50,065 nt of DNA from the NCBI GenBank assembly GCA_026390635.1, contig JAPLFO010000170.1:1-50065 (forward strand). Reading direction: 5' to 3'. The position numbers and the translations under genes were made by a program. Below the pieces are notes generated by a model that was given only the letters and a program-made list of their open reading frames with translations, searched no databases and was not told where the DNA came from. The stretch comes from Ignavibacteriales bacterium (GTDB lineage: Bacteria; Bacteroidota; Ignavibacteria; UBA10030; UBA8401). Of this stretch, positions 1 through 50,065 are shown piece by piece (position 1 is the stretch's first letter; the number at the start of each line of letters is the position of its first letter).

Positions 1-69
1 GGGCCGTTGAGTTGCTGTTTTCCAGCAGGAACCGAGAATTCTCGCAGATACTAAGATTTTAACACCTAG

Positions 70-86
70 GGTTTAACAGTTAAACC
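70..86. promoter_or_regulatory. Inverted repeat upstream of the radical SAM gene
   Basis: GGTTTAA, a 3-base spacer CAG and TTAAACC form a perfect dyad. A further GGTTTAA stands alone at 103-109. The repeats lie 45 to 85 bases before the radical SAM start, so they could be an operator. Nothing else is recognisable in bases 1-152, and no short precursor-peptide frame was found there. Confidence 0.3.
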
Positions 87-152
87 TTTGGCGGCCGACT
101 AAGGTTTAATTAAAATACAGCCACAACAACTTACGAGGTAGCAATATATAAA

Positions 153-1310
153 ATGAAGCTATCCAAATTTAATCTCTGGGTTAAAGATTATCCGGGGCAG
201 GATGATTACCTGCTATTTAATACCCGCACCCAGGCATTGGTAAAAATAAACCCGGAATTAAAGAAGATTCTGGATGAATTGGATAGGTTGACAGTGCAAG
301 ATCTAGGTTTGATTACTAGGGGCTGTCTTGCTTCTTTAAAAGAGAACGGGATTATCGTTGAGGATGAAAAAGAGGAAGAGGCGAAGCTGAAGGATTTTTT
401 CCGGCAGCTTAAATATGGCGCTGCCAGCGCCCTTCCTTTTGAGGTGACCATACTTACTACCTATACTTGTAATTTTCGTTGCGTCTATTGTTTTGAGGAG
501 TCGGTAAAAGACGATGTGTTTTTGGATAAAAAGACCAGTGATTCAATCATCGAGTGGATCATCAGACAGGCAGAGAAGAAAAAGCTTAAGCGCATTTACC
601 TTGTCTATTACGGCGGAGAGCCGCTATTGAATGTCAGGCCCATTTATGATATTTCCTGGCATCTAAAGGAGTGGGCGCAAAAAAAAGGCGTGGATTTTTC
701 TTTTGGAATTATTACTAATGGCAGCTTGATTAATCCGGGACTGATTGATAAATTCCTGAGCGTGGGTCTAGCTGAAGTGCGCATTAGCCTTGACGGAGAT
801 AGGGATGCCCACAATAGGAATAGGCCATTTCTAGACGGTAATAATACATTTGATCTTATCGTAGGTAATATAAAAGACATAGTTGATAAAGTTAAGGTTG
901 CCATTGCCGGGAACTTTGACCGGGGAAATTTTGCCAGCATATCCCGGTTATTGGATTATTTGGAAAAAGAAGGTATCTTGCGTAAGTTGGATTATTTGAT
1001 ATTCTCACCCATTGTTCCCCGTTTAGGCCCAAAGGATAATCCCGCTGCAGTTGAGTTAAGCCACTGTCTTTCCTTCCTGGATAAGGACGGTTTATTTAAT
1101 GAGATCATCAGCGTAAAACGCGAGCTGTTAAAGAGGAACCTGAAGTTAAGGAGTTCAGGTTTGGCGAGACTGCAATTACATCGGATGGCGGCCGGGTTGC
1201 CTATGTCGCACATAGGAGTGCATCCGACGTTGGGCCGAAGGAACTCATTCTTATCAATTCGCAGGATTCACAGCAAAAGGCTTTGTCGATTCGCGTCGAA
1301 GGCGGATTAA
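153..1310 (+). CDS. Radical SAM/SPASM-type protein, 3'-truncated (chimeric tail)
   Basis: The protein is a radical SAM enzyme of the peptide-maturase/anaerobic sulfatase-maturase type. The [4Fe-4S] cluster motif CNFRCVYC lies near residues 106-113, followed by the YYGGEPLL motif typical of this group near residue 152. The ~90-residue N-terminal part (LFNTRTQALVKI) resembles the leader found before the SAM barrel in such maturases. The authentic sequence seems to end around residue 335 (KLKLRSSG-like, near base 1160). The rest is out-of-frame translation of the peptidase gene that follows, so the cysteine-rich SPASM domain that should bind auxiliary clusters is missing. Base composition and codon choice are clearly more A+T-rich than the rest of the window. 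It may come from another genome. No substrate peptide is visible nearby. Confidence 0.75.
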   Translation: MKLSKFNLWVKDYPGQDDYLLFNTRTQALVKINPELKKILDELDRLTVQDLGLITRGCLASLKENGIIVEDEKEEEAKLKDFFRQLKYGAASALPFEVTILTTYTCNFRCVYCFEESVKDDVFLDKKTSDSIIEWIIRQAEKKKLKRIYLVYYGGEPLLNVRPIYDISWHLKEWAQKKGVDFSFGIITNGSLINPGLIDKFLSVGLAEVRISLDGDRDAHNRNRPFLDGNNTFDLIVGNIKDIVDKVKVAIAGNFDRGNFASISRLLDYLEKEGILRKLDYLIFSPIVPRLGPKDNPAAVELSHCLSFLDKDGLFNEIISVKRELLKRNLKLRSSGLARLQLHRMAAGLPMSHIGVHPTLGRRNSFLSIRRIHSKRLCRFASKAD

Positions 1311-3025
1311 AAGCAGGGAGCCAGCATGATATCGCCTGGTCCCCCGATGGGAGCCATCTTGTGTTCTTCGGAACTGATACCTCCGGACAATCCGCTGTAT
1401 ACATCGCAGACGTTTCCGCGAACTCTGTTCGAAGGACCTGTTTCCTCAATGGTGAGGCCGCTTGCCTCCGATGGTCACCCGACGGAAAGACCGTTGGAAT
1501 GCTATATACCGAGGGTATTGTGGGTGCAATAGGTCCGCTCTCTGCTGCGCCACGTGATACGGGGCTCATTGCAGATCATGGAGACCCGCAACGGATCGCT
1601 TTGCTCGATCCCTATACATCGGATCTCCGCCAGGTTTCACCTCCGAGCCTTCATGTGTATGAGTTTTGTTGGTCTCCTGATGGCCGTTCATTTGCTGCGA
1701 TTGCTGCCCCACCACCTGGTAACAACAATTGGTATACCGCCGATCTCTACCGTATTGATGCTTCCTCAGGTGCAGTCGCAAAGTTGCTTGCTCCAGGTAT
1801 GCAGATCTCCGTACCGCGATGGTCGCCGGATGGATCCCAAATCGCGTTTATCGGAGGGCTCATGAGCGACGAGAGTATTCCATCTGGAGACATCTATGTC
1901 ATACCAGCAGCTGGTGGTCATCCCCGTAATTTGACATCGGGCATCCACATGTCACCATGCTGGTTGCGATGGACCAATGATTCTCGCGGTCTGCAAATCG
2001 TTGCGGTTGATTCAGGAGCTGTGACAATTGCCGCCGTAGACGTTGCCTCCTCGACGGTGACCAGAATCTGGCATGGGTCGGAGTCTCTGGGCGCTGAGTA
2101 TGGTAATGCGATGCCCAACATTTCATTGTCGAACGACGGCAAAACATCAGCTGTTGTTCGTGAGTCTTTCGAGAATCCGCCGGAACTTTGGACTGGTCCC
2201 ATCGGGAAGTGGCAACAGGTAACACGCCTTAATTCAAATGTGAGCAGAACCTGGGGGCATTCGATGAGCGTGACATGGAGGAGTGACTCGATGACCATAC
2301 AGGGATGGATGATCATTCCCCCGAATTTCGACTCCACCAACGTACATCCAATGGTTGTCGATGTGCACGGGGGGCCAGCAGATGCCTATTGGCCATGGTG
2401 GCCTAGTGCTCGATCTCTCTTGCGTGTGCTCACTGGTGCGGGTTACTGTGTATTCCTGCCAAACATACGGGGCAGCAGTGGCTGTGGAGAATCGTTTGTC
2501 CGCGGGAATGTCAAAGACTTCGGCTACGGCGATTTCCGGGATATTCTCACGGGCGTTGACGCGATGCAGAAACAGTTTTCGATCGATCCCAATCGGTTGG
2601 GAATCATCGGGTGGAGCTATGGTGGGTACATGGCCATGTGGGCAGTGACCCAGACCGATCGCTTTCGCGCCGCCGTTGCTGGTGCAGGTATTGCAAACTG
2701 GCTCAGCTACTATGCGCAAAATGGGATCAACCGCTGGGCAACGTCCTATTTTGGGGGCATTGTTTATGACGATCCAGAAACCTACGCACGCAGCTCTCCA
2801 ATCAACTTCATCAAGCAAGCTAAGACCCCCACGCTCATTGTGGTTGGCGAATCAGATCGGGAATGTCCCGCAGCTCAAGCATATGAATTCTGGACCGGAT
2901 TACGACACATGGGAGTGAAGACCCAACTCTATGTCTACCCGAGCTCAGGCCACGCCCTTTCGTCTCAACAAAGTCAGGACTTCAGTCAACGGAGCCTGAG
3001 GTGGTTCAACGAGAACATGCGATAG
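1283..3025 (+). CDS. S9-family prolyl oligopeptidase / dipeptidyl-peptidase-like, 5'-truncated
   Basis: This is a serine peptidase of family S9: an N-terminal TolB/WD-like beta-propeller followed by an alpha/beta-hydrolase domain. Propeller blades are marked by repeated WSPDG motifs. The catalytic triad is readable: Ser445 in GWSYGGYMA, Asp525 in GESDREC and His557 in SSGHALS, counted from the TTG at 1283. The reading frame stays open upstream. It still encodes propeller-like sequence (ITSDGGRVAYV) from about base 1163, so the TTG is not the true start. The 5' end, including any signal peptide, was lost at the junction with the radical SAM gene. Such enzymes cleave short peptides, usually in the periplasm or cytoplasm. 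The catalytic domain looks intact; the gene as a whole does not. Confidence 0.85.
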   Translation: MSIRVEGGLKAGSQHDIAWSPDGSHLVFFGTDTSGQSAVYIADVSANSVRRTCFLNGEAACLRWSPDGKTVGMLYTEGIVGAIGPLSAAPRDTGLIADHGDPQRIALLDPYTSDLRQVSPPSLHVYEFCWSPDGRSFAAIAAPPPGNNNWYTADLYRIDASSGAVAKLLAPGMQISVPRWSPDGSQIAFIGGLMSDESIPSGDIYVIPAAGGHPRNLTSGIHMSPCWLRWTNDSRGLQIVAVDSGAVTIAAVDVASSTVTRIWHGSESLGAEYGNAMPNISLSNDGKTSAVVRESFENPPELWTGPIGKWQQVTRLNSNVSRTWGHSMSVTWRSDSMTIQGWMIIPPNFDSTNVHPMVVDVHGGPADAYWPWWPSARSLLRVLTGAGYCVFLPNIRGSSGCGESFVRGNVKDFGYGDFRDILTGVDAMQKQFSIDPNRLGIIGWSYGGYMAMWAVTQTDRFRAAVAGAGIANWLSYYAQNGINRWATSYFGGIVYDDPETYARSSPINFIKQAKTPTLIVVGESDRECPAAQAYEFWTGLRHMGVKTQLYVYPSSGHALSSQQSQDFSQRSLRWFNENMR

Positions 3026-3215
3026 ATGATTGTGTGGCAACGCCGCCTACAGCTTAAAAAAAGAAAGAGTCCCCGCTAAAGAACGCGGGATCTACGACAG
3101 GAGCATAGAGATATCCCGTCACATAAAAGTTGCAGTTGGGCGACATAAATTATGATCGACGATGCGTGTCTATCTAAACATTGAGTGAAATGCGTATAAA
3201 CATGGAACCAGCGAA

Positions 3216-3464
3216 ATGCCAAATCAACCATTGCCGTGTTGTCCTGCCGCAGCGCATCAGCATTTAGCAGATCTTCCTCACGTCTACCAGTTTGACTTTG
3301 ATCTCTATCAGTGCAAGGAGTGCTCAAAATACTGGGTGTATGCGTGGCGCGCAGGGATAGGCGGATGGGAGCCAGCGACTTCGCAGGATGCCGGAAAGAT
3401 GCTGGCGCTCGAAGGTGAACAACTTCGAGTCTTTATGAAAGAATGGGCGCAATCGTTCGACTGA
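3216..3464 (+). CDS. Small hypothetical protein with cysteine pairs
   Basis: This 82-residue protein is not recognised. It has CC near residues 8-9 and a CKEC pair near residue 33, followed by the aromatic stretch KYWVYAW and a GGWEPAT segment, then a charged, helical C-terminus. The four cysteines suggest a small metal-binding (zinc-ribbon-like) fold, which is inference. The start has no strong ribosome-binding site. The amino-acid composition is protein-like and no better frame competes on either strand. Its neighbours (S9 peptidase, another small hypothetical) give no functional hint. Confidence 0.5.
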   Translation: MPNQPLPCCPAAAHQHLADLPHVYQFDFDLYQCKECSKYWVYAWRAGIGGWEPATSQDAGKMLALEGEQLRVFMKEWAQSFD

Positions 3465-3625
3465 ATGGCTCTCCTCCTAAATTGATACAGATGAGATGGA
3501 GAAGAAAATGCTTCAAAGAAGAATGAACCCACCCGCCACCTACACCATCCTCTCCCGCGTTATACATCGAGTATCGCTTCTATTATTATGAAATACACTG
3601 TCGATTAGGTGGAACAAGAACTTTT

Positions 3626-3853
3626 GTGATCACCCGCCAGATGGAAACGATTGCGTACGAGATTGGTCTGGGTAATTTGATAGAAACCAGACAAATGAAG
3701 AAGCTTCGTTCTATCTTAAACGAGTATTATGAGTTTGCACGACAGAAGGGATACCTCCGCAAGTATGAAGTTGATGCGAATGGTGCCCGACATGAGCATG
3801 TGGACAAGCTCTACATCAACGCTTCAGCAATGGCGGAGCTGCGAAAGGTCTAG
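3626..3853 (+). CDS. Small hypothetical protein, possible 5'-truncated remnant
   Basis: This 75-residue reading frame starts at GTG and ends at a TAG inside a 24-base direct repeat. The product is not recognised. It is charged and looks helical (RQMKKLRSILNEYYEFARQKGYLRKYEV). The frame is open for a further 33 codons upstream, to a stop at 3524, and still looks protein-like (YIEYRFYYYEIHCRLGGTRTF) but contains no start codon. The visible gene may therefore be the 3' part of a longer, damaged gene. An ATG at 3641 is an alternative start. Confidence 0.35.
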   Translation: MITRQMETIAYEIGLGNLIETRQMKKLRSILNEYYEFARQKGYLRKYEVDANGARHEHVDKLYINASAMAELRKV

Positions 3854-3912
3854 TACTGTTGAGTGCAAAGTCTACCACCGTTGGTTGCAAGGTCTAGTAC
3901 TGTTGAGTGCAA
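3845..3912 (+). repeat. 24-base direct repeat, period 44
   Basis: Bases 3845-3868 and 3889-3912 are identical. They begin AAGGTCTAGTACTG, and the first copy contains the stop codon of the preceding small gene. The intervening 20 bases contain a partial echo (GTTGGTTGCAA). This looks like a short tandem duplication. No terminal inverted repeats or coding sequence accompany it. Confidence 0.7.
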
Positions 3913-3978
3913 GCGCATCATTAAGCGACTGTCAATAAAGGAGAATATGAGCAAAAATTACCTATAGATACTAGTTTG

Positions 3979-4008
3979 TCTCTCCCTGCGCTAACGCTCC
4001 GGGAGAGA
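3979..4008 (+). other. Hairpin upstream of rpoD
   Basis: TCTCTCCC (3979-3986) and GGGAGAGA (4001-4008) form a perfect 8-base-pair stem with a 14-base loop. No T tract follows, so it is not a typical intrinsic terminator. It lies 115 bases before the rpoD start and could be in its leader or end an upstream transcript. Confidence 0.4.
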
Positions 4009-4122
4009 TAATGAACGAAAGGGGAAATATTATGTTTTCAATTGAACTTCTGTCGTTTCAAAGAGTCTAAAAAGGCCCTAGGCGATAGTCCCAATGGAAT
4101 GTGTTGAACATTATGAGGCAAA

Positions 4123-4980
4123 ATGGCTAAAATCACAAAACAATACGCTAATCGGGAGAGCCAGTCGCTTGACAAGTACCTGCAGGAGATTGGCAAAGTT
4201 GATCTGCTGACTCCCGAACAGGAGATTGATCTTGCGCAGAAAATTAGAAAGGGTGACCAGAAGGCACTGGAGAAGCTGACAAAGGCCAATTTGCGCTTTG
4301 TAGTGAGCGTCGCAAAGCAATTTCAGAATCAGGGGCTGTCGCTTGGTGATCTGATTAACGAAGGAAATCTCGGTTTGATCAAGGCAGCCAAACGTTTTGA
4401 TGAAACACGCGGCTTCAAATTCATTTCTTATGCGGTATGGTGGATACGTCAGTCCATTCTACAGGCGCTGGCGGAACAATCACGCATTGTTCGTCTTCCA
4501 TTGAACCGTGTCGGTGATTTGAAAAAGATTACAAAAGCAATTACCCAGCTCGGACAAGAATATGAGCGTGAACCGAACGCAAATGAACTTGCTGAAGAAC
4601 TGAATATGTCCGAGTTTCAAGTTGCAGACACACTGCAGAGAGCCGGACGACAGGTTTCTGTTGACGCTCCGTTGACTCAAGGTGAAGAAAATCGGCTACT
4701 CGACGTTATGCATGATGATCGTCAGCTGGCTCCGGACTCCATCTTAATGGATGAATCCTTGAAAGAAGAAGTGAAACGTGCTCTTGCTACATTAAGTGAA
4801 CGTGAATCCGATGTGATCCTGCTATACTATGGGCTGCACAAAGAACGCTCGCTAACTTTAGAAGAGATCGGCGAAAAGTACAGTCTTACCCGCGAACGCG
4901 TTCGTCAGATCAAAGAAAAGGCGATCAAACGGCTTCGTCATGAGTCGCGAAGTAGAAATTTACGGGCATATCTGGGATAA
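4123..4980 (+). CDS. rpoD: RNA polymerase primary sigma factor (RpoD/SigA family)
   Basis: This is the major sigma-70-type factor that directs RNA polymerase to housekeeping promoters. At 285 residues it has the short form usual in Bacteroidota/Chlorobi, with almost no region 1.1. Region 1.2 is visible ([20 protein letters not shown]), as is region 2 with the -10-binding helix ([15 protein letters not shown], residues ~98-112) and the core-binding [14 protein letters not shown]. Region 3 starts NRVGDLKKI. Region 4 contains the -35-binding helix-turn-helix ([19 protein letters not shown], ~245-263). All conserved regions are intact and in one frame. The gene stands alone, with a long upstream gap. 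Confidence 0.97.
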
Positions 4981-4983
4981 ACC

Positions 4984-5082
4984 ATGACTATGGATCAATA
5001 TCATAGGCCCCAACTTGATTTGAAAGATGCTTTTATGCTGGACAGAAGTGCTGAAATTGGAAGAGATGAAGTGTTGCAGTAA
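4984..5082 (+). CDS. Possible 32-residue peptide after rpoD
   Basis: A short frame starts at an ATG four bases after the rpoD stop and encodes 32 residues (begins MTMDQYHRPQLDLK) before TAA. Its position immediately behind rpoD would allow translational coupling. The product is unknown and the frame may be fortuitous. The rest of the gap to 5367 holds no convincing gene, only an A+T-rich stretch with a repeated AAGTGCAAGT motif near 5270-5295. Confidence 0.2.
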   Translation: MTMDQYHRPQLDLKDAFMLDRSAEIGRDEVLQ

Positions 5083-5367
5083 TGATAGGCCTAAATTCCA
5101 GGCTATGTCCAGTATTGACATCCGGTGTATCGTTTCGTAAATTGCGAGCGCAATGAGAAAACAGAAAACTTCCGCCAAACAAACGATCGCTCAGATGCCT
5201 TTGCATGTACCGGTCTCGGAAGTGTCGCTGTTTCGCAGAAGCGTTTCCGTTTTGTTTTTGCATCGGGAAAAAGTGCAAGTGAAAGTGCAAGTTACTTCAA
5301 GTGCTTTATCCCAAAATCTCAGCGAAGAGGAAAATAAAAACCGGCTAAATACGTTCAAATTTGCCAT

Positions 5368-5439
<72 letters not shown>

Positions 5440-5442
5440 CCC

Positions 5443-5487
5443 AAAACGACACGAGTTAGCGTTTTTTGCTAACTCGTTTGTCGTTTT
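5443..5487 (+). terminator. Long hairpin after tRNA-Gly
   Basis: AAAACGAC plus CGAGTTAGC pairs with GCTAACTCG plus GTCGTTTT around the loop GTTTTTT (5461-5467), giving a stem of about 17 base pairs with a small internal bulge. It begins four bases after the tRNA, and the 3' arm ends in TTTT. It is probably the tRNA transcript terminator or a processing signal. Confidence 0.65.
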
Positions 5488-5510
5488 GCCCCAAGGGCTG
5501 CGTTGCGGGG

Positions 5511-5535
5511 GATCCCGACGTTTTTTGTCGGGGTC
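5511..5535 (+). terminator. Second hairpin with the same T-rich loop
   Basis: GATCCCGAC (5511-5519) pairs with GTCGGGGTC (5527-5535), with one G-T pair, around the loop GTTTTTT. The loop is identical to that of the preceding hairpin, 24 bases upstream. No strong T tract follows. From here to 5800 nothing further is recognised apart from the leader of the RRM gene. Confidence 0.4.
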
Positions 5536-5815
5536 AGTGATTCTGCTAAACGGAGTGCTTTTTTCTTGCCCGTCCCGAACTTTCCCCTCTTCAAAATAAT
5601 GCTGGTCCTCATCGTTTGCAATAGCGATAGATCCTGCGAAGCCCCACCGTGGGACTTTCGTTTCCAGTGGAAAAGCACCCCAACAATGGATGTGACTGTG
5701 AGTCGCCCAGTTGCCCGTCGCCAATATAGAATTCGCTTCTCAACTGAGGATTCGATACATTGTTACAAGTAAACGGAGACATTTGAGAAAACACAACTAC
5801 CCAAAGGAGACTACA

Positions 5816-6112
5816 GTGAATATTTATATCGGTAATTTGTCACGCGAAGTGGCAGAAGATGATTTGAAGCAAGCATTTGAAGCGTTTGGGAAGGTAGATA
5901 CTGCTGCGATCATCAAAGACAAAGTCAGCGGCGAGTCGAAAGGTTTTGGCTTCGTCGAAATGCCTGTTCTTGCAGAAGCGCAGGCAGCAATGACCGCACT
6001 CAACGGCAAAGATCTAAAGAATCGCGCTATGACGGTGAATGAAGCAAAGCCGCGCACCGAAAACAAAAAGAGTGGTGGACGTGGTGGTTTCGGCGGTGGA
6101 AACCGCTACTAG
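5816..6112 (+). CDS. RNA-binding protein, single RRM domain with Gly-rich tail
   Basis: This 98-residue protein consists of one RNA-recognition motif. RNP2 is IYIGNL (residues 3-8) and RNP1 is KGFGFVEM (~42-49), followed by a short basic, glycine-rich tail ending GGRGGFGGGNRY. Such small RRM proteins, common in cyanobacteria and FCB bacteria, bind single-stranded RNA and often respond to cold. The start chosen is GTG at 5816 because AAAGGAGA ends five bases before it and RNP2 then begins at residue 3. A longer in-frame version from 5711 adds only unlike sequence. The gene is monocistronic, with a leader of up to ~280 bases that could hold regulation. Confidence 0.93.
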   Translation: MNIYIGNLSREVAEDDLKQAFEAFGKVDTAAIIKDKVSGESKGFGFVEMPVLAEAQAAMTALNGKDLKNRAMTVNEAKPRTENKKSGGRGGFGGGNRY

Positions 6113-6321
6113 AAATCTGCACGGTTGAACGAGAAGGGGATTGCCCCACTGTCGTGGAAGTGATGGTCTTGAGCGGCGTTGCCTCGGGAGCGTGCGTCAT
6201 CGCGTCACAAAATGGGAGTGAGACGCATCAACGATATGTTGGTTGTTCACAGGTGCTATCGGATTGTCTTCATCTTCTACCGGAAGGATGGAGGTTCTCG
6301 AAGGAAGAGCATGGGGCGCAA

Positions 6322-6355
6322 TAAAAAAGCCTACCGATGGTGAGGATCGGTAGGC
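6322..6355 (-). terminator. Rho-independent terminator of the SPFH gene
   Basis: On the minus strand a perfect 10-base-pair stem, GCCTACCGAT/ATCGGTAGGC (6329-6338 and 6346-6355), with a 7-base loop, is followed directly by TTTTTTAT. It lies about 50 bases beyond the stop of the minus-strand SPFH gene. The rest of 6113-6407 holds nothing else recognisable. Confidence 0.9.
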
Positions 6356-6407
6356 CAAGATGCGATCAACGCAGGGGAGGACGTTGATGATCATTGGGGA
6401 AATATTT

Positions 6408-7295
6408 TTATTTACCGCTGAGTCCGGGAAGCTGCAATATCATATTGTTGCCCGACGCACCGCTATAGACCGTCGGAACTGATCCGTTCCATCTTGCCAA
6501 CGCCTTTTCGTTTATCTCAAGTCTCCTCCATTCTATTAATTGCACCGAGATGGATGAGGTGAGCAGCCTGTTCGCTTCGGCTGCGCCCTTTGCGCGCGTG
6601 ATTTGCTGCTGCGCTTCGGCTTCGGTCTGACGCAGCACGTTTTCGGCTTTGATCGCATTCTGCGTTGCCTCGATCTTGGCATTCAATGCATTGATGACGT
6701 TTTCCGGAATGCGCAGCGCGCCGACAAAACCAAACTGTTCAATCTTGATGCCGTAGTTCTGTATGTTCACATTTACCCGCTGCTTCACTTTGGTCAGGAA
6801 CTCCTCTTTCTTCACGCCATATAATTCTTCAACATTGTAATTCACCGCTTCCTCATTGAACGCGTCGCGCGTTAGATTGCGCATGATGCCGTGCGTGAAG
6901 TGATCCAGGTTATCCTGCCTGAATTTGACATAAAAATTCGGGACCATTTTTTCGTCAAGCTGGTAGGAGAGGTTGACATCGCCTGAGATCACCAGGCCCT
7001 CTTTGGAGTTGAACGTGATCTCTTCGTTCGTTGCTTTCCCTTCATCGGCGCTCCGGGTCCAGATTGCGGTCTGGACAAAAACCGGATATGTCACAATGGT
7101 TGTGATGAGTGGGTTGTAGAAGACCATGCCCGTCCGCAATGCATAACTCTGCACACCTTTGTTGCCGCCGTAGAGATCTACTTCAATGCCGGCATATCCC
7201 GGATCGATTCGCTTTGTGCACGTCGTAAAGAGAATCAACGCAGCCGCAATAATGATGACTGGCAAAAATTTTATCAGGTAAGTTTTATAGTTCAT
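6408..7295 (-). CDS. SPFH/prohibitin-domain membrane protein
   Basis: This 295-residue protein is of the stomatin/prohibitin/flotillin (SPFH) superfamily. An N-terminal membrane segment (LPVIIIAAALILFTTC) anchors it, followed by an SPFH domain (residues ~30-220; IDPGYAGIEVDLYG and the IPENVINALNAKIEATQ helix are typical of prohibitins). The C-terminal coiled helix is alanine- and glutamate-rich (NVLRQTEAEAQQQITRAKGAAEANRLL). Prohibitin-type proteins form ring assemblies that organise membranes and proteases; the role here is inferred. The cysteine after the hydrophobic stretch (FTTC) is a poor lipobox. The start was moved to the second ATG (7295) because AAGGAG ends six bases before it. Confidence 0.88.
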   Translation of the reverse strand: MNYKTYLIKFLPVIIIAAALILFTTCTKRIDPGYAGIEVDLYGGNKGVQSYALRTGMVFYNPLITTIVTYPVFVQTAIWTRSADEGKATNEEITFNSKEGLVISGDVNLSYQLDEKMVPNFYVKFRQDNLDHFTHGIMRNLTRDAFNEEAVNYNVEELYGVKKEEFLTKVKQRVNVNIQNYGIKIEQFGFVGALRIPENVINALNAKIEATQNAIKAENVLRQTEAEAQQQITRAKGAAEANRLLTSSISVQLIEWRRLEINEKALARWNGSVPTVYSGASGNNMILQLPGLSGK

Positions 7296-7415
7296 GAACA
7301 TCTCCTTGGGTGAGTGATGATCCTGTGAATAGCCCTAACACCAACTAAAGTGAGCAATGTTTTTTCCATTTCCAATGGTTATTTTATTGCTGAAGGAAGG
7401 AGTACGCGATGATCT

Positions 7416-8336
7416 TCAGCGCAGATCCGGCAGGCACCGACGGATAGATAACGGGCCGTTCTTCGCAAAGATTGCGATCGCCTCCCGCGCATGGCATGGG
7501 AATCCTCCCACGCGGGGCACGACCCACCCGCCTGATTCGAGATAGTACAATTCGTTTTCTATCATTACCAGAAGTCCGACATGTCCGTTGCGAATGACGA
7601 TGTCTCCCGGCTGCGCAAGCCGCAGTTGATTGTCCGTCGGTGATCCTCCGCGAGGAACGGAAAAAATTTCTCTGCCGATCCTGTGAAGGTCGTCGGTATC
7701 CAACCTGTACCGATTGCTTGTTCCACTGCGCCCGCCTCTATCGCGGAAGTTGTGAGATTGGCAGAATCGGGCAAAGCCTGTGGACGAAAAGAGAGCCATC
7801 TCCGACGTGGAATCGATCAATCCGAAACAGACTGCAAGTTCATAGGGCAACGACGCGAATCCCGAGCAATCCAGTCCGTAACGATAGGCAATGCGGACAC
7901 CGCGCTCCTGAGGATCGTCCAGGTCGTTGATATCCCCACCCCATCGATAGAAATCCTTGCCGAAGTACGTGCGGAAAATCTCGTGCCCAAAGAGCGCCAG
8001 TGCATTGATAATCTCTGCAGGCCTTTTTCCGCGCAATAGATCGAGTCGCGGAGCAAGAATGGGAGCGATAATTTCATTCAGAAAGGTTTTGTTCACGGTG
8101 CGTGTTCCGCGAATCACGAGCGAGTCGTTCTTGATGACGGAATCCTGCATCCCGGGTATCGAGGCATTGAAGCGTTCACGCTGCTGTCCCATCGGTTCCG
8201 GAATCGGAATCGTGCGTTCGAACGATCCGTACTCGACAAAGGGCGCCAGGGTACTATGCGTTGTTGAACAGGATGGCAGCAGGAGCGAGATCGCTGCAAT
8301 GAAGAACGCTACGGAGAATGCGGCTTGTTTGGTCAT
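7416..8336 (-). CDS. NlpC/P60-like secreted lipoprotein
   Basis: This 306-residue protein has a lipoprotein signal peptide (ISLLLPSC, lipobox Cys23), so it is probably anchored to a cell-envelope membrane. The C-terminal half carries an NlpC/P60-type cysteine-peptidase arrangement: GLDCSGFA with Cys157, then QPGDIVIRNGHVGLLV with His252. A long insert (residues ~175-235) separates them. NlpC/P60 proteins cut peptidoglycan stem peptides. Residues 30-150 are not recognised. The start at 8336 is chosen because the signal peptide begins there; an upstream in-frame ATG at 8447 adds 37 unlike residues. No strong Shine-Dalgarno is visible. Confidence 0.7.
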   Translation of the reverse strand: MTKQAAFSVAFFIAAISLLLPSCSTTHSTLAPFVEYGSFERTIPIPEPMGQQRERFNASIPGMQDSVIKNDSLVIRGTRTVNKTFLNEIIAPILAPRLDLLRGKRPAEIINALALFGHEIFRTYFGKDFYRWGGDINDLDDPQERGVRIAYRYGLDCSGFASLPYELAVCFGLIDSTSEMALFSSTGFARFCQSHNFRDRGGRSGTSNRYRLDTDDLHRIGREIFSVPRGGSPTDNQLRLAQPGDIVIRNGHVGLLVMIENELYYLESGGWVVPRVGGFPCHAREAIAIFAKNGPLSIRRCLPDLR

Positions 8337-8440
8337 AGGATGTCCATTGGGGTGAAACAAAATACCACAGACGAACTCATAATGCAACCGAAAACAACAG
8401 GAACGAATTTCTATTTCGGGAAAACACCATAGTTGGTATG

Positions 8441-8469
8441 TTGACATTCAATCAGAAAAAGATGATACT
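8441..8469 (+). promoter_or_regulatory. Sigma-70-like promoter before the esterase gene
   Basis: TTGACA (8441-8446), a 17-base spacer and GATACT (8464-8469) form a near-consensus housekeeping promoter. The expected transcription start lies about 15 to 20 bases before the ATG at 8494. Confidence 0.6.
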
Positions 8470-8493
8470 TCTGAAAATCTCTGCCGGGTCTTC

Positions 8494-9408
8494 ATGCATT
8501 CAAACCTCCAAAAAATTCTGATCTTCTGCTGTATGCTGATTCTTTCCTCGGCAGCTATGGCCGGCGGCGAGCAATTCAGAGACATTCCCTACGCGACAAT
8601 CTCAAAGGCGCAGAAACTCGACATGTATGTCCCGGAAGGAAACGGACCGTTTCCTGTTGTCATATGGATCCACGGCGGGGGATGGGAACGTTGGGACAAA
8701 GGACTGGAACCCACCGATCCTCAGATGTCGCTCCTCGCCCATGGGTATGCACTCGTGAGCGTGAACTATCGGTTGATCGGGGAGGCAATATTTCCCGCAC
8801 AAATCCATGACGTTAAGGCGGCACTGCGGTGGATTCGCGTCCATGCATCCGAATATCGCCTGGACAGTGCCAGAATCGGCGCGTGGGGAGCTTCTGCCGG
8901 TGCGCACCTCGCTGCTCTGCTCGGGACGACAAACGGTGTCGATGATATGCAGGATCCTTCTCTTGGAAATCCTTTCGTCTCCACAAAAGTTCAGGCTGTT
9001 GTCGATTGGTATGGTCCGATCGACTTCATGACAATGGATCAGCAGTTGAAGGAGAATGGCTTTCCGCGTGTGCCCGAAAAAGGTCACAACAGTCCGACTT
9101 CATGCGAGTCCCGCCTTGTGGGCGGTACCATCACTGAACATCCGGAACGAGTACTGAGGGTGAATCCCGCTTTCTACATTACACCCGATGATCCGCCCTT
9201 TCTTTTTGAACATGGCACACTCGACAAAAGTGTTCCGCACCAGCAAAGTCAAATGATGTTTGACAGTCTCAAGCGCGTGATCGGGAAGGAGAAAGTGCAA
9301 ATTCGTTTCTTTGCTGTGGGGCACGGAGTGTTGGCGCACGGAGATCCATTCAGTAGCGAAGAGAATATCCTTTTTGTCATCAACTTCCTGGATCGCTGGC
9401 TGAAGTAA
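8494..9408 (+). CDS. Secreted alpha/beta-hydrolase esterase (BD-FAE/lipase-like)
   Basis: This 304-residue esterase has a cleavable signal peptide (ends SSAAMA, residue ~23). The fold signature of hormone-sensitive-lipase/BD-FAE-type carboxylesterases is present: oxyanion motif HGGGW at 60-64, nucleophile Ser134 in GASAG, Asp244 in GTLDKSVP and His277 in GHG. Relatives remove acetyl or feruloyl groups from plant polysaccharides, and others act on small esters. Proximity to the pectin locus makes a polysaccharide role possible, but an exonuclease gene and a repeat element separate it from that locus. It probably works in the periplasm. It is transcribed alone from the promoter at 8441. Confidence 0.87.
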   Translation: MHSNLQKILIFCCMLILSSAAMAGGEQFRDIPYATISKAQKLDMYVPEGNGPFPVVIWIHGGGWERWDKGLEPTDPQMSLLAHGYALVSVNYRLIGEAIFPAQIHDVKAALRWIRVHASEYRLDSARIGAWGASAGAHLAALLGTTNGVDDMQDPSLGNPFVSTKVQAVVDWYGPIDFMTMDQQLKENGFPRVPEKGHNSPTSCESRLVGGTITEHPERVLRVNPAFYITPDDPPFLFEHGTLDKSVPHQQSQMMFDSLKRVIGKEKVQIRFFAVGHGVLAHGDPFSSEENILFVINFLDRWLK

Positions 9409-9490
9409 AAAATCGTTCACAAGGGATCAGACAGAGACGCCAGTGCCGTTCCCGAAAAGTAATCTTGTGTTCTGTTCAAACGGTGATATG

Positions 9491-9592
9491 CTTCGACGCG
9501 GCCGCGAGCGTCATCCCGAGTCCGAAGGATCCCGTTTCGGACAAGCGGAGCGCGTCGAGGGAGGCGCTCGCGGCCTTGCTCAGCATGACGTC
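9491..9592. repeat. Extragenic palindromic repeat between convergent genes
   Basis: Nested inverted repeats fill this gap. TCGACGCG pairs with CGCGTCGA, GGCCGCGAGCG (9500-9510) with CGCTCGCGGCC (9565-9575), and TCCGAA with TTCGGA. The ends read CGTCATC and GCATGACG. The structure resembles the dispersed extragenic palindromes often seen as TTCGACTTCGCTCAG-type elements in metagenomic genomes. It sits between the esterase gene (+) and exonuclease III (-) and could end both transcripts. No second copy was found in the window. Confidence 0.6.
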
Positions 9593-9630
9593 TAATAATT
9601 AAAGCTCAAGGACATTTGTGTGAAAAACCG

Positions 9631-10428
9631 CTAGAAATCGAACGTGATGCTCACGGGGCAATGATCGGAGCCGACTATGTCCGGATGGATCTCTGCTTTT
9701 TTAATCTTGTCTTTGAGAACAGACGACACCATGATGTAGTCGATACGCCATCCGACATTCCGTTCGCGGGCTCCGCCCCAAGCCGCCCACCAGGAATAGT
9801 GCCCGTTGCCTCGGTGGAAAAGCCGGAACGTATCCACAAAACCCGCGTCGACAAATGCCTGGAAGCCGGCGCGCTCCTCATCCGTAAAACCGTGTGTGTT
9901 GTGATTGGTGGACGGATTGGCCAGGTCCATTTCAGTGTGCGCAACGTTAAGGTCGCCGCAGAAGATCACCGGCTTGTGAGCCTCCAGAGTTCTGCAATGT
10001 TTCAGAAAAGCGGGATCCCATATCTTGTGGCGGAGTCCGAGTCGCGTCAGTTCGCGTTTGCTGTTGGGAGTGTATACGTTCACAACGTAGAACTTCTCGA
10101 ACTCTGCGGTGATGATGCGCCCTTCGGAAGTCGGATCGCCGAACTCGTCCGCGGAAAGTCCGAATTCGTTGACGATGCCATCCGCAAGGCCGATTGACAC
10201 ATTGATCGGATTGATCTTGCTGAAGATCGCCGTACCGGAGTATCCTCTCTTGATTGCAGCATTCCAGTGTTTCCAATACTCCGGCAGGCCGACATTTGCC
10301 TGGCCTTCATCGGCTTTGATTTCCTGCAGAGCGAGGATATCGGGCTGCTCTCGTTCAATAAATGGGAGCAGTGCATTTTTTCGCACGAGGGCGCGAATAC
10401 CATTGACATTCCATGAATACAATTTCAT
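9631..10428 (-). CDS. xth: Exodeoxyribonuclease III
   Basis: This 265-residue enzyme belongs to the ExoIII/AP-endonuclease family, which cuts DNA at abasic sites and degrades 3' ends in base-excision repair. All signature blocks are visible: MKLYSWNVNGIRA at the N-terminus, the metal-binding glutamate in LALQEIKADE (~34), YTPNSKRE, the catalytic GDLNVAH, WRIDYIMVS, and GSDHCPV at the C-terminus. Length is normal for the family. It is a single gene transcribed away from the pectin locus. Confidence 0.96.
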   Translation of the reverse strand: MKLYSWNVNGIRALVRKNALLPFIEREQPDILALQEIKADEGQANVGLPEYWKHWNAAIKRGYSGTAIFSKINPINVSIGLADGIVNEFGLSADEFGDPTSEGRIITAEFEKFYVVNVYTPNSKRELTRLGLRHKIWDPAFLKHCRTLEAHKPVIFCGDLNVAHTEMDLANPSTNHNTHGFTDEERAGFQAFVDAGFVDTFRLFHRGNGHYSWWAAWGGARERNVGWRIDYIMVSSVLKDKIKKAEIHPDIVGSDHCPVSITFDF

Positions 10429-10648
10429 AGGGGGCGTTTTGCCGGAAAAAGGGGTTCAGGCTGCAAACAGACTAAAAGTGAGTTATTGGAAATAACCTGA
10501 AAAAAATGTCATTGTCAAACGAGCGCCAATCCCGATGGACACGACTCCAAAGAGCCACACTACTGGGGCCAAGGGAGATTCAGGTATCTCTGAAAAATTC
10601 AGCTTGACAAATTCGACGAAATTTCCCAAATTCCCTAACCGATAAAGC

Positions 10649-10668
10649 AACCGGTATAGTTACCGGTT
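10649..10668. promoter_or_regulatory. Perfect 20-base palindrome, probable operator of the pectin locus
   Basis: AACCGGTATAGTTACCGGTT consists of two 8-base arms around TAGT and lies 149 bases before the GH28 start. It is the strongest dyad in the 388-base gap 10429-10816. Its form suits a dimeric regulator of sugar-acid metabolism (GntR or LacI type), but no regulator gene is in the window. A TTGACA at 10604-10609 lies just upstream, without a convincing -10 element at the right distance. Confidence 0.45.
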
Positions 10669-10816
10669 AATATTAAAGATTTCATATATATGAGATATTC
10701 TCTGTCGGACACTTGGGTGACACAAAATGACTGTATCCACTGCCATGTGGCGTCTTTGCAACTTGCACAACAGTGATTAAAGTAACAAATTTGACTTGAG
10801 AAGAGGAGAAAGGGCA

Positions 10817-12217
10817 ATGAACAAATTCCTCCCGAAACGGCTCTCTCTAATTTTTCTGTTCCTTGCGGCAACGCTCTGTTTGCTGCCGGTCACTTCTCCA
10901 TGTGAGGAAAGAGGCTGGGCACAAGTTTCCTCTATACTGGCACGCATCAATCCCCCAACTTTTCCGGACAAGGATTTCGACATCCCTGCCTATGGAGCCG
11001 TCACGGACGGAAAAACAGATTGCTCGAGTGCAATTGCGTCCGCCATCAAAGCGTGTTCGGCTTCCGGCGGCGGACGAGTCATTGTTCCTGCCGGTTCATT
11101 CCTCAGTGGTGCAATCCACCTGAAGAGCAATGTGAATTTGCATCTCATGAAGGGCTCAACGATCGCTTTCAGCACCAATCCTCAAAAATATCTTCCTCTG
11201 GTGTACTGCCGCTGGGAAGGAGTGGAGTGCATGAACTACTCTCCGCTCATCTACGCTTTCGAGCAGGAGAATATCGCAGTGACGGGAGAGGGTACGCTCG
11301 ATGGACAGGCTTCGAATGAGAATTGGTGGAGTTGGAAAGGAAACAAAGAAGCGGGATCCGGAAAACCGAATCAAGGCGAGGCGAGAAAAAAACTGAATGG
11401 GATGGGTGAGAAGGGAATTTCGGTTTCTGACAGAGTATTCGGCGAAGGATCGTATCTCCGTCCGAATTTCTTCGAGCCGTACCGATGCAAAAATATTCTC
11501 GTGCAGGGCGTGACGTTCAAGAATTCTCCCATGTGGTTTCTGAATCCGGTGCTTTGTACAAATGTATCTGTCCTCGAAGTGAAGACCATCGGCAACGGTC
11601 CGAATAATGACGGCTGCGATCCGGAATCGTGCACGGATGTTCTCATCCGGAATTGCTATTTCGACAACGGCGACGATTGTATTGCCATCAAATCCGGACG
11701 GAACAATGACGGTCGGCGGGTAAACGTACCGTGTGAAAACATCATCGTTCAGGGATGCACCATGAAGGACGGCCACGGCGGCGTTTCGATCGGCAGTGAG
11801 ATCAGCGGGTGCGTGCGTAACGTGTTCATTGAGGATTGTGTGATGGACAGTCCGCATCTGGACCGCGCTCTTCGCATCAAAACCAATGCCGTCCGCGGCG
11901 GTGTAGTCGAAAATGTCTTCATGCGGAATATTTCTGTCGGACAGGTAGCCGAGGCGGTCATTAAGATCGACTTCTACTATGAAGAAGGGGACAAAGGCGA
12001 TTTTACGCCAATCGTTCGAAATGTGAAAGTGGAAAATGTGCAATGTAACAAGAGTCAGTTTGGCGTATGGATTCGTGCCTACGACCGATCACCGGCGACT
12101 GGCATCTGGCTGGAAAATTGCGCATTCAGCAATGTGGCTGAACCGGATGTTCTTGAAAATATACGGGAGTTTACTTCTCTCAATGTGAAATCGACACGGA
12201 CGAAAGGCGGCAAATGA
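10817..12217 (+). CDS. GH28 polygalacturonase / rhamnogalacturonan hydrolase
   Basis: This 466-residue glycoside hydrolase of family 28 hydrolyses galacturonan or rhamnogalacturonan backbones by inversion. It has a signal peptide (hydrophobic residues ~10-25) and a right-handed beta-helix starting at FDIPAYGAVTDGKTD. The catalytic motifs are all present: NNDGCDPES (263-271), GDD (285-287), GHG (319-321) and RIK (353-355). With no T9SS tag it is probably periplasmic and acts on imported oligomers. AGGAG precedes the ATG at 10817. It is the first gene of a packed run and overlaps the GH105 gene by ATGA, so the two are likely co-translated. Family membership does not settle exo versus endo action. 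Confidence 0.93.
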   Translation: MNKFLPKRLSLIFLFLAATLCLLPVTSPCEERGWAQVSSILARINPPTFPDKDFDIPAYGAVTDGKTDCSSAIASAIKACSASGGGRVIVPAGSFLSGAIHLKSNVNLHLMKGSTIAFSTNPQKYLPLVYCRWEGVECMNYSPLIYAFEQENIAVTGEGTLDGQASNENWWSWKGNKEAGSGKPNQGEARKKLNGMGEKGISVSDRVFGEGSYLRPNFFEPYRCKNILVQGVTFKNSPMWFLNPVLCTNVSVLEVKTIGNGPNNDGCDPESCTDVLIRNCYFDNGDDCIAIKSGRNNDGRRVNVPCENIIVQGCTMKDGHGGVSIGSEISGCVRNVFIEDCVMDSPHLDRALRIKTNAVRGGVVENVFMRNISVGQVAEAVIKIDFYYEEGDKGDFTPIVRNVKVENVQCNKSQFGVWIRAYDRSPATGIWLENCAFSNVAEPDVLENIREFTSLNVKSTRTKGGK

Positions 12218-13413
12218 GACGGATTGCAGGTATGGTTCTTTTTCTCTCTGTCAGCTGCTGCATCTCTGTCGGTACCGCGCAGAATACGCACCGTTCCTGG
12301 TCCGCAAGGATTGCCGACAGTTTCATTGCGTCAAATCCCGATACAATCTTCACCGCACCGGAAAAGAGAGTGTTCAAATGGAACTACGATCAATCGCTCA
12401 TTTTCGAAGCGCTGTATCAAACCTGGCTTGCGAGCGGTGATCAAAAATATTTTTCATATCTGCAGCGCAATCTTGATCACTATCTCACCGACGACGGCAC
12501 GATCAAGACGTACAAGTTGTCGGACTACAATATTGATATGATCGCCTCAGGCCGGCAGCTGCTCTACCTTCACAAAGTCACCGGTATACAAAAATACAAG
12601 AATGCAGCAGATACCTTGCGTAAGCAACTCCAGGGCCAGCCGCGAACGAAAGAAGGAGGATTTTGGCATAAAAAAATCTATCCCTATCAGATGTGGCTAG
12701 ACGGACTGTATATGGGTGAACCATTCTACGCAATCTATGCTGCGTACTATGATGAGCCTCGCGCTTATGATGACATCGCCCAACAATTCATCTGGATTGA
12801 AAAACATACGCGGGATTCGTCAACGGGGCTGCTCTATCATGCATGGGACGAAAGCAGACAGCAGAAGTGGGCGAATCCGATGACGGGCTGTTCGCCTCAC
12901 TTCTGGGGACGTGCGATGGGTTGGTATGTGATGGCTCTGGTGGACGTGCTCGATTATTTGCCGGGGACACATCCGGAGCGACGTACACTCGTCGCGATTC
13001 TGCAGAGGACAGCAGCGGCTATCCTCTCCGCACGCGATCCGCACGCGCACCTCTGGTGGCAGATCATGAATTTGCCAGGCAAGGGGGACAACTACCTGGA
13101 AGCGTCTGCATCCGCAATGTTCACCTACGCCTTTGCGAAGGGGGCCAACGAAGGGTACCTCGAAAAGAAATACTATGCTGCGGCATTGGAATCGTTTACT
13201 GCTCTGCGAAAAAAACTTGTGACGATTGATGACAGCGGATCGATTACTCTCCATCAAACATGTCAGGGTGCCGGGCTGGGGGGGAATCCTTATCGTGACG
13301 GGAGTTTTGAATATTATATGAGCGAGCCGAAACGCGACAACGATCTGAAAGGCTATGGTCCGTTTTGGCTTGCAGCGTTGGAATTCGAAAAAGGGGGAGA
13401 GGCGCCGAAATGA
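12214..13413 (+). CDS. GH105 unsaturated rhamnogalacturonyl hydrolase (YteR/RhiN type)
   Basis: This 399-residue (alpha/alpha)6-barrel enzyme of family GH105 removes the unsaturated uronic acid left at the non-reducing end by pectin lyases. The catalytic aspartate lies in YQMWLDGLYMGEPF (Asp163). NPMTGCSPHFWGRAMGWY and the C-terminal YYMSEPKRDNDLKGYGPF are family hallmarks. The signal peptide ends near TAQ (residue 23). The start overlaps the GH28 stop (ATGA at 12214), and its own stop overlaps the PL10 start in the same way. It would act on products of the lyases encoded around it. Confidence 0.95.
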   Translation: MRRIAGMVLFLSVSCCISVGTAQNTHRSWSARIADSFIASNPDTIFTAPEKRVFKWNYDQSLIFEALYQTWLASGDQKYFSYLQRNLDHYLTDDGTIKTYKLSDYNIDMIASGRQLLYLHKVTGIQKYKNAADTLRKQLQGQPRTKEGGFWHKKIYPYQMWLDGLYMGEPFYAIYAAYYDEPRAYDDIAQQFIWIEKHTRDSSTGLLYHAWDESRQQKWANPMTGCSPHFWGRAMGWYVMALVDVLDYLPGTHPERRTLVAILQRTAAAILSARDPHAHLWWQIMNLPGKGDNYLEASASAMFTYAFAKGANEGYLEKKYYAAALESFTALRKKLVTIDDSGSITLHQTCQGAGLGGNPYRDGSFEYYMSEPKRDNDLKGYGPFWLAALEFEKGGEAPK

Positions 13414-14486
13414 TCCAACGCATTTGTTTGATGCTTCTCATCCTTTTGTTTGGACTGTGCGGCGCGGCACAGGCTCAGTCCATCAAGTGGAATGATTGTC
13501 TCCATCAGAAAAAAGACTGGTACGGAACAGCTGAAGCGGCGCGGATTGCAGAAAATGTCGTTATGTATCAGGGAACTTCCGGCGGTTGGCCGAAGAATAT
13601 CGACATGGCGCGGAAGCTGGAGCCCCGTGAAAAAGCCAGGCTGCAAGCCGCCAAGGGAGAGACGGAGAGTACCATCGACAATACCGCCACATACACGCAA
13701 CTTCGTTTTCTGGCGAAAGTCTACAATGCGACACATGATGAGCGGTGGAAGAGAGCCTTCATGGAGGGATTCGATTTTCTGCTTGCCGCGCAGTATGAGA
13801 ATGGAGGATGGCCCCAGTTTTTTCCTCTGCGAAAGGGATACTATACGCACATCACCTACAACGACGAAGCGATGGCGGAAGTACTGAATCTGTTCCAGGA
13901 TGTCGTGGACAGGAGCAAACAGTTTCTCTTTGTCGATGCAGAACGGCGGGCCAGGGCGGAAAAGGCAATTACCAAAGGTATTGAATGTATTCTGCGCTGC
14001 CAGATTGTCAATCGGGACACGCTGACAGCATGGTGCGCGCAGCATGATGAAGTGACATTTGCTCCCGCCAAAGCCCGGGCGTATGAACTTCCCTCCCTCA
14101 GCGGAAAAGAAAGCGTCGGTGTGGTCCGGTTTCTGATGCGGATCAAGAATCCGCCGCCGACAATTATTGCCTCCATTAATGGTGCCGTTGCCTGGCTTCA
14201 ACGAGTGCAAGTGAAGGGTTTTCGAGTTGAGTCTCGCCCCGATACACTAAGTCCGACCGGTATGGACAAAATTGTGGTCCCGGACCCGGCCGCACCGTCA
14301 CTGTGGGCTCGATTCTACGAGATCGGCACTGATCGCCCAATCTATGTCAGCCGGGACGGAATTGTGCGCTACGATCTCTCCGAAATATCGTATGAACGGC
14401 GCAACCATTACGGTTGGCTGGATACGTGGCCCGAAGGACTGTTGACAAAGGAGTTTCCCGCGTGGAAGAAAAAGCACGGGCTATGA
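13410..14486 (+). CDS. PL10 pectate lyase
   Basis: This 358-residue pectate lyase of family 10 ((alpha/alpha)3 toroid) cuts polygalacturonate by beta-elimination with calcium. Conserved blocks include GTSGGWPKNIDM (~56-66), the STIDNTATYTQLRFL block (88-101), YENGGWPQFFPLR and ITYNDEAMAEVL (148-159). The signal peptide ends at AQA/Q (~22). The start at 13410 overlaps the GH105 stop as ATGA, and the C-terminus overlaps the next gene. There is no T9SS tag, so action in the periplasm on imported oligogalacturonides is likely. Confidence 0.94.
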   Translation: MIQRICLMLLILLFGLCGAAQAQSIKWNDCLHQKKDWYGTAEAARIAENVVMYQGTSGGWPKNIDMARKLEPREKARLQAAKGETESTIDNTATYTQLRFLAKVYNATHDERWKRAFMEGFDFLLAAQYENGGWPQFFPLRKGYYTHITYNDEAMAEVLNLFQDVVDRSKQFLFVDAERRARAEKAITKGIECILRCQIVNRDTLTAWCAQHDEVTFAPAKARAYELPSLSGKESVGVVRFLMRIKNPPPTIIASINGAVAWLQRVQVKGFRVESRPDTLSPTGMDKIVVPDPAAPSLWARFYEIGTDRPIYVSRDGIVRYDLSEISYERRNHYGWLDTWPEGLLTKEFPAWKKKHGL

Positions 14487-16006
14487 TGGCAAACGCACGC
14501 CATGTCGCCGTGGTATTTGGTGCTCTGCTCATTCTCTCAGTGTCACTGCACATGATGAGCGGAGGCGGTCCGCGAATTTTTCTCATCGGGGACTCTACAA
14601 TGGCGGACAAACCATTGACCGATAATCCGGAACGGGGCTGGGGACAGTTGTTGCCGCAATTCTTCACCCCGGCGGTGGAGATAAAAAACTTCGCCCGCAA
14701 CGGCAGAAGTACAAAAAGTTTTATCACGCAGGGATTATGGCAGAACGTCTGCGATCAACTCAGGAGCGGCGATTATCTCTTCATTCAATTCGGTCATAAC
14801 GATCAGAAAAAAGAAGACACCTCCCGATATGCGGATGCGCAAACGTCATACAAAAATAATTTGCAGTTGTTCATTCGTGCTGCAAAAGACAAAGGAGCCA
14901 TTCCTGTCTTACTGACTCCCGTCAATCGCAGGAAATTCAACAAGACGGGCATGCTGGTAGACACGCACACCGACTATCCCGCTGTTGTTCGTGACGTTGC
15001 ACGCGCAGAACAGATTCCATTGATTGACCTCCATAAAAAGAGTTTCGATGTTTTTCAAAAAGAGGGCGTTGAAGGAACCAAGAAGATATTTCTCTGGACA
15101 AAACCGGGAGAATACCGGTCCAAGCCGGAGGGGACTGAGGATAATACTCATTTTGGCCGGTACGGGGCTGCCCTGGTTGCCGGGTTGGTCGTTGAGGGAA
15201 TCAGGGAACTCAATCTGCCGTTGGTTTCCTGGCTCACAGCATCAGAACAAAAGGTGCTTCCCGGTGCAGAAAGAAAAGTCGGTTTGGATTATTACTTTAA
15301 CAATGAAACGCGTGTGCGAAAAGGCTCATCGACACCGGAACCATTCCACTATGTTTGGGAGGACACCACCTTCAGCGGATTCTCCGAGCTGGGGAGACAA
15401 CTCTTCGCGCTTGGCGCGGAAATTGATTCACTTCATGCTGCGCCCACTCCCGCATCACTTCGGCGTTTGAGCATGTATCTGATCGTTGATCCGGATATCC
15501 CCACAGAAAATCCGCAGCCGCATTACGTTGATGACGCCGCGATTTCTGCAATCACCGCCTGGGTCGAGAATGGCGGGGTACTCGTGTTGATGGGCAATGA
15601 CAAGGGAAACGCAGAATTTGAGCATTTCAATCATCTTGCGGAGAAGTTCGGCATCCATTTCAATGAGGATAGTCACCATCGTGTGACGGGGACAAACTTC
15701 GAACAGGGGGCTGTCGCCCAATTTCCCGCGCATCCTGTTTTTAACGGAGTGAAGAAAATCTATATCAAAGAACTCAGCTCGCTCACGCTGGAAAAGCCCG
15801 CAGTGCCACTGCTGACAGAAAACGAAATTGTGGTCATGGCAACAGCACGATTCGGGAAAGGGATGGTTTTTGCCATCGGAGATCCCTGGCTCTACAACGA
15901 GTATTATGACAATCGAAAATTACCGGAGGGATTTGAAAACTTCAAGGCAGCGAAGAATCTTTTTCGATGGTTACTGGAACAGTCAGCTCCTGTCGGAATG
16001 CCGTAG
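14483..16006 (+). CDS. CE12 rhamnogalacturonan acetylesterase fused to a C-terminal GATase-like domain
   Basis: This 507-residue protein has two domains. Residues ~30-250 are an SGNH hydrolase of the CE12 (RhgT/YesT) group, which deacetylates rhamnogalacturonan. Block I is FLIGDSTMADK with Ser38, block II NFARNGRS with Asn73, block III QFGHNDQ (104-107), and block V EDNTHFGRYG with the Asp220/His223 pair. Residues ~265-500 form a separate domain (YLIVDPDIPTE, ENGGVLVLMGNDKGNAEF, GKGMVFAIGDPWLYNEY) resembling the glutamine-amidotransferase-like region that I recall at the C-terminus of many Bacteroidota GH88/GH105 proteins. A signal anchor lies at residues 8-24. The start at 14483 overlaps the PL10 stop by ATGA. 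The role of the second domain is unknown. Confidence 0.9.
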   Translation: MMANARHVAVVFGALLILSVSLHMMSGGGPRIFLIGDSTMADKPLTDNPERGWGQLLPQFFTPAVEIKNFARNGRSTKSFITQGLWQNVCDQLRSGDYLFIQFGHNDQKKEDTSRYADAQTSYKNNLQLFIRAAKDKGAIPVLLTPVNRRKFNKTGMLVDTHTDYPAVVRDVARAEQIPLIDLHKKSFDVFQKEGVEGTKKIFLWTKPGEYRSKPEGTEDNTHFGRYGAALVAGLVVEGIRELNLPLVSWLTASEQKVLPGAERKVGLDYYFNNETRVRKGSSTPEPFHYVWEDTTFSGFSELGRQLFALGAEIDSLHAAPTPASLRRLSMYLIVDPDIPTENPQPHYVDDAAISAITAWVENGGVLVLMGNDKGNAEFEHFNHLAEKFGIHFNEDSHHRVTGTNFEQGAVAQFPAHPVFNGVKKIYIKELSSLTLEKPAVPLLTENEIVVMATARFGKGMVFAIGDPWLYNEYYDNRKLPEGFENFKAAKNLFRWLLEQSAPVGMP

Positions 16007-16066
16007 GGACAGATTGTTGAAGCGAATAGTAGCGCAATTATCATTCACAATAGACCAGAGATTCAC

Positions 16067-17629
16067 ATGACACAGGATCAACTTTACAAAGCGCTGGCAG
16101 AAGGAAACGGCGTTTCGGAACGAACAACAACAATCACAGTGTCTCCCGGACGATCATTGCAAGTGTATCGAGCCTCCGTGTCAATGCAACAGAAGACGAT
16201 TTTCTGCATCGCGCGCGAGGGAGCGGCAAAGAATCTTTGGATCCTTTCCTTCGACGGCAATCAGACCCTTCTGAATGGCTTCGACGGCGAAGTGATAGAT
16301 CTTTTTCCGGGAGTCTCGATCAAGCGCTGTCAGATGATACACGGCAACGCAGAGGCGCTGCGGTCGATCTTTCCGTACACGAGACCGGTGCTCGTTGGGC
16401 TGCGCAATTCGCTCGGATGCGGTGACCGTCTTGGTATCGCCAATGCAGGTCACATCCGTGCGATGGCAGGCAGCGGTTTCATTCCCGTACTCGCGCAGCA
16501 ATCTGTGCGTGAACTGGAACGGACACGCCGCGAGGCAGTCGACGTGATGGACGCGGCAACGTGGGCGGTGTTCCAGGAAGGATACAAAGGAGGATTTGGC
16601 GCCGACGGGGATCACTTGAAAACGCCGGAAGACATTGATCGGTACGCCAAGGCCGGATTCACGATGTTCACACTGGATATAGGCGCGTATGTCGTCAATG
16701 AAGCCGCGCGCCTGCCGATCGATGATGTGAAACAGAGGGTTGCCGCGCTGCCCTTCGATCTGCTGCGGGACACGCTGAAGGACCTGGTAGCGCGCTATGC
16801 AAATCAGGAATTCATTCTCGCTGCCGATTTTATCCTCAAACCGAAAGAAGAAGACGTCTTGCGCACTGCGGTGAAATATGGTGCGGCAATTGGTCAGACT
16901 GTTACATTGAACAACCATCTTCGTGCACACTACGATCCGGCTTCGTATGAGATAGAACTCTCGGTGGACGAAACAGACACTCCGACCTCACCGCTGGAAC
17001 ATTTCATTATCGCAAACGAATTGCGCCGGCTCGGTGTGTCGATCATCAGTCTGGCTCCCCGCTTCATTGGCGATTTTGAAAAGGGAATAGAATATAAAGG
17101 TGATCTCGAAGCTTTCAAACAGGAATACATCAAGCATCAATATATTGCCCGGCATTTAGGCCCGTATAAAATCAGCATTCATTCGGGCAGCGACAAGTTT
17201 GATATCTACAAGGTCATCGGGAAAATGGGGGCAAAAAATGTGCATGTGAAGACGGCGGGTACCAGCTGGCTTGAAGCGCTTCGTGCGATTGCTTCCGTTG
17301 ATCCGGCGTTGTTTCGGGAGATTTTGAATTTTGCCTGCACACGCTATGCAACAGACCGGCAATCGTACCATGTAACGGGTGAAGTATCCCGTCTCAAGCC
17401 GGCGGAACAATACTCCGATCAGCAGCTAAAAGAGTTGTTGGAAGATGTGAATGCACGCCAGATTCTCCATGTCACCTTTGGCAATATTCTGTCGTCGAAA
17501 GATGCAGCCGGCAATGATGTCTTCAAGCAGCGGATCATGGCATGTTTGAACGAAAACGAGGATGCGCACTATGAGTGTCTCATAAAGCACTTCAATCGGC
17601 ACTTGTCGCCGCTGCTCGGAAAAACATAA
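16067..17629 (+). CDS. uxaE: Tagaturonate epimerase
   Basis: This 520-residue cytoplasmic protein of the UxaE family interconverts D-tagaturonate and D-fructuronate, joining galacturonate breakdown to the glucuronate branch. Recognised blocks include VGLRNSLGCGDRLGIANAGH (~110-129), a GFGADGDHLKTPEDID segment with likely metal ligands, and KISIHSGSDKFDIYKVIG. There is no signal peptide. It follows the CE12 gene by 60 bases in the same direction, so it is probably co-transcribed. It is the only clearly cytoplasmic catabolic enzyme in the locus; uronate isomerase, dehydrogenase, KDG kinase and aldolase must lie elsewhere. Confidence 0.93.
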   Translation: MTQDQLYKALAEGNGVSERTTTITVSPGRSLQVYRASVSMQQKTIFCIAREGAAKNLWILSFDGNQTLLNGFDGEVIDLFPGVSIKRCQMIHGNAEALRSIFPYTRPVLVGLRNSLGCGDRLGIANAGHIRAMAGSGFIPVLAQQSVRELERTRREAVDVMDAATWAVFQEGYKGGFGADGDHLKTPEDIDRYAKAGFTMFTLDIGAYVVNEAARLPIDDVKQRVAALPFDLLRDTLKDLVARYANQEFILAADFILKPKEEDVLRTAVKYGAAIGQTVTLNNHLRAHYDPASYEIELSVDETDTPTSPLEHFIIANELRRLGVSIISLAPRFIGDFEKGIEYKGDLEAFKQEYIKHQYIARHLGPYKISIHSGSDKFDIYKVIGKMGAKNVHVKTAGTSWLEALRAIASVDPALFREILNFACTRYATDRQSYHVTGEVSRLKPAEQYSDQQLKELLEDVNARQILHVTFGNILSSKDAAGNDVFKQRIMACLNENEDAHYECLIKHFNRHLSPLLGKT

Positions 17630-17715
17630 ACAGCGCGGCAACGTGATCTTCTGGGCAAATATCCTTTTTCCCGTTGCTGGACAATGCGAGGCTCCATAAT
17701 CATGATGATTGATGA

Positions 17716-18960
17716 ATGAATATGATCCGGCCTGCTCTTCCTCTTATTATCTTCCTTTTCTCGAGTCTCTCCTCTGCCGACAGAGAGACAAAGGGTCCGT
17801 GGATTTCGGATAGAGGAGATGGAACGTATAAAAATCCCGTTCTGTTTGCTGACTATTCTGATCCCGATCTGATCCGCGTGAATGATGACTACTATCTGAC
17901 TGCGTCGAGTTTTCAGGAGACGCCGGGATTGCCAATACTCCGCTCACGCGATTTGGTCAATTGGTCCATCATCGGGCATGCGATCGACAAACTTCCCTCA
18001 CCCGTCTACGCAATTCCCCAGCAGGGCAAAGGTGTGTGGGCGCCGAGTATCCGTTTTCATAATGGAATGTATCATGTGTACTACGGAGATCCGGATTTCG
18101 GCATTTTTGTCGTTCGGTCAAAGACTCCCGAGGGTCCATGGCAAAAGCCTCATTTGGTACATCAGGCGAAAGGAATGATCGATCCATGTCCGTTGTGGGA
18201 CGATGACGGCAATGCCTACCTTGTTCATGCATGGGCAAAAAGCCGGGCCGGATTCAACAGCGTACTGACAGTGCATCGTATGAATTCTGAAGGCACTGCC
18301 CTTCTGGATAGCGGCACACTGGTGTTTGACGGCCATCAAAACCATCCCACCATTGAGGGACCGAAATTCTACAAGCGAAACGGCTTCTACTATATCTTTG
18401 CCCCTGCCGGTGGTGTGAAACCCGGATGGCAGACCGTGCTCCGGAGCAAATCTCCGTTTGGGCCGTATGAAGACCGGATTGTTCTGGATCAGGGATCAAC
18501 GAGTGTCAATGGTCCGCATCAAGGCGGATGGGTTGAGACTCAGGAAGGGGAGTCATGGTTCATGCATTTTCAGGATGTCGGTGTATGTGGACGAATTCTT
18601 CATCTGCAACCCATGAGTTGGAACAATGATTGGCCGGTGATTGGCGTAGAAAGACAGGGAAAAGGCAAAGGAGAACCGGTCCTTATATTTCAAAAACCGA
18701 ATGTTGGGAACAAATACTCGGTGCTCATTCCTCAGATGTCCGACGATTTTACTTCACCGAATTTGGGACAACAATGGCAGTGGAATGCCAACTACTCCAG
18801 CCGATGGTACTCCCTGACAGAGCGGCGTGGATTTCTCCGTCTGAAGGCTGCTGCCAAGCCGGACGGTGCCGCCAATCTCTGGTCGGCTCCGAATATCCTC
18901 GTCCAGAAATTTCCCGCTCCCTCATTCACCGTGACGCAAAGCTGGGAACTGCAGGAATGA
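17716..18960 (+). CDS. GH43 beta-xylosidase/arabinofuranosidase, catalytic part (frameshifted gene)
   Basis: The five-bladed catalytic domain of family GH43 is complete in this frame. The base is Asp49 in YSDPDL, the pKa modulator Asp156 in MIDPCPL and the acid Glu214 in TIEGPKFY. The signal peptide ends near residue 21. GH43 enzymes release arabinose or xylose from side chains, here probably arabinan on RG-I. After about residue 407 (FTVT) the frame goes wrong and stops at 18960. The C-terminal beta-sandwich continues in another frame (18957-19325), so one base is missing near 18936-18942. The full protein would have ~535 residues, normal for GH43 with its C2 domain. The catalytic domain may still be made. 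Confidence 0.88.
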   Translation: MNMIRPALPLIIFLFSSLSSADRETKGPWISDRGDGTYKNPVLFADYSDPDLIRVNDDYYLTASSFQETPGLPILRSRDLVNWSIIGHAIDKLPSPVYAIPQQGKGVWAPSIRFHNGMYHVYYGDPDFGIFVVRSKTPEGPWQKPHLVHQAKGMIDPCPLWDDDGNAYLVHAWAKSRAGFNSVLTVHRMNSEGTALLDSGTLVFDGHQNHPTIEGPKFYKRNGFYYIFAPAGGVKPGWQTVLRSKSPFGPYEDRIVLDQGSTSVNGPHQGGWVETQEGESWFMHFQDVGVCGRILHLQPMSWNNDWPVIGVERQGKGKGEPVLIFQKPNVGNKYSVLIPQMSDDFTSPNLGQQWQWNANYSSRWYSLTERRGFLRLKAAAKPDGAANLWSAPNILVQKFPAPSFTVTQSWELQE

Positions 18961-19325
18961 AGCCCGGAGAGAAGTGCGGATTAATGATCCTTGGGATGGA
19001 CTATGCGTATGTCGGCTGCGAGCTGGGAAAAAAAGAAATGACCATTCTTCAGTCGGTGTGCAAGGATGCCAACAAGAAAAATCCTGAGATCGTGGAACAG
19101 CGAACATTGGCGATAGGAACGGAATTCTATTTTCGCGTGACAGTAGGGGACAGCTCATTCTGTACGTTCAGCATCAGTCGTAACGGAAAAAAGTTTACGG
19201 AATTCGGGAAAACATTTACTGCCAGAGAGGGACTCTGGGTCGGGGCCCGCATTGGACTGTTTAGTACAGCGCCGGCTCCGGGAAAAACCGGATTTGTTGA
19301 CCTTGACTGGGTGCGCTGTGAATGA
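18957..19325 (+). pseudogene. Shifted 3' part of the GH43 gene (C-terminal beta-sandwich domain)
   Basis: This frame encodes the rest of the C-terminal GH43 beta-sandwich: KPGEKCGLMILGMDYAYVG, then FYFRVTVGD, then GLWVGARIGLFSTAP, ending DLDWVRCE. Read backwards it continues in frame to ATG and further to AKLGTAG (from ~18940), which matches what should follow FTVT in the upstream frame. The ATG at 18957 overlapping the false stop is a coincidence of the shift, although re-initiation there is conceivable. No homopolymer sits at the break. Confidence 0.8.
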
Positions 19326-19449
19326 ATGCGCAGACATAGTACTCGGTGCCGGCGCAACAGCAGATGCTGTGTCTGTCAAATGACATGGAAAGATACATTG
19401 TGAAAAGATTCTCTTCAATGAGCAATTGAAAACCGGCCGCAGTTATCGC

Positions 19450-19476
19450 TTGACTGAGTCAACTACTTTTTATAAT
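19450..19476 (+). promoter_or_regulatory. Promoter-like sequence and dyad before the TonB receptor
   Basis: TTGACT (19450-19455), a 15-base spacer and TATAAT (19471-19476) resemble a sigma-70 promoter, though the spacer is short. The -35 hexamer is half of the palindrome TTGACTGAGTCAA (19450-19462), and a second dyad AAAGTT-ATCTTC-AACTTT lies at 19485-19502. Both could be operators for the second half of the pectin locus. The transcription start would be about 80 bases before the ATG. Confidence 0.45.
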
Positions 19477-19560
19477 ACTGCGGCAAAGTTATCTTCAACT
19501 TTAGTCTAACGAATATTATTTTCTCTTTTTATATCTGCCATAAAGTAACAAGGAGCCCAA

Positions 19561-22527
19561 ATGACAAAGAGTCTAAAGGTACAATCCACACGAAAACTGC
19601 ATTTTGGAGTTGAGTGCGGATGTGAACTGAGCAGCGGCATTGTGAAGATGGTTATTCTCTTGCTGCTGACTTTCGGGACGATCTCAGCACAAACAGGTGG
19701 AAAGATCGCAGGTCAGATACGCGATGTCCAGACTTTGGAACCGCTCGTTGGAGTCAACGTTCTGATTTTGGGAATGGGCCTTGGTGCGACGACGGACGTT
19801 GAGGGAAATTATTTTATTCTCAATGTCCCTGCCGGAAAGTATGATCTCCAGTCATCAATGATCGGCTACCAGGGAGTTCTTCAGCGAGACGTTGTCGTCA
19901 ATTCCAACAGGACCACGGCAGCTGATTTCAAACTCAAATCGACCGTCCTCGAACAGGAAGTAGTAGTTGTTCAAGCTATCCGCCCGGATGTCGAACGTGA
20001 AAAGACTTCGACAAGCGAAATTATCCGTTTTGACGATGTCAAATCGATCGCCGGTATGAGAGATGTCAATGATATTTTGGGATTGGCTGCGGATGTGACG
20101 GATGGCCATTTCCGAGGCGGCCGTTCCAACGAAGAATATTACACGCTCCAGGGGATGGGTATTGTCAATCCGCTGGACGCATCCGCGGCATTTAGGCCGA
20201 TCATGAGTGCCGTTGAAGAAGTGGAAGTCGTGACAAGCGGATTCGGCGCCCAATACGGCAATGCCCAATCCGGTGTCGTGAATATTACGATGAAGGAAGG
20301 GAAATCGGACAAGTGGAACTCGAGACTGGAAACGCGGATGCGCGCACCAAGTATGAAATACTTCGGTCCGAGCGTCTATGACCAGACGGCACAGCCCTAT
20401 TTGCAGAAACTGGCCGATCCCAACTTCTGGAAGTCGGGAGATGCCTCGACAGCATTCAAGTCCATTGTTGGTTGGACTTCCTCGGATTTTGGCGGCGACT
20501 CTACGGTGATGATTCAGGTGGCACAGGCAATCTGGAAGAGCGCCACTTCGCAGGACATCAATCGCAAGTACTGGAACACACTTGACTATAATATTGAAGG
20601 AGCCACCGGCGGCCCGCTCGCAGACGGAGTGACCATGTTTCTTGCTCTGCGGTCAAATGTCGAAAATCCGATCGTTCCGACTGAGGAGCCGAACAAACAG
20701 CAGCAGGTGATGGGAAATATTGCATTCAATCTCGGAGCGGGAGCGATGTTGCGGCTCAGTGGCGGCTACCAGTATGAATTTGACAATATTCTCGGCACCG
20801 GGACGGGTTTCTATCAATGGATCTGGGACCGTATTCTCGGCATTTCCTATAGAAAGAAAGTCAATCAGCAACTGGGTCTCCGGTTCAGCAAAGCACTCAG
20901 TGCACAGTCGTTCTATGAAATTAAGGTCAACACGTTGCGGACGGAAAACCGCCTGGGCACGTCGCCATGGTACGATACGATCACCGATGCAGTGCGCGGA
21001 ATGGAGACTGGCACGGCCATCATCACCAGAACAATGAATTTCATGTTCTATCAGAACATGACCGGAAAATCTTTCTTCTATCTGGGCAATAACCTGAGCA
21101 ACAACAACAACGAAAAATCCCTGACACTCTCTGTCGATGCTTCATTCAAGAGCCAGGTAACAAAATCCCATCTATTGAACGGAGGCATTCAGGGAAGCTA
21201 CTACTCACTGGATGTGAACAATATCGGCAGTATCGCCTCCAAAGGGAGCATCACCCAGAAGCAGTACACGGGACATCCGTTTGAAATTGGTTTCTATGCA
21301 CAGGATAAGATGGAATTCGAGGGAATGATCGCCAATGTCGGCGTGCGCTGGGACCTTTGGAATTCCAACACCGAATACTTTGTCGATCAATTTGATCCCT
21401 TTGTTGTTCGCGATTCGATTGGGAATCCCACGTTGGAATATGATGCCGACCGGGCGCAGCGTGCGAATGCGAAGGCGATGGGACGGCTGCAGCCGCGTAT
21501 CGGCATCTCATTCCCGGTCACAACCTCGACCGTTTTTCATCTGAATTATGGAACATTCATGCAGCGGCCATCTTTCCAGAATGTCATCGGAGCGACAAAA
21601 AAGATGCCGCCATTGCCCGGCGTTCCAAGCGTCAACAACCTTTCCAATCCGCGGCTCAACCCGCAGGTCACCAACAGCTATGACATCGGCGTGATGCAGG
21701 GATTGGGTGAGGGATTCACACTGGATGTGAGCGGATACTACAAAGACATCAAGGACCTGCTAGAACAGGCTGTCTACACCAATCTTGCCTCCGGTACGAG
21801 CTACTATTCCTATTTCAACCGGGACTATGCCGATGTGCGCGGCTTCCGGATATCCTTCGGGAAACGGCGCGGTGATTTCACGGGCGCTATCAATTATCAG
21901 TTCAGTGTTGCCACCGGCAAGAGCGCTTCCGCTTCCAACGCACCGGTGGCGATCACCAAAGATCCCTCCGGCGTTGTCTCGACTGATGTAGTCACAAAAG
22001 TACCTATCAAGGATGTTCTTCTGAATTTCGACCGCACGCATAATTTGATTCTCAATGCAGCCTACCAGACGAACGACGAATTCGGGCCGCAGATCTGGGA
22101 TACATATCCGCTGAGCAATATTATCGTGTCCGTCAGTTCCTTCGCACGCAGCGGACGCCCCTATACATCGCCGGACAATGCGACAGATGTGAATGCTCTG
22201 CGTTCTCCAGCAGAGTACAATACGAATCTTAAGGTGTCAAAAAACTTCAAGGACTTTTTCGGACTTCAAACGACATTCTATGCCGAAGTGTTCAACATTC
22301 TCAACGACAAAATTTTCAATTATAATTATCTCTTCAGCACGGCGAACAAAGTTGACCAGAATGTCGCAACAGCGAACTATACGCACTTCGCCTTCGAAGA
22401 TCCTGATCATGGGGTGTTGTACTGGGATGATCAGAACTACGGGAGCGCGTATGGTGTGGATCACTCCTTCTTGCTCTATGACAATGCGCCGCGATCTTTC
22501 TTTTTCGGCATGGTCATCCAATTTTGA
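19561..22527 (+). CDS. TonB-dependent outer-membrane receptor with carboxypeptidase-regulatory N-domain
   Basis: This 988-residue outer-membrane transporter has a long positively charged n-region and hydrophobic core (ILLLLTFGTISAQ, cleavage ~residue 45). A carboxypeptidase-D-regulatory-like domain follows (GKIAGQIRDVQTLEPLVGVNV, ~48-125), then a plug (RDVNDILGLAADV; VEEVEVVTSGFGAQYGNAQSGVVNITMKEG), then a 22-strand-type barrel ending in aromatic IQF. Such receptors import large substrates with TonB energy, here presumably oligogalacturonides or RG-I fragments. AAGGAG precedes the ATG. It heads the run of exported-protein genes 19561-28504. No SusD-type lipoprotein follows it. Confidence 0.93.
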   Translation: MTKSLKVQSTRKLHFGVECGCELSSGIVKMVILLLLTFGTISAQTGGKIAGQIRDVQTLEPLVGVNVLILGMGLGATTDVEGNYFILNVPAGKYDLQSSMIGYQGVLQRDVVVNSNRTTAADFKLKSTVLEQEVVVVQAIRPDVEREKTSTSEIIRFDDVKSIAGMRDVNDILGLAADVTDGHFRGGRSNEEYYTLQGMGIVNPLDASAAFRPIMSAVEEVEVVTSGFGAQYGNAQSGVVNITMKEGKSDKWNSRLETRMRAPSMKYFGPSVYDQTAQPYLQKLADPNFWKSGDASTAFKSIVGWTSSDFGGDSTVMIQVAQAIWKSATSQDINRKYWNTLDYNIEGATGGPLADGVTMFLALRSNVENPIVPTEEPNKQQQVMGNIAFNLGAGAMLRLSGGYQYEFDNILGTGTGFYQWIWDRILGISYRKKVNQQLGLRFSKALSAQSFYEIKVNTLRTENRLGTSPWYDTITDAVRGMETGTAIITRTMNFMFYQNMTGKSFFYLGNNLSNNNNEKSLTLSVDASFKSQVTKSHLLNGGIQGSYYSLDVNNIGSIASKGSITQKQYTGHPFEIGFYAQDKMEFEGMIANVGVRWDLWNSNTEYFVDQFDPFVVRDSIGNPTLEYDADRAQRANAKAMGRLQPRIGISFPVTTSTVFHLNYGTFMQRPSFQNVIGATKKMPPLPGVPSVNNLSNPRLNPQVTNSYDIGVMQGLGEGFTLDVSGYYKDIKDLLEQAVYTNLASGTSYYSYFNRDYADVRGFRISFGKRRGDFTGAINYQFSVATGKSASASNAPVAITKDPSGVVSTDVVTKVPIKDVLLNFDRTHNLILNAAYQTNDEFGPQIWDTYPLSNIIVSVSSFARSGRPYTSPDNATDVNALRSPAEYNTNLKVSKNFKDFFGLQTTFYAEVFNILNDKIFNYNYLFSTANKVDQNVATANYTHFAFEDPDHGVLYWDDQNYGSAYGVDHSFLLYDNAPRSFFFGMVIQF

Positions 22528-22559
22528 ATGATTATCAAAACATAAAACAGGAATCTCCG

Positions 22560-24929
22560 ATGAAACACATACCCTATCTGATCCTGACGCTCGCATTGCT
22601 TTCGTCTGTCGTGTGGGCCCAGCGTGATTATCGCACACATGCACGCAGTATGCTCCGGCAGACGGTGTACAACACCGGCGAGCTCGGACGTGCGCTTGAA
22701 GGATCAAATTCCAATACCGTCGGCATTACCGAGGGCACGTCTGCGCTTGAATGGCCGCCCAATTCGCGCCAGACTCTCGATGGCATTCAGTACTTCGGTC
22801 ATCAGAATGGCCAGGGTTCCGGCCTGGTGCTCCGTGCTCTGGTGCGCGGTGTCTATGAAGCCAGGGCATGCGGCGGCATTACCGACGGATCCGGCAATGC
22901 AACGGCGATAGCCGGTGTGTACGTTGTTCCCGGACCGGTCACGCGTATAGAAAATTATCCCGTGATGCCTGACGGCAAATTGAATACAGCCTACAATCCC
23001 AATGAAGCGGAAGAGATTATTGTCTCAAAATACAAAACGAAAGATCCGATGAAGCTGTCCATCACGCAAACCAGTCGTGCGTGGAGTTTTCCGGGCTACG
23101 ATGCATTCATTATTATTGAATATGATATTGTGAATGAAGACTCGATAGACTATACGGAAGGATTCGTGATGTTTCAGAACGCGTTTTCACCTTCTGCATT
23201 CGGTCTGATGAGGAAGTACGGAGTATGGAATGAATCTTCTGTCACCAGCCGCAGCAGGGAGGAATATGCGCGGTACAATTTTTCACGACAAATGACGTAC
23301 GTCCACAGCAGAGACGGATTTCCGGATCCCACATACTTCACGAAATGGTCGACGCCGGGAAATCGCGGCGGGCTGACGGCACCCCAGGCGATCGGGTTTC
23401 TTCCTCTCTATTATGACTACAGTCATTTGATGGCGAAGCAGACTGTTCTCTATAAGCAATCGGACTCCGCCCGTGTATGGGATGGTAACGGCAAATTCAA
23501 ACAGCCTTATACGACCGAGACAAACGGAAACCGGAATCAGGAAATGGCACGCACCATAGCCCTGGGATTGGATATCAATGTCCACAATCCGGCAGGATTC
23601 AACAACAAGTCCACATCAACCACTCCGTCGCAGGATTCATCCAACTGGGCGAACTACTATGCTCCCTATGCGGCGTGTCCGTGGAATCCAGGTCTGGCCG
23701 ATCCGGCAAAGAGTCTGGATCTGATAGACTACTGGCATGGAAAGATGAAACCGCGTGCGTACTCTGCAAGCGGATACACCGGAGCTTTTTTCCATTATAC
23801 ATCGTACGGTCCGTATGTGTTCACCAAAGGAGATCACCTCAAATTTGCAGTTGCCGAGGTTGTCGGCTATGGACCGGGCGTGTCCTCAGATTCTGTGTGG
23901 AGAGACGCAGGCGGACGGAATACCGGAACGGGGCCGAGCAACAGCTCCTGGTTTTCTCCGGTTCCGAGCTGGTATGATTCGATTTCATATTCTGGAATTT
24001 CCGCGATCGCCGGAATCAGTTCCATGGGCAGCGCCTATTTGAAAACCCATGAACTTCCCTGGTTTGTCAGTGCGGGAAAAGGGATTTCAAAATTGGATAC
24101 GTCCCGTGTGATCTCCATTCGCGATGCTGCCGACCGGGCAATCCAAATGTACACCGGAAAGCCGCTGACAAAATACGATGGAACTCAATTCAAGCCGGAA
24201 AATTCGCCGGCCTCAGGTTCATACGGAGCATCACAAACGTATATTCCATTTCCGGCTCCGGTGCTCAATGTGAACGATGGACCAGGCGGACGAAACAATC
24301 TGGTCTGGAGTTCTCTTGTGGAAGGATTCATGGCGCTTCCGAATGTCCAGTCCGCCGTTCTCGCCGGGCGTATCAAGGCGGGGCTGAGCCACTACCTCGT
24401 TCTAAAATCTCCGGAAGGCCTGGGTGCATGGAAAAGGATGGACAGCGTTGGGATTAAGGATCCGCGATACTATGCGCTCAATCAATACACGTTTGTCGAT
24501 ACTGCGAGTCTCGTCGGCGAAAACTACTACTATTGTGTGATCTCGGTTGATTCTCTGGGCGGCAAGAGCGGAATGACAAACATTACCTATCATAAGACCC
24601 AGCGTCCCGCGGTGAAACATCTTGGCGGCAAGCTGTATGTGGCCCCCAATCCGCTCATTCTGTCCGCCAATTTTGGAGGATCGACGACGGCTGGAGACAT
24701 CAACGATAAAATCGTTTTCTACGGGTTGCCGAAGAAGGCCACCATTCGGATTTTCTCGTACAGTGGGCAATTAATATCGACGATTGATCATGATGAGAAT
24801 GTCGATACAAACGAATGGTTCCAGATATCGAGGAACAGTCAGCGCATCGCTGCCGGTGTCTACTTCTACACAGTTGATGACCTCGAAGAAGGCACGAGGG
24901 CTACCGGCAAATTCGTCATTATTCATTGA
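22560..24929 (+). CDS. Large secreted/surface protein of unknown function downstream of the TonB receptor
   Basis: This 789-residue protein has a clear signal peptide (LILTLALLSSVVWAQ, cleaved ~residue 20). The main part (~20-600) is not recognised; it is rich in aromatic residues, Gly and Ser, as in extracellular beta-rich proteins. A fibronectin-like segment comes next (LNVNDGPGGRNNLVWSS), then a C-terminal ~90 residues resembling a degenerate T9SS sorting/FlgD-like domain (KLYVAPNPLILSANF, then GVYFYTVDDLEEG, then GKFVIIH). It follows the receptor by 32 bases and precedes the PorV-like gene by 19, so it is in the same operon. Position suggests a surface partner of the receptor, possibly standing in for SusD; that is inference. 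Confidence 0.75.
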   Translation: MKHIPYLILTLALLSSVVWAQRDYRTHARSMLRQTVYNTGELGRALEGSNSNTVGITEGTSALEWPPNSRQTLDGIQYFGHQNGQGSGLVLRALVRGVYEARACGGITDGSGNATAIAGVYVVPGPVTRIENYPVMPDGKLNTAYNPNEAEEIIVSKYKTKDPMKLSITQTSRAWSFPGYDAFIIIEYDIVNEDSIDYTEGFVMFQNAFSPSAFGLMRKYGVWNESSVTSRSREEYARYNFSRQMTYVHSRDGFPDPTYFTKWSTPGNRGGLTAPQAIGFLPLYYDYSHLMAKQTVLYKQSDSARVWDGNGKFKQPYTTETNGNRNQEMARTIALGLDINVHNPAGFNNKSTSTTPSQDSSNWANYYAPYAACPWNPGLADPAKSLDLIDYWHGKMKPRAYSASGYTGAFFHYTSYGPYVFTKGDHLKFAVAEVVGYGPGVSSDSVWRDAGGRNTGTGPSNSSWFSPVPSWYDSISYSGISAIAGISSMGSAYLKTHELPWFVSAGKGISKLDTSRVISIRDAADRAIQMYTGKPLTKYDGTQFKPENSPASGSYGASQTYIPFPAPVLNVNDGPGGRNNLVWSSLVEGFMALPNVQSAVLAGRIKAGLSHYLVLKSPEGLGAWKRMDSVGIKDPRYYALNQYTFVDTASLVGENYYYCVISVDSLGGKSGMTNITYHKTQRPAVKHLGGKLYVAPNPLILSANFGGSTTAGDINDKIVFYGLPKKATIRIFSYSGQLISTIDHDENVDTNEWFQISRNSQRIAAGVYFYTVDDLEEGTRATGKFVIIH

Positions 24930-24948
24930 ACCTAAGGAATCGAGAGCG

Positions 24949-26004
24949 ATGAAGAAAATTCGACTATATACAATACCCCTGATCGCGATCATGGTGTTCT
25001 CATCGATTGCGTTTTCGCAGAAGGTCGGCAGTACATCGATGCAGTTCTTGAAGGTGATGCCGTGTGCCCGTGCAACAGCGATGGGAGATGCTTACGGTGT
25101 TCTTGCATCAGGTGCGGAAGCGGTGTTCTGGAATCCGGCGGGTGTTGCGCGGGTGCAGAACAACGAACTCTCCATGACGTATTTAAAATGGATTTTCGAC
25201 ACACAACAAGCTGCGTTCTCCTATGCCACAACGATTGAATCGTTTGGGGCGGTTGGCGTGCAGTTTCAGTACGTGGATTTTGGCGAAATCCAAGAAGCGA
25301 TTTGGTCTCCGACGTACACCGACCGGTCAAATCCCGATCATGTCGACTATCCTGGTTTAACTGGAAGGACTTTTCGCCCATTCAGTTACCTGCTTGGAGT
25401 TACGTACGCGAATCAAATCACCGACAAGTTTTCAACTGGATTATCGGTGAAGTATGCGCACGAATCGCTCTATAACGGAGAGGTCGCTGCCACGGTGGTG
25501 GATCAGAATCATGACGGCGTCCCCGAAGAAATAAAAGTAAATACTTGGGCGAATGGTATTATTTTTGATTTCGGGCTGGACTATAGTACCGGTTTTCGCA
25601 CCGTCCGTATCGGCGCTTCAATGCAGAACTTCGGTGCCAACGTGAAGTACGCCTCGGAAACAAATCCTGTTCCCATGGCGCTCAGAGTTGGAGTGGCAGC
25701 AGACGTCATCGGAGAAGGAGCACTCCTTGTTTCGAGCGACGAAAACCGGTTGGGTGTCGCCTTTGATTTCTTCCAACCGAATGATTATGCTCAGCAGATG
25801 CACCTTGGAGCCGAGTATGAATATGCCCATTTGCTTGCTGTCCGAGCAGGATACAAGTTCAACTATGATGCGGACGGGCTCACCGTCGGTGCAGGCATCC
25901 AGCAGCAACTTGGTGACATGAGGTTCTTCTTTGACTACAGCTTTGCCACTTTGAATTATAATCTCGGCAATGTCCATCGCATAAGCCTAGGAGTGAGATT
26001 CTAA
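24949..26004 (+). CDS. PorV/UPF0164-like outer-membrane beta-barrel protein
   Basis: This 351-residue outer-membrane protein has a signal peptide (IPLIAIMVFSSIAFSQ). The mature N-terminus VGSTSMQFLKVMPCARATAMGDAYGVLASGAEAVFWNPAGVARV is the hallmark of the PorV/PorQ (UPF0164, FadL-related) barrels. Alternating strands run to a C-terminal aromatic-containing RISLGVRF. PorV is the outer-membrane partner that shuttles T9SS cargo to attachment, so this copy could serve the tagged lyases encoded next to it. The start at 24949 follows AAGGAA, and its stop overlaps the next start by one base. Confidence 0.85.
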   Translation: MKKIRLYTIPLIAIMVFSSIAFSQKVGSTSMQFLKVMPCARATAMGDAYGVLASGAEAVFWNPAGVARVQNNELSMTYLKWIFDTQQAAFSYATTIESFGAVGVQFQYVDFGEIQEAIWSPTYTDRSNPDHVDYPGLTGRTFRPFSYLLGVTYANQITDKFSTGLSVKYAHESLYNGEVAATVVDQNHDGVPEEIKVNTWANGIIFDFGLDYSTGFRTVRIGASMQNFGANVKYASETNPVPMALRVGVAADVIGEGALLVSSDENRLGVAFDFFQPNDYAQQMHLGAEYEYAHLLAVRAGYKFNYDADGLTVGAGIQQQLGDMRFFFDYSFATLNYNLGNVHRISLGVRF

Positions 26005-27536
26005 TGAAACATACATTCGCATACGTGGTACTGTTCTGTGTCTTCCTCGCATTCGTGGAACAGACATCTGCACAAGGATACGATTCCCCTCTGATTCTTC
26101 AGGGCCTCAACCATCTGCAGCTTCAGTCTGCGGCTGCCCGGGGTGCAGGAGGAACGACAATCGGCGTCAATAACGATGCATCAATGATGTTTACCAATCC
26201 ATCCGGACTTTCCGCGTGCACTGGTATTCAAATATCCATCGGTAGCGGACAGCAGTCGACAGATGCGAAACAGGAACAACACTACGGCGGCCTGCAGGGA
26301 TTTTCCGCTTTCAGTCTTCTGATGGAGGGAACCACCGGATCTTTGAGCGATCCGGACACGTCAAAAACCTACAATGGCACAAAAGTGAAGATCACTGACC
26401 AGACGGATTCTGTGCAGCGGCCGTTCGATGCAATCGGCCCGAATTGGAGCAGGTCAAAGACAAACATCCTTCCACTTCAGGCCTTTGTTGCCGTTCCGGT
26501 GACAATTGGAAATATTCGTTTTGTTGTCGGAGCCGGAATGGCAGAATATGCCAATCTGAACTGGTATTATCAGAACAACAATTGCCTTTCTCCATCGGTT
26601 CTTTCTGTTCTGAACGGAACGATTTCCACATCTACTCTCAATGCAAATCCTTACCGGACACAATGGTACCAATACTACCAGCAGCGGGATGGATCCATCA
26701 ACGGCTATGGCGGATCGATTGCTGCGACGGTGTTCGGAAAATTGGCGCTGGGCGCCAGTGCAATGATGTTGTCGGGCAGTACGACGGATGATGAAGTGCG
26801 AGTGGGGAGAGGAAGAATGGAATTTTACAATAGTTCATTGCGGCTGATCAAACAGGGAAGTGTCAGCTATACAAAAACAGGAACTTCGGACTACAGCGGG
26901 GAAGAATACACCGCCAGTGCCGAATACACCGCCCGCAATTTCAGTATAGGCGTTTCGGTGAAACCACCAACCACCATCACAAGGAAATACTCCTCTACAA
27001 TGGTATGGGATTCTCTGGCCGCAACAAGCAGACTGGATGGACGCGTCGATTCTGTCCATATTACCAGAACATCCACCGTTGCGGGGAAAGATAACATGGA
27101 ACTTCCATGGCGCGGTACTCTTGGCGTTGCCTTGAACATCCGGAACAATGTGACCCTGCATCTGGACTATGAAGTCCGCTCCTTCGCATCGGCGAAATAT
27201 TCCGGAGCGGATGGAACGGTGACGCAGCCATGGGTATCCAGTTCCATTTTCCATGTCGGCGCCGAGTACAGGCCGTACACATGGCTTGCCCTTCGTGCGG
27301 GCTCCACGAGCTATGTTGAAACTTTCGAACCGTTGTCAAGTGCTTTGCGGGGAGACGGGGTCAGCTATCCGATTTACTCTGCCGGATGTGGCATTTCATT
27401 CGCCCATGCAACGCTGAATATCGCCTATGAATATTCGGACAGAAAATTTGTTGATACGTGGTCGAATGCGGCGAGCATTAATAATCTTGTCACCAACACG
27501 ATCGTCGCAGATTTGTCGTACGAGATTCCGTGGTAG
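26004..27536 (+). CDS. FadL/PorV-like outer-membrane barrel protein
   Basis: This 510-residue protein has a signal peptide (VVLFCVFLAFVEQTSAQ). The N-terminal signature of FadL/TodX-type and PorV-type barrels is present (QSAAARGAGGTTIGVNNDASMMFTNPSGLS), followed by beta-strand-rich sequence to a Trp terminus (YEIPW). It is a second, larger barrel directly behind the PorV-like gene, and the start codon overlaps that gene's TAA by one base. FadL relatives pass hydrophobic molecules through a lateral gate. Here either an export-shuttle or an uptake role is possible. Confidence 0.82.
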   Translation: MKHTFAYVVLFCVFLAFVEQTSAQGYDSPLILQGLNHLQLQSAAARGAGGTTIGVNNDASMMFTNPSGLSACTGIQISIGSGQQSTDAKQEQHYGGLQGFSAFSLLMEGTTGSLSDPDTSKTYNGTKVKITDQTDSVQRPFDAIGPNWSRSKTNILPLQAFVAVPVTIGNIRFVVGAGMAEYANLNWYYQNNNCLSPSVLSVLNGTISTSTLNANPYRTQWYQYYQQRDGSINGYGGSIAATVFGKLALGASAMMLSGSTTDDEVRVGRGRMEFYNSSLRLIKQGSVSYTKTGTSDYSGEEYTASAEYTARNFSIGVSVKPPTTITRKYSSTMVWDSLAATSRLDGRVDSVHITRTSTVAGKDNMELPWRGTLGVALNIRNNVTLHLDYEVRSFASAKYSGADGTVTQPWVSSSIFHVGAEYRPYTWLALRAGSTSYVETFEPLSSALRGDGVSYPIYSAGCGISFAHATLNIAYEYSDRKFVDTWSNAASINNLVTNTIVADLSYEIPW

Positions 27537-27595
27537 GCGGAAAGAGAAGTAACTGCACCAGTCACACTCAACAAAACACAAAGAAGGAGATACCC

Positions 27596-28504
27596 ATGAA
27601 AAGGATACCGTTTATTCTTGCTGCCATTCTAATCGTCTCAGCTCTTCCGATAAGTATGGTTCAGGCTCAGACACCTGATTCCACGGTATGGCTGCTCAAT
27701 ACAACCGTGTGGGGTATGCCGACAAACACCGCGAATCTTGCAGCAGATTCGGCAACCCTTGGTCCGGCGGCAAACTGGATTCTTGCGAGCTACAACACAA
27801 ATGGAAGACGCTGTAATCTGGGTGCCGCCGGCTGGCCTGCAAGTGAAACTGATACGGCGGCAGACCGGTATGAACAGTTCGAAACTGCCCCCAAAGCGGG
27901 AAAAAGCTTCACCGTCACCTATATCAATCTAAACTATGGCGGTGCGGGAAGCACGAATGCCATGAAGAGTAATCTGTACTACTCCGTCGACGGCTGGAAA
28001 ACACGCAAGTTGGCGAATACAGATTCTTCACTTCTCCACCCCAACAGCACGATGGCAACGTATTACAAGGCGCTGAATGTTGTCGTCGCGGCCGGCGCAA
28101 AGTTTTCGCTCCGCATTTATCCCTATTGGGTTTCCGCCACAGCCGGAAGCAATTCCAAATATCTTGTACTGAATGACGTCGCGATAGGCGGTACGACAAA
28201 ATCATCGACCGATGTTCGACCGGAACAAAGCGGCGTTCCCGGGCACTTCGAAGTCTATCAGAATTATCCGAACCCGTTCAATCCTGCAACGATGATCAGC
28301 TACAGCCTTCCCGGCGATCAATTCGTCACGGTGAAGGTGTTCAATCTTGTTGGGCAGGAGGTTGCCGCAGTCTATTCCGGACGCGTGAGTGCTGGGTACC
28401 ATCAAGTGCAGTTTGACGCGTCGCATCTTGCTTCGGGCATATACCTGTATCGCGTTCAGGCGGGCTCCTCTGTTGACATGAAGCGCATGACGTTGGTAAA
28501 ATAA
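27596..28504 (+). CDS. T9SS-sorted secreted protein, unknown N-terminal domain
   Basis: This 302-residue protein has a signal peptide (LAAILIVSALPISMVQAQ), an unrecognised ~190-residue beta-rich domain (STVWLLNTTVWGMPTNTANL; SNLYYSVDGWKT; FSLRIYPYWV) and a complete type A T9SS sorting domain (~215-302): QNYPNPFNPATMISYSLP, GQEVA, GIYLYRV, then MTLVK. The middle domain resembles the non-catalytic modules that accompany PL1 lyases in related bacteria, so carbohydrate binding is a fair guess. The start follows AAGGAG. The gene closes the receptor operon, and a strong terminator follows. Confidence 0.85.
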   Translation: MKRIPFILAAILIVSALPISMVQAQTPDSTVWLLNTTVWGMPTNTANLAADSATLGPAANWILASYNTNGRRCNLGAAGWPASETDTAADRYEQFETAPKAGKSFTVTYINLNYGGAGSTNAMKSNLYYSVDGWKTRKLANTDSSLLHPNSTMATYYKALNVVVAAGAKFSLRIYPYWVSATAGSNSKYLVLNDVAIGGTTKSSTDVRPEQSGVPGHFEVYQNYPNPFNPATMISYSLPGDQFVTVKVFNLVGQEVAAVYSGRVSAGYHQVQFDASHLASGIYLYRVQAGSSVDMKRMTLVK

Positions 28505-28528
28505 AATCAATAGGATTCATCCCGCTAG

Positions 28529-28577
28529 CCCGCATTGATCCGGATTCGCCTGCGGCGGACCAATGCGGGTTTCTCTT
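28529..28577 (+). terminator. Rho-independent terminator after the receptor operon
   Basis: CCCGCATTG (28529-28537) pairs with CAATGCGGG (28561-28569); four further pairs follow after one mismatch. The stem is directly followed by TTTCTCTT. This ends the transcript of the TonB-receptor gene group 25 bases after its last stop codon and separates it from the PL1 genes. Confidence 0.8.
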
Positions 28578-28595
28578 ATCAGGAAAAGATGAAGT

Positions 28596-30284
28596 ATGCT
28601 CAGACTGTCGTTTATGCTCCTCATATTTCTCACCGTCACCGCGTGTGCACAGCAGCTCGCTTTTCCGGGGGCCGAAGGCTACGGCAAATATGCAGCCGGT
28701 GGGCGGGGCGGAAAAGTGTATGAAGTGACAAATTTGTCCGATGCCGGAGCCGGGAGTCTTCGCGCTGCTGTGGAAGCGTCGGGTGCGAGAACTGTCGTCT
28801 TCCGTGTTTCCGGTACCATCACGCTCACCAAGGAGTTGAAGATCTCCAAGGACTCGATTACGATTGCCGGACAGACCGCACCGGGTGATGGCATTTGCCT
28901 GAAAAAATATCAGTTCGTCGTGGAAGCGAATCACGTGATCGTCCGGTATCTCCGCGTCCGACTCGGGGATGAAACGGGTTTGGAGACTGATGCAATGGGG
29001 GGGAAAAAGACCGGAAAAAAGAAAATTATCATTGATCACTGCTCCGTCAGTTGGAGTGTTGACGAAGCGCTCTCGCCATATTGCAATGACAGCCTGACGG
29101 TGCAGTGGTGTCTCATCAGCGAGAGCCTCTACAATTCCAATCATCCCAAAGGAGCGCATGGATATGGTGGAATTTGGGGCGGGAACCGAAATACCTATCA
29201 TCACAATCTTCTTGCTCATCATTCAAGTAGAAATCCCCGATTCGCTTCAGGCGCCGGATTGAATGACTATCGGAATAACGTCGTCTATAATTGGGGATTC
29301 AACAGCACCTATGGAGGAGAGCGAAAGGATCCTGCTGATTCTCTGGTCTATGATTTTTTCCAGGTAAATATGGTGGCGAATTATTATAAGGCCGGTCCAG
29401 GGACAAAAAGCGGAGTCCGATCTAGAATATGCGGTCCATCGTCCAGAAACGGAGCGGCTGATTGCGGTCAATGGTACATCTCCGACAATTATGTGCAGGG
29501 AAATCCGACTGTCACTGCCGATAATTGGAACGGCGGAGTACAGCCGGACGCCGGATTGACACTCGCAATGCTGAAAGCGGACCAGCCTTTCAACACAATG
29601 CCGATTGTTCAGCAGACGGCGGCGGAGGCATTCATTTCCGTACTCCAAAAAGCCGGGGCATCTCTCCCGAAAAGAGATTCGCTCGATGAGAGAATTGTGA
29701 GAGAAACAAGAAATGGAACGGCAACATATGAAGGAACAACCTACCGCGCAAATCAGGGATTCCCCGTCTCCGCGCCGATTACTGGAATCATCGATTCCCA
29801 AAAAGATGTCGGTGGTTGGCCGGTACTGAATTCAATACCCGCTCCCTCAGATGTTGACCATGATGGAATGCCGGACAGTTGGGAACTCTCTCATGGCCTT
29901 GATCCCAATAATGCAGCCGATCGCAATCTGATTGGAGCCGACGGGTATACGAAGCTCGAGGAGTATCTGCAAAGTCTGATCGAAACACTTTCAGACGTCC
30001 GGCCGCAACCGGGCCGACCGGAGTCATTCATTCTCGAGCAGAATTATCCCAATCCATTTAATCCGTCAACGATGATCCGATATAGCATTGATCGCAGTGT
30101 ACGGGTGCAGCTGACTGTACATGACATCCTCGGCCGGAAGGCCGCCGTTCTCATCGATCAGATCCAGGCGCCGGGAGAACATATATGTCAGTTTAAAGCG
30201 GCGGGATTGGCAAGCGGAATATATTTTTGTCTCCTGCGCTGCGGAGAAAAATCACTTAATCGAAAAATGGTACTGACACGATGA
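28596..30284 (+). CDS. PL1 pectate lyase with calcium-binding linker and T9SS sorting domain
   Basis: This 562-residue exported lyase has a short signal peptide (ends CAQQ). The PL1 beta-helix lies at ~20-400, starting AFPGAEGYGKYAAGGRGG. Active-site blocks are IIIDHCSVSWSVDE and HHSSRNPRF; the arginine of the latter (near residue 210) is the expected base. An EF-hand-like DVDHDGMPDSWELSHGLDP (~418) follows, then a T9SS domain with NYPNPFNPSTMIRYS ending RKMVLTR. It should be exported across the outer membrane and cut homogalacturonan outside the cell. It overlaps the next gene, its paralogue, by ATGA. Confidence 0.93.
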   Translation: MLRLSFMLLIFLTVTACAQQLAFPGAEGYGKYAAGGRGGKVYEVTNLSDAGAGSLRAAVEASGARTVVFRVSGTITLTKELKISKDSITIAGQTAPGDGICLKKYQFVVEANHVIVRYLRVRLGDETGLETDAMGGKKTGKKKIIIDHCSVSWSVDEALSPYCNDSLTVQWCLISESLYNSNHPKGAHGYGGIWGGNRNTYHHNLLAHHSSRNPRFASGAGLNDYRNNVVYNWGFNSTYGGERKDPADSLVYDFFQVNMVANYYKAGPGTKSGVRSRICGPSSRNGAADCGQWYISDNYVQGNPTVTADNWNGGVQPDAGLTLAMLKADQPFNTMPIVQQTAAEAFISVLQKAGASLPKRDSLDERIVRETRNGTATYEGTTYRANQGFPVSAPITGIIDSQKDVGGWPVLNSIPAPSDVDHDGMPDSWELSHGLDPNNAADRNLIGADGYTKLEEYLQSLIETLSDVRPQPGRPESFILEQNYPNPFNPSTMIRYSIDRSVRVQLTVHDILGRKAAVLIDQIQAPGEHICQFKAAGLASGIYFCLLRCGEKSLNRKMVLTR

Positions 30285-32035
30285 GAAATCTCCTCCGATG
30301 TAACCATATAGAATGCAGATTCAGGAACATGGTATGGGTCGCATTTGCTGCTATTCTCTCTACGTGCCGGTTGAATGCACAGCAGCCGGCTTTTCCCACC
30401 GCCATGGGATTCGGAAAATTTACCGTTGGCGGTCGCGGCGGGAAGGTCATCGAAGTCACGAATCTGAATGATGCTGGCACGGGAAGCTTCCGTGCGGCAG
30501 CAGCGTCGACCGGTGCGCGCACAGTAGTGTTTCGCATCTCCGGGACGATCCTTCTTAATTCGGACATCAAGATTGCCTCGGACTCGATCACGATTGCCGG
30601 ACAGACGGCGCCGGGAGACGGCATCTGTCTTCGGAAATATAAGCTCTACGTTGAAGCGAATCAGGTTGTCATCCGCTATATGAGATTCCGACTTGGAAAT
30701 GAGCAGGGTGGTTCCAGTGAAAGCGATGCCGTGGGAGGGACAGCGTCCAGAAAGAATATCATCATCGATCATTGTTCTGCAAGCTGGAGCACCGATGAAA
30801 CACTATCGTTCTATGACAACTCGATGATGACGGTGCAATGGTGTCTGATCACGGAGAGTCTGTACAATTCCACACATCCGAAAGGTGCGCATGGATACGG
30901 CGGGATCTGGGGCGGCCAGAATGTGACTTTCCATCATAACCTTCTCGCACACCACAGCAGCAGGAACCCGAGATTTTGCGGTAGCAGGTATACCAGACAG
31001 CCGAGCCTGGAGGTTGTAGACTTCAGGAACAACGTAGTCTATAACTGGGGTTTCAACAGCGTGTACGGCGGCGAAGGGGGCAATCAGAATATGGTGAATA
31101 ATTATTACAAACCCGGGCCCGCAACGAAATCAGGAGCGCTGCGCTACAGGATTCTCGACCTGACATCCTACTTTTTTGATTCGAGCGTCAGACCGGACAC
31201 CGTACCGGCTGGAAATTTCTATGTCAGCGGGAATTATGTCGATGGCAATACAATCGCGACGAACGACAATTGGACCTACGGAGTGCAGACATCCGTTGCG
31301 GTGTCTCAGAAGAACAAATCACAGGCAGCTGCTCCGTTTCCCGTCGGGAGCATTACGACACAGACAGCGCAGGACGCATTCGATGCAGTGCTGACTCATG
31401 CAGGAGCAAGCATGCCCGTTCGCGATACTCTCGACCGGCGCATTGTGTACGAAACGCGCATGGGTCTTGCGACCAGAAGCGGGTACAGCTATCCGAAAAA
31501 GAACCTCGGGGATTCCACCATCATCTCCGGAATTATTGACACGCAAAATGATGCCGGCGGCTGGCCGGTGCTGAATTCCCTCCCCGCTCCGCTCGATTCT
31601 GATCATGACGGGATGCCGGATACATGGGAGGACGCGCACGGATTGACAAAGAGTGATCCTTCAGACGGACGACGTATTCGCCCGGATGGCTACTCAGAAC
31701 TCGAAGCGTATCTGAACAGCCTGACATATGACCAGGCAGCCATGAGTGTGCAGGGTCCGGTATCACATCCCTTCTGTTTTTCACTGGAGCAGAATTTTCC
31801 TAATCCTTTCAATCCGGTCACGCGGATACGATATACGATTCCTGAGATCGCCCGCGTGAGACTCGAAGTGTTCGATCTGCTCGGAAAACGTCTTGCCGGC
31901 CTTGTCGACGAAATCAAATCCCCCGGCAGCTACGCGGTGGACTTCGACGGCGGACACCTCAGCTCGGGAATTTACCTATATCGATTGTCGAATGGTACCC
32001 GGTCGATTTCAAAAAAGATGATTCTCCTTCGATGA
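30281..32035 (+). CDS. PL1 pectate lyase, tandem paralogue, T9SS-sorted
   Basis: This 584-residue protein has the same architecture as the preceding gene: signal peptide, PL1 beta-helix beginning AFPTAMGFGKFTVGGRGG, active-site blocks IIIDHCSASWSTDE and HHSSRNPRF, EF-hand-like DSDHDGMPDTWEDAHGL (~440) and T9SS domain NFPNPFNPVTRIRYT ending KKMILLR. Clear similarity over the whole length shows a tandem duplication that has since diverged. The ATG at 30281 overlaps the upstream stop. A second ATG at 30329, just before the hydrophobic signal core, is an alternative start. Confidence 0.92.
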   Translation: MRNLLRCNHIECRFRNMVWVAFAAILSTCRLNAQQPAFPTAMGFGKFTVGGRGGKVIEVTNLNDAGTGSFRAAAASTGARTVVFRISGTILLNSDIKIASDSITIAGQTAPGDGICLRKYKLYVEANQVVIRYMRFRLGNEQGGSSESDAVGGTASRKNIIIDHCSASWSTDETLSFYDNSMMTVQWCLITESLYNSTHPKGAHGYGGIWGGQNVTFHHNLLAHHSSRNPRFCGSRYTRQPSLEVVDFRNNVVYNWGFNSVYGGEGGNQNMVNNYYKPGPATKSGALRYRILDLTSYFFDSSVRPDTVPAGNFYVSGNYVDGNTIATNDNWTYGVQTSVAVSQKNKSQAAAPFPVGSITTQTAQDAFDAVLTHAGASMPVRDTLDRRIVYETRMGLATRSGYSYPKKNLGDSTIISGIIDTQNDAGGWPVLNSLPAPLDSDHDGMPDTWEDAHGLTKSDPSDGRRIRPDGYSELEAYLNSLTYDQAAMSVQGPVSHPFCFSLEQNFPNPFNPVTRIRYTIPEIARVRLEVFDLLGKRLAGLVDEIKSPGSYAVDFDGGHLSSGIYLYRLSNGTRSISKKMILLR

Positions 32036-32157
32036 CTGATGGATGTTTGGACCACAGAATCGGGTTTTCATTTCAATAGTGGAAATTATCGACCTGTATC
32101 AAATATTGGATCCGATTTGAATAAATGCCCGATGCCCATCGAAGGCGGAAAATAGTC

Positions 32158-33258
32158 ATGAAGGATGCACAGAAAAATATGACTGCTCACATTGCTATGA
32201 GTTGCAGAACGATCAGCCTTTTGACATATGTCAGTAAAATATCGCAGATGGTCATTCCCTTTGTGCTTTCCTTCATCGCTTGTACATTTGTTGCCATGGC
32301 GCAGCGGCAGGAGTTGATCGTAGCCAAAGATGGAAGCGGAGATTATCGGACGATTCAGGAAGCCATCGACGCAATTCCGGAGAACAATGCTACGATGGTG
32401 TTCATCAACATACGCAAAGGTTTATATGAGGAAAAACTATTCCTCACCAAGAGCAACGTCTGTTTGCTTGGCGAAGATCGAGATAGCACGCGAATCGTCT
32501 ATGCCCAGTTGCGCGAGGAATGGAACCGAGTGCATGCGGGAAAAGACTGGGGAGCTGCAGTTGTGAACATCGATTCACTTGCTTCCGATATCACGATTGC
32601 GAATCTTACCATCTACAATAACTATGGCTCGCTGTACGGCAGCGTCAACCATCAATTTGCCATTCGCGGAGGCGGTACACGCATTATTCTCTTGAATTGT
32701 ACGGTAAAAGCAGATGGCGGCGACACTGTGAGTCTCTGGAATCGCCAAAGCGGGATGTACTATCACGCGAATTGCTGGTTCGAAGGGTGGGTGGATTTTG
32801 TCTGTCCCCGGGGCTGGTGCTTCATCACCGACAGCAGGTTCTACGGTCATAATCTGAGCGCAAGCATCTGGCACGATGGCAGCACGGATCGAAACCAGAA
32901 ACTGGTTATACGGAGTTCCTATTTTGACGGCGTGCCGGGATTCCCGTTGGGACGCCATCATCGCGACGGAGCTATCTATCTGCTCGACTGCAGATTTTCA
33001 AAGAACATGGCGGACAAGCCGATATATTATCCCGTGAATCCGAATTCGATTTGGCATTGGGGCGATCGCCATTACTTCTATAATTGTCATCGCGATGGGG
33101 GAGATTATGAGTGGTTTTGCGACAATTTGGACAAAGCAGAAGGGAGGCTTGTCGCTTCTCAGATAACTCCGCAGTGGACTTTTGGCGGGAGATGGGATCC
33201 GGAACCACTGGCCGCCGAGGTATTGAAAAGAATTGGCGCTTCCCGGAGCATGAAATAG
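32158..33258 (+). CDS. CE8 pectinesterase, divergent motif variant
   Basis: This pectin methylesterase-like beta-helix protein (~366 residues) removes methyl esters so that pectate lyases can act. The typical CE8 start LIVAKDGSGDYRTIQEAIDAIP is clear. The active-site motifs are unusual: QDTLY is replaced by GDTVSLW, and GTVDFIFG by GWVDFVCPRG (catalytic Asp kept). LGRPW is replaced by LGRHH. Start options lie at 32125, 32158 and 32248; 32158 is chosen because AAGGCGGAA precedes it, giving a long n-region before the core (VIPFVLSFIACTFVAMAQ). There is no T9SS tag, so it is probably periplasmic, although its job would suit the surface. Confidence 0.85.
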   Translation: MKDAQKNMTAHIAMSCRTISLLTYVSKISQMVIPFVLSFIACTFVAMAQRQELIVAKDGSGDYRTIQEAIDAIPENNATMVFINIRKGLYEEKLFLTKSNVCLLGEDRDSTRIVYAQLREEWNRVHAGKDWGAAVVNIDSLASDITIANLTIYNNYGSLYGSVNHQFAIRGGGTRIILLNCTVKADGGDTVSLWNRQSGMYYHANCWFEGWVDFVCPRGWCFITDSRFYGHNLSASIWHDGSTDRNQKLVIRSSYFDGVPGFPLGRHHRDGAIYLLDCRFSKNMADKPIYYPVNPNSIWHWGDRHYFYNCHRDGGDYEWFCDNLDKAEGRLVASQITPQWTFGGRWDPEPLAAEVLKRIGASRSMK

Positions 33259-33296
33259 TCGCCTGACCTTCAGGTGCGATTGTGTGTGAAACCGCG

Positions 33297-33319
33297 GCCG
33301 ACATTCCGCATATGTCGGC
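33297..33319. other. Hairpin between the pectinesterase gene and the next
   Basis: GCCGACAT and ATGTCGGC form a perfect 8-base-pair stem with a 7-base loop, 39 bases after the pectinesterase stop. A smaller dyad CCTGA/TCAGG lies at 33262-33274. Neither has a T tract. They may end the pectinesterase transcript. Confidence 0.4.
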
Positions 33320-33408
33320 GCACCGACCCGTATTGTCTTCCCTTCAGCCTCTGTGCCTCTCTACAATGTTCCACAGCAACTTCTTCCTGGTGCGCTCCGG
33401 GATCAGAC

Positions 33409-33437
33409 TTGCATTATTTCGAAAAATCTTGTATAAT
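33409..33437 (+). promoter_or_regulatory. Sigma-70-like promoter before the T9SS-sorted protein gene
   Basis: TTGCAT (33409-33414), a 17-base spacer and TATAAT (33432-33437) match the housekeeping consensus well. The transcript would have a leader of about 115 bases before the ATG at 33562. Beyond this and the hairpins, the 303-base gap 33259-33561 shows nothing. Confidence 0.5.
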
Positions 33438-33561
33438 TACATATTCGTAAATAGTCATTTGTTAGTGGTCCCACCACCGGGGGGATTCATCGATCTAGTC
33501 GTGCGGCACCGAGCGATCCAACTCACCATATTATCCATCACTTTCATAGAAGGGGAGAACT

Positions 33562-34848
33562 ATGAGAACCAAGTCACTTGTGTTTGCTTCTGCCATCCTG
33601 TTTGCCGCCACCATGGAGGCGCAATTGCTCACGGAAAATTTTTCCTTCTCAGGTGAGCTCGCCGCAAATGGATGGACTGCGCATAGCGGTGCGGGAACGA
33701 ATCCGATTTTGACAACCGGCGGGCTGACCTTTGCCGGGCATCCACTGAGCGGTATCGGCAATGCTGCCGGCTTGACGAACAACGGGGAAGACGTCAATCG
33801 CCTTTTCACAGCATCGACAACCGGAGATGTGTATGTCTCCTTCCTGGTTCGCGTCGACGACGGGCCCTCATCCGGCACGAGCAATTTCTTTCTACACCTT
33901 GGACAATCGCCATTCAACGCAACCGCGTTTCGGGGAAAGGTGTTTATGCAAAAGAGCGGCGTTAACGCACTCCAATTCGGTCTTTCCTTCGCGGACAACA
34001 CACCTGTGCTGACGCTGCCCATCTATACGCTCGGCATAGTGTACGTTGTTGTGGTGAAGTACTCGATAACTTCGGGAACGAACAACGACGAAGTGCGGCT
34101 TTTTGTTTTCGACACGGATCTGCCGGCACTTGAGCCGGTTTCGGCGACGATTGGTCCGCTGACCGAGTCGGGGAATGCGGATCTTGCGAATGTGGGCTCC
34201 ATTGCGCTGCGGCAATTCAATACATTGCAAAGAATCGTTGTCGACGGAATCTGCATCGCGACTTCGTGGCCGGCCCTTTCGCTGCCGGTGGAATTGAGCA
34301 GGTTTGAATCGAGCGTGCGCCGACGATCTGTGTTGTTGGAATGGACAACAGCAACTGAGGAGAACAATTCAGGATTCTCGGTCGAGCGAAAGAGCGTAGG
34401 CGGCAAATGGAACACACTTGGTTTTGTGAAAGGTCACGGTACGAGCAACGCATCGAACAGCTACACCTATTCTGATGCAGTTGCTGCCGGCGACAGGTAC
34501 ATTTATCGTCTGAAGCAGATTGACAATGGCGGCAAATTTGAATACAGTAGAGAGGTGGAGGCAACAGTCGCCCCCCAGGCGGAGGAATTTATCATGACCC
34601 AGAACTATCCGAATCCGTTCAATCCAACAACGAGCATCCGCTTTGCTATGAAGAGATCGCAGCATGCGTCGGTGAAAGTGTACAACCTGATGGGCCAGGA
34701 AGTTGCGATACTGTTCGACGGCACGGCTGTTGGCGATATGATGAATACGATTTCGTTTGATGCCTCCCATCTGCCCACGGGCAACTACTTCTATCGGCTG
34801 CAAAGTGACGAACGGAGTGAGACAAAGTGGATGTCATTGATCAAGTAG
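33562..34848 (+). CDS. T9SS-sorted secreted protein with jelly-roll-like N-domain
   Basis: This 428-residue protein has a signal peptide (ASAILFAATMEAQ). The N-terminal ~220-residue beta-sandwich-like domain (LLTENFSFSGELAANGWTAHSG; VYVSFLVRVDDG; FFLHLGQSPF) is typical of lectin-like modules. A fibronectin-like LPVELSRFESS/VLLEWTTATEENNSGFSVER repeat follows, then a T9SS domain NYPNPFNPTTSIRFA ending MSLIK. No catalytic residues are recognised. It may bind polysaccharide at the surface. It has its own promoter, and AGGGGAG precedes the ATG. Confidence 0.85.
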   Translation: MRTKSLVFASAILFAATMEAQLLTENFSFSGELAANGWTAHSGAGTNPILTTGGLTFAGHPLSGIGNAAGLTNNGEDVNRLFTASTTGDVYVSFLVRVDDGPSSGTSNFFLHLGQSPFNATAFRGKVFMQKSGVNALQFGLSFADNTPVLTLPIYTLGIVYVVVVKYSITSGTNNDEVRLFVFDTDLPALEPVSATIGPLTESGNADLANVGSIALRQFNTLQRIVVDGICIATSWPALSLPVELSRFESSVRRRSVLLEWTTATEENNSGFSVERKSVGGKWNTLGFVKGHGTSNASNSYTYSDAVAAGDRYIYRLKQIDNGGKFEYSREVEATVAPQAEEFIMTQNYPNPFNPTTSIRFAMKRSQHASVKVYNLMGQEVAILFDGTAVGDMMNTISFDASHLPTGNYFYRLQSDERSETKWMSLIK

Positions 34849-35021
34849 CATAGATGAAGAATCGAGGAATCCGGCGAAAATCTGGTTGACTCTGTCGACG
34901 TGCAGTCGAGATTGCTCGTCGTCAGGGAAACAGGAGCGTCACTATCCCGTAGGTGAGAAGACGCTTCCAACCTCCCTTGACAATCAGTATAGAAATTGTT
35001 AAGTTATCGATAAAGTAAACG

Positions 35022-36563
35022 ATGACTACCCAAGGACTTGCCGTGAAATTTCAGACATTCAGCCTTATCATTCTTCTCCGTTTCGCGGCAACATTCTCCG
35101 TCTATTCCCAGACTACTGTCTTTGTCTCACCCATCGGACTCGATACCGATCCCGGCACCATCGATCAGCCTTTGAAGACAATCAAGACCGCTCTGTCCAA
35201 AGTCGGAACGAATGGTACAGTCTATCTCCGCGGTGGACTGTATGTGATGGGAAGCTCGAAGCTGAGCCTCACGCAGAAGGGAGACTCGATCGCCAAGATC
35301 AAGGTATGGGCGTATCAAAATGAAAAACCTGTGCTCGATTGCAGCACGAATACTTCGGACGGCATCAGCATCAGCGGAAGCAACTACTATCTGCGCGGCA
35401 TCGATGTAATGAAAGCCGGGCATAACGGTATCAATATTTCAGGAAATAATAATATTGTCGAGAACTCTGTTGTCCATGACAACGGCAACACAGGACTTCA
35501 TATTACCGGAGGTACTGGGGCCCCGCCTCCTGGGCCATCCAACAATTTCATCCTCAATTGCGATGCATACTTGAACTACGATCCTCCGATCGGAGGCAAC
35601 GCAGATGGATTCAGTGCCAAGTGGACCCTTGGACAGGGAAATGTGTTTCGAGGATGCCGCTCTTGGAATAATTCTGACGACGGCTGGGATCTCTGGATGG
35701 GTACGAGCACGGTTGTGATCGATAGCTGCTATGCCTTCCGCAACGGATGGGATAGCTGGCACTCCGGCAGCTTCGACGGCAATGGAAATGGATTTAAAAT
35801 CGGCGGGAATTATGTTGCGGCACCGCATCGCGTCACCAACTGTGTCGCCTTCGACAATGCCGGCAACGGCGGCCGCGGTTTTGATGAGAATAACAATACC
35901 GGTGGACAGACACTGTACAACTGTACCGCTTTCCGAAACAGAGGGGACAACTATCATTTCGCAAACACGGTGGTGGCAGGACAGCAGCATGTCATCAAGA
36001 ATTGCGTATCTCTTACCGGTACAGTTGGCATAACAAGCGGCACACTGGAGGCAAATAGCTGGCAGGGATTTTCAGTCACCGGGGCGGATTTCTTTAGTAT
36101 CGATACAGCTGTACTGTCAGCTCCGAGAGACGCCAAGGGGACATTCAATCCGGGTAATTTTCTCCATCTCGCTTCCGGAAGCACGTTAATAGATGCCGGC
36201 GTAAATGTGGGAATTCCGTACCTGGGAAAAGCACCGGATCTCGGCGCATTCGAATTTCAAAAACCCGCAGCTGTTAATCGGTCCGAAACATTTCCCCAAG
36301 ATTTCAATTTGCTGCGCAATTATCCTAATCCATTCAATCCGACAACGAGACTGTCAGTGAGGCCTTCTGCGAGCGGGCATGCCACTCTCTTTGTCTATAC
36401 TATGCTCGGCGGTCTCCTTTCCATTCTCTTTGACGGTACTGTTCAGCAGGGTGAAGAATATTCCTTTTCATTTGATGCGTCCCGCTGCGCCGGCGGATCC
36501 TATCTTGCTGTCTGGCGTGACAACCAACGGATGTCCACGACAAAAATGCTGCTGGTGAAGTAG
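35022..36563 (+). CDS. PL9 pectate lyase, T9SS-sorted
   Basis: This 513-residue beta-helix pectate lyase of family 9 has the calcium-site aspartates at Asp195 (NADGFSAK), Asp219, Asp220 and Asp223 (SDDGWD), and the Lys259 base in GNGFKIGG. The spacing (24, 25, 28 and 64 residues from the first Asp) is the same as I recall for the PL9 enzyme Pel9A (209, 233, 234, 237, 273), so the active site looks intact. The signal peptide ends near VYSQ. The T9SS domain is NYPNPFNPTTRLS, ending KMLLVK. A possible promoter, TTGACA-17-TAAGTT, lies at 34977-35005. It is probably an extracellular endo-lyase on homogalacturonan or RG-I. Confidence 0.93.
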   Translation: MTTQGLAVKFQTFSLIILLRFAATFSVYSQTTVFVSPIGLDTDPGTIDQPLKTIKTALSKVGTNGTVYLRGGLYVMGSSKLSLTQKGDSIAKIKVWAYQNEKPVLDCSTNTSDGISISGSNYYLRGIDVMKAGHNGINISGNNNIVENSVVHDNGNTGLHITGGTGAPPPGPSNNFILNCDAYLNYDPPIGGNADGFSAKWTLGQGNVFRGCRSWNNSDDGWDLWMGTSTVVIDSCYAFRNGWDSWHSGSFDGNGNGFKIGGNYVAAPHRVTNCVAFDNAGNGGRGFDENNNTGGQTLYNCTAFRNRGDNYHFANTVVAGQQHVIKNCVSLTGTVGITSGTLEANSWQGFSVTGADFFSIDTAVLSAPRDAKGTFNPGNFLHLASGSTLIDAGVNVGIPYLGKAPDLGAFEFQKPAAVNRSETFPQDFNLLRNYPNPFNPTTRLSVRPSASGHATLFVYTMLGGLLSILFDGTVQQGEEYSFSFDASRCAGGSYLAVWRDNQRMSTTKMLLVK

Positions 36564-36565
36564 TC

Positions 36566-39511
36566 ATGATGGAGAATGACGCCGTGGTCTCATCGAGGAA
36601 TTGTCAGATACCAGTGTCCGTTCAGACTCGACTCCACAGAGTCGAGCTACAGAACCGCACCAAGAGGAGATATGCCGCGAGGCGTTTATTTATTGTGGCA
36701 ATATCACTATTGTTCCTCACAGAGAATATGCGGTCGCAGGTACAGCTCCTTGAAGGATTTGAAGGTCCGGACAATATTCCGACTTCGAGCAGCGGGGCAA
36801 CCAGTACTCCGTCGGTCTTTACAACGCCGAGCGGATCCTGGGTATTCGTCAAGGCGTACAAATCCAATAGTACAAACGCAGACAAAGTCGGCACGTACAT
36901 GGGACGCTTGCTGAACAATGCACCAGCCGGCGGCTCCTACATGATTACGCCGCGTCTCAAAACGGCGGACTCTTTGATCTTCAAATCTCTGCGTGACCGT
37001 ACAATTAAAACATACCTCTCCACAGATTCCATCCACTTCACACTCATCGATTCGCAAAACGTGAAGACCGGATTGTATTATCGATCGAAGGTCAATGAGA
37101 GTTCGACAAAAGTCTGGATAAAGATCGCGAATGAATCTACCAATGATACCGATATCGACTCTGTCGTCGTGACAAGTACACCATCGACGGCCCCATTCCT
37201 TTCTGTCTCTTCCGAAGTTCTTCCTTCTTTTGGTAGAATTGTTGCCGGCAGCGCATCTGCCTGGCAAGCGTACACGGTCAACGGTAAAAACCTGACGGAG
37301 GGTGTCGCTGTGACGGCGCCGGCCGGCTTTCAGGTGAGCAAAGACGGACTGGTGTTTTCATCGGGAGTCTCTTTGCAGCAACGCGCGGGCTTGCTGACCG
37401 ATACAATGGTGTATGTTCGCTTTTTGCCATCGGCTGCCACCGGCACGATGGCAGCAAACATTTTGCATACAACCGCGGGAGCAAATGCCCGGAATCTCTC
37501 CGTCAACGGTGTCGCCCTTGCGGCAGAACCGGTTCAGCCGTCACGAATCCGCTTCGGAAATGTTGGCGGTACGACACTACGGGTTCTGATCTCGGGCGGT
37601 GGAGGTTCAAAGAGAATTCTTGTCGCGCGTGCCGACTCGGCAGTTGTATGGTTGCCGACAGATGGCAGCCCCACCACAGGGGTGAATGGCAATTATTCGA
37701 TCGCAGAAGATCACGCGGGCGGCGGAAGAGTTGTATTCGACGGAGTCGACACAATCTGCACGGTGACGGGGTTAACCACTGGAACACGCTACTTTTTTGC
37801 ATCCTTTGAGTACAATGTCGGATCCGGCAATTCTCACAACTATCTCGCCGGGACTCCGGGAGCAGACAGTATCACAACAACTAAGACCGCCGGACTGAAT
37901 GCAACTCCGGCCGCGCTGACCTTTGGCGATGTATTGATCGCCGGCCGATCAAAAGAAAAATCATTTGTTCTTTCTGCCCATTATCTCTTTCCGCAGAACG
38001 GCACTATAGCAATATCATCTTCTGCAGGATTTGAAATTTCGAAAAGCAGCAGTCTCGGGTATGCCGTTGCGCTGTTGATACCTTACTCCGGCGCGGGCAT
38101 TGCCGCGCAGAATATCTTTGTTCAATGTGTTCCTGCTGTTCCGGGCTTTTTGAAGGACAGTATCGTGTGCAGCGGCGGCGGGGCAGCTCCGATATTTGTG
38201 AGTGTCACCGGAAAGGGCGTCGACGAAGTAGTCGCACCGGATTTATCTCCGTTTGGTTTTGCATCACTTGGGAGCGGAACGACGGGCGGCGCCGGAGGCA
38301 CGGCGATCGTTGTCACGACAGCTGAACAACTGGCTGCGATTATGAAACCGAGGGAGAAAAACATTACCACACCGATCACTCTCTACATTTCGGGTACACT
38401 GACCGGCCTGGCGAATGAGGTAAGCATCAAGCGAACAGAAAATATTTCCATTCTCGGGTTCGGACGCGACGCGACTCTGCAGGGATTTGGACTAAAACTC
38501 GTCGACGCAAAGAACATTATCGTTCGGAACATCACATTCTCAGATTGTACGGCAGGTGAGCAAGACGGAATAGCGATTGAAAGTTCGACGAATGTCTGGG
38601 TGGACCATTGCTCGTTCACGGACAGTCCCAGCGTTGATCTGAGCGGGACCAATCATGACGGCCTGCTTGATGTGAAGAAGGGCTCGTCCAACGTGACCCT
38701 TTCGTGGAATCACTTCATGAACCACCGCAAAACCTGTCTTCTCGGCCATTCGGTCAGCGAAACCGGTGACACGGCATTGAGAGTAACATATTATCACAAT
38801 TGGTTCGATGGAACCTACTCCCGTCATCCGCGTGCCCGCTACGGAAAGGCGCATATCATCAACAACCTGTACACCGGCGCCGGGGTGGTCGGTGCCGATG
38901 CAGGCGGATATGGAGTCGGCAGCACATGTGGGGCATCACTGCTGGTAGAAAGTAATTATTTCGAGAATACGCCGAAGCCCGTGCTCATCTCGCAATTGAA
39001 TGACCCGGGGGAAACACTCAGTGGAGATCCTGTCGGCTTTGTAAAAGTACTCAACAATTATTTGAGCGGTTCGGGTGCTCTGGTTGAAAATCTGAGCGGC
39101 TACGATTTTAGGCCCGGAGACTCATATGCGTACGTCGCACGCGATGCGCAAGCAGTAAAAGAGGTGGTGAAAGCGGGGGCGGGTGCCGGGATCATGGATA
39201 TTGCGACTTCTGTTCGTCATACTGCTCCAGCGGGTGCGGTGATTCCCGCATCTCTAGAACTCCATCACAATTATCCCAATCCATTCAATCCAAGTACTCA
39301 GATTGAATTTACACTTCCCGCAACGGCACATGTGACTCTAACTATTTGCGACATGCTGGGACGGGAAGTGGCGGTGCTTGCAGACGGTGTGTTGAAGAGC
39401 GGCATGTATCACGTGGAGTGGAATGCAGGCAGAAACGCGACCGGCATTTACTTCTGCCGTCTTCAAGTTGGCGGCGTGTCACGGGTGAACAGGATGCTGC
39501 TCCTTCGGTGA
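36566..39511 (+). CDS. Large multidomain PL1 pectate lyase, T9SS-sorted
   Basis: This 981-residue surface lyase has, after a signal segment (FIVAISLLFLTENMRSQ), a jelly-roll-like domain (~50-205), an Ig-like module (AYTVNGKNLTEGVAVTAPAGFQVS), a fibronectin-like module and a second Ig-like module (LNATPAALTFGDVLIAG). The PL1 catalytic beta-helix lies at ~555-870: VWVDHCSF and DGLLDVKKGSSNVTLSWNHF, with the likely catalytic Arg in RHPRARYGK. The C-terminus is a T9SS domain, NYPNPFNPSTQIEFT ending RMLLLR. The ATG lies three bases after the PL9 stop, so coupling is likely. The n-region is unusually long and contains a perfect hairpin, so the true start is uncertain. Confidence 0.9.
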   Translation: MMENDAVVSSRNCQIPVSVQTRLHRVELQNRTKRRYAARRLFIVAISLLFLTENMRSQVQLLEGFEGPDNIPTSSSGATSTPSVFTTPSGSWVFVKAYKSNSTNADKVGTYMGRLLNNAPAGGSYMITPRLKTADSLIFKSLRDRTIKTYLSTDSIHFTLIDSQNVKTGLYYRSKVNESSTKVWIKIANESTNDTDIDSVVVTSTPSTAPFLSVSSEVLPSFGRIVAGSASAWQAYTVNGKNLTEGVAVTAPAGFQVSKDGLVFSSGVSLQQRAGLLTDTMVYVRFLPSAATGTMAANILHTTAGANARNLSVNGVALAAEPVQPSRIRFGNVGGTTLRVLISGGGGSKRILVARADSAVVWLPTDGSPTTGVNGNYSIAEDHAGGGRVVFDGVDTICTVTGLTTGTRYFFASFEYNVGSGNSHNYLAGTPGADSITTTKTAGLNATPAALTFGDVLIAGRSKEKSFVLSAHYLFPQNGTIAISSSAGFEISKSSSLGYAVALLIPYSGAGIAAQNIFVQCVPAVPGFLKDSIVCSGGGAAPIFVSVTGKGVDEVVAPDLSPFGFASLGSGTTGGAGGTAIVVTTAEQLAAIMKPREKNITTPITLYISGTLTGLANEVSIKRTENISILGFGRDATLQGFGLKLVDAKNIIVRNITFSDCTAGEQDGIAIESSTNVWVDHCSFTDSPSVDLSGTNHDGLLDVKKGSSNVTLSWNHFMNHRKTCLLGHSVSETGDTALRVTYYHNWFDGTYSRHPRARYGKAHIINNLYTGAGVVGADAGGYGVGSTCGASLLVESNYFENTPKPVLISQLNDPGETLSGDPVGFVKVLNNYLSGSGALVENLSGYDFRPGDSYAYVARDAQAVKEVVKAGAGAGIMDIATSVRHTAPAGAVIPASLELHHNYPNPFNPSTQIEFTLPATAHVTLTICDMLGREVAVLADGVLKSGMYHVEWNAGRNATGIYFCRLQVGGVSRVNRMLLLR
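36627..36646. other. Hairpin near the start of the large PL1 gene
   Basis: CTCGACTC (36627-36634) and GAGTCGAG (36639-36646) form a perfect 8-base-pair stem with the loop CACA. It lies 20 codons inside the predicted gene, before the signal peptide core. It may lower translation of this gene relative to the PL9 gene, or mark a true start further downstream. Confidence 0.45.
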
Positions 39512-39684
39512 ATCATTCTTTTTCATCTGACCCTGATAATCCGGCCCGGATCCCATCCCTTCGGGATCTGCCTTCTCTATGACAAATCTCTTTTTTCCAT
39601 AGCCCGTCCGGTGCGCTGCAAATGGTTGCATTGATTCCATTTTCATTTATGCGTACATTGTGCATCCATTGATCCCTGAGCATA

Positions 39685-40629
39685 ATGACTACCGCACGCA
39701 AGTTTTACGTTCTTGCTTTTGCCTTTGCTTTCTCTTTTCTCCAAGCGCAGCAACCCGCAGATCGGTACATCGTCATTACTGTCATCGACGGTGCGCGATA
39801 CTCGGAAACGATTGGTGATCCGGCTCACCGCTATATTCCCCGCATCTGGAATTGGCTGCGTCCGCAGGGAATTATTTACACAGCGTTCTACAACAACGGA
39901 GTGACGACGACAACACCGGGTCATTCGTCTATTCTTTCCGGAGTGTGGCAGCATATCGCGAACGACGGCAGCGAGCCGCCGCACAATCCTACCGTGTTTG
40001 AGTACTACCGGCGATATTTCAACCGTCCGCCGGAGGATGAGTATGTTATCCTGAAAAAAAAAAAACTGGCGATCCTGGCGAACAGCGACTCGCCGGACTA
40101 CGGTCAAAAATACGCGGCAGCCGTCAGTCGGGTAGATGCTTCTGTGGCTTACAAGGACAGTGCGGCCGCAGACAATGCCCGCAAAACGCTGCTGACGGCC
40201 CATCCACGGATTTCCATTATCAATTTTCCCGAGACAGACGACGCGGCCCACCAGGGCAATTGGCTGCGATATCTCCGTGCCATCCGAAAAGCGGACAGTC
40301 TTATTGTGGATTTGTGGAAGAAGATGCAGGGAGATTCCGTTCTCAGGGGCAAAACAACGTTGATCATCACGAATGATCATGGCCGCCATCTTGATAGCGT
40401 GGAGAACGGATTCGTTGATCATGGCGATACCTGTGAAGGGTGCCGGCACATAATGTGCGTTGCTGTCGGACCGGACATCACCCCGGGTACTGTCGACGAT
40501 GAGCAGTGGGAGCAAATCAATATCGCACCGACTGTCGGAACGCTCCTTGGATTTCCAACACCGCAGGCACCGGGGAAACCATTCCCCTGGGCGGAAAAGA
40601 AACAATTCAAACGTGAGACAGCACACTAA
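39685..40629 (+). CDS. Alkaline-phosphatase-superfamily hydrolase
   Basis: This 314-residue exported protein has a signal peptide (LAFAFAFSFLQAQ). It has the metal-binding layout of the alkaline phosphatase/phosphodiesterase/sulfatase superfamily: VITVIDGARYSE (first Asp), TTTTPGHSSILSG (nucleophile Thr), ETDDAAHQGNW and ITNDHGRH, with a late HGD. The substrate cannot be read from sequence; phosphate or sulfate esters and phosphodiesters are all possible. It is shorter than most members. A run of 12 A's at 40054-40065 encodes a lysine stretch. It follows the pectin genes in the same direction after a 173-base gap, so membership in the locus is uncertain. Confidence 0.8.
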   Translation: MTTARKFYVLAFAFAFSFLQAQQPADRYIVITVIDGARYSETIGDPAHRYIPRIWNWLRPQGIIYTAFYNNGVTTTTPGHSSILSGVWQHIANDGSEPPHNPTVFEYYRRYFNRPPEDEYVILKKKKLAILANSDSPDYGQKYAAAVSRVDASVAYKDSAAADNARKTLLTAHPRISIINFPETDDAAHQGNWLRYLRAIRKADSLIVDLWKKMQGDSVLRGKTTLIITNDHGRHLDSVENGFVDHGDTCEGCRHIMCVAVGPDITPGTVDDEQWEQINIAPTVGTLLGFPTPQAPGKPFPWAEKKQFKRETAH

Positions 40630-40698
40630 TTCCTTCCTCAGCGGGGACAATAGCGGCATCCGGCCGCTTCGTCTAACAAAAAGCATACGAGGTCGCTC

Positions 40699-42507
40699 AT
40701 GACACTGCCACATAATGCATCGATGCTTCTGGCAACAACGGCAAAGTTTTTCGGAGGAGAGAAGTCCGGCACCCGGGAGGTGAAACTCTTTACTGTTCCG
40801 AAGATTGAAACATTGCAGGAAATGCTGCGCCACTCATCGCGCAGATTCGGTGAGAAACTTGCTCTTGAAGATCTGACGGACACGCCGATTTCGCGGGTGA
40901 CCTATGCGTCATTGATGAAAAATGTTCTCAAATTCGGGACTGCGTTGAAGAAGCTGGGTATTCCGGAACGTGCTCACATTGCCGTCATTGGAGAGAATCG
41001 GGTGCAGTGGGGTATTACCTACCTTTCTGCTATGTGTTTCAACTACGTCATCGTGCCGATCGACAAGAATCTGAGCACGAACGAGATCCTGAACATCATT
41101 CACGAATCCGACACGGTCGCAATTGTTTTCGCCGAGTCGTTCGAAACAACATTCCGTGAACGGCAATCGGCACTGAAAAATCTTCGTTACTACATCGGGA
41201 TGGACCTTTCGTCGAAAAAGGACGGCTTCTACTCGATGTCGCAGATGATAGACGAAAGCAGGGGATGCACAGAAATGGATATGCCGACGATCGATCCCGA
41301 TGCGCCTGCGGTTATTATCTTTACCTCAGGCACATTGGGTCGCGCAAAGGGCGTCGTGCTATCACAACGGAACATCGCCAGCAATCTCGTCGCGATGACG
41401 AGTATGATCATCATCCGGCCCGACGACCGTTTCCTGTCCGTGCTGCCGATGCATCATACATATGAATGCAGCTGCGGATTCCTCTGTCCGCTGTTCACAG
41501 GTGCGTCGGCACATTATGCTCGTTCATTGAAGACCGTGGTGGATGATCTGCAGACGGTCAAGGCGACCATGTTGCTTGGTGTGCCCCTTCTTTTTGACAA
41601 AATGTTCAAGCGGATTTATAAGGGCATTAGGGAAAAGAAACTGACGGCGAAGATCATCGGCCCGCTCATTTCTGTGGCAAATGTGGTGGAAAGATTCGGA
41701 TGGAAGAGCTTCAAGAAGCTGGTGTTCAAGGAAATTCATTCGAAGTTCGGCGGATCCATCCGGCTCTTTATCGCCGGCGGCGCCGCTCCCGATCCACTGG
41801 TTGCGAAAGGATTGAGGGAGTTCGGTTTCACATTTCTACAGGGCTATGGACTGACGGAGACATCACCGATTCTGGCCTTGAACCAGCTGGACAATTTCAG
41901 GGACGACGCAGCAGGCATTCCTTTGCCGGGGATTCAAATCAAAATCAACAAACCGGGCGACGATGGCGTCGGCGAAGTGTATGCAAAAGGTCCGAATGTC
42001 ATGCTCGGCTACTACAAGAACGATGCAGCGACGCAGAATGCCTTCGACGATGGCTGGTTCTGCACGGGCGATCTTGGATACATTGACTCCGATGGATTTC
42101 TCCATATCAGCGGCCGGAAGAAGAATGTCATCATCTCCAAGAGCGGAAAAAATGTCTTTCCGGAGGAAATCGAAGATGCGCTGAACCGGAGCCCGTTCAT
42201 TCTCGAGTCACTCGTGTTTGGTGAAGACGATCCCAAACAGGATGAAGTCATCGCAGCGCAGATCGTTGTCGATGCGGAGGCGTTCATCGAATTGTCGGAG
42301 TCGCGCAGTATTCCGATTACGGATGAATTGCTGAAGAAGATCATCGGAGAAGAAGTCCGCAAGACGAATGCGGAACTGTCCGGCTACAAACAAATCAAGC
42401 GCTTCTATATTCGCGATCATGAATTCCAGAAGACGACAACGCAGAAGATTAAAAGATTTCTTGTCCAAGCTCCGACGGAGACGTCGCAGAACGAAGGCCA
42501 GGACTAG
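40699..42507 (+). CDS. Long-chain acyl-CoA synthetase (AMP-forming)
   Basis: This 602-residue enzyme of the ANL superfamily activates a fatty acid to acyl-CoA through an acyl-adenylate. The AMP-binding motif is IFTSGTLGRAKGVVLSQRN, followed by HHTYECSCG, then GYGLTETSP, then DGWFCTGDLGYIDSDG, then the hinge GRKKNVIISKSGKNVFPEEIED. This is the FadD15/ACSL-like type common in Bacteroidota. It has no signal peptide and is probably cytoplasmic or peripheral at the inner membrane. It is a single gene closed by a strong terminator, unrelated to pectin use. Confidence 0.94.
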   Translation: MTLPHNASMLLATTAKFFGGEKSGTREVKLFTVPKIETLQEMLRHSSRRFGEKLALEDLTDTPISRVTYASLMKNVLKFGTALKKLGIPERAHIAVIGENRVQWGITYLSAMCFNYVIVPIDKNLSTNEILNIIHESDTVAIVFAESFETTFRERQSALKNLRYYIGMDLSSKKDGFYSMSQMIDESRGCTEMDMPTIDPDAPAVIIFTSGTLGRAKGVVLSQRNIASNLVAMTSMIIIRPDDRFLSVLPMHHTYECSCGFLCPLFTGASAHYARSLKTVVDDLQTVKATMLLGVPLLFDKMFKRIYKGIREKKLTAKIIGPLISVANVVERFGWKSFKKLVFKEIHSKFGGSIRLFIAGGAAPDPLVAKGLREFGFTFLQGYGLTETSPILALNQLDNFRDDAAGIPLPGIQIKINKPGDDGVGEVYAKGPNVMLGYYKNDAATQNAFDDGWFCTGDLGYIDSDGFLHISGRKKNVIISKSGKNVFPEEIEDALNRSPFILESLVFGEDDPKQDEVIAAQIVVDAEAFIELSESRSIPITDELLKKIIGEEVRKTNAELSGYKQIKRFYIRDHEFQKTTTQKIKRFLVQAPTETSQNEGQD

Positions 42508-42534
42508 CACTCGCAACGCGCTTGTATGAACAAT

Positions 42535-42573
42535 ATGCCAGACAATCCAAGAGAGTCTGGCATTTGTTTTTTT
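42535..42573 (+). terminator. Rho-independent terminator after the acyl-CoA synthetase
   Basis: ATGCCAGAC (42535-42543) pairs perfectly with GTCTGGCAT (42555-42563) around an 11-base loop, followed by TTGTTTTTTT. It lies 28 bases after the stop codon. The rest of the gap to dinB (42574-42744) shows nothing recognisable. Confidence 0.92.
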
Positions 42574-42744
42574 GGGCCGGGCTTTCAATCTCGCTCCAAG
42601 CTCCGTTCGGGATATTTGGGTATGCCGGTGAATCGCACGAATCAGCATGAATATGACCCGTGTTTCAGGCGCCATGTGTCATCTGGGGCAAATTCCTCAG
42701 ACAGCTACTGTTGATTCAAAGACGAAGAAGCCGGATATTATGAC

Positions 42745-43902
42745 ATGAATCAAAGATTGAAATACATCGCGCATCTTGATCTCGATTGCTTTTTCGTTTC
42801 TGTTGAGCGTATCAAAGACCCTTCCCTTCGTAATAAGGCGGTGATTGTGGGCGGTAGTCCGGACGGGCGTGGCGTGGTGTCTTCCGCATCCTACGAAGCA
42901 CGGGCATTCGGCGTTCGTGCCGCGATGCCGACCGGCCAGGCGATGCGGCTCTGTCCAAACGCCATTGTTGTTCATGGATCCCATGGACTGTATGGCGAAT
43001 ATTCCACCAGACTCTACGAGCGGATGATGGAATGGGCTCCGATTGTGGAACGGGCATCGATCGATGAAATGTACATGGATTTCACCGGTTGTGAATCGCT
43101 CTATGGCAACGACCTGCCCGGAATGATGAAAAAGATACAGACCATGGTGTGGGACGAATTCTCATTGCCGTGCACAATTGCCCTGGCCTCCAACAAAGTA
43201 GTTGCGAAGATTGCGGCCGGGACCGTCAAGCCGGCCGGTGTCATTTATGTGCCCCATGGGACGGAGCCAGTGTTCCTTGCCCCGTTGCCGGTGGATGTTC
43301 TTTCGGGTATCGGAAAAAAAACCGCGCCGATTGTGATGAAGTACGGCTACAAAAAAGTAGCGGACATTCAGCGAGCTGATCCGGCGGCGCTGGGATCTCT
43401 TTTCGGGGCCAACACTGCATGGATTATGGACGCAGCGAACGGGCGCGGGAGCGATGTGCTGGTAACGGATTGGGAGCGGAAGAGCGTCAGCAGGGAAGAA
43501 ACATTCTCTACAGACGTCCGGGATCCGGCAGAACTTGAGAAAACGCTCTTCGAACTCGTCGAAGATGTTTGTTCAACGCTCCGGCGCAAAGGATGGATGG
43601 CGAAAACATTGACGCTGAAGCTGCGTTATTCCGATTTCACGACATTCACGCGGGCCGCAACCGTCGATCCGACACATGACGATCAGGCCGCTTTCAAAAC
43701 GCTTGTTGAACTCTTGAGGAAAAACATTGATGGACGCCGAACAGTGCGGTTGCTGGGGGCAAAAACGTCCAATTTCATTAATGCAGAACAGGGAGAATTG
43801 GATTTGTTCCCGAAGGACGAGAGGCGTGAGAACGTGCTGAAGGCTGTCGATGCACTGCGGAGAAAATTCGGCTCGGATGTCATACACACGGGGAGTGTGT
43901 AG
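42745..43902 (+). CDS. dinB: DNA polymerase IV (Y-family translesion polymerase)
   Basis: This 385-residue Y-family polymerase copies past damaged bases. Catalytic carboxylates lie in LDLDCFFVSVE (Asp12) and SIDEMYMDFTG (Asp107, Glu108). The palm/fingers YEARAFGVRAAMPTGQA, the helix-hairpin-helix VLSGIGKKTA and the little-finger domain follow. The C-terminal region holds a textbook sliding-clamp-binding motif, QGELDLF (349-355), before a 30-residue tail. Length and motifs are normal. It is a monocistronic gene and faces the ruvA-ruvC group convergently. Confidence 0.95.
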   Translation: MNQRLKYIAHLDLDCFFVSVERIKDPSLRNKAVIVGGSPDGRGVVSSASYEARAFGVRAAMPTGQAMRLCPNAIVVHGSHGLYGEYSTRLYERMMEWAPIVERASIDEMYMDFTGCESLYGNDLPGMMKKIQTMVWDEFSLPCTIALASNKVVAKIAAGTVKPAGVIYVPHGTEPVFLAPLPVDVLSGIGKKTAPIVMKYGYKKVADIQRADPAALGSLFGANTAWIMDAANGRGSDVLVTDWERKSVSREETFSTDVRDPAELEKTLFELVEDVCSTLRRKGWMAKTLTLKLRYSDFTTFTRAATVDPTHDDQAAFKTLVELLRKNIDGRRTVRLLGAKTSNFINAEQGELDLFPKDERRENVLKAVDALRRKFGSDVIHTGSV

Positions 43903-43964
43903 CTGCAGAAGGTTTCTCGTATGCCCGACCGGACACCTTGGCTTCGCTCGGCGTCTGACTGGGG

Positions 43965-44576
43965 TTAGACGTCTTTGCGGGATGCAGAGCGGAGCGCGAG
44001 TTTCAACAATTCCTGAATAGTATACTGTTTCCCGGACAATTCAGCCAGCGCGCTCCGGATGGCCGATTCGCCGGTCGCGCGGGAAAAGCCAAGAGATATC
44101 ATGGCGCTGAGCGCCTCATTTCGGATGTCCGAGGTGCCGGCTTGTCTATCCACTCCTGTGGCGCTGATCTCATTCTTGCCGATTTTATCTCTCAATTCAA
44201 GGACAAGCCGCTCAGCCGTTTTCCGCCCAACTCCAGGAATTGCAGTCAACGCCGCCGCATTTCCCTGGACGATGTAACGCTGTAAATCTGCCGATTGGAT
44301 GCCGGAGAGTATCCCAAGCGCGATCTTCGGCCCGATTCCCGAGATGGAAAGGAGAAGGCGGAACATAATTCTCTCCGCATCGGTCGCAAAACCGAAGAGC
44401 ATCATCGCATCCTCGCGGACGTGCAGGTGCGTCAGAAGGGTGACGGAAGAACCGGAAGCGCCGAGAGTCTCAAAGGTGGAAAGGGGAATCAATACGTTGT
44501 ATCCTACTCCCTGGACGTCGATGACCACTGCGGTTGGCGACGTCCGCTGCAACGTGCCGGTGATGTGTGCTATCAT
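43965..44576 (-). CDS. ruvA: Holliday junction DNA helicase subunit RuvA
   Basis: This 203-residue protein binds Holliday junctions as a tetramer and loads the RuvB motor. Domain I starts MIAHITGTLQRTSPTAVVIDVQGVGYNV. Domain II carries two helix-hairpin-helix motifs (LLSISGIGPKIALGIL and LTAIPGVGRKTAERLVLEL). Domain III is the C-terminal RuvB-binding helix bundle (ALSAMISLGFSRATGESAIRSAL). The start at 44576 overlaps the ruvC stop by ATGA, so the two are coupled. ruvB is not in the window. Confidence 0.96.
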   Translation of the reverse strand: MIAHITGTLQRTSPTAVVIDVQGVGYNVLIPLSTFETLGASGSSVTLLTHLHVREDAMMLFGFATDAERIMFRLLLSISGIGPKIALGILSGIQSADLQRYIVQGNAAALTAIPGVGRKTAERLVLELRDKIGKNEISATGVDRQAGTSDIRNEALSAMISLGFSRATGESAIRSALAELSGKQYTIQELLKLALRSASRKDV

Positions 44577-45148
44577 GTCCGTTTGGTTTTTCGTGAAGAC
44601 GAGATGATTCGTTCCGGATGAGCGTCGACGAAGGATTTCCAGTCGTGAAACCCGCCGCGGGGTTTGCCAATTCGATGAGCGTGACACAGCGCCGTTGCGA
44701 GAGCATCGGAGACGTCGAGCTGTTTCGGCTTTGCCGACATGCCAAGAAGATTCATGATCATAAACTGTACTTGAATTTTGGAAGCCGCGCCCGAACCGGT
44801 CACGGATTTTTTTATTTCGCGGGGAGAATACTCGGACACAGGAATTTCGTGGAGGACACCCGCCAGAATCGCAACGCCGCGAGCATGTCCGATCTTCAGT
44901 GCCGATTGCGCATTCTTACTGTAGAAGGCAGTCTCGATGGCGAATTCATCCGGACGCCACTGTTCGATGACGCGGCAGAGCTCTGTGTAAATATGTTTCA
45001 GTCGGAGTGGCATCGAGTCGGAGGCAGGATTTCGAATTGCCCCCGCATCAAGGAACGAGATCGCGACGCCCCGTTTCTTGATGATTCCGTATCCCGTGGT
45101 CAACGTTCCGGGATCAATGCCGATGATGATCAGTTCATTCGTTGCCAA
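44573..45148 (-). CDS. ruvC: Crossover junction endodeoxyribonuclease RuvC
   Basis: This ~191-residue Holliday-junction resolvase has its catalytic acidic residues in IIGIDPGTLTTGYG, FAIETAFYSKN and LDVSDALATALCHAH, as expected for the RNase H-like fold. The start chosen is TTG at 45148, which gives LATNELIIIGIDPG, the normal family N-terminus; it overlaps the end of yebC by 14 bases. An ATG at 45202 would add 18 unlike residues and lengthen the overlap. It lies in the order yebC-ruvC-ruvA on the minus strand, a common bacterial arrangement. Confidence 0.95.
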   Translation of the reverse strand: MATNELIIIGIDPGTLTTGYGIIKKRGVAISFLDAGAIRNPASDSMPLRLKHIYTELCRVIEQWRPDEFAIETAFYSKNAQSALKIGHARGVAILAGVLHEIPVSEYSPREIKKSVTGSGAASKIQVQFMIMNLLGMSAKPKQLDVSDALATALCHAHRIGKPRGGFHDWKSFVDAHPERIISSSRKTKRT

Positions 45149-45887
45149 AGCTCGCCAGGACCTTTTCGTCGATATCGAAATTGGCGTAGACGTTCTGGAC
45201 ATCGTCGTGATCTTCGAGTGCCTCGACCAGTTTCATCACTCGTTCCGCATCGTGTCCTTCCACCTTCACCGTGTTTTCCGGAGCCATATGGAGTTCCGCT
45301 TCCTCGATGTGGATACCCTTTGCTTCGACGGCTTTCTTCACTGCTTCAAACGCATCCGGTGCCGTAATAATTTCATAGTGGTCATGCTCAACCTTCATGT
45401 CGTCCGCACCGGCGTCCAGCACGATTGCAAGCATATCGTCTTCGGAGACATTTCCTTTTGTCGCGCGGACGGTGCCGTGTCTGTGAAACATATAGGCAAC
45501 AGAATTTGACGCGGCGAGTTTGCCGCCATTGCGTTCGAGAATATGTCGCAATTCCGAAACGGTGCGGTTCTTGTTATCTGTCACGGACTCGATGATCAGT
45601 GCGACGCCGCCGGGACCGTATCCCTCATAGGTCATATCTTCGTAGTTGACGCCGGGAAGTTCTCCCGTGCCTTTTTGGATGCCGCGCTTTACATTATCGG
45701 CCGGCATGTTGCAGGCCTTTGCCTTGTCGATGGCTAGACGCAGGCGCGGATTGCCTGCCGGATCGCCGCCGCCGAGTTTGGCCGCGATGGTGATTTCTTT
45801 GATCACCTGCGTGAAGACTTTGCCGCGGCGTGAATCAGTAACTGCCTTTTTCCTCTTGATTGTTGCCCATTTGGAATGACCGGACAT
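45135..45887 (-). CDS. yebC: YebC/PmpR-family (TACO1-like) protein
   Basis: This 250-residue cytoplasmic protein is of the YebC family, described as DNA-binding regulators and, for some members and mitochondrial TACO1, as translation factors. It starts with the highly conserved MSGHSKWATIKRKKAVTDSRRGKVFTQ, followed by GGDPAGNPRLRLAIDKAKA, NMPADNVKRGIQKGTG and YEGYGPGGVALIIE. GAGGAGG precedes the ATG. It is first of the ruvC-ruvA operon and overlaps ruvC. Confidence 0.96.
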   Translation of the reverse strand: MSGHSKWATIKRKKAVTDSRRGKVFTQVIKEITIAAKLGGGDPAGNPRLRLAIDKAKACNMPADNVKRGIQKGTGELPGVNYEDMTYEGYGPGGVALIIESVTDNKNRTVSELRHILERNGGKLAASNSVAYMFHRHGTVRATKGNVSEDDMLAIVLDAGADDMKVEHDHYEIITAPDAFEAVKKAVEAKGIHIEEAELHMAPENTVKVEGHDAERVMKLVEALEDHDDVQNVYANFDIDEKVLASFGNE

Positions 45888-45911
45888 GGGGAGCCTCCTC
45901 TAGAGTATGCG

Positions 45912-47618
45912 TTATTTCAGGTCTTTGATTTTCAGCTGCGGCAGTTGAATGCCGGAGAAGTTGTTTTCATCCACTGAGAAGACAATATCCATTCCATTCG
46001 ACGATGCTTTGGCCCGTTCGAACAAATGTCCGAGATTGAACCCGATGCCGTCGAACGTCGTTCCATTCTTTCGCATTTTCATCCGCAAGTGGTTTTTGCC
46101 GACGATGCGCGGCTGGCTCGCGAGCTGCACCTGGCGTGCAAGAAATACCGGGCGCATGTTCATCGGGCCGAATGGAGCGAACTGGTTGAGAAGCCGAAGA
46201 TATTTCGGTGTCAATTCACTCAAATCGATTTCCGCGTCAATGCCGATTTCCGGCGTCAGGAGATCTTCTGTCAGAAGTTCTTTCACTATGGCATTGAATG
46301 CCTCTTTAAACTCGGGAACGCGATCAACCTCCAGCGTCAATCCGGCGGCATACTTGTGACCGCCGAATTGCAGGAGCTTGTCCTCGCAACGCTTGAGCGC
46401 CTGATAGATATTGAAGCCGGAGATGCTGCGGGCCGAACCCTTCGCGACGCCGTCAACGGTAGTCATCATGATCGCAGGGCGGTAGTACTTTTCCACCATG
46501 CGTGACGCGACAATTCCGACAACACCCGGATGCCATTGTTCCTGATGGAGAATGATGGCACCGTCACTTTCGATGTCGAGAAAATTTTCCACGAGGCGCT
46601 GCGCTTCAATGAATACGTCTTCGTCGATGCGGCGGCGTTCATGATTCTCGCTTTCCAACACCCGCGCAAACTCGATCGAGCTTTCGTAGTCGTCGCTTAC
46701 AAGCAGTTCGACGGCGCGCGTTGCGTCTCCCAGGCGTCCGACGGCATTGATGCGCGGTGCCATCACAAACACCACCTGCCCGGTTGTCATGGTTCCGATG
46801 TCCATACCGGCGCTTTCGGTGAGTGCACGGATCCCGGGCCGGGGTTTGTTGTTGATTAGTTCGAGGCCGAGTTTCACCAGAACGCGGTTCTCGTCAATCA
46901 ACGGGACAATATCGGCGGTGGTTGCAAGGGCGACGAAATCGAGATATTGTTCAACGTCTACTTTGTTGCCGAGGGTACGGGAAAGCGCCTGTACAAATTT
47001 GAATCCCACGCCGCAGCCGCACAAGCTCTTGAACGGATAGGAACATCCGGGTTTGAGAGGATCGAGCACCGCGACGGCATTCGGAATCACGTCGGACGGT
47101 TCATGGTGATCGCAAATAATAACTTCGATTCCGAGCGAACGGGCGTACTCCACCTGATCTATTGCCGTAATGCCGCAGTCTATCGCCACCAGGAGCGTTA
47201 CGTTGAGCTCTTTTGCTTTGTCGATCCCGTTGCGCGAAATTCCATATCCTTCTTTAATGCGGTCGGGAATGTAGTAAGTGACCTTGCATCCGATTTCGCG
47301 GAAAAACAAGTAGAGCATGCTCGCGCCGTTCGTGCCATCGACGTCATAGTCCCCGTAGACAAGCACCTGCTCTCCCTTGGTGCGTGCGGCAAGCAGACGG
47401 TCCACGGCCTGATACATGCCGTCCATAAGGAATGGATCGTGCAATTGATCAATTGTTGGCCGGAAGTAGCGGCGTGCCTTTTCAAATTCATTGATGCCGC
47501 GGTTGACCAACACCGACGCAAGGGACGGTGCGATTGAGAGTGATTGTGATAGTGACGCGACGATTTGGGCGTCGGGGGGATCGATGGTTCTCCAACGGTA
47601 TTCTTTTACGGGAGTCAA
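45912..47618 (-). CDS. recJ: Single-stranded-DNA-specific exonuclease RecJ
   Basis: This 568-residue DHH-family 5'-3' single-strand exonuclease acts in recombination and mismatch repair. DHH motifs are clear: VYGDYDVDGTNGASML, VAIDCGIT, IICDHHEPSDV, and the GCGVGFKFVQAL block. DHHA1 (QFGGHKYAAGLTL) and the C-terminal OB domain (LFERAKASSNGMDIVFSVDEN) follow. The start chosen is TTG at 47618 because AAAGGAG ends six bases before it; an ATG at 47648 would add ten residues and include that Shine-Dalgarno in the coding region. It is 24 bases upstream of yebC in the same direction. Confidence 0.95.
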   Translation of the reverse strand: MTPVKEYRWRTIDPPDAQIVASLSQSLSIAPSLASVLVNRGINEFEKARRYFRPTIDQLHDPFLMDGMYQAVDRLLAARTKGEQVLVYGDYDVDGTNGASMLYLFFREIGCKVTYYIPDRIKEGYGISRNGIDKAKELNVTLLVAIDCGITAIDQVEYARSLGIEVIICDHHEPSDVIPNAVAVLDPLKPGCSYPFKSLCGCGVGFKFVQALSRTLGNKVDVEQYLDFVALATTADIVPLIDENRVLVKLGLELINNKPRPGIRALTESAGMDIGTMTTGQVVFVMAPRINAVGRLGDATRAVELLVSDDYESSIEFARVLESENHERRRIDEDVFIEAQRLVENFLDIESDGAIILHQEQWHPGVVGIVASRMVEKYYRPAIMMTTVDGVAKGSARSISGFNIYQALKRCEDKLLQFGGHKYAAGLTLEVDRVPEFKEAFNAIVKELLTEDLLTPEIGIDAEIDLSELTPKYLRLLNQFAPFGPMNMRPVFLARQVQLASQPRIVGKNHLRMKMRKNGTTFDGIGFNLGHLFERAKASSNGMDIVFSVDENNFSGIQLPQLKIKDLK

Positions 47619-47710
47619 TGCCTTCTCCTTTGGGCTGAGGGAATACAATCCCTTGACCTACTATGAAAAAGCATCTATCATCTCAGTGGCGCGCGTGAAA
47701 GCTAACGGAG

Positions 47711-48173
47711 CCGGAAGTATGTCGATAAGCCGAATTCTGTCTTTCCCGCGCCGAAGCGCAGGAGAGGCAATCATTTATCTCGTACCGTCCTTTCGGACGG
47801 ACTGAAGCAGCCTACCCGTTTCGTGTCCGCCGAGGCGGAATTGAGTGGGCATCTCTGCCTCCGCGTCAGCCTTACAGGCCGACCCGGAGCGCGAAACCTA
47901 TGCGGCCTTGCTCCCGGTGGGGTTTGTCCTGCCGCCGCCATCGCTGGCGGCGCGGTGCGCTCTTACATTAAGGACGCTTGATTGCATCCCGCACCTTTTC
48001 ACCCTTATCCCGCATGGCGGGACGGTATCTTTTCTGTGACACTTTCCGTAAGATTGCTCTTCCTGGACGTTATCCAGCACCGTGCCCAATCTGCAGAACC
48101 TGCAGATCGGAGTTCGGACTTTCCTCCTTCATCCGACGAAGCGGACGAACGCGATTGCCTGACATACACCCGG
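47711..48173 (-). ncRNA. rnpB: RNase P RNA, bacterial type A
   Basis: On the minus strand the conserved cores of RNase P RNA are all present in order: GAGGAAAGTCCGAACTCC near the 5' end, then AGGGTGAAAAGGTG, then ACAAACCCCACCGGGAGCAA followed by GGCCGCATAGG, and AGATAAATGATTGCC then ACAGAATTCGGCTTA near the 3' end. The ends pair as helix P1 (47717-47723 with 48161-48167, extended to ~13 pairs with two mismatches). This is the catalytic RNA that matures tRNA 5' ends. Ends are approximate. No protein gene lies in this block; the short frames inside it are fortuitous. Confidence 0.95.
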
Positions 48174-48268
48174 CACCCGTTAGCTAATGATGAGTGACGA
48201 TTGCGCCAGCAGTGATGAGTAGATGATGAACTAAACTTGTATGGTGAGGGCTCCCGACCCGGACGCTG

Positions 48269-48697
48269 TCACGACAGCATGCGGTCCGGATGTCCTTCAT
48301 CGATGGCCTGGTTGGCCAGCCCGTCGGCCTCTTTGTTTTGAGAGCGCGGGACGTGCGTAAATGTAGCCTTGAACGGAGCCGAGCGGAGAAGTTCCTGGAC
48401 TTCCCGATGGAGTTTTTTCATCTTTTCGTCCTTCACCCGGTAGACTCCATTGAGTTGGCGAACCATCAGTTCGCTGTCGGCATGCACGACGACGCGATCA
48501 GGCTTCTCCGGAAATGCAAGAATCGCGCGAAGACAAGTGATCAAGGCAGTGTATTCCGCGATGTTGTTCGTGCCGTTGCCGATAAAGTCACATCCGCTGG
48601 TAATGGTTGCGCCGTCTTCTCCGTAAACGATGTACCCGATCCCGCTCCTACCGGGATTTCCCCGGGATGCCCCGTCGGTAAATGCCCGTACAGTCAT
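48269..48697 (-). CDS. RNase H-fold ribonuclease (RNase HI family)
   Basis: This 142-residue protein of the RNase HI/reverse-transcriptase-like family cuts RNA in RNA-DNA hybrids. Catalytic acidic residues lie in AFTDGASRGNPGRSG (first Asp), NNIAEYTAL (Glu), VVHADSELMVRQLNG (Asp) and NKEADGLANQA (last Asp). This is the YpdQ/RnhA-like group without a hybrid-binding domain. The ATG at 48697 overlaps the stop of the correct frame of the upstream zinc-ribbon gene as ATGA. Confidence 0.92.
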   Translation of the reverse strand: MTVRAFTDGASRGNPGRSGIGYIVYGEDGATITSGCDFIGNGTNNIAEYTALITCLRAILAFPEKPDRVVVHADSELMVRQLNGVYRVKDEKMKKLHREVQELLRSAPFKATFTHVPRSQNKEADGLANQAIDEGHPDRMLS

Positions 48698-49415
48698 GCG
48701 TTGGCTTCAACAACATCGGTCGGTATGATAATCCGTCCACAATGTTCGCAGGTGACATCTTGACCGATGTCCTGAGCTCGAGCCGGCGCTGGGGAGGAAT
48801 CCGGTTGTGATATCCGCCGCAGGAGATCTTGCGAACAACAACGACTGCTTTTCCGTCGCGTGCCGTGCGAATCCTGTCGTATCGCGCGAGCGTTTCCTTC
48901 TTCAAACGCACAACGATTTTTTCGCGCTCATGCCGCAGCTGCAATTCCTCATCCTCATTTTCTTTCGATACAGCAGCAAGTTCTGTCTCTTTTTCTTCGA
49001 GGATCTTCTGTGTTTCTTCAATTTTGACTTTGAGCGTTTCGATCTCGGTTTTTGCGGCGCTCATCGCATTTTCGAAAATAATGAACTGCTTTTCGAGCTC
49101 GACAATCGATTGTTGCGCGAAATCGATTTCTTTTGTGATGGCATCGTATTCTTTGTTCGACCGGACTTCATACTGCTGCTTCTTGTAGCGTTCCAGTTTG
49201 TCGCTGAAATCATGGATGTCGAGATCGGCTTTCTCACGTGCCTTGATGGAATCCGTCATCAACTGTTCCTGCGTTGCGAGCGCTTGGGTGACCGAGTCAA
49301 GTTCCGTCCGAAGCGTGTTGACTGCTTCCGGAAGGTTGCCCTTCATTTCGTTGAGTTCATCGAGCCCGCTGTCGACTTTTTGCAATTTGTAAAGTAGGTG
49401 TAATGTTTCTTCCAC
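48648..49415 (-). CDS. Coiled-coil protein with C-terminal zinc ribbon (CT398/CdsZ-like), frameshifted
   Basis: The protein has a long coiled coil (residues ~10-190), then a C4-type zinc ribbon seen as ISCGGYHNRIPPQRRLELRTS. Just after this point (near 48765-48772) the frame is lost. The right continuation (QDVTCEHCGRIIIPTDV, ending VEANA) lies in the next frame and stops at 48694, exactly overlapping the RNase H start as ATGA, whereas the frame as read runs on to 48648 with unlike sequence. One base is therefore missing. In addition the first zinc knuckle reads CGGY instead of the usual CGGC. The family is widespread and linked to secretion chaperoning or RNase H neighbours; its function here is unknown. 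Confidence 0.85.
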   Translation of the reverse strand: MEETLHLLYKLQKVDSGLDELNEMKGNLPEAVNTLRTELDSVTQALATQEQLMTDSIKAREKADLDIHDFSDKLERYKKQQYEVRSNKEYDAITKEIDFAQQSIVELEKQFIIFENAMSAAKTEIETLKVKIEETQKILEEKETELAAVSKENEDEELQLRHEREKIVVRLKKETLARYDRIRTARDGKAVVVVRKISCGGYHNRIPPQRRLELRTSVKMSPANIVDGLSYRPMLLKPTHDCTGIYRRGIPGKSR

Positions 49416-49430
49416 TGTGATCTCCTTCGT

Positions 49431-50065
49431 TCAAATAATCGCTATCGTATTGGTCTTTTGAGTTGTTACAAAAACATGTGTCGAGCTCTTTGTGGCTTTC
49501 GCCAGGTGCTGCAGTTTCTTGTGGAGATGAGGCAATACATGACGCTCTGTTTCGTAGTGTCCTGCATCAATGAGAAGCAGACGGGGGGGGACGTCCTGCA
49601 TCGCATGATATTTCAGGTCACCGGTGACATAGGCATCGGCGCCCTTGCGTGCGGCTTCTTCGATGAACTCCGCACCGGAACCGCCGCAGGCCGCCACCGT
49701 CTTGACGTGTGCGGTGAGATCTCCGACGACGCGGAGCATTGTTGCACCGAGAGACTTTTTGACGAATGACAGAAACTGCTTGCCAGTCATCGCGTTCGGA
49801 AGTGTTCCGATGATTCCCAGTCCGAAGTCAGGGGCGGAGTTTTCAAGGGGAACAACATCGTACGCAACCTCTTCATAGGGATGAACTCCACGCATGGCGC
49901 GAACGACAGAGGTGACCTTCCATGCCGGGACGAGCATTTCGAGTTTTGTTTCTTCCGCACGCTCGAGAATGCCGACGGATCCGAGAAACGGTTGCGCATT
50001 CTCCCGCCCCCTAAACGTTCCGATTCCGTCGGTTCGAAAACTGCATTCTGTATAGTTCGAAAATC
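49431..50065 (-). CDS. Nif3-like dinuclear-metal protein (YqfO type), 5' part beyond the window
   Basis: This is the C-terminal ~210 residues of a Nif3/YqfO-family protein (also called GTP cyclohydrolase I type 2 homologue). The frame runs off the right edge without a start. The visible part holds the end of the CutA/PII-like insert (YTECSFRTDGIGTFRGRENAQPF; VHPYEEVAYDV) and the second half of the Nif3 fold (VAACGGSGAEFIEEAARKGADAYVTGDLKYH; LIDAGHYETE, whose His and Glu bind the metals). The internal ATG at 49937 is not the start. It lies 15 bases upstream of the coiled-coil gene in the same direction, a common pairing. Confidence 0.9.
   Translation of the reverse strand, partial: FSNYTECSFRTDGIGTFRGRENAQPFLGSVGILERAEETKLEMLVPAWKVTSVVRAMRGVHPYEEVAYDVVPLENSAPDFGLGIIGTLPNAMTGKQFLSFVKKSLGATMLRVVGDLTAHVKTVAACGGSGAEFIEEAARKGADAYVTGDLKYHAMQDVPPRLLLIDAGHYETERHVLPHLHKKLQHLAKATKSSTHVFVTTQKTNTIAII

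Follow-up and report, generated by a model that had tools for sequence, protein, structure and literature searches.

The window, meaning the whole 50,065-nucleotide stretch analysed, contains five open reading frames on the + strand, all present in the order given in an earlier note on this DNA. The first (19561-22527) encodes a 988-residue TonB-dependent receptor (TBDR) with an N-terminal carboxypeptidase-regulatory-like domain. The second (22560-24929) encodes a secreted surface protein of 789 residues (SP), which comprises a beta-rich N-terminal region, an FnIII-like domain and a seven-stranded C-terminal domain (CTD) of about 100 residues (residues ~690-789) of the PorZ/PorU type. Two genes for outer-membrane barrels follow, namely a PorV/PorQ-family protein of 351 residues, the probable dedicated holder of the SP (24949-26004), and a FadL/BamG-fold protein of 510 residues (26004-27536). 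The last gene (27596-28504) encodes a small type A cargo of the type IX secretion system (T9SS), a local passenger of 302 residues with scores over cut-off for TIGR04183 and PF18962. The intergenic gaps are 32, 19, -1 and 59 bases; the start of the FadL-fold gene shares one base, 26004, with the stop of the PorV/PorQ-family gene, so that the barrel genes nearly overlap as described. On the + strand, a hairpin and then a T-rich tract (~28527-28578, fold -24.3 kcal/mol) form the probable terminator of the transcription unit. The hairpin has a z of only -1.48 against shuffles and was missed by a consensus terminator scan, which was limited to short loops. Pectin enzymes, also on the + strand, lie on both sides of the five genes. 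Those upstream (10817-18960) are GH28, GH88, a PF09492 pectate lyase, a GDSL esterase, the tagaturonate epimerase UxaE and GH43, and those downstream (28596-39511), mostly T9SS-tagged, are pectate-lyase-like proteins, a pectinesterase, a Pel9A-like lyase and a Pectate_lyase_4 protein.

The N-terminal domain of the TBDR is CarbopepD_reg_2 in Pfam (1.8e-16). Its plug and barrel are akin to known receptors, with PDB profile matches to Cir, PhuR, FepA and a SusC homolog (best figures 2e-23 for Cir and 4.6e-16 for the SusC homolog 8aa4), and the NCBIfam SusC/RagA signature was not found in it at E<=0.1. The SP is neither a SusD nor a predicted lipoprotein. Its AlphaFold model (pTM 0.86) is beta-rich with 14% helix, SusD is not among the top 50 PDB folds matching this model, and no SusD match was obtained with Pfam or in a family scan that included 31 members. 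SusD_RagB gave zero matches in the whole source genome, this locus included. The signal peptide of the SP, whose N-terminus is MKHIPYLILTLALLSSVVWAQ, harbors no lipobox; a lipobox-like string is seen in one of 50 SP relatives, where it looks spurious. The locus is therefore SusD-less, as first described, and the SusD fold that would have made it an ordinary SusCD pair was looked for in the SP and is absent. No carbohydrate-binding fold could be confidently assigned to the SP.

The first barrel had been called PorV-like, and this is upheld by NF033709 (212.3 bits for a cut-off of 90, E 1.3e-62), though the T9SS equivalogs of PorV and PorQ are not reached (84.7 versus 250 for NF033710, 87.3 versus 220 for NF033711). 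Its profile matches the PorV structure 6h3i (1.2e-36). The second barrel is indeed FadL-like despite having no Pfam match: its model (pLDDT 81) best matches BamG (9hiv_F, 7.8e-16), then FadL and TodX. It shares the fold of BamG but scores 47.7 bits against the BamG equivalog, whose cut-off is 250, and is below the cut-off of NF053685.

The SP CTD scores 21.6 bits against TIGR04183, for which the cut-off is 23 (one paralog reaches 23.4 and another 26.3), and is under threshold for the Pfam type A sorting domain, in agreement with its earlier description as degenerate. Against CHU_C, the type B CTD, the SP obtains 21.2 bits for a cut-off of 27, and the neighboring barrel matches PorV, not PorP/SprF. 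Profiles of the SP CTDs match PorZ (3.5e-5) and PorU (0.042), both weakly and PorU especially. Unlike these, ordinary cargo CTDs from the source genome gave no PorZ or PorU match; they match 8glj_D and 8glk_D, annotated as ordinary secreted-protein sorting domains, and RgpB at E = 1. In a tree, the SP CTDs separate from the cargo CTDs as a clade of their own (19 of 20, support 1.0). Judged by these sequence comparisons, the SP CTD is nearer to PorZ and PorU than to cleaved cargo CTDs. Non-cleaved CTDs are 96-108 residues long and cleaved ones 67-88 (PMC11285876), and the predicted length of the SP CTD fits the former class more than the latter. The T9SS machinery is represented in the source genome by SprA_N (2.8e-52) and by a PorQ over cut-off.

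We compared this arrangement with public loci from Ignavibacteria, KSB1 and Calditrichota, picked by SP similarity alone, which gave 35 SP relatives of usable length. Of 30 assessable public loci, 28 carry the complete TBDR-SP-PorV trio, as do 18 of 20 loci of other Bacteroidota genomes and 16 of 19 loci of the source genome, versus none of 89 ordinary T9SS cargo genes. A chance neighborhood is excluded because this order recurs across loci and never at cargo genes. The TBDR adjoins the SP in 31 of 33 assessable public loci and in 19 of 20 in the other genomes, the opposite of an SP family living mostly without a receptor, which the earlier note had named as evidence against its proposal. The PorV-family gene follows the SP gene in 30 of 32 public loci and cargo genes in 0 of 89. 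About 20 paralogous trios are found in the source genome, the most in any one genome, and carriers belong to the Ignavibacteria/Rhodothermus side of Bacteroidota. The FadL-fold gene occurs in two subfamilies of the module, pectin and PL6. The fifth gene lies outside the conserved unit, since relatives of its untagged part were not found in other loci; another tagged family, of about 530 residues, takes its place in some relatives. The proposed five-gene unit is thus replaced by a recurring TBDR-SP-PorV core, joined in subfamilies by the FadL-fold gene, and this module is widespread and repeated, not a single five-gene case.

The phylogeny of the module tracks the polysaccharide degraded by the neighboring enzymes. 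The SP tree parts 20 pectin-context loci from 11 PL6-context loci by one change, and the TBDR, PorV and FadL trees likewise part the two contexts by one change each, for a shuffled minimum of 5-6. Paralogs inside single genomes (the source genome, G008 and G030) divide in the same way, so that taxonomy is not the cause of the split. The suggested link to pectin is therefore seen on the trees as well as in the enzymes around the module. Pectin and PL6 subfamily copies adjoin degradative enzymes, and the window copy lies near UxaE, an enzyme of intracellular uronate catabolism. Several other trios of the source genome have no CAZyme neighbors; sugar uptake may therefore hold for some subfamilies only. 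The genes for the TBDR, the SP and the PorV-family barrel, joined in this subfamily by that for the FadL-fold protein, stay together and share their inheritance. Tree congruence would equally arise from linkage alone. A Rhodothermus xylan cluster, Rmar_1070-1073, has a TonB receptor followed by a sorting-domain protein (PMC6987092); it was considered as a further trio and set aside, no PorV-family match being found in that stretch of G008.

On the best reading, a conserved outer-membrane module that imports acidic polysaccharides, in this case pectin, is represented by one copy in the window. We lean, with somewhat better than even confidence, towards a substrate-specific importer with a T9SS-exported surface subunit that a PorV-family barrel of its own keeps in place. 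The SP would leave the cell via the type IX system by its CTD and would escape the cleavage and covalent attachment typical of ordinary cargo. By analogy with PorZ-PorQ and PorU-PorV, its CTD would then stay bound to the PorV-family barrel. The N-terminal part might capture oligo- or polyuronides freed by the T9SS-tagged lyases and pass them, through a putative contact, to the TBDR, which would import them on TonB energy. The SP may thus act as a lid and fill the job of SusD though it is not a SusD. More speculatively, the FadL-fold barrel could offer a second platform to which, for instance, a tagged lyase attaches, or it could let oligouronides through as a side pore.

The SP might instead be an adhesin or scaffold displayed on the PorV-family barrel to bind polymer, with a TBDR that senses (anti-sigma type) or imports something else. 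The FnIII-like domains and retained-type CTD would suit such a role, and adjacent cognate shuttles serve type B adhesins (PMC12618676, PMC9143113). We nevertheless regard display as unlikely, since the TBDR is the tightest neighbor of the SP, its tree tracks substrate as that of the SP does, and the pectin and PL6 copies keep company with degradative enzymes, the window copy also with intracellular uronate catabolism. It seems improbable that the SP is an unrecognised enzyme acting on acidic polysaccharides, be it a lyase, a hydrolase or an esterase, which the PorV-family barrel keeps near the receptor. Its N-terminal part does contain many highly conserved residues and its model weakly resembles beta-sandwich domains of GH94/GH15-type enzymes (TM ~0.2), but the sandwich alone is matched, no CAZyme family matched any of 31 SP family members, and the paralogs keep their overall plan across varied contexts. 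The earlier note viewed the PorV-like protein as a copy serving local T9SS cargo. In favor of this, the neighborhood encodes tagged lyases, and in other species PorV is the shuttle of type A cargo (PMC5562754). Even so, we think it very doubtful that the barrel generally shuttles the lyases of the locus: its gene follows the SP gene and never cargo genes, and the CTDs of the two belong to differing classes. A dedicated SP holder is more likely. Finally, an SP that is a SusD diverged beyond recognition, in an otherwise ordinary SusCD pair, would account for its operon position and the general context, but this reading can practically be dismissed given the Pfam scans, the fold search, the beta-rich model, the missing lipobox and a TBDR without SusC signature.

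The proposed importer resembles several known systems in part. As in SusCD/RagAB of Bacteroidia, a TonB barrel with a carboxypeptidase-regulatory-like N-terminal domain and a surface protein share an operon with degradative enzymes, whereas here the TBDR has no SusC/RagA signature and the SP, not a SusD or a predicted lipoprotein, has a T9SS-type CTD and its own PorV-family barrel. BtuB-BtuG likewise combines a TonB transporter and a surface lid that is beta-rich and not a SusD, but BtuG is a vitamin B12 propeller with a lipid anchor and has neither a T9SS domain nor a PorV-family partner (PMC10404256). In the attachment complex of the T9SS, PorZ and PorU, both T9SS-exported proteins that retain their CTD, are kept on the cell surface by PorQ and PorV, respectively (PMC5562754). 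The SP, whose domain matches both, would be held alike as judged from sequence; those pairs belong to the secretion machine and lack a TBDR, whereas the source genome has about 20 dedicated pairs linked to receptors. In SprB-SprF and other type B systems, the gene for a cognate shuttle or anchor barrel also lies directly downstream of that for a T9SS-exported surface protein (PMC12618676, PMC9143113), but the SP CTD is type A-like, the barrel is PorV-family and not PorP/SprF, and a TBDR is added. BamG, whose fold the 26004-27536 product matches best, is a FadL-fold barrel that serves as attachment platform for the surface protein BamH (PMC12578637); this product is under the BamG equivalog cut-off, and neither BamA nor BamH is encoded here.

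No earlier description of the module was found in the literature searched, with subscription journals and preprints outside its scope. Polysaccharide degraders of the phylum outside Bacteroidia have few or no SusD; among 61 sampled genomes of the class of the source genome, 17 have SusD, and the source genome has none. We know of no clear answer so far to how such SusD-poor degraders import their products. The module is a concrete candidate, apparently another answer to the job done by SusC/SusD in gut bacteria, and offers a named partner set and a substrate prediction for two subfamilies. It also connects the field of T9SS surface anchoring with that of TonB-dependent uptake. To our knowledge, the current statement is that every type A domain uses one PorV, and the module questions this view of PorV as the single shuttle for all type A cargo. 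On the most far-reaching reading of the proposed importer, which we hold about as likely as not, T9SS sorting domains would come in a third kind, represented by the SP CTD, which resembles type A but is retained and is read by a dedicated PorV paralog. A cultured carrier is available in Rhodothermus marinus, where TBDR-SP-PorV-FadL is followed after 6 bases by a PL6 gene. Both published rmar1165 primers match this gene (Rmar_1165), so that the operon ends with a characterised lyase, the endo-poly-MG alginate lyase Rmar1165 (PMC4954714).

All five genes that the earlier note had placed at 19561-28504 are present as described. The first (19561-22527) encodes a TonB-dependent receptor (TBDR) with an N-terminal carboxypeptidase-regulatory-like domain; its family profile matches the structures of Cir, FepA and SusC-type receptors, and the SusC/RagA signature model gave no match to it. 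The 789-residue surface protein (SP, 22560-24929) has a signal peptide without a lipobox, and its sole family assignment is a sub-threshold type IX secretion (T9SS) C-terminal domain (CTD). The product of 24949-26004 is a PorV/PorQ-family barrel, over the family cut-off and under both equivalogs, whose profile matches PorV (6h3i) at 1.2e-36. No Pfam family was found for the product of 26004-27536, and its structure model (pLDDT 81) is a FadL-fold barrel matching BamG, FadL and TodX. The last gene (27596-28504) encodes a small ordinary T9SS cargo protein of 302 residues and is followed by a hairpin with a T-rich tail (~28527-28578) of modest z-score.

The proposed pectin link is borne out by pectin-degradation enzymes on both sides of the module. 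GH28, GH88, a PF09492 lyase, a GDSL esterase, the tagaturonate epimerase UxaE and GH43 lie upstream, and tagged pectate-lyase-like proteins, a pectinesterase, a Pel9A-like lyase and PL1 downstream. Positions 10817-39511 form a large pectin-degradation locus containing many T9SS-tagged lyases and the epimerase, without SusCD. The genome (3.98 Mb in 202 contigs) encodes ~150 T9SS cargo domains and both SprA and PorQ, and has no SusD_RagB match. SusD is a helical protein. The SP model, built from 36 sequences (pLDDT 81, pTM 0.86), is rich in beta structure, helix making up 14%. SusD is absent from its top 50 PDB fold matches, where FnIII tandems and the beta-sandwich domains of enzymes of the GH94/GH15 type appear with low TM. 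Across 31 relatives, the sole Pfam match in the N-terminal part of the SP is one to CHRD.

The genes are linked well beyond the window. Scanning named genomes by SP similarity alone yielded 37 loci from Ignavibacteria, Calditrichota, KSB1 and unclassified Bacteroidota bins, a choice that allows one to ask whether the SP family mostly occurs without a TonB receptor. The pairing anticipated in the earlier note held: among assessable loci, the SP has a TBDR directly upstream in 31/33 and a PorV-family gene directly downstream in 30/32. Both neighbours are present in 28/30; of the two exceptions, one has its SP broken by a frameshift. When 95 ordinary T9SS cargo genes of the same DNA were put to this neighbour test, the counts were 0/89 and 0/89. 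Both neighbours accompany the SP in 18/20 loci of other Bacteroidota genomes, one exception being rearranged to TBDR-PorV-SP (locus L141, 5052-12721). SP relatives (E <= 1e-20) occur in 43/148 genomes and 35/83 genera of a phylum-wide sample. SP and PorV-family searches of the window's own genome found ~20 further loci, most with the TBDR-SP-PorV order and two (L062 and L063) also with the FadL-fold gene; both neighbours are present in 16/19, these loci being partly picked by PorV similarity. Extra small ORFs separate TBDR and SP in L068 (13082-14254, 390 aa) and L076 (12053-12535, 160 aa) of this genome, and L081 (9745-12591) has tandem PorV-family genes and neither SP nor TBDR; here the family may serve another purpose.

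The module genes are co-inherited and track substrate. Labelled by neighbouring enzymes, 20 loci were pectin, 11 PL6 and none both. The labels part with one change on the SP tree. One change also suffices on each of the TBDR, PorV and FadL trees, on which shuffled labels require at least 5-6. Paralogs within single genomes (the window's own, Rhodothermus marinus G008, and G030) show the same split, so taxonomy is not its cause. Downstream neighbours in the PL6 group include tagged PL6 enzymes. Two small ORFs (~250 and 190-260 aa) directly after the FadL-fold gene recur in the PL6 subfamily, as in L063 (9215-10725; no Pfam family found for this pair), with similar pairs in L062, L105, L109, L111 and L122. 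In many pectin-subfamily loci the FadL-fold gene is followed by a conserved T9SS-tagged family of ~510-610 aa (L095 8234-9766, L096 14743-16359, L097 14844-16442, L098 14815-16656, L100 14726-16321, L120 14851-16422, L123 11005-12798), unrelated, tag excluded, to the window's 302-residue protein. Trios without the FadL-fold gene have mixed neighbourhoods and may import other things.

The SP CTDs form a clade separate from cargo CTDs (19/20 SP versus 33 cargo, support 1.0). Against the PDB, the SP CTD profile found PorZ (3.5e-5) and then PorU (0.042), both also matched by the whole-SP profile, whereas the cargo CTD profile from the same genome found 8glj_D and 8glk_D, two entries each labelled as the sorting domain of an ordinary secreted protein, and RgpB. 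The modelled SP CTD has seven strands and ~100 residues; PorZ (96 residues) and PorU (108) keep their CTDs, and cleaved CTDs have 67-88 (PMC11285876). PorZ is anchored by PorQ and PorU by PorV (PMC5562754). Mainly on the ground of this likeness, we propose that each SP may be held by its own PorV-family barrel. A parallel is established in type B CTDs with an adjacently encoded cognate barrel, and all type A CTDs use PorV according to the same literature (PMC12618676, PMC9143113).

We favour, with moderate confidence, a reading in which the SP would be exported by the T9SS, retained by the PorV-family barrel, and would capture ligand and pass it to the TBDR for import. More speculatively, the FadL-fold barrel could be a second platform, the part played by BamG for BamH (PMC12578637), or a pore. 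All the parts are of families already known, and in its working principle the module is like SusCD and BtuBG (PMC10404256). For its combination with a T9SS-exported, barrel-held subunit, as proposed here, we found no description in the literature searched.

A cultured, testable carrier is Rhodothermus marinus (G008), which we take to be strain DSM 4252. Its locus L147 (594-9998, contig C1) is a complete operon of TBDR, SP, PorV-family, FadL-fold and PL6 genes with short gaps. Both published rmar1165 primers match exactly inside the PL6 gene, which settles it as rmar1165, and Rmar1165 was shown experimentally to be an endo-poly-MG alginate lyase (PMC4954714). Six more SP-PorV loci occur in this genome, five with a TBDR called alongside. 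Six SusD matches occur beside them, so the module coexists with SusCD and is no simple replacement for it. One trio (L149, 5171-12313) lies on the smaller contig C2 (125,133 bases), probably a plasmid, and the module may therefore be mobile.
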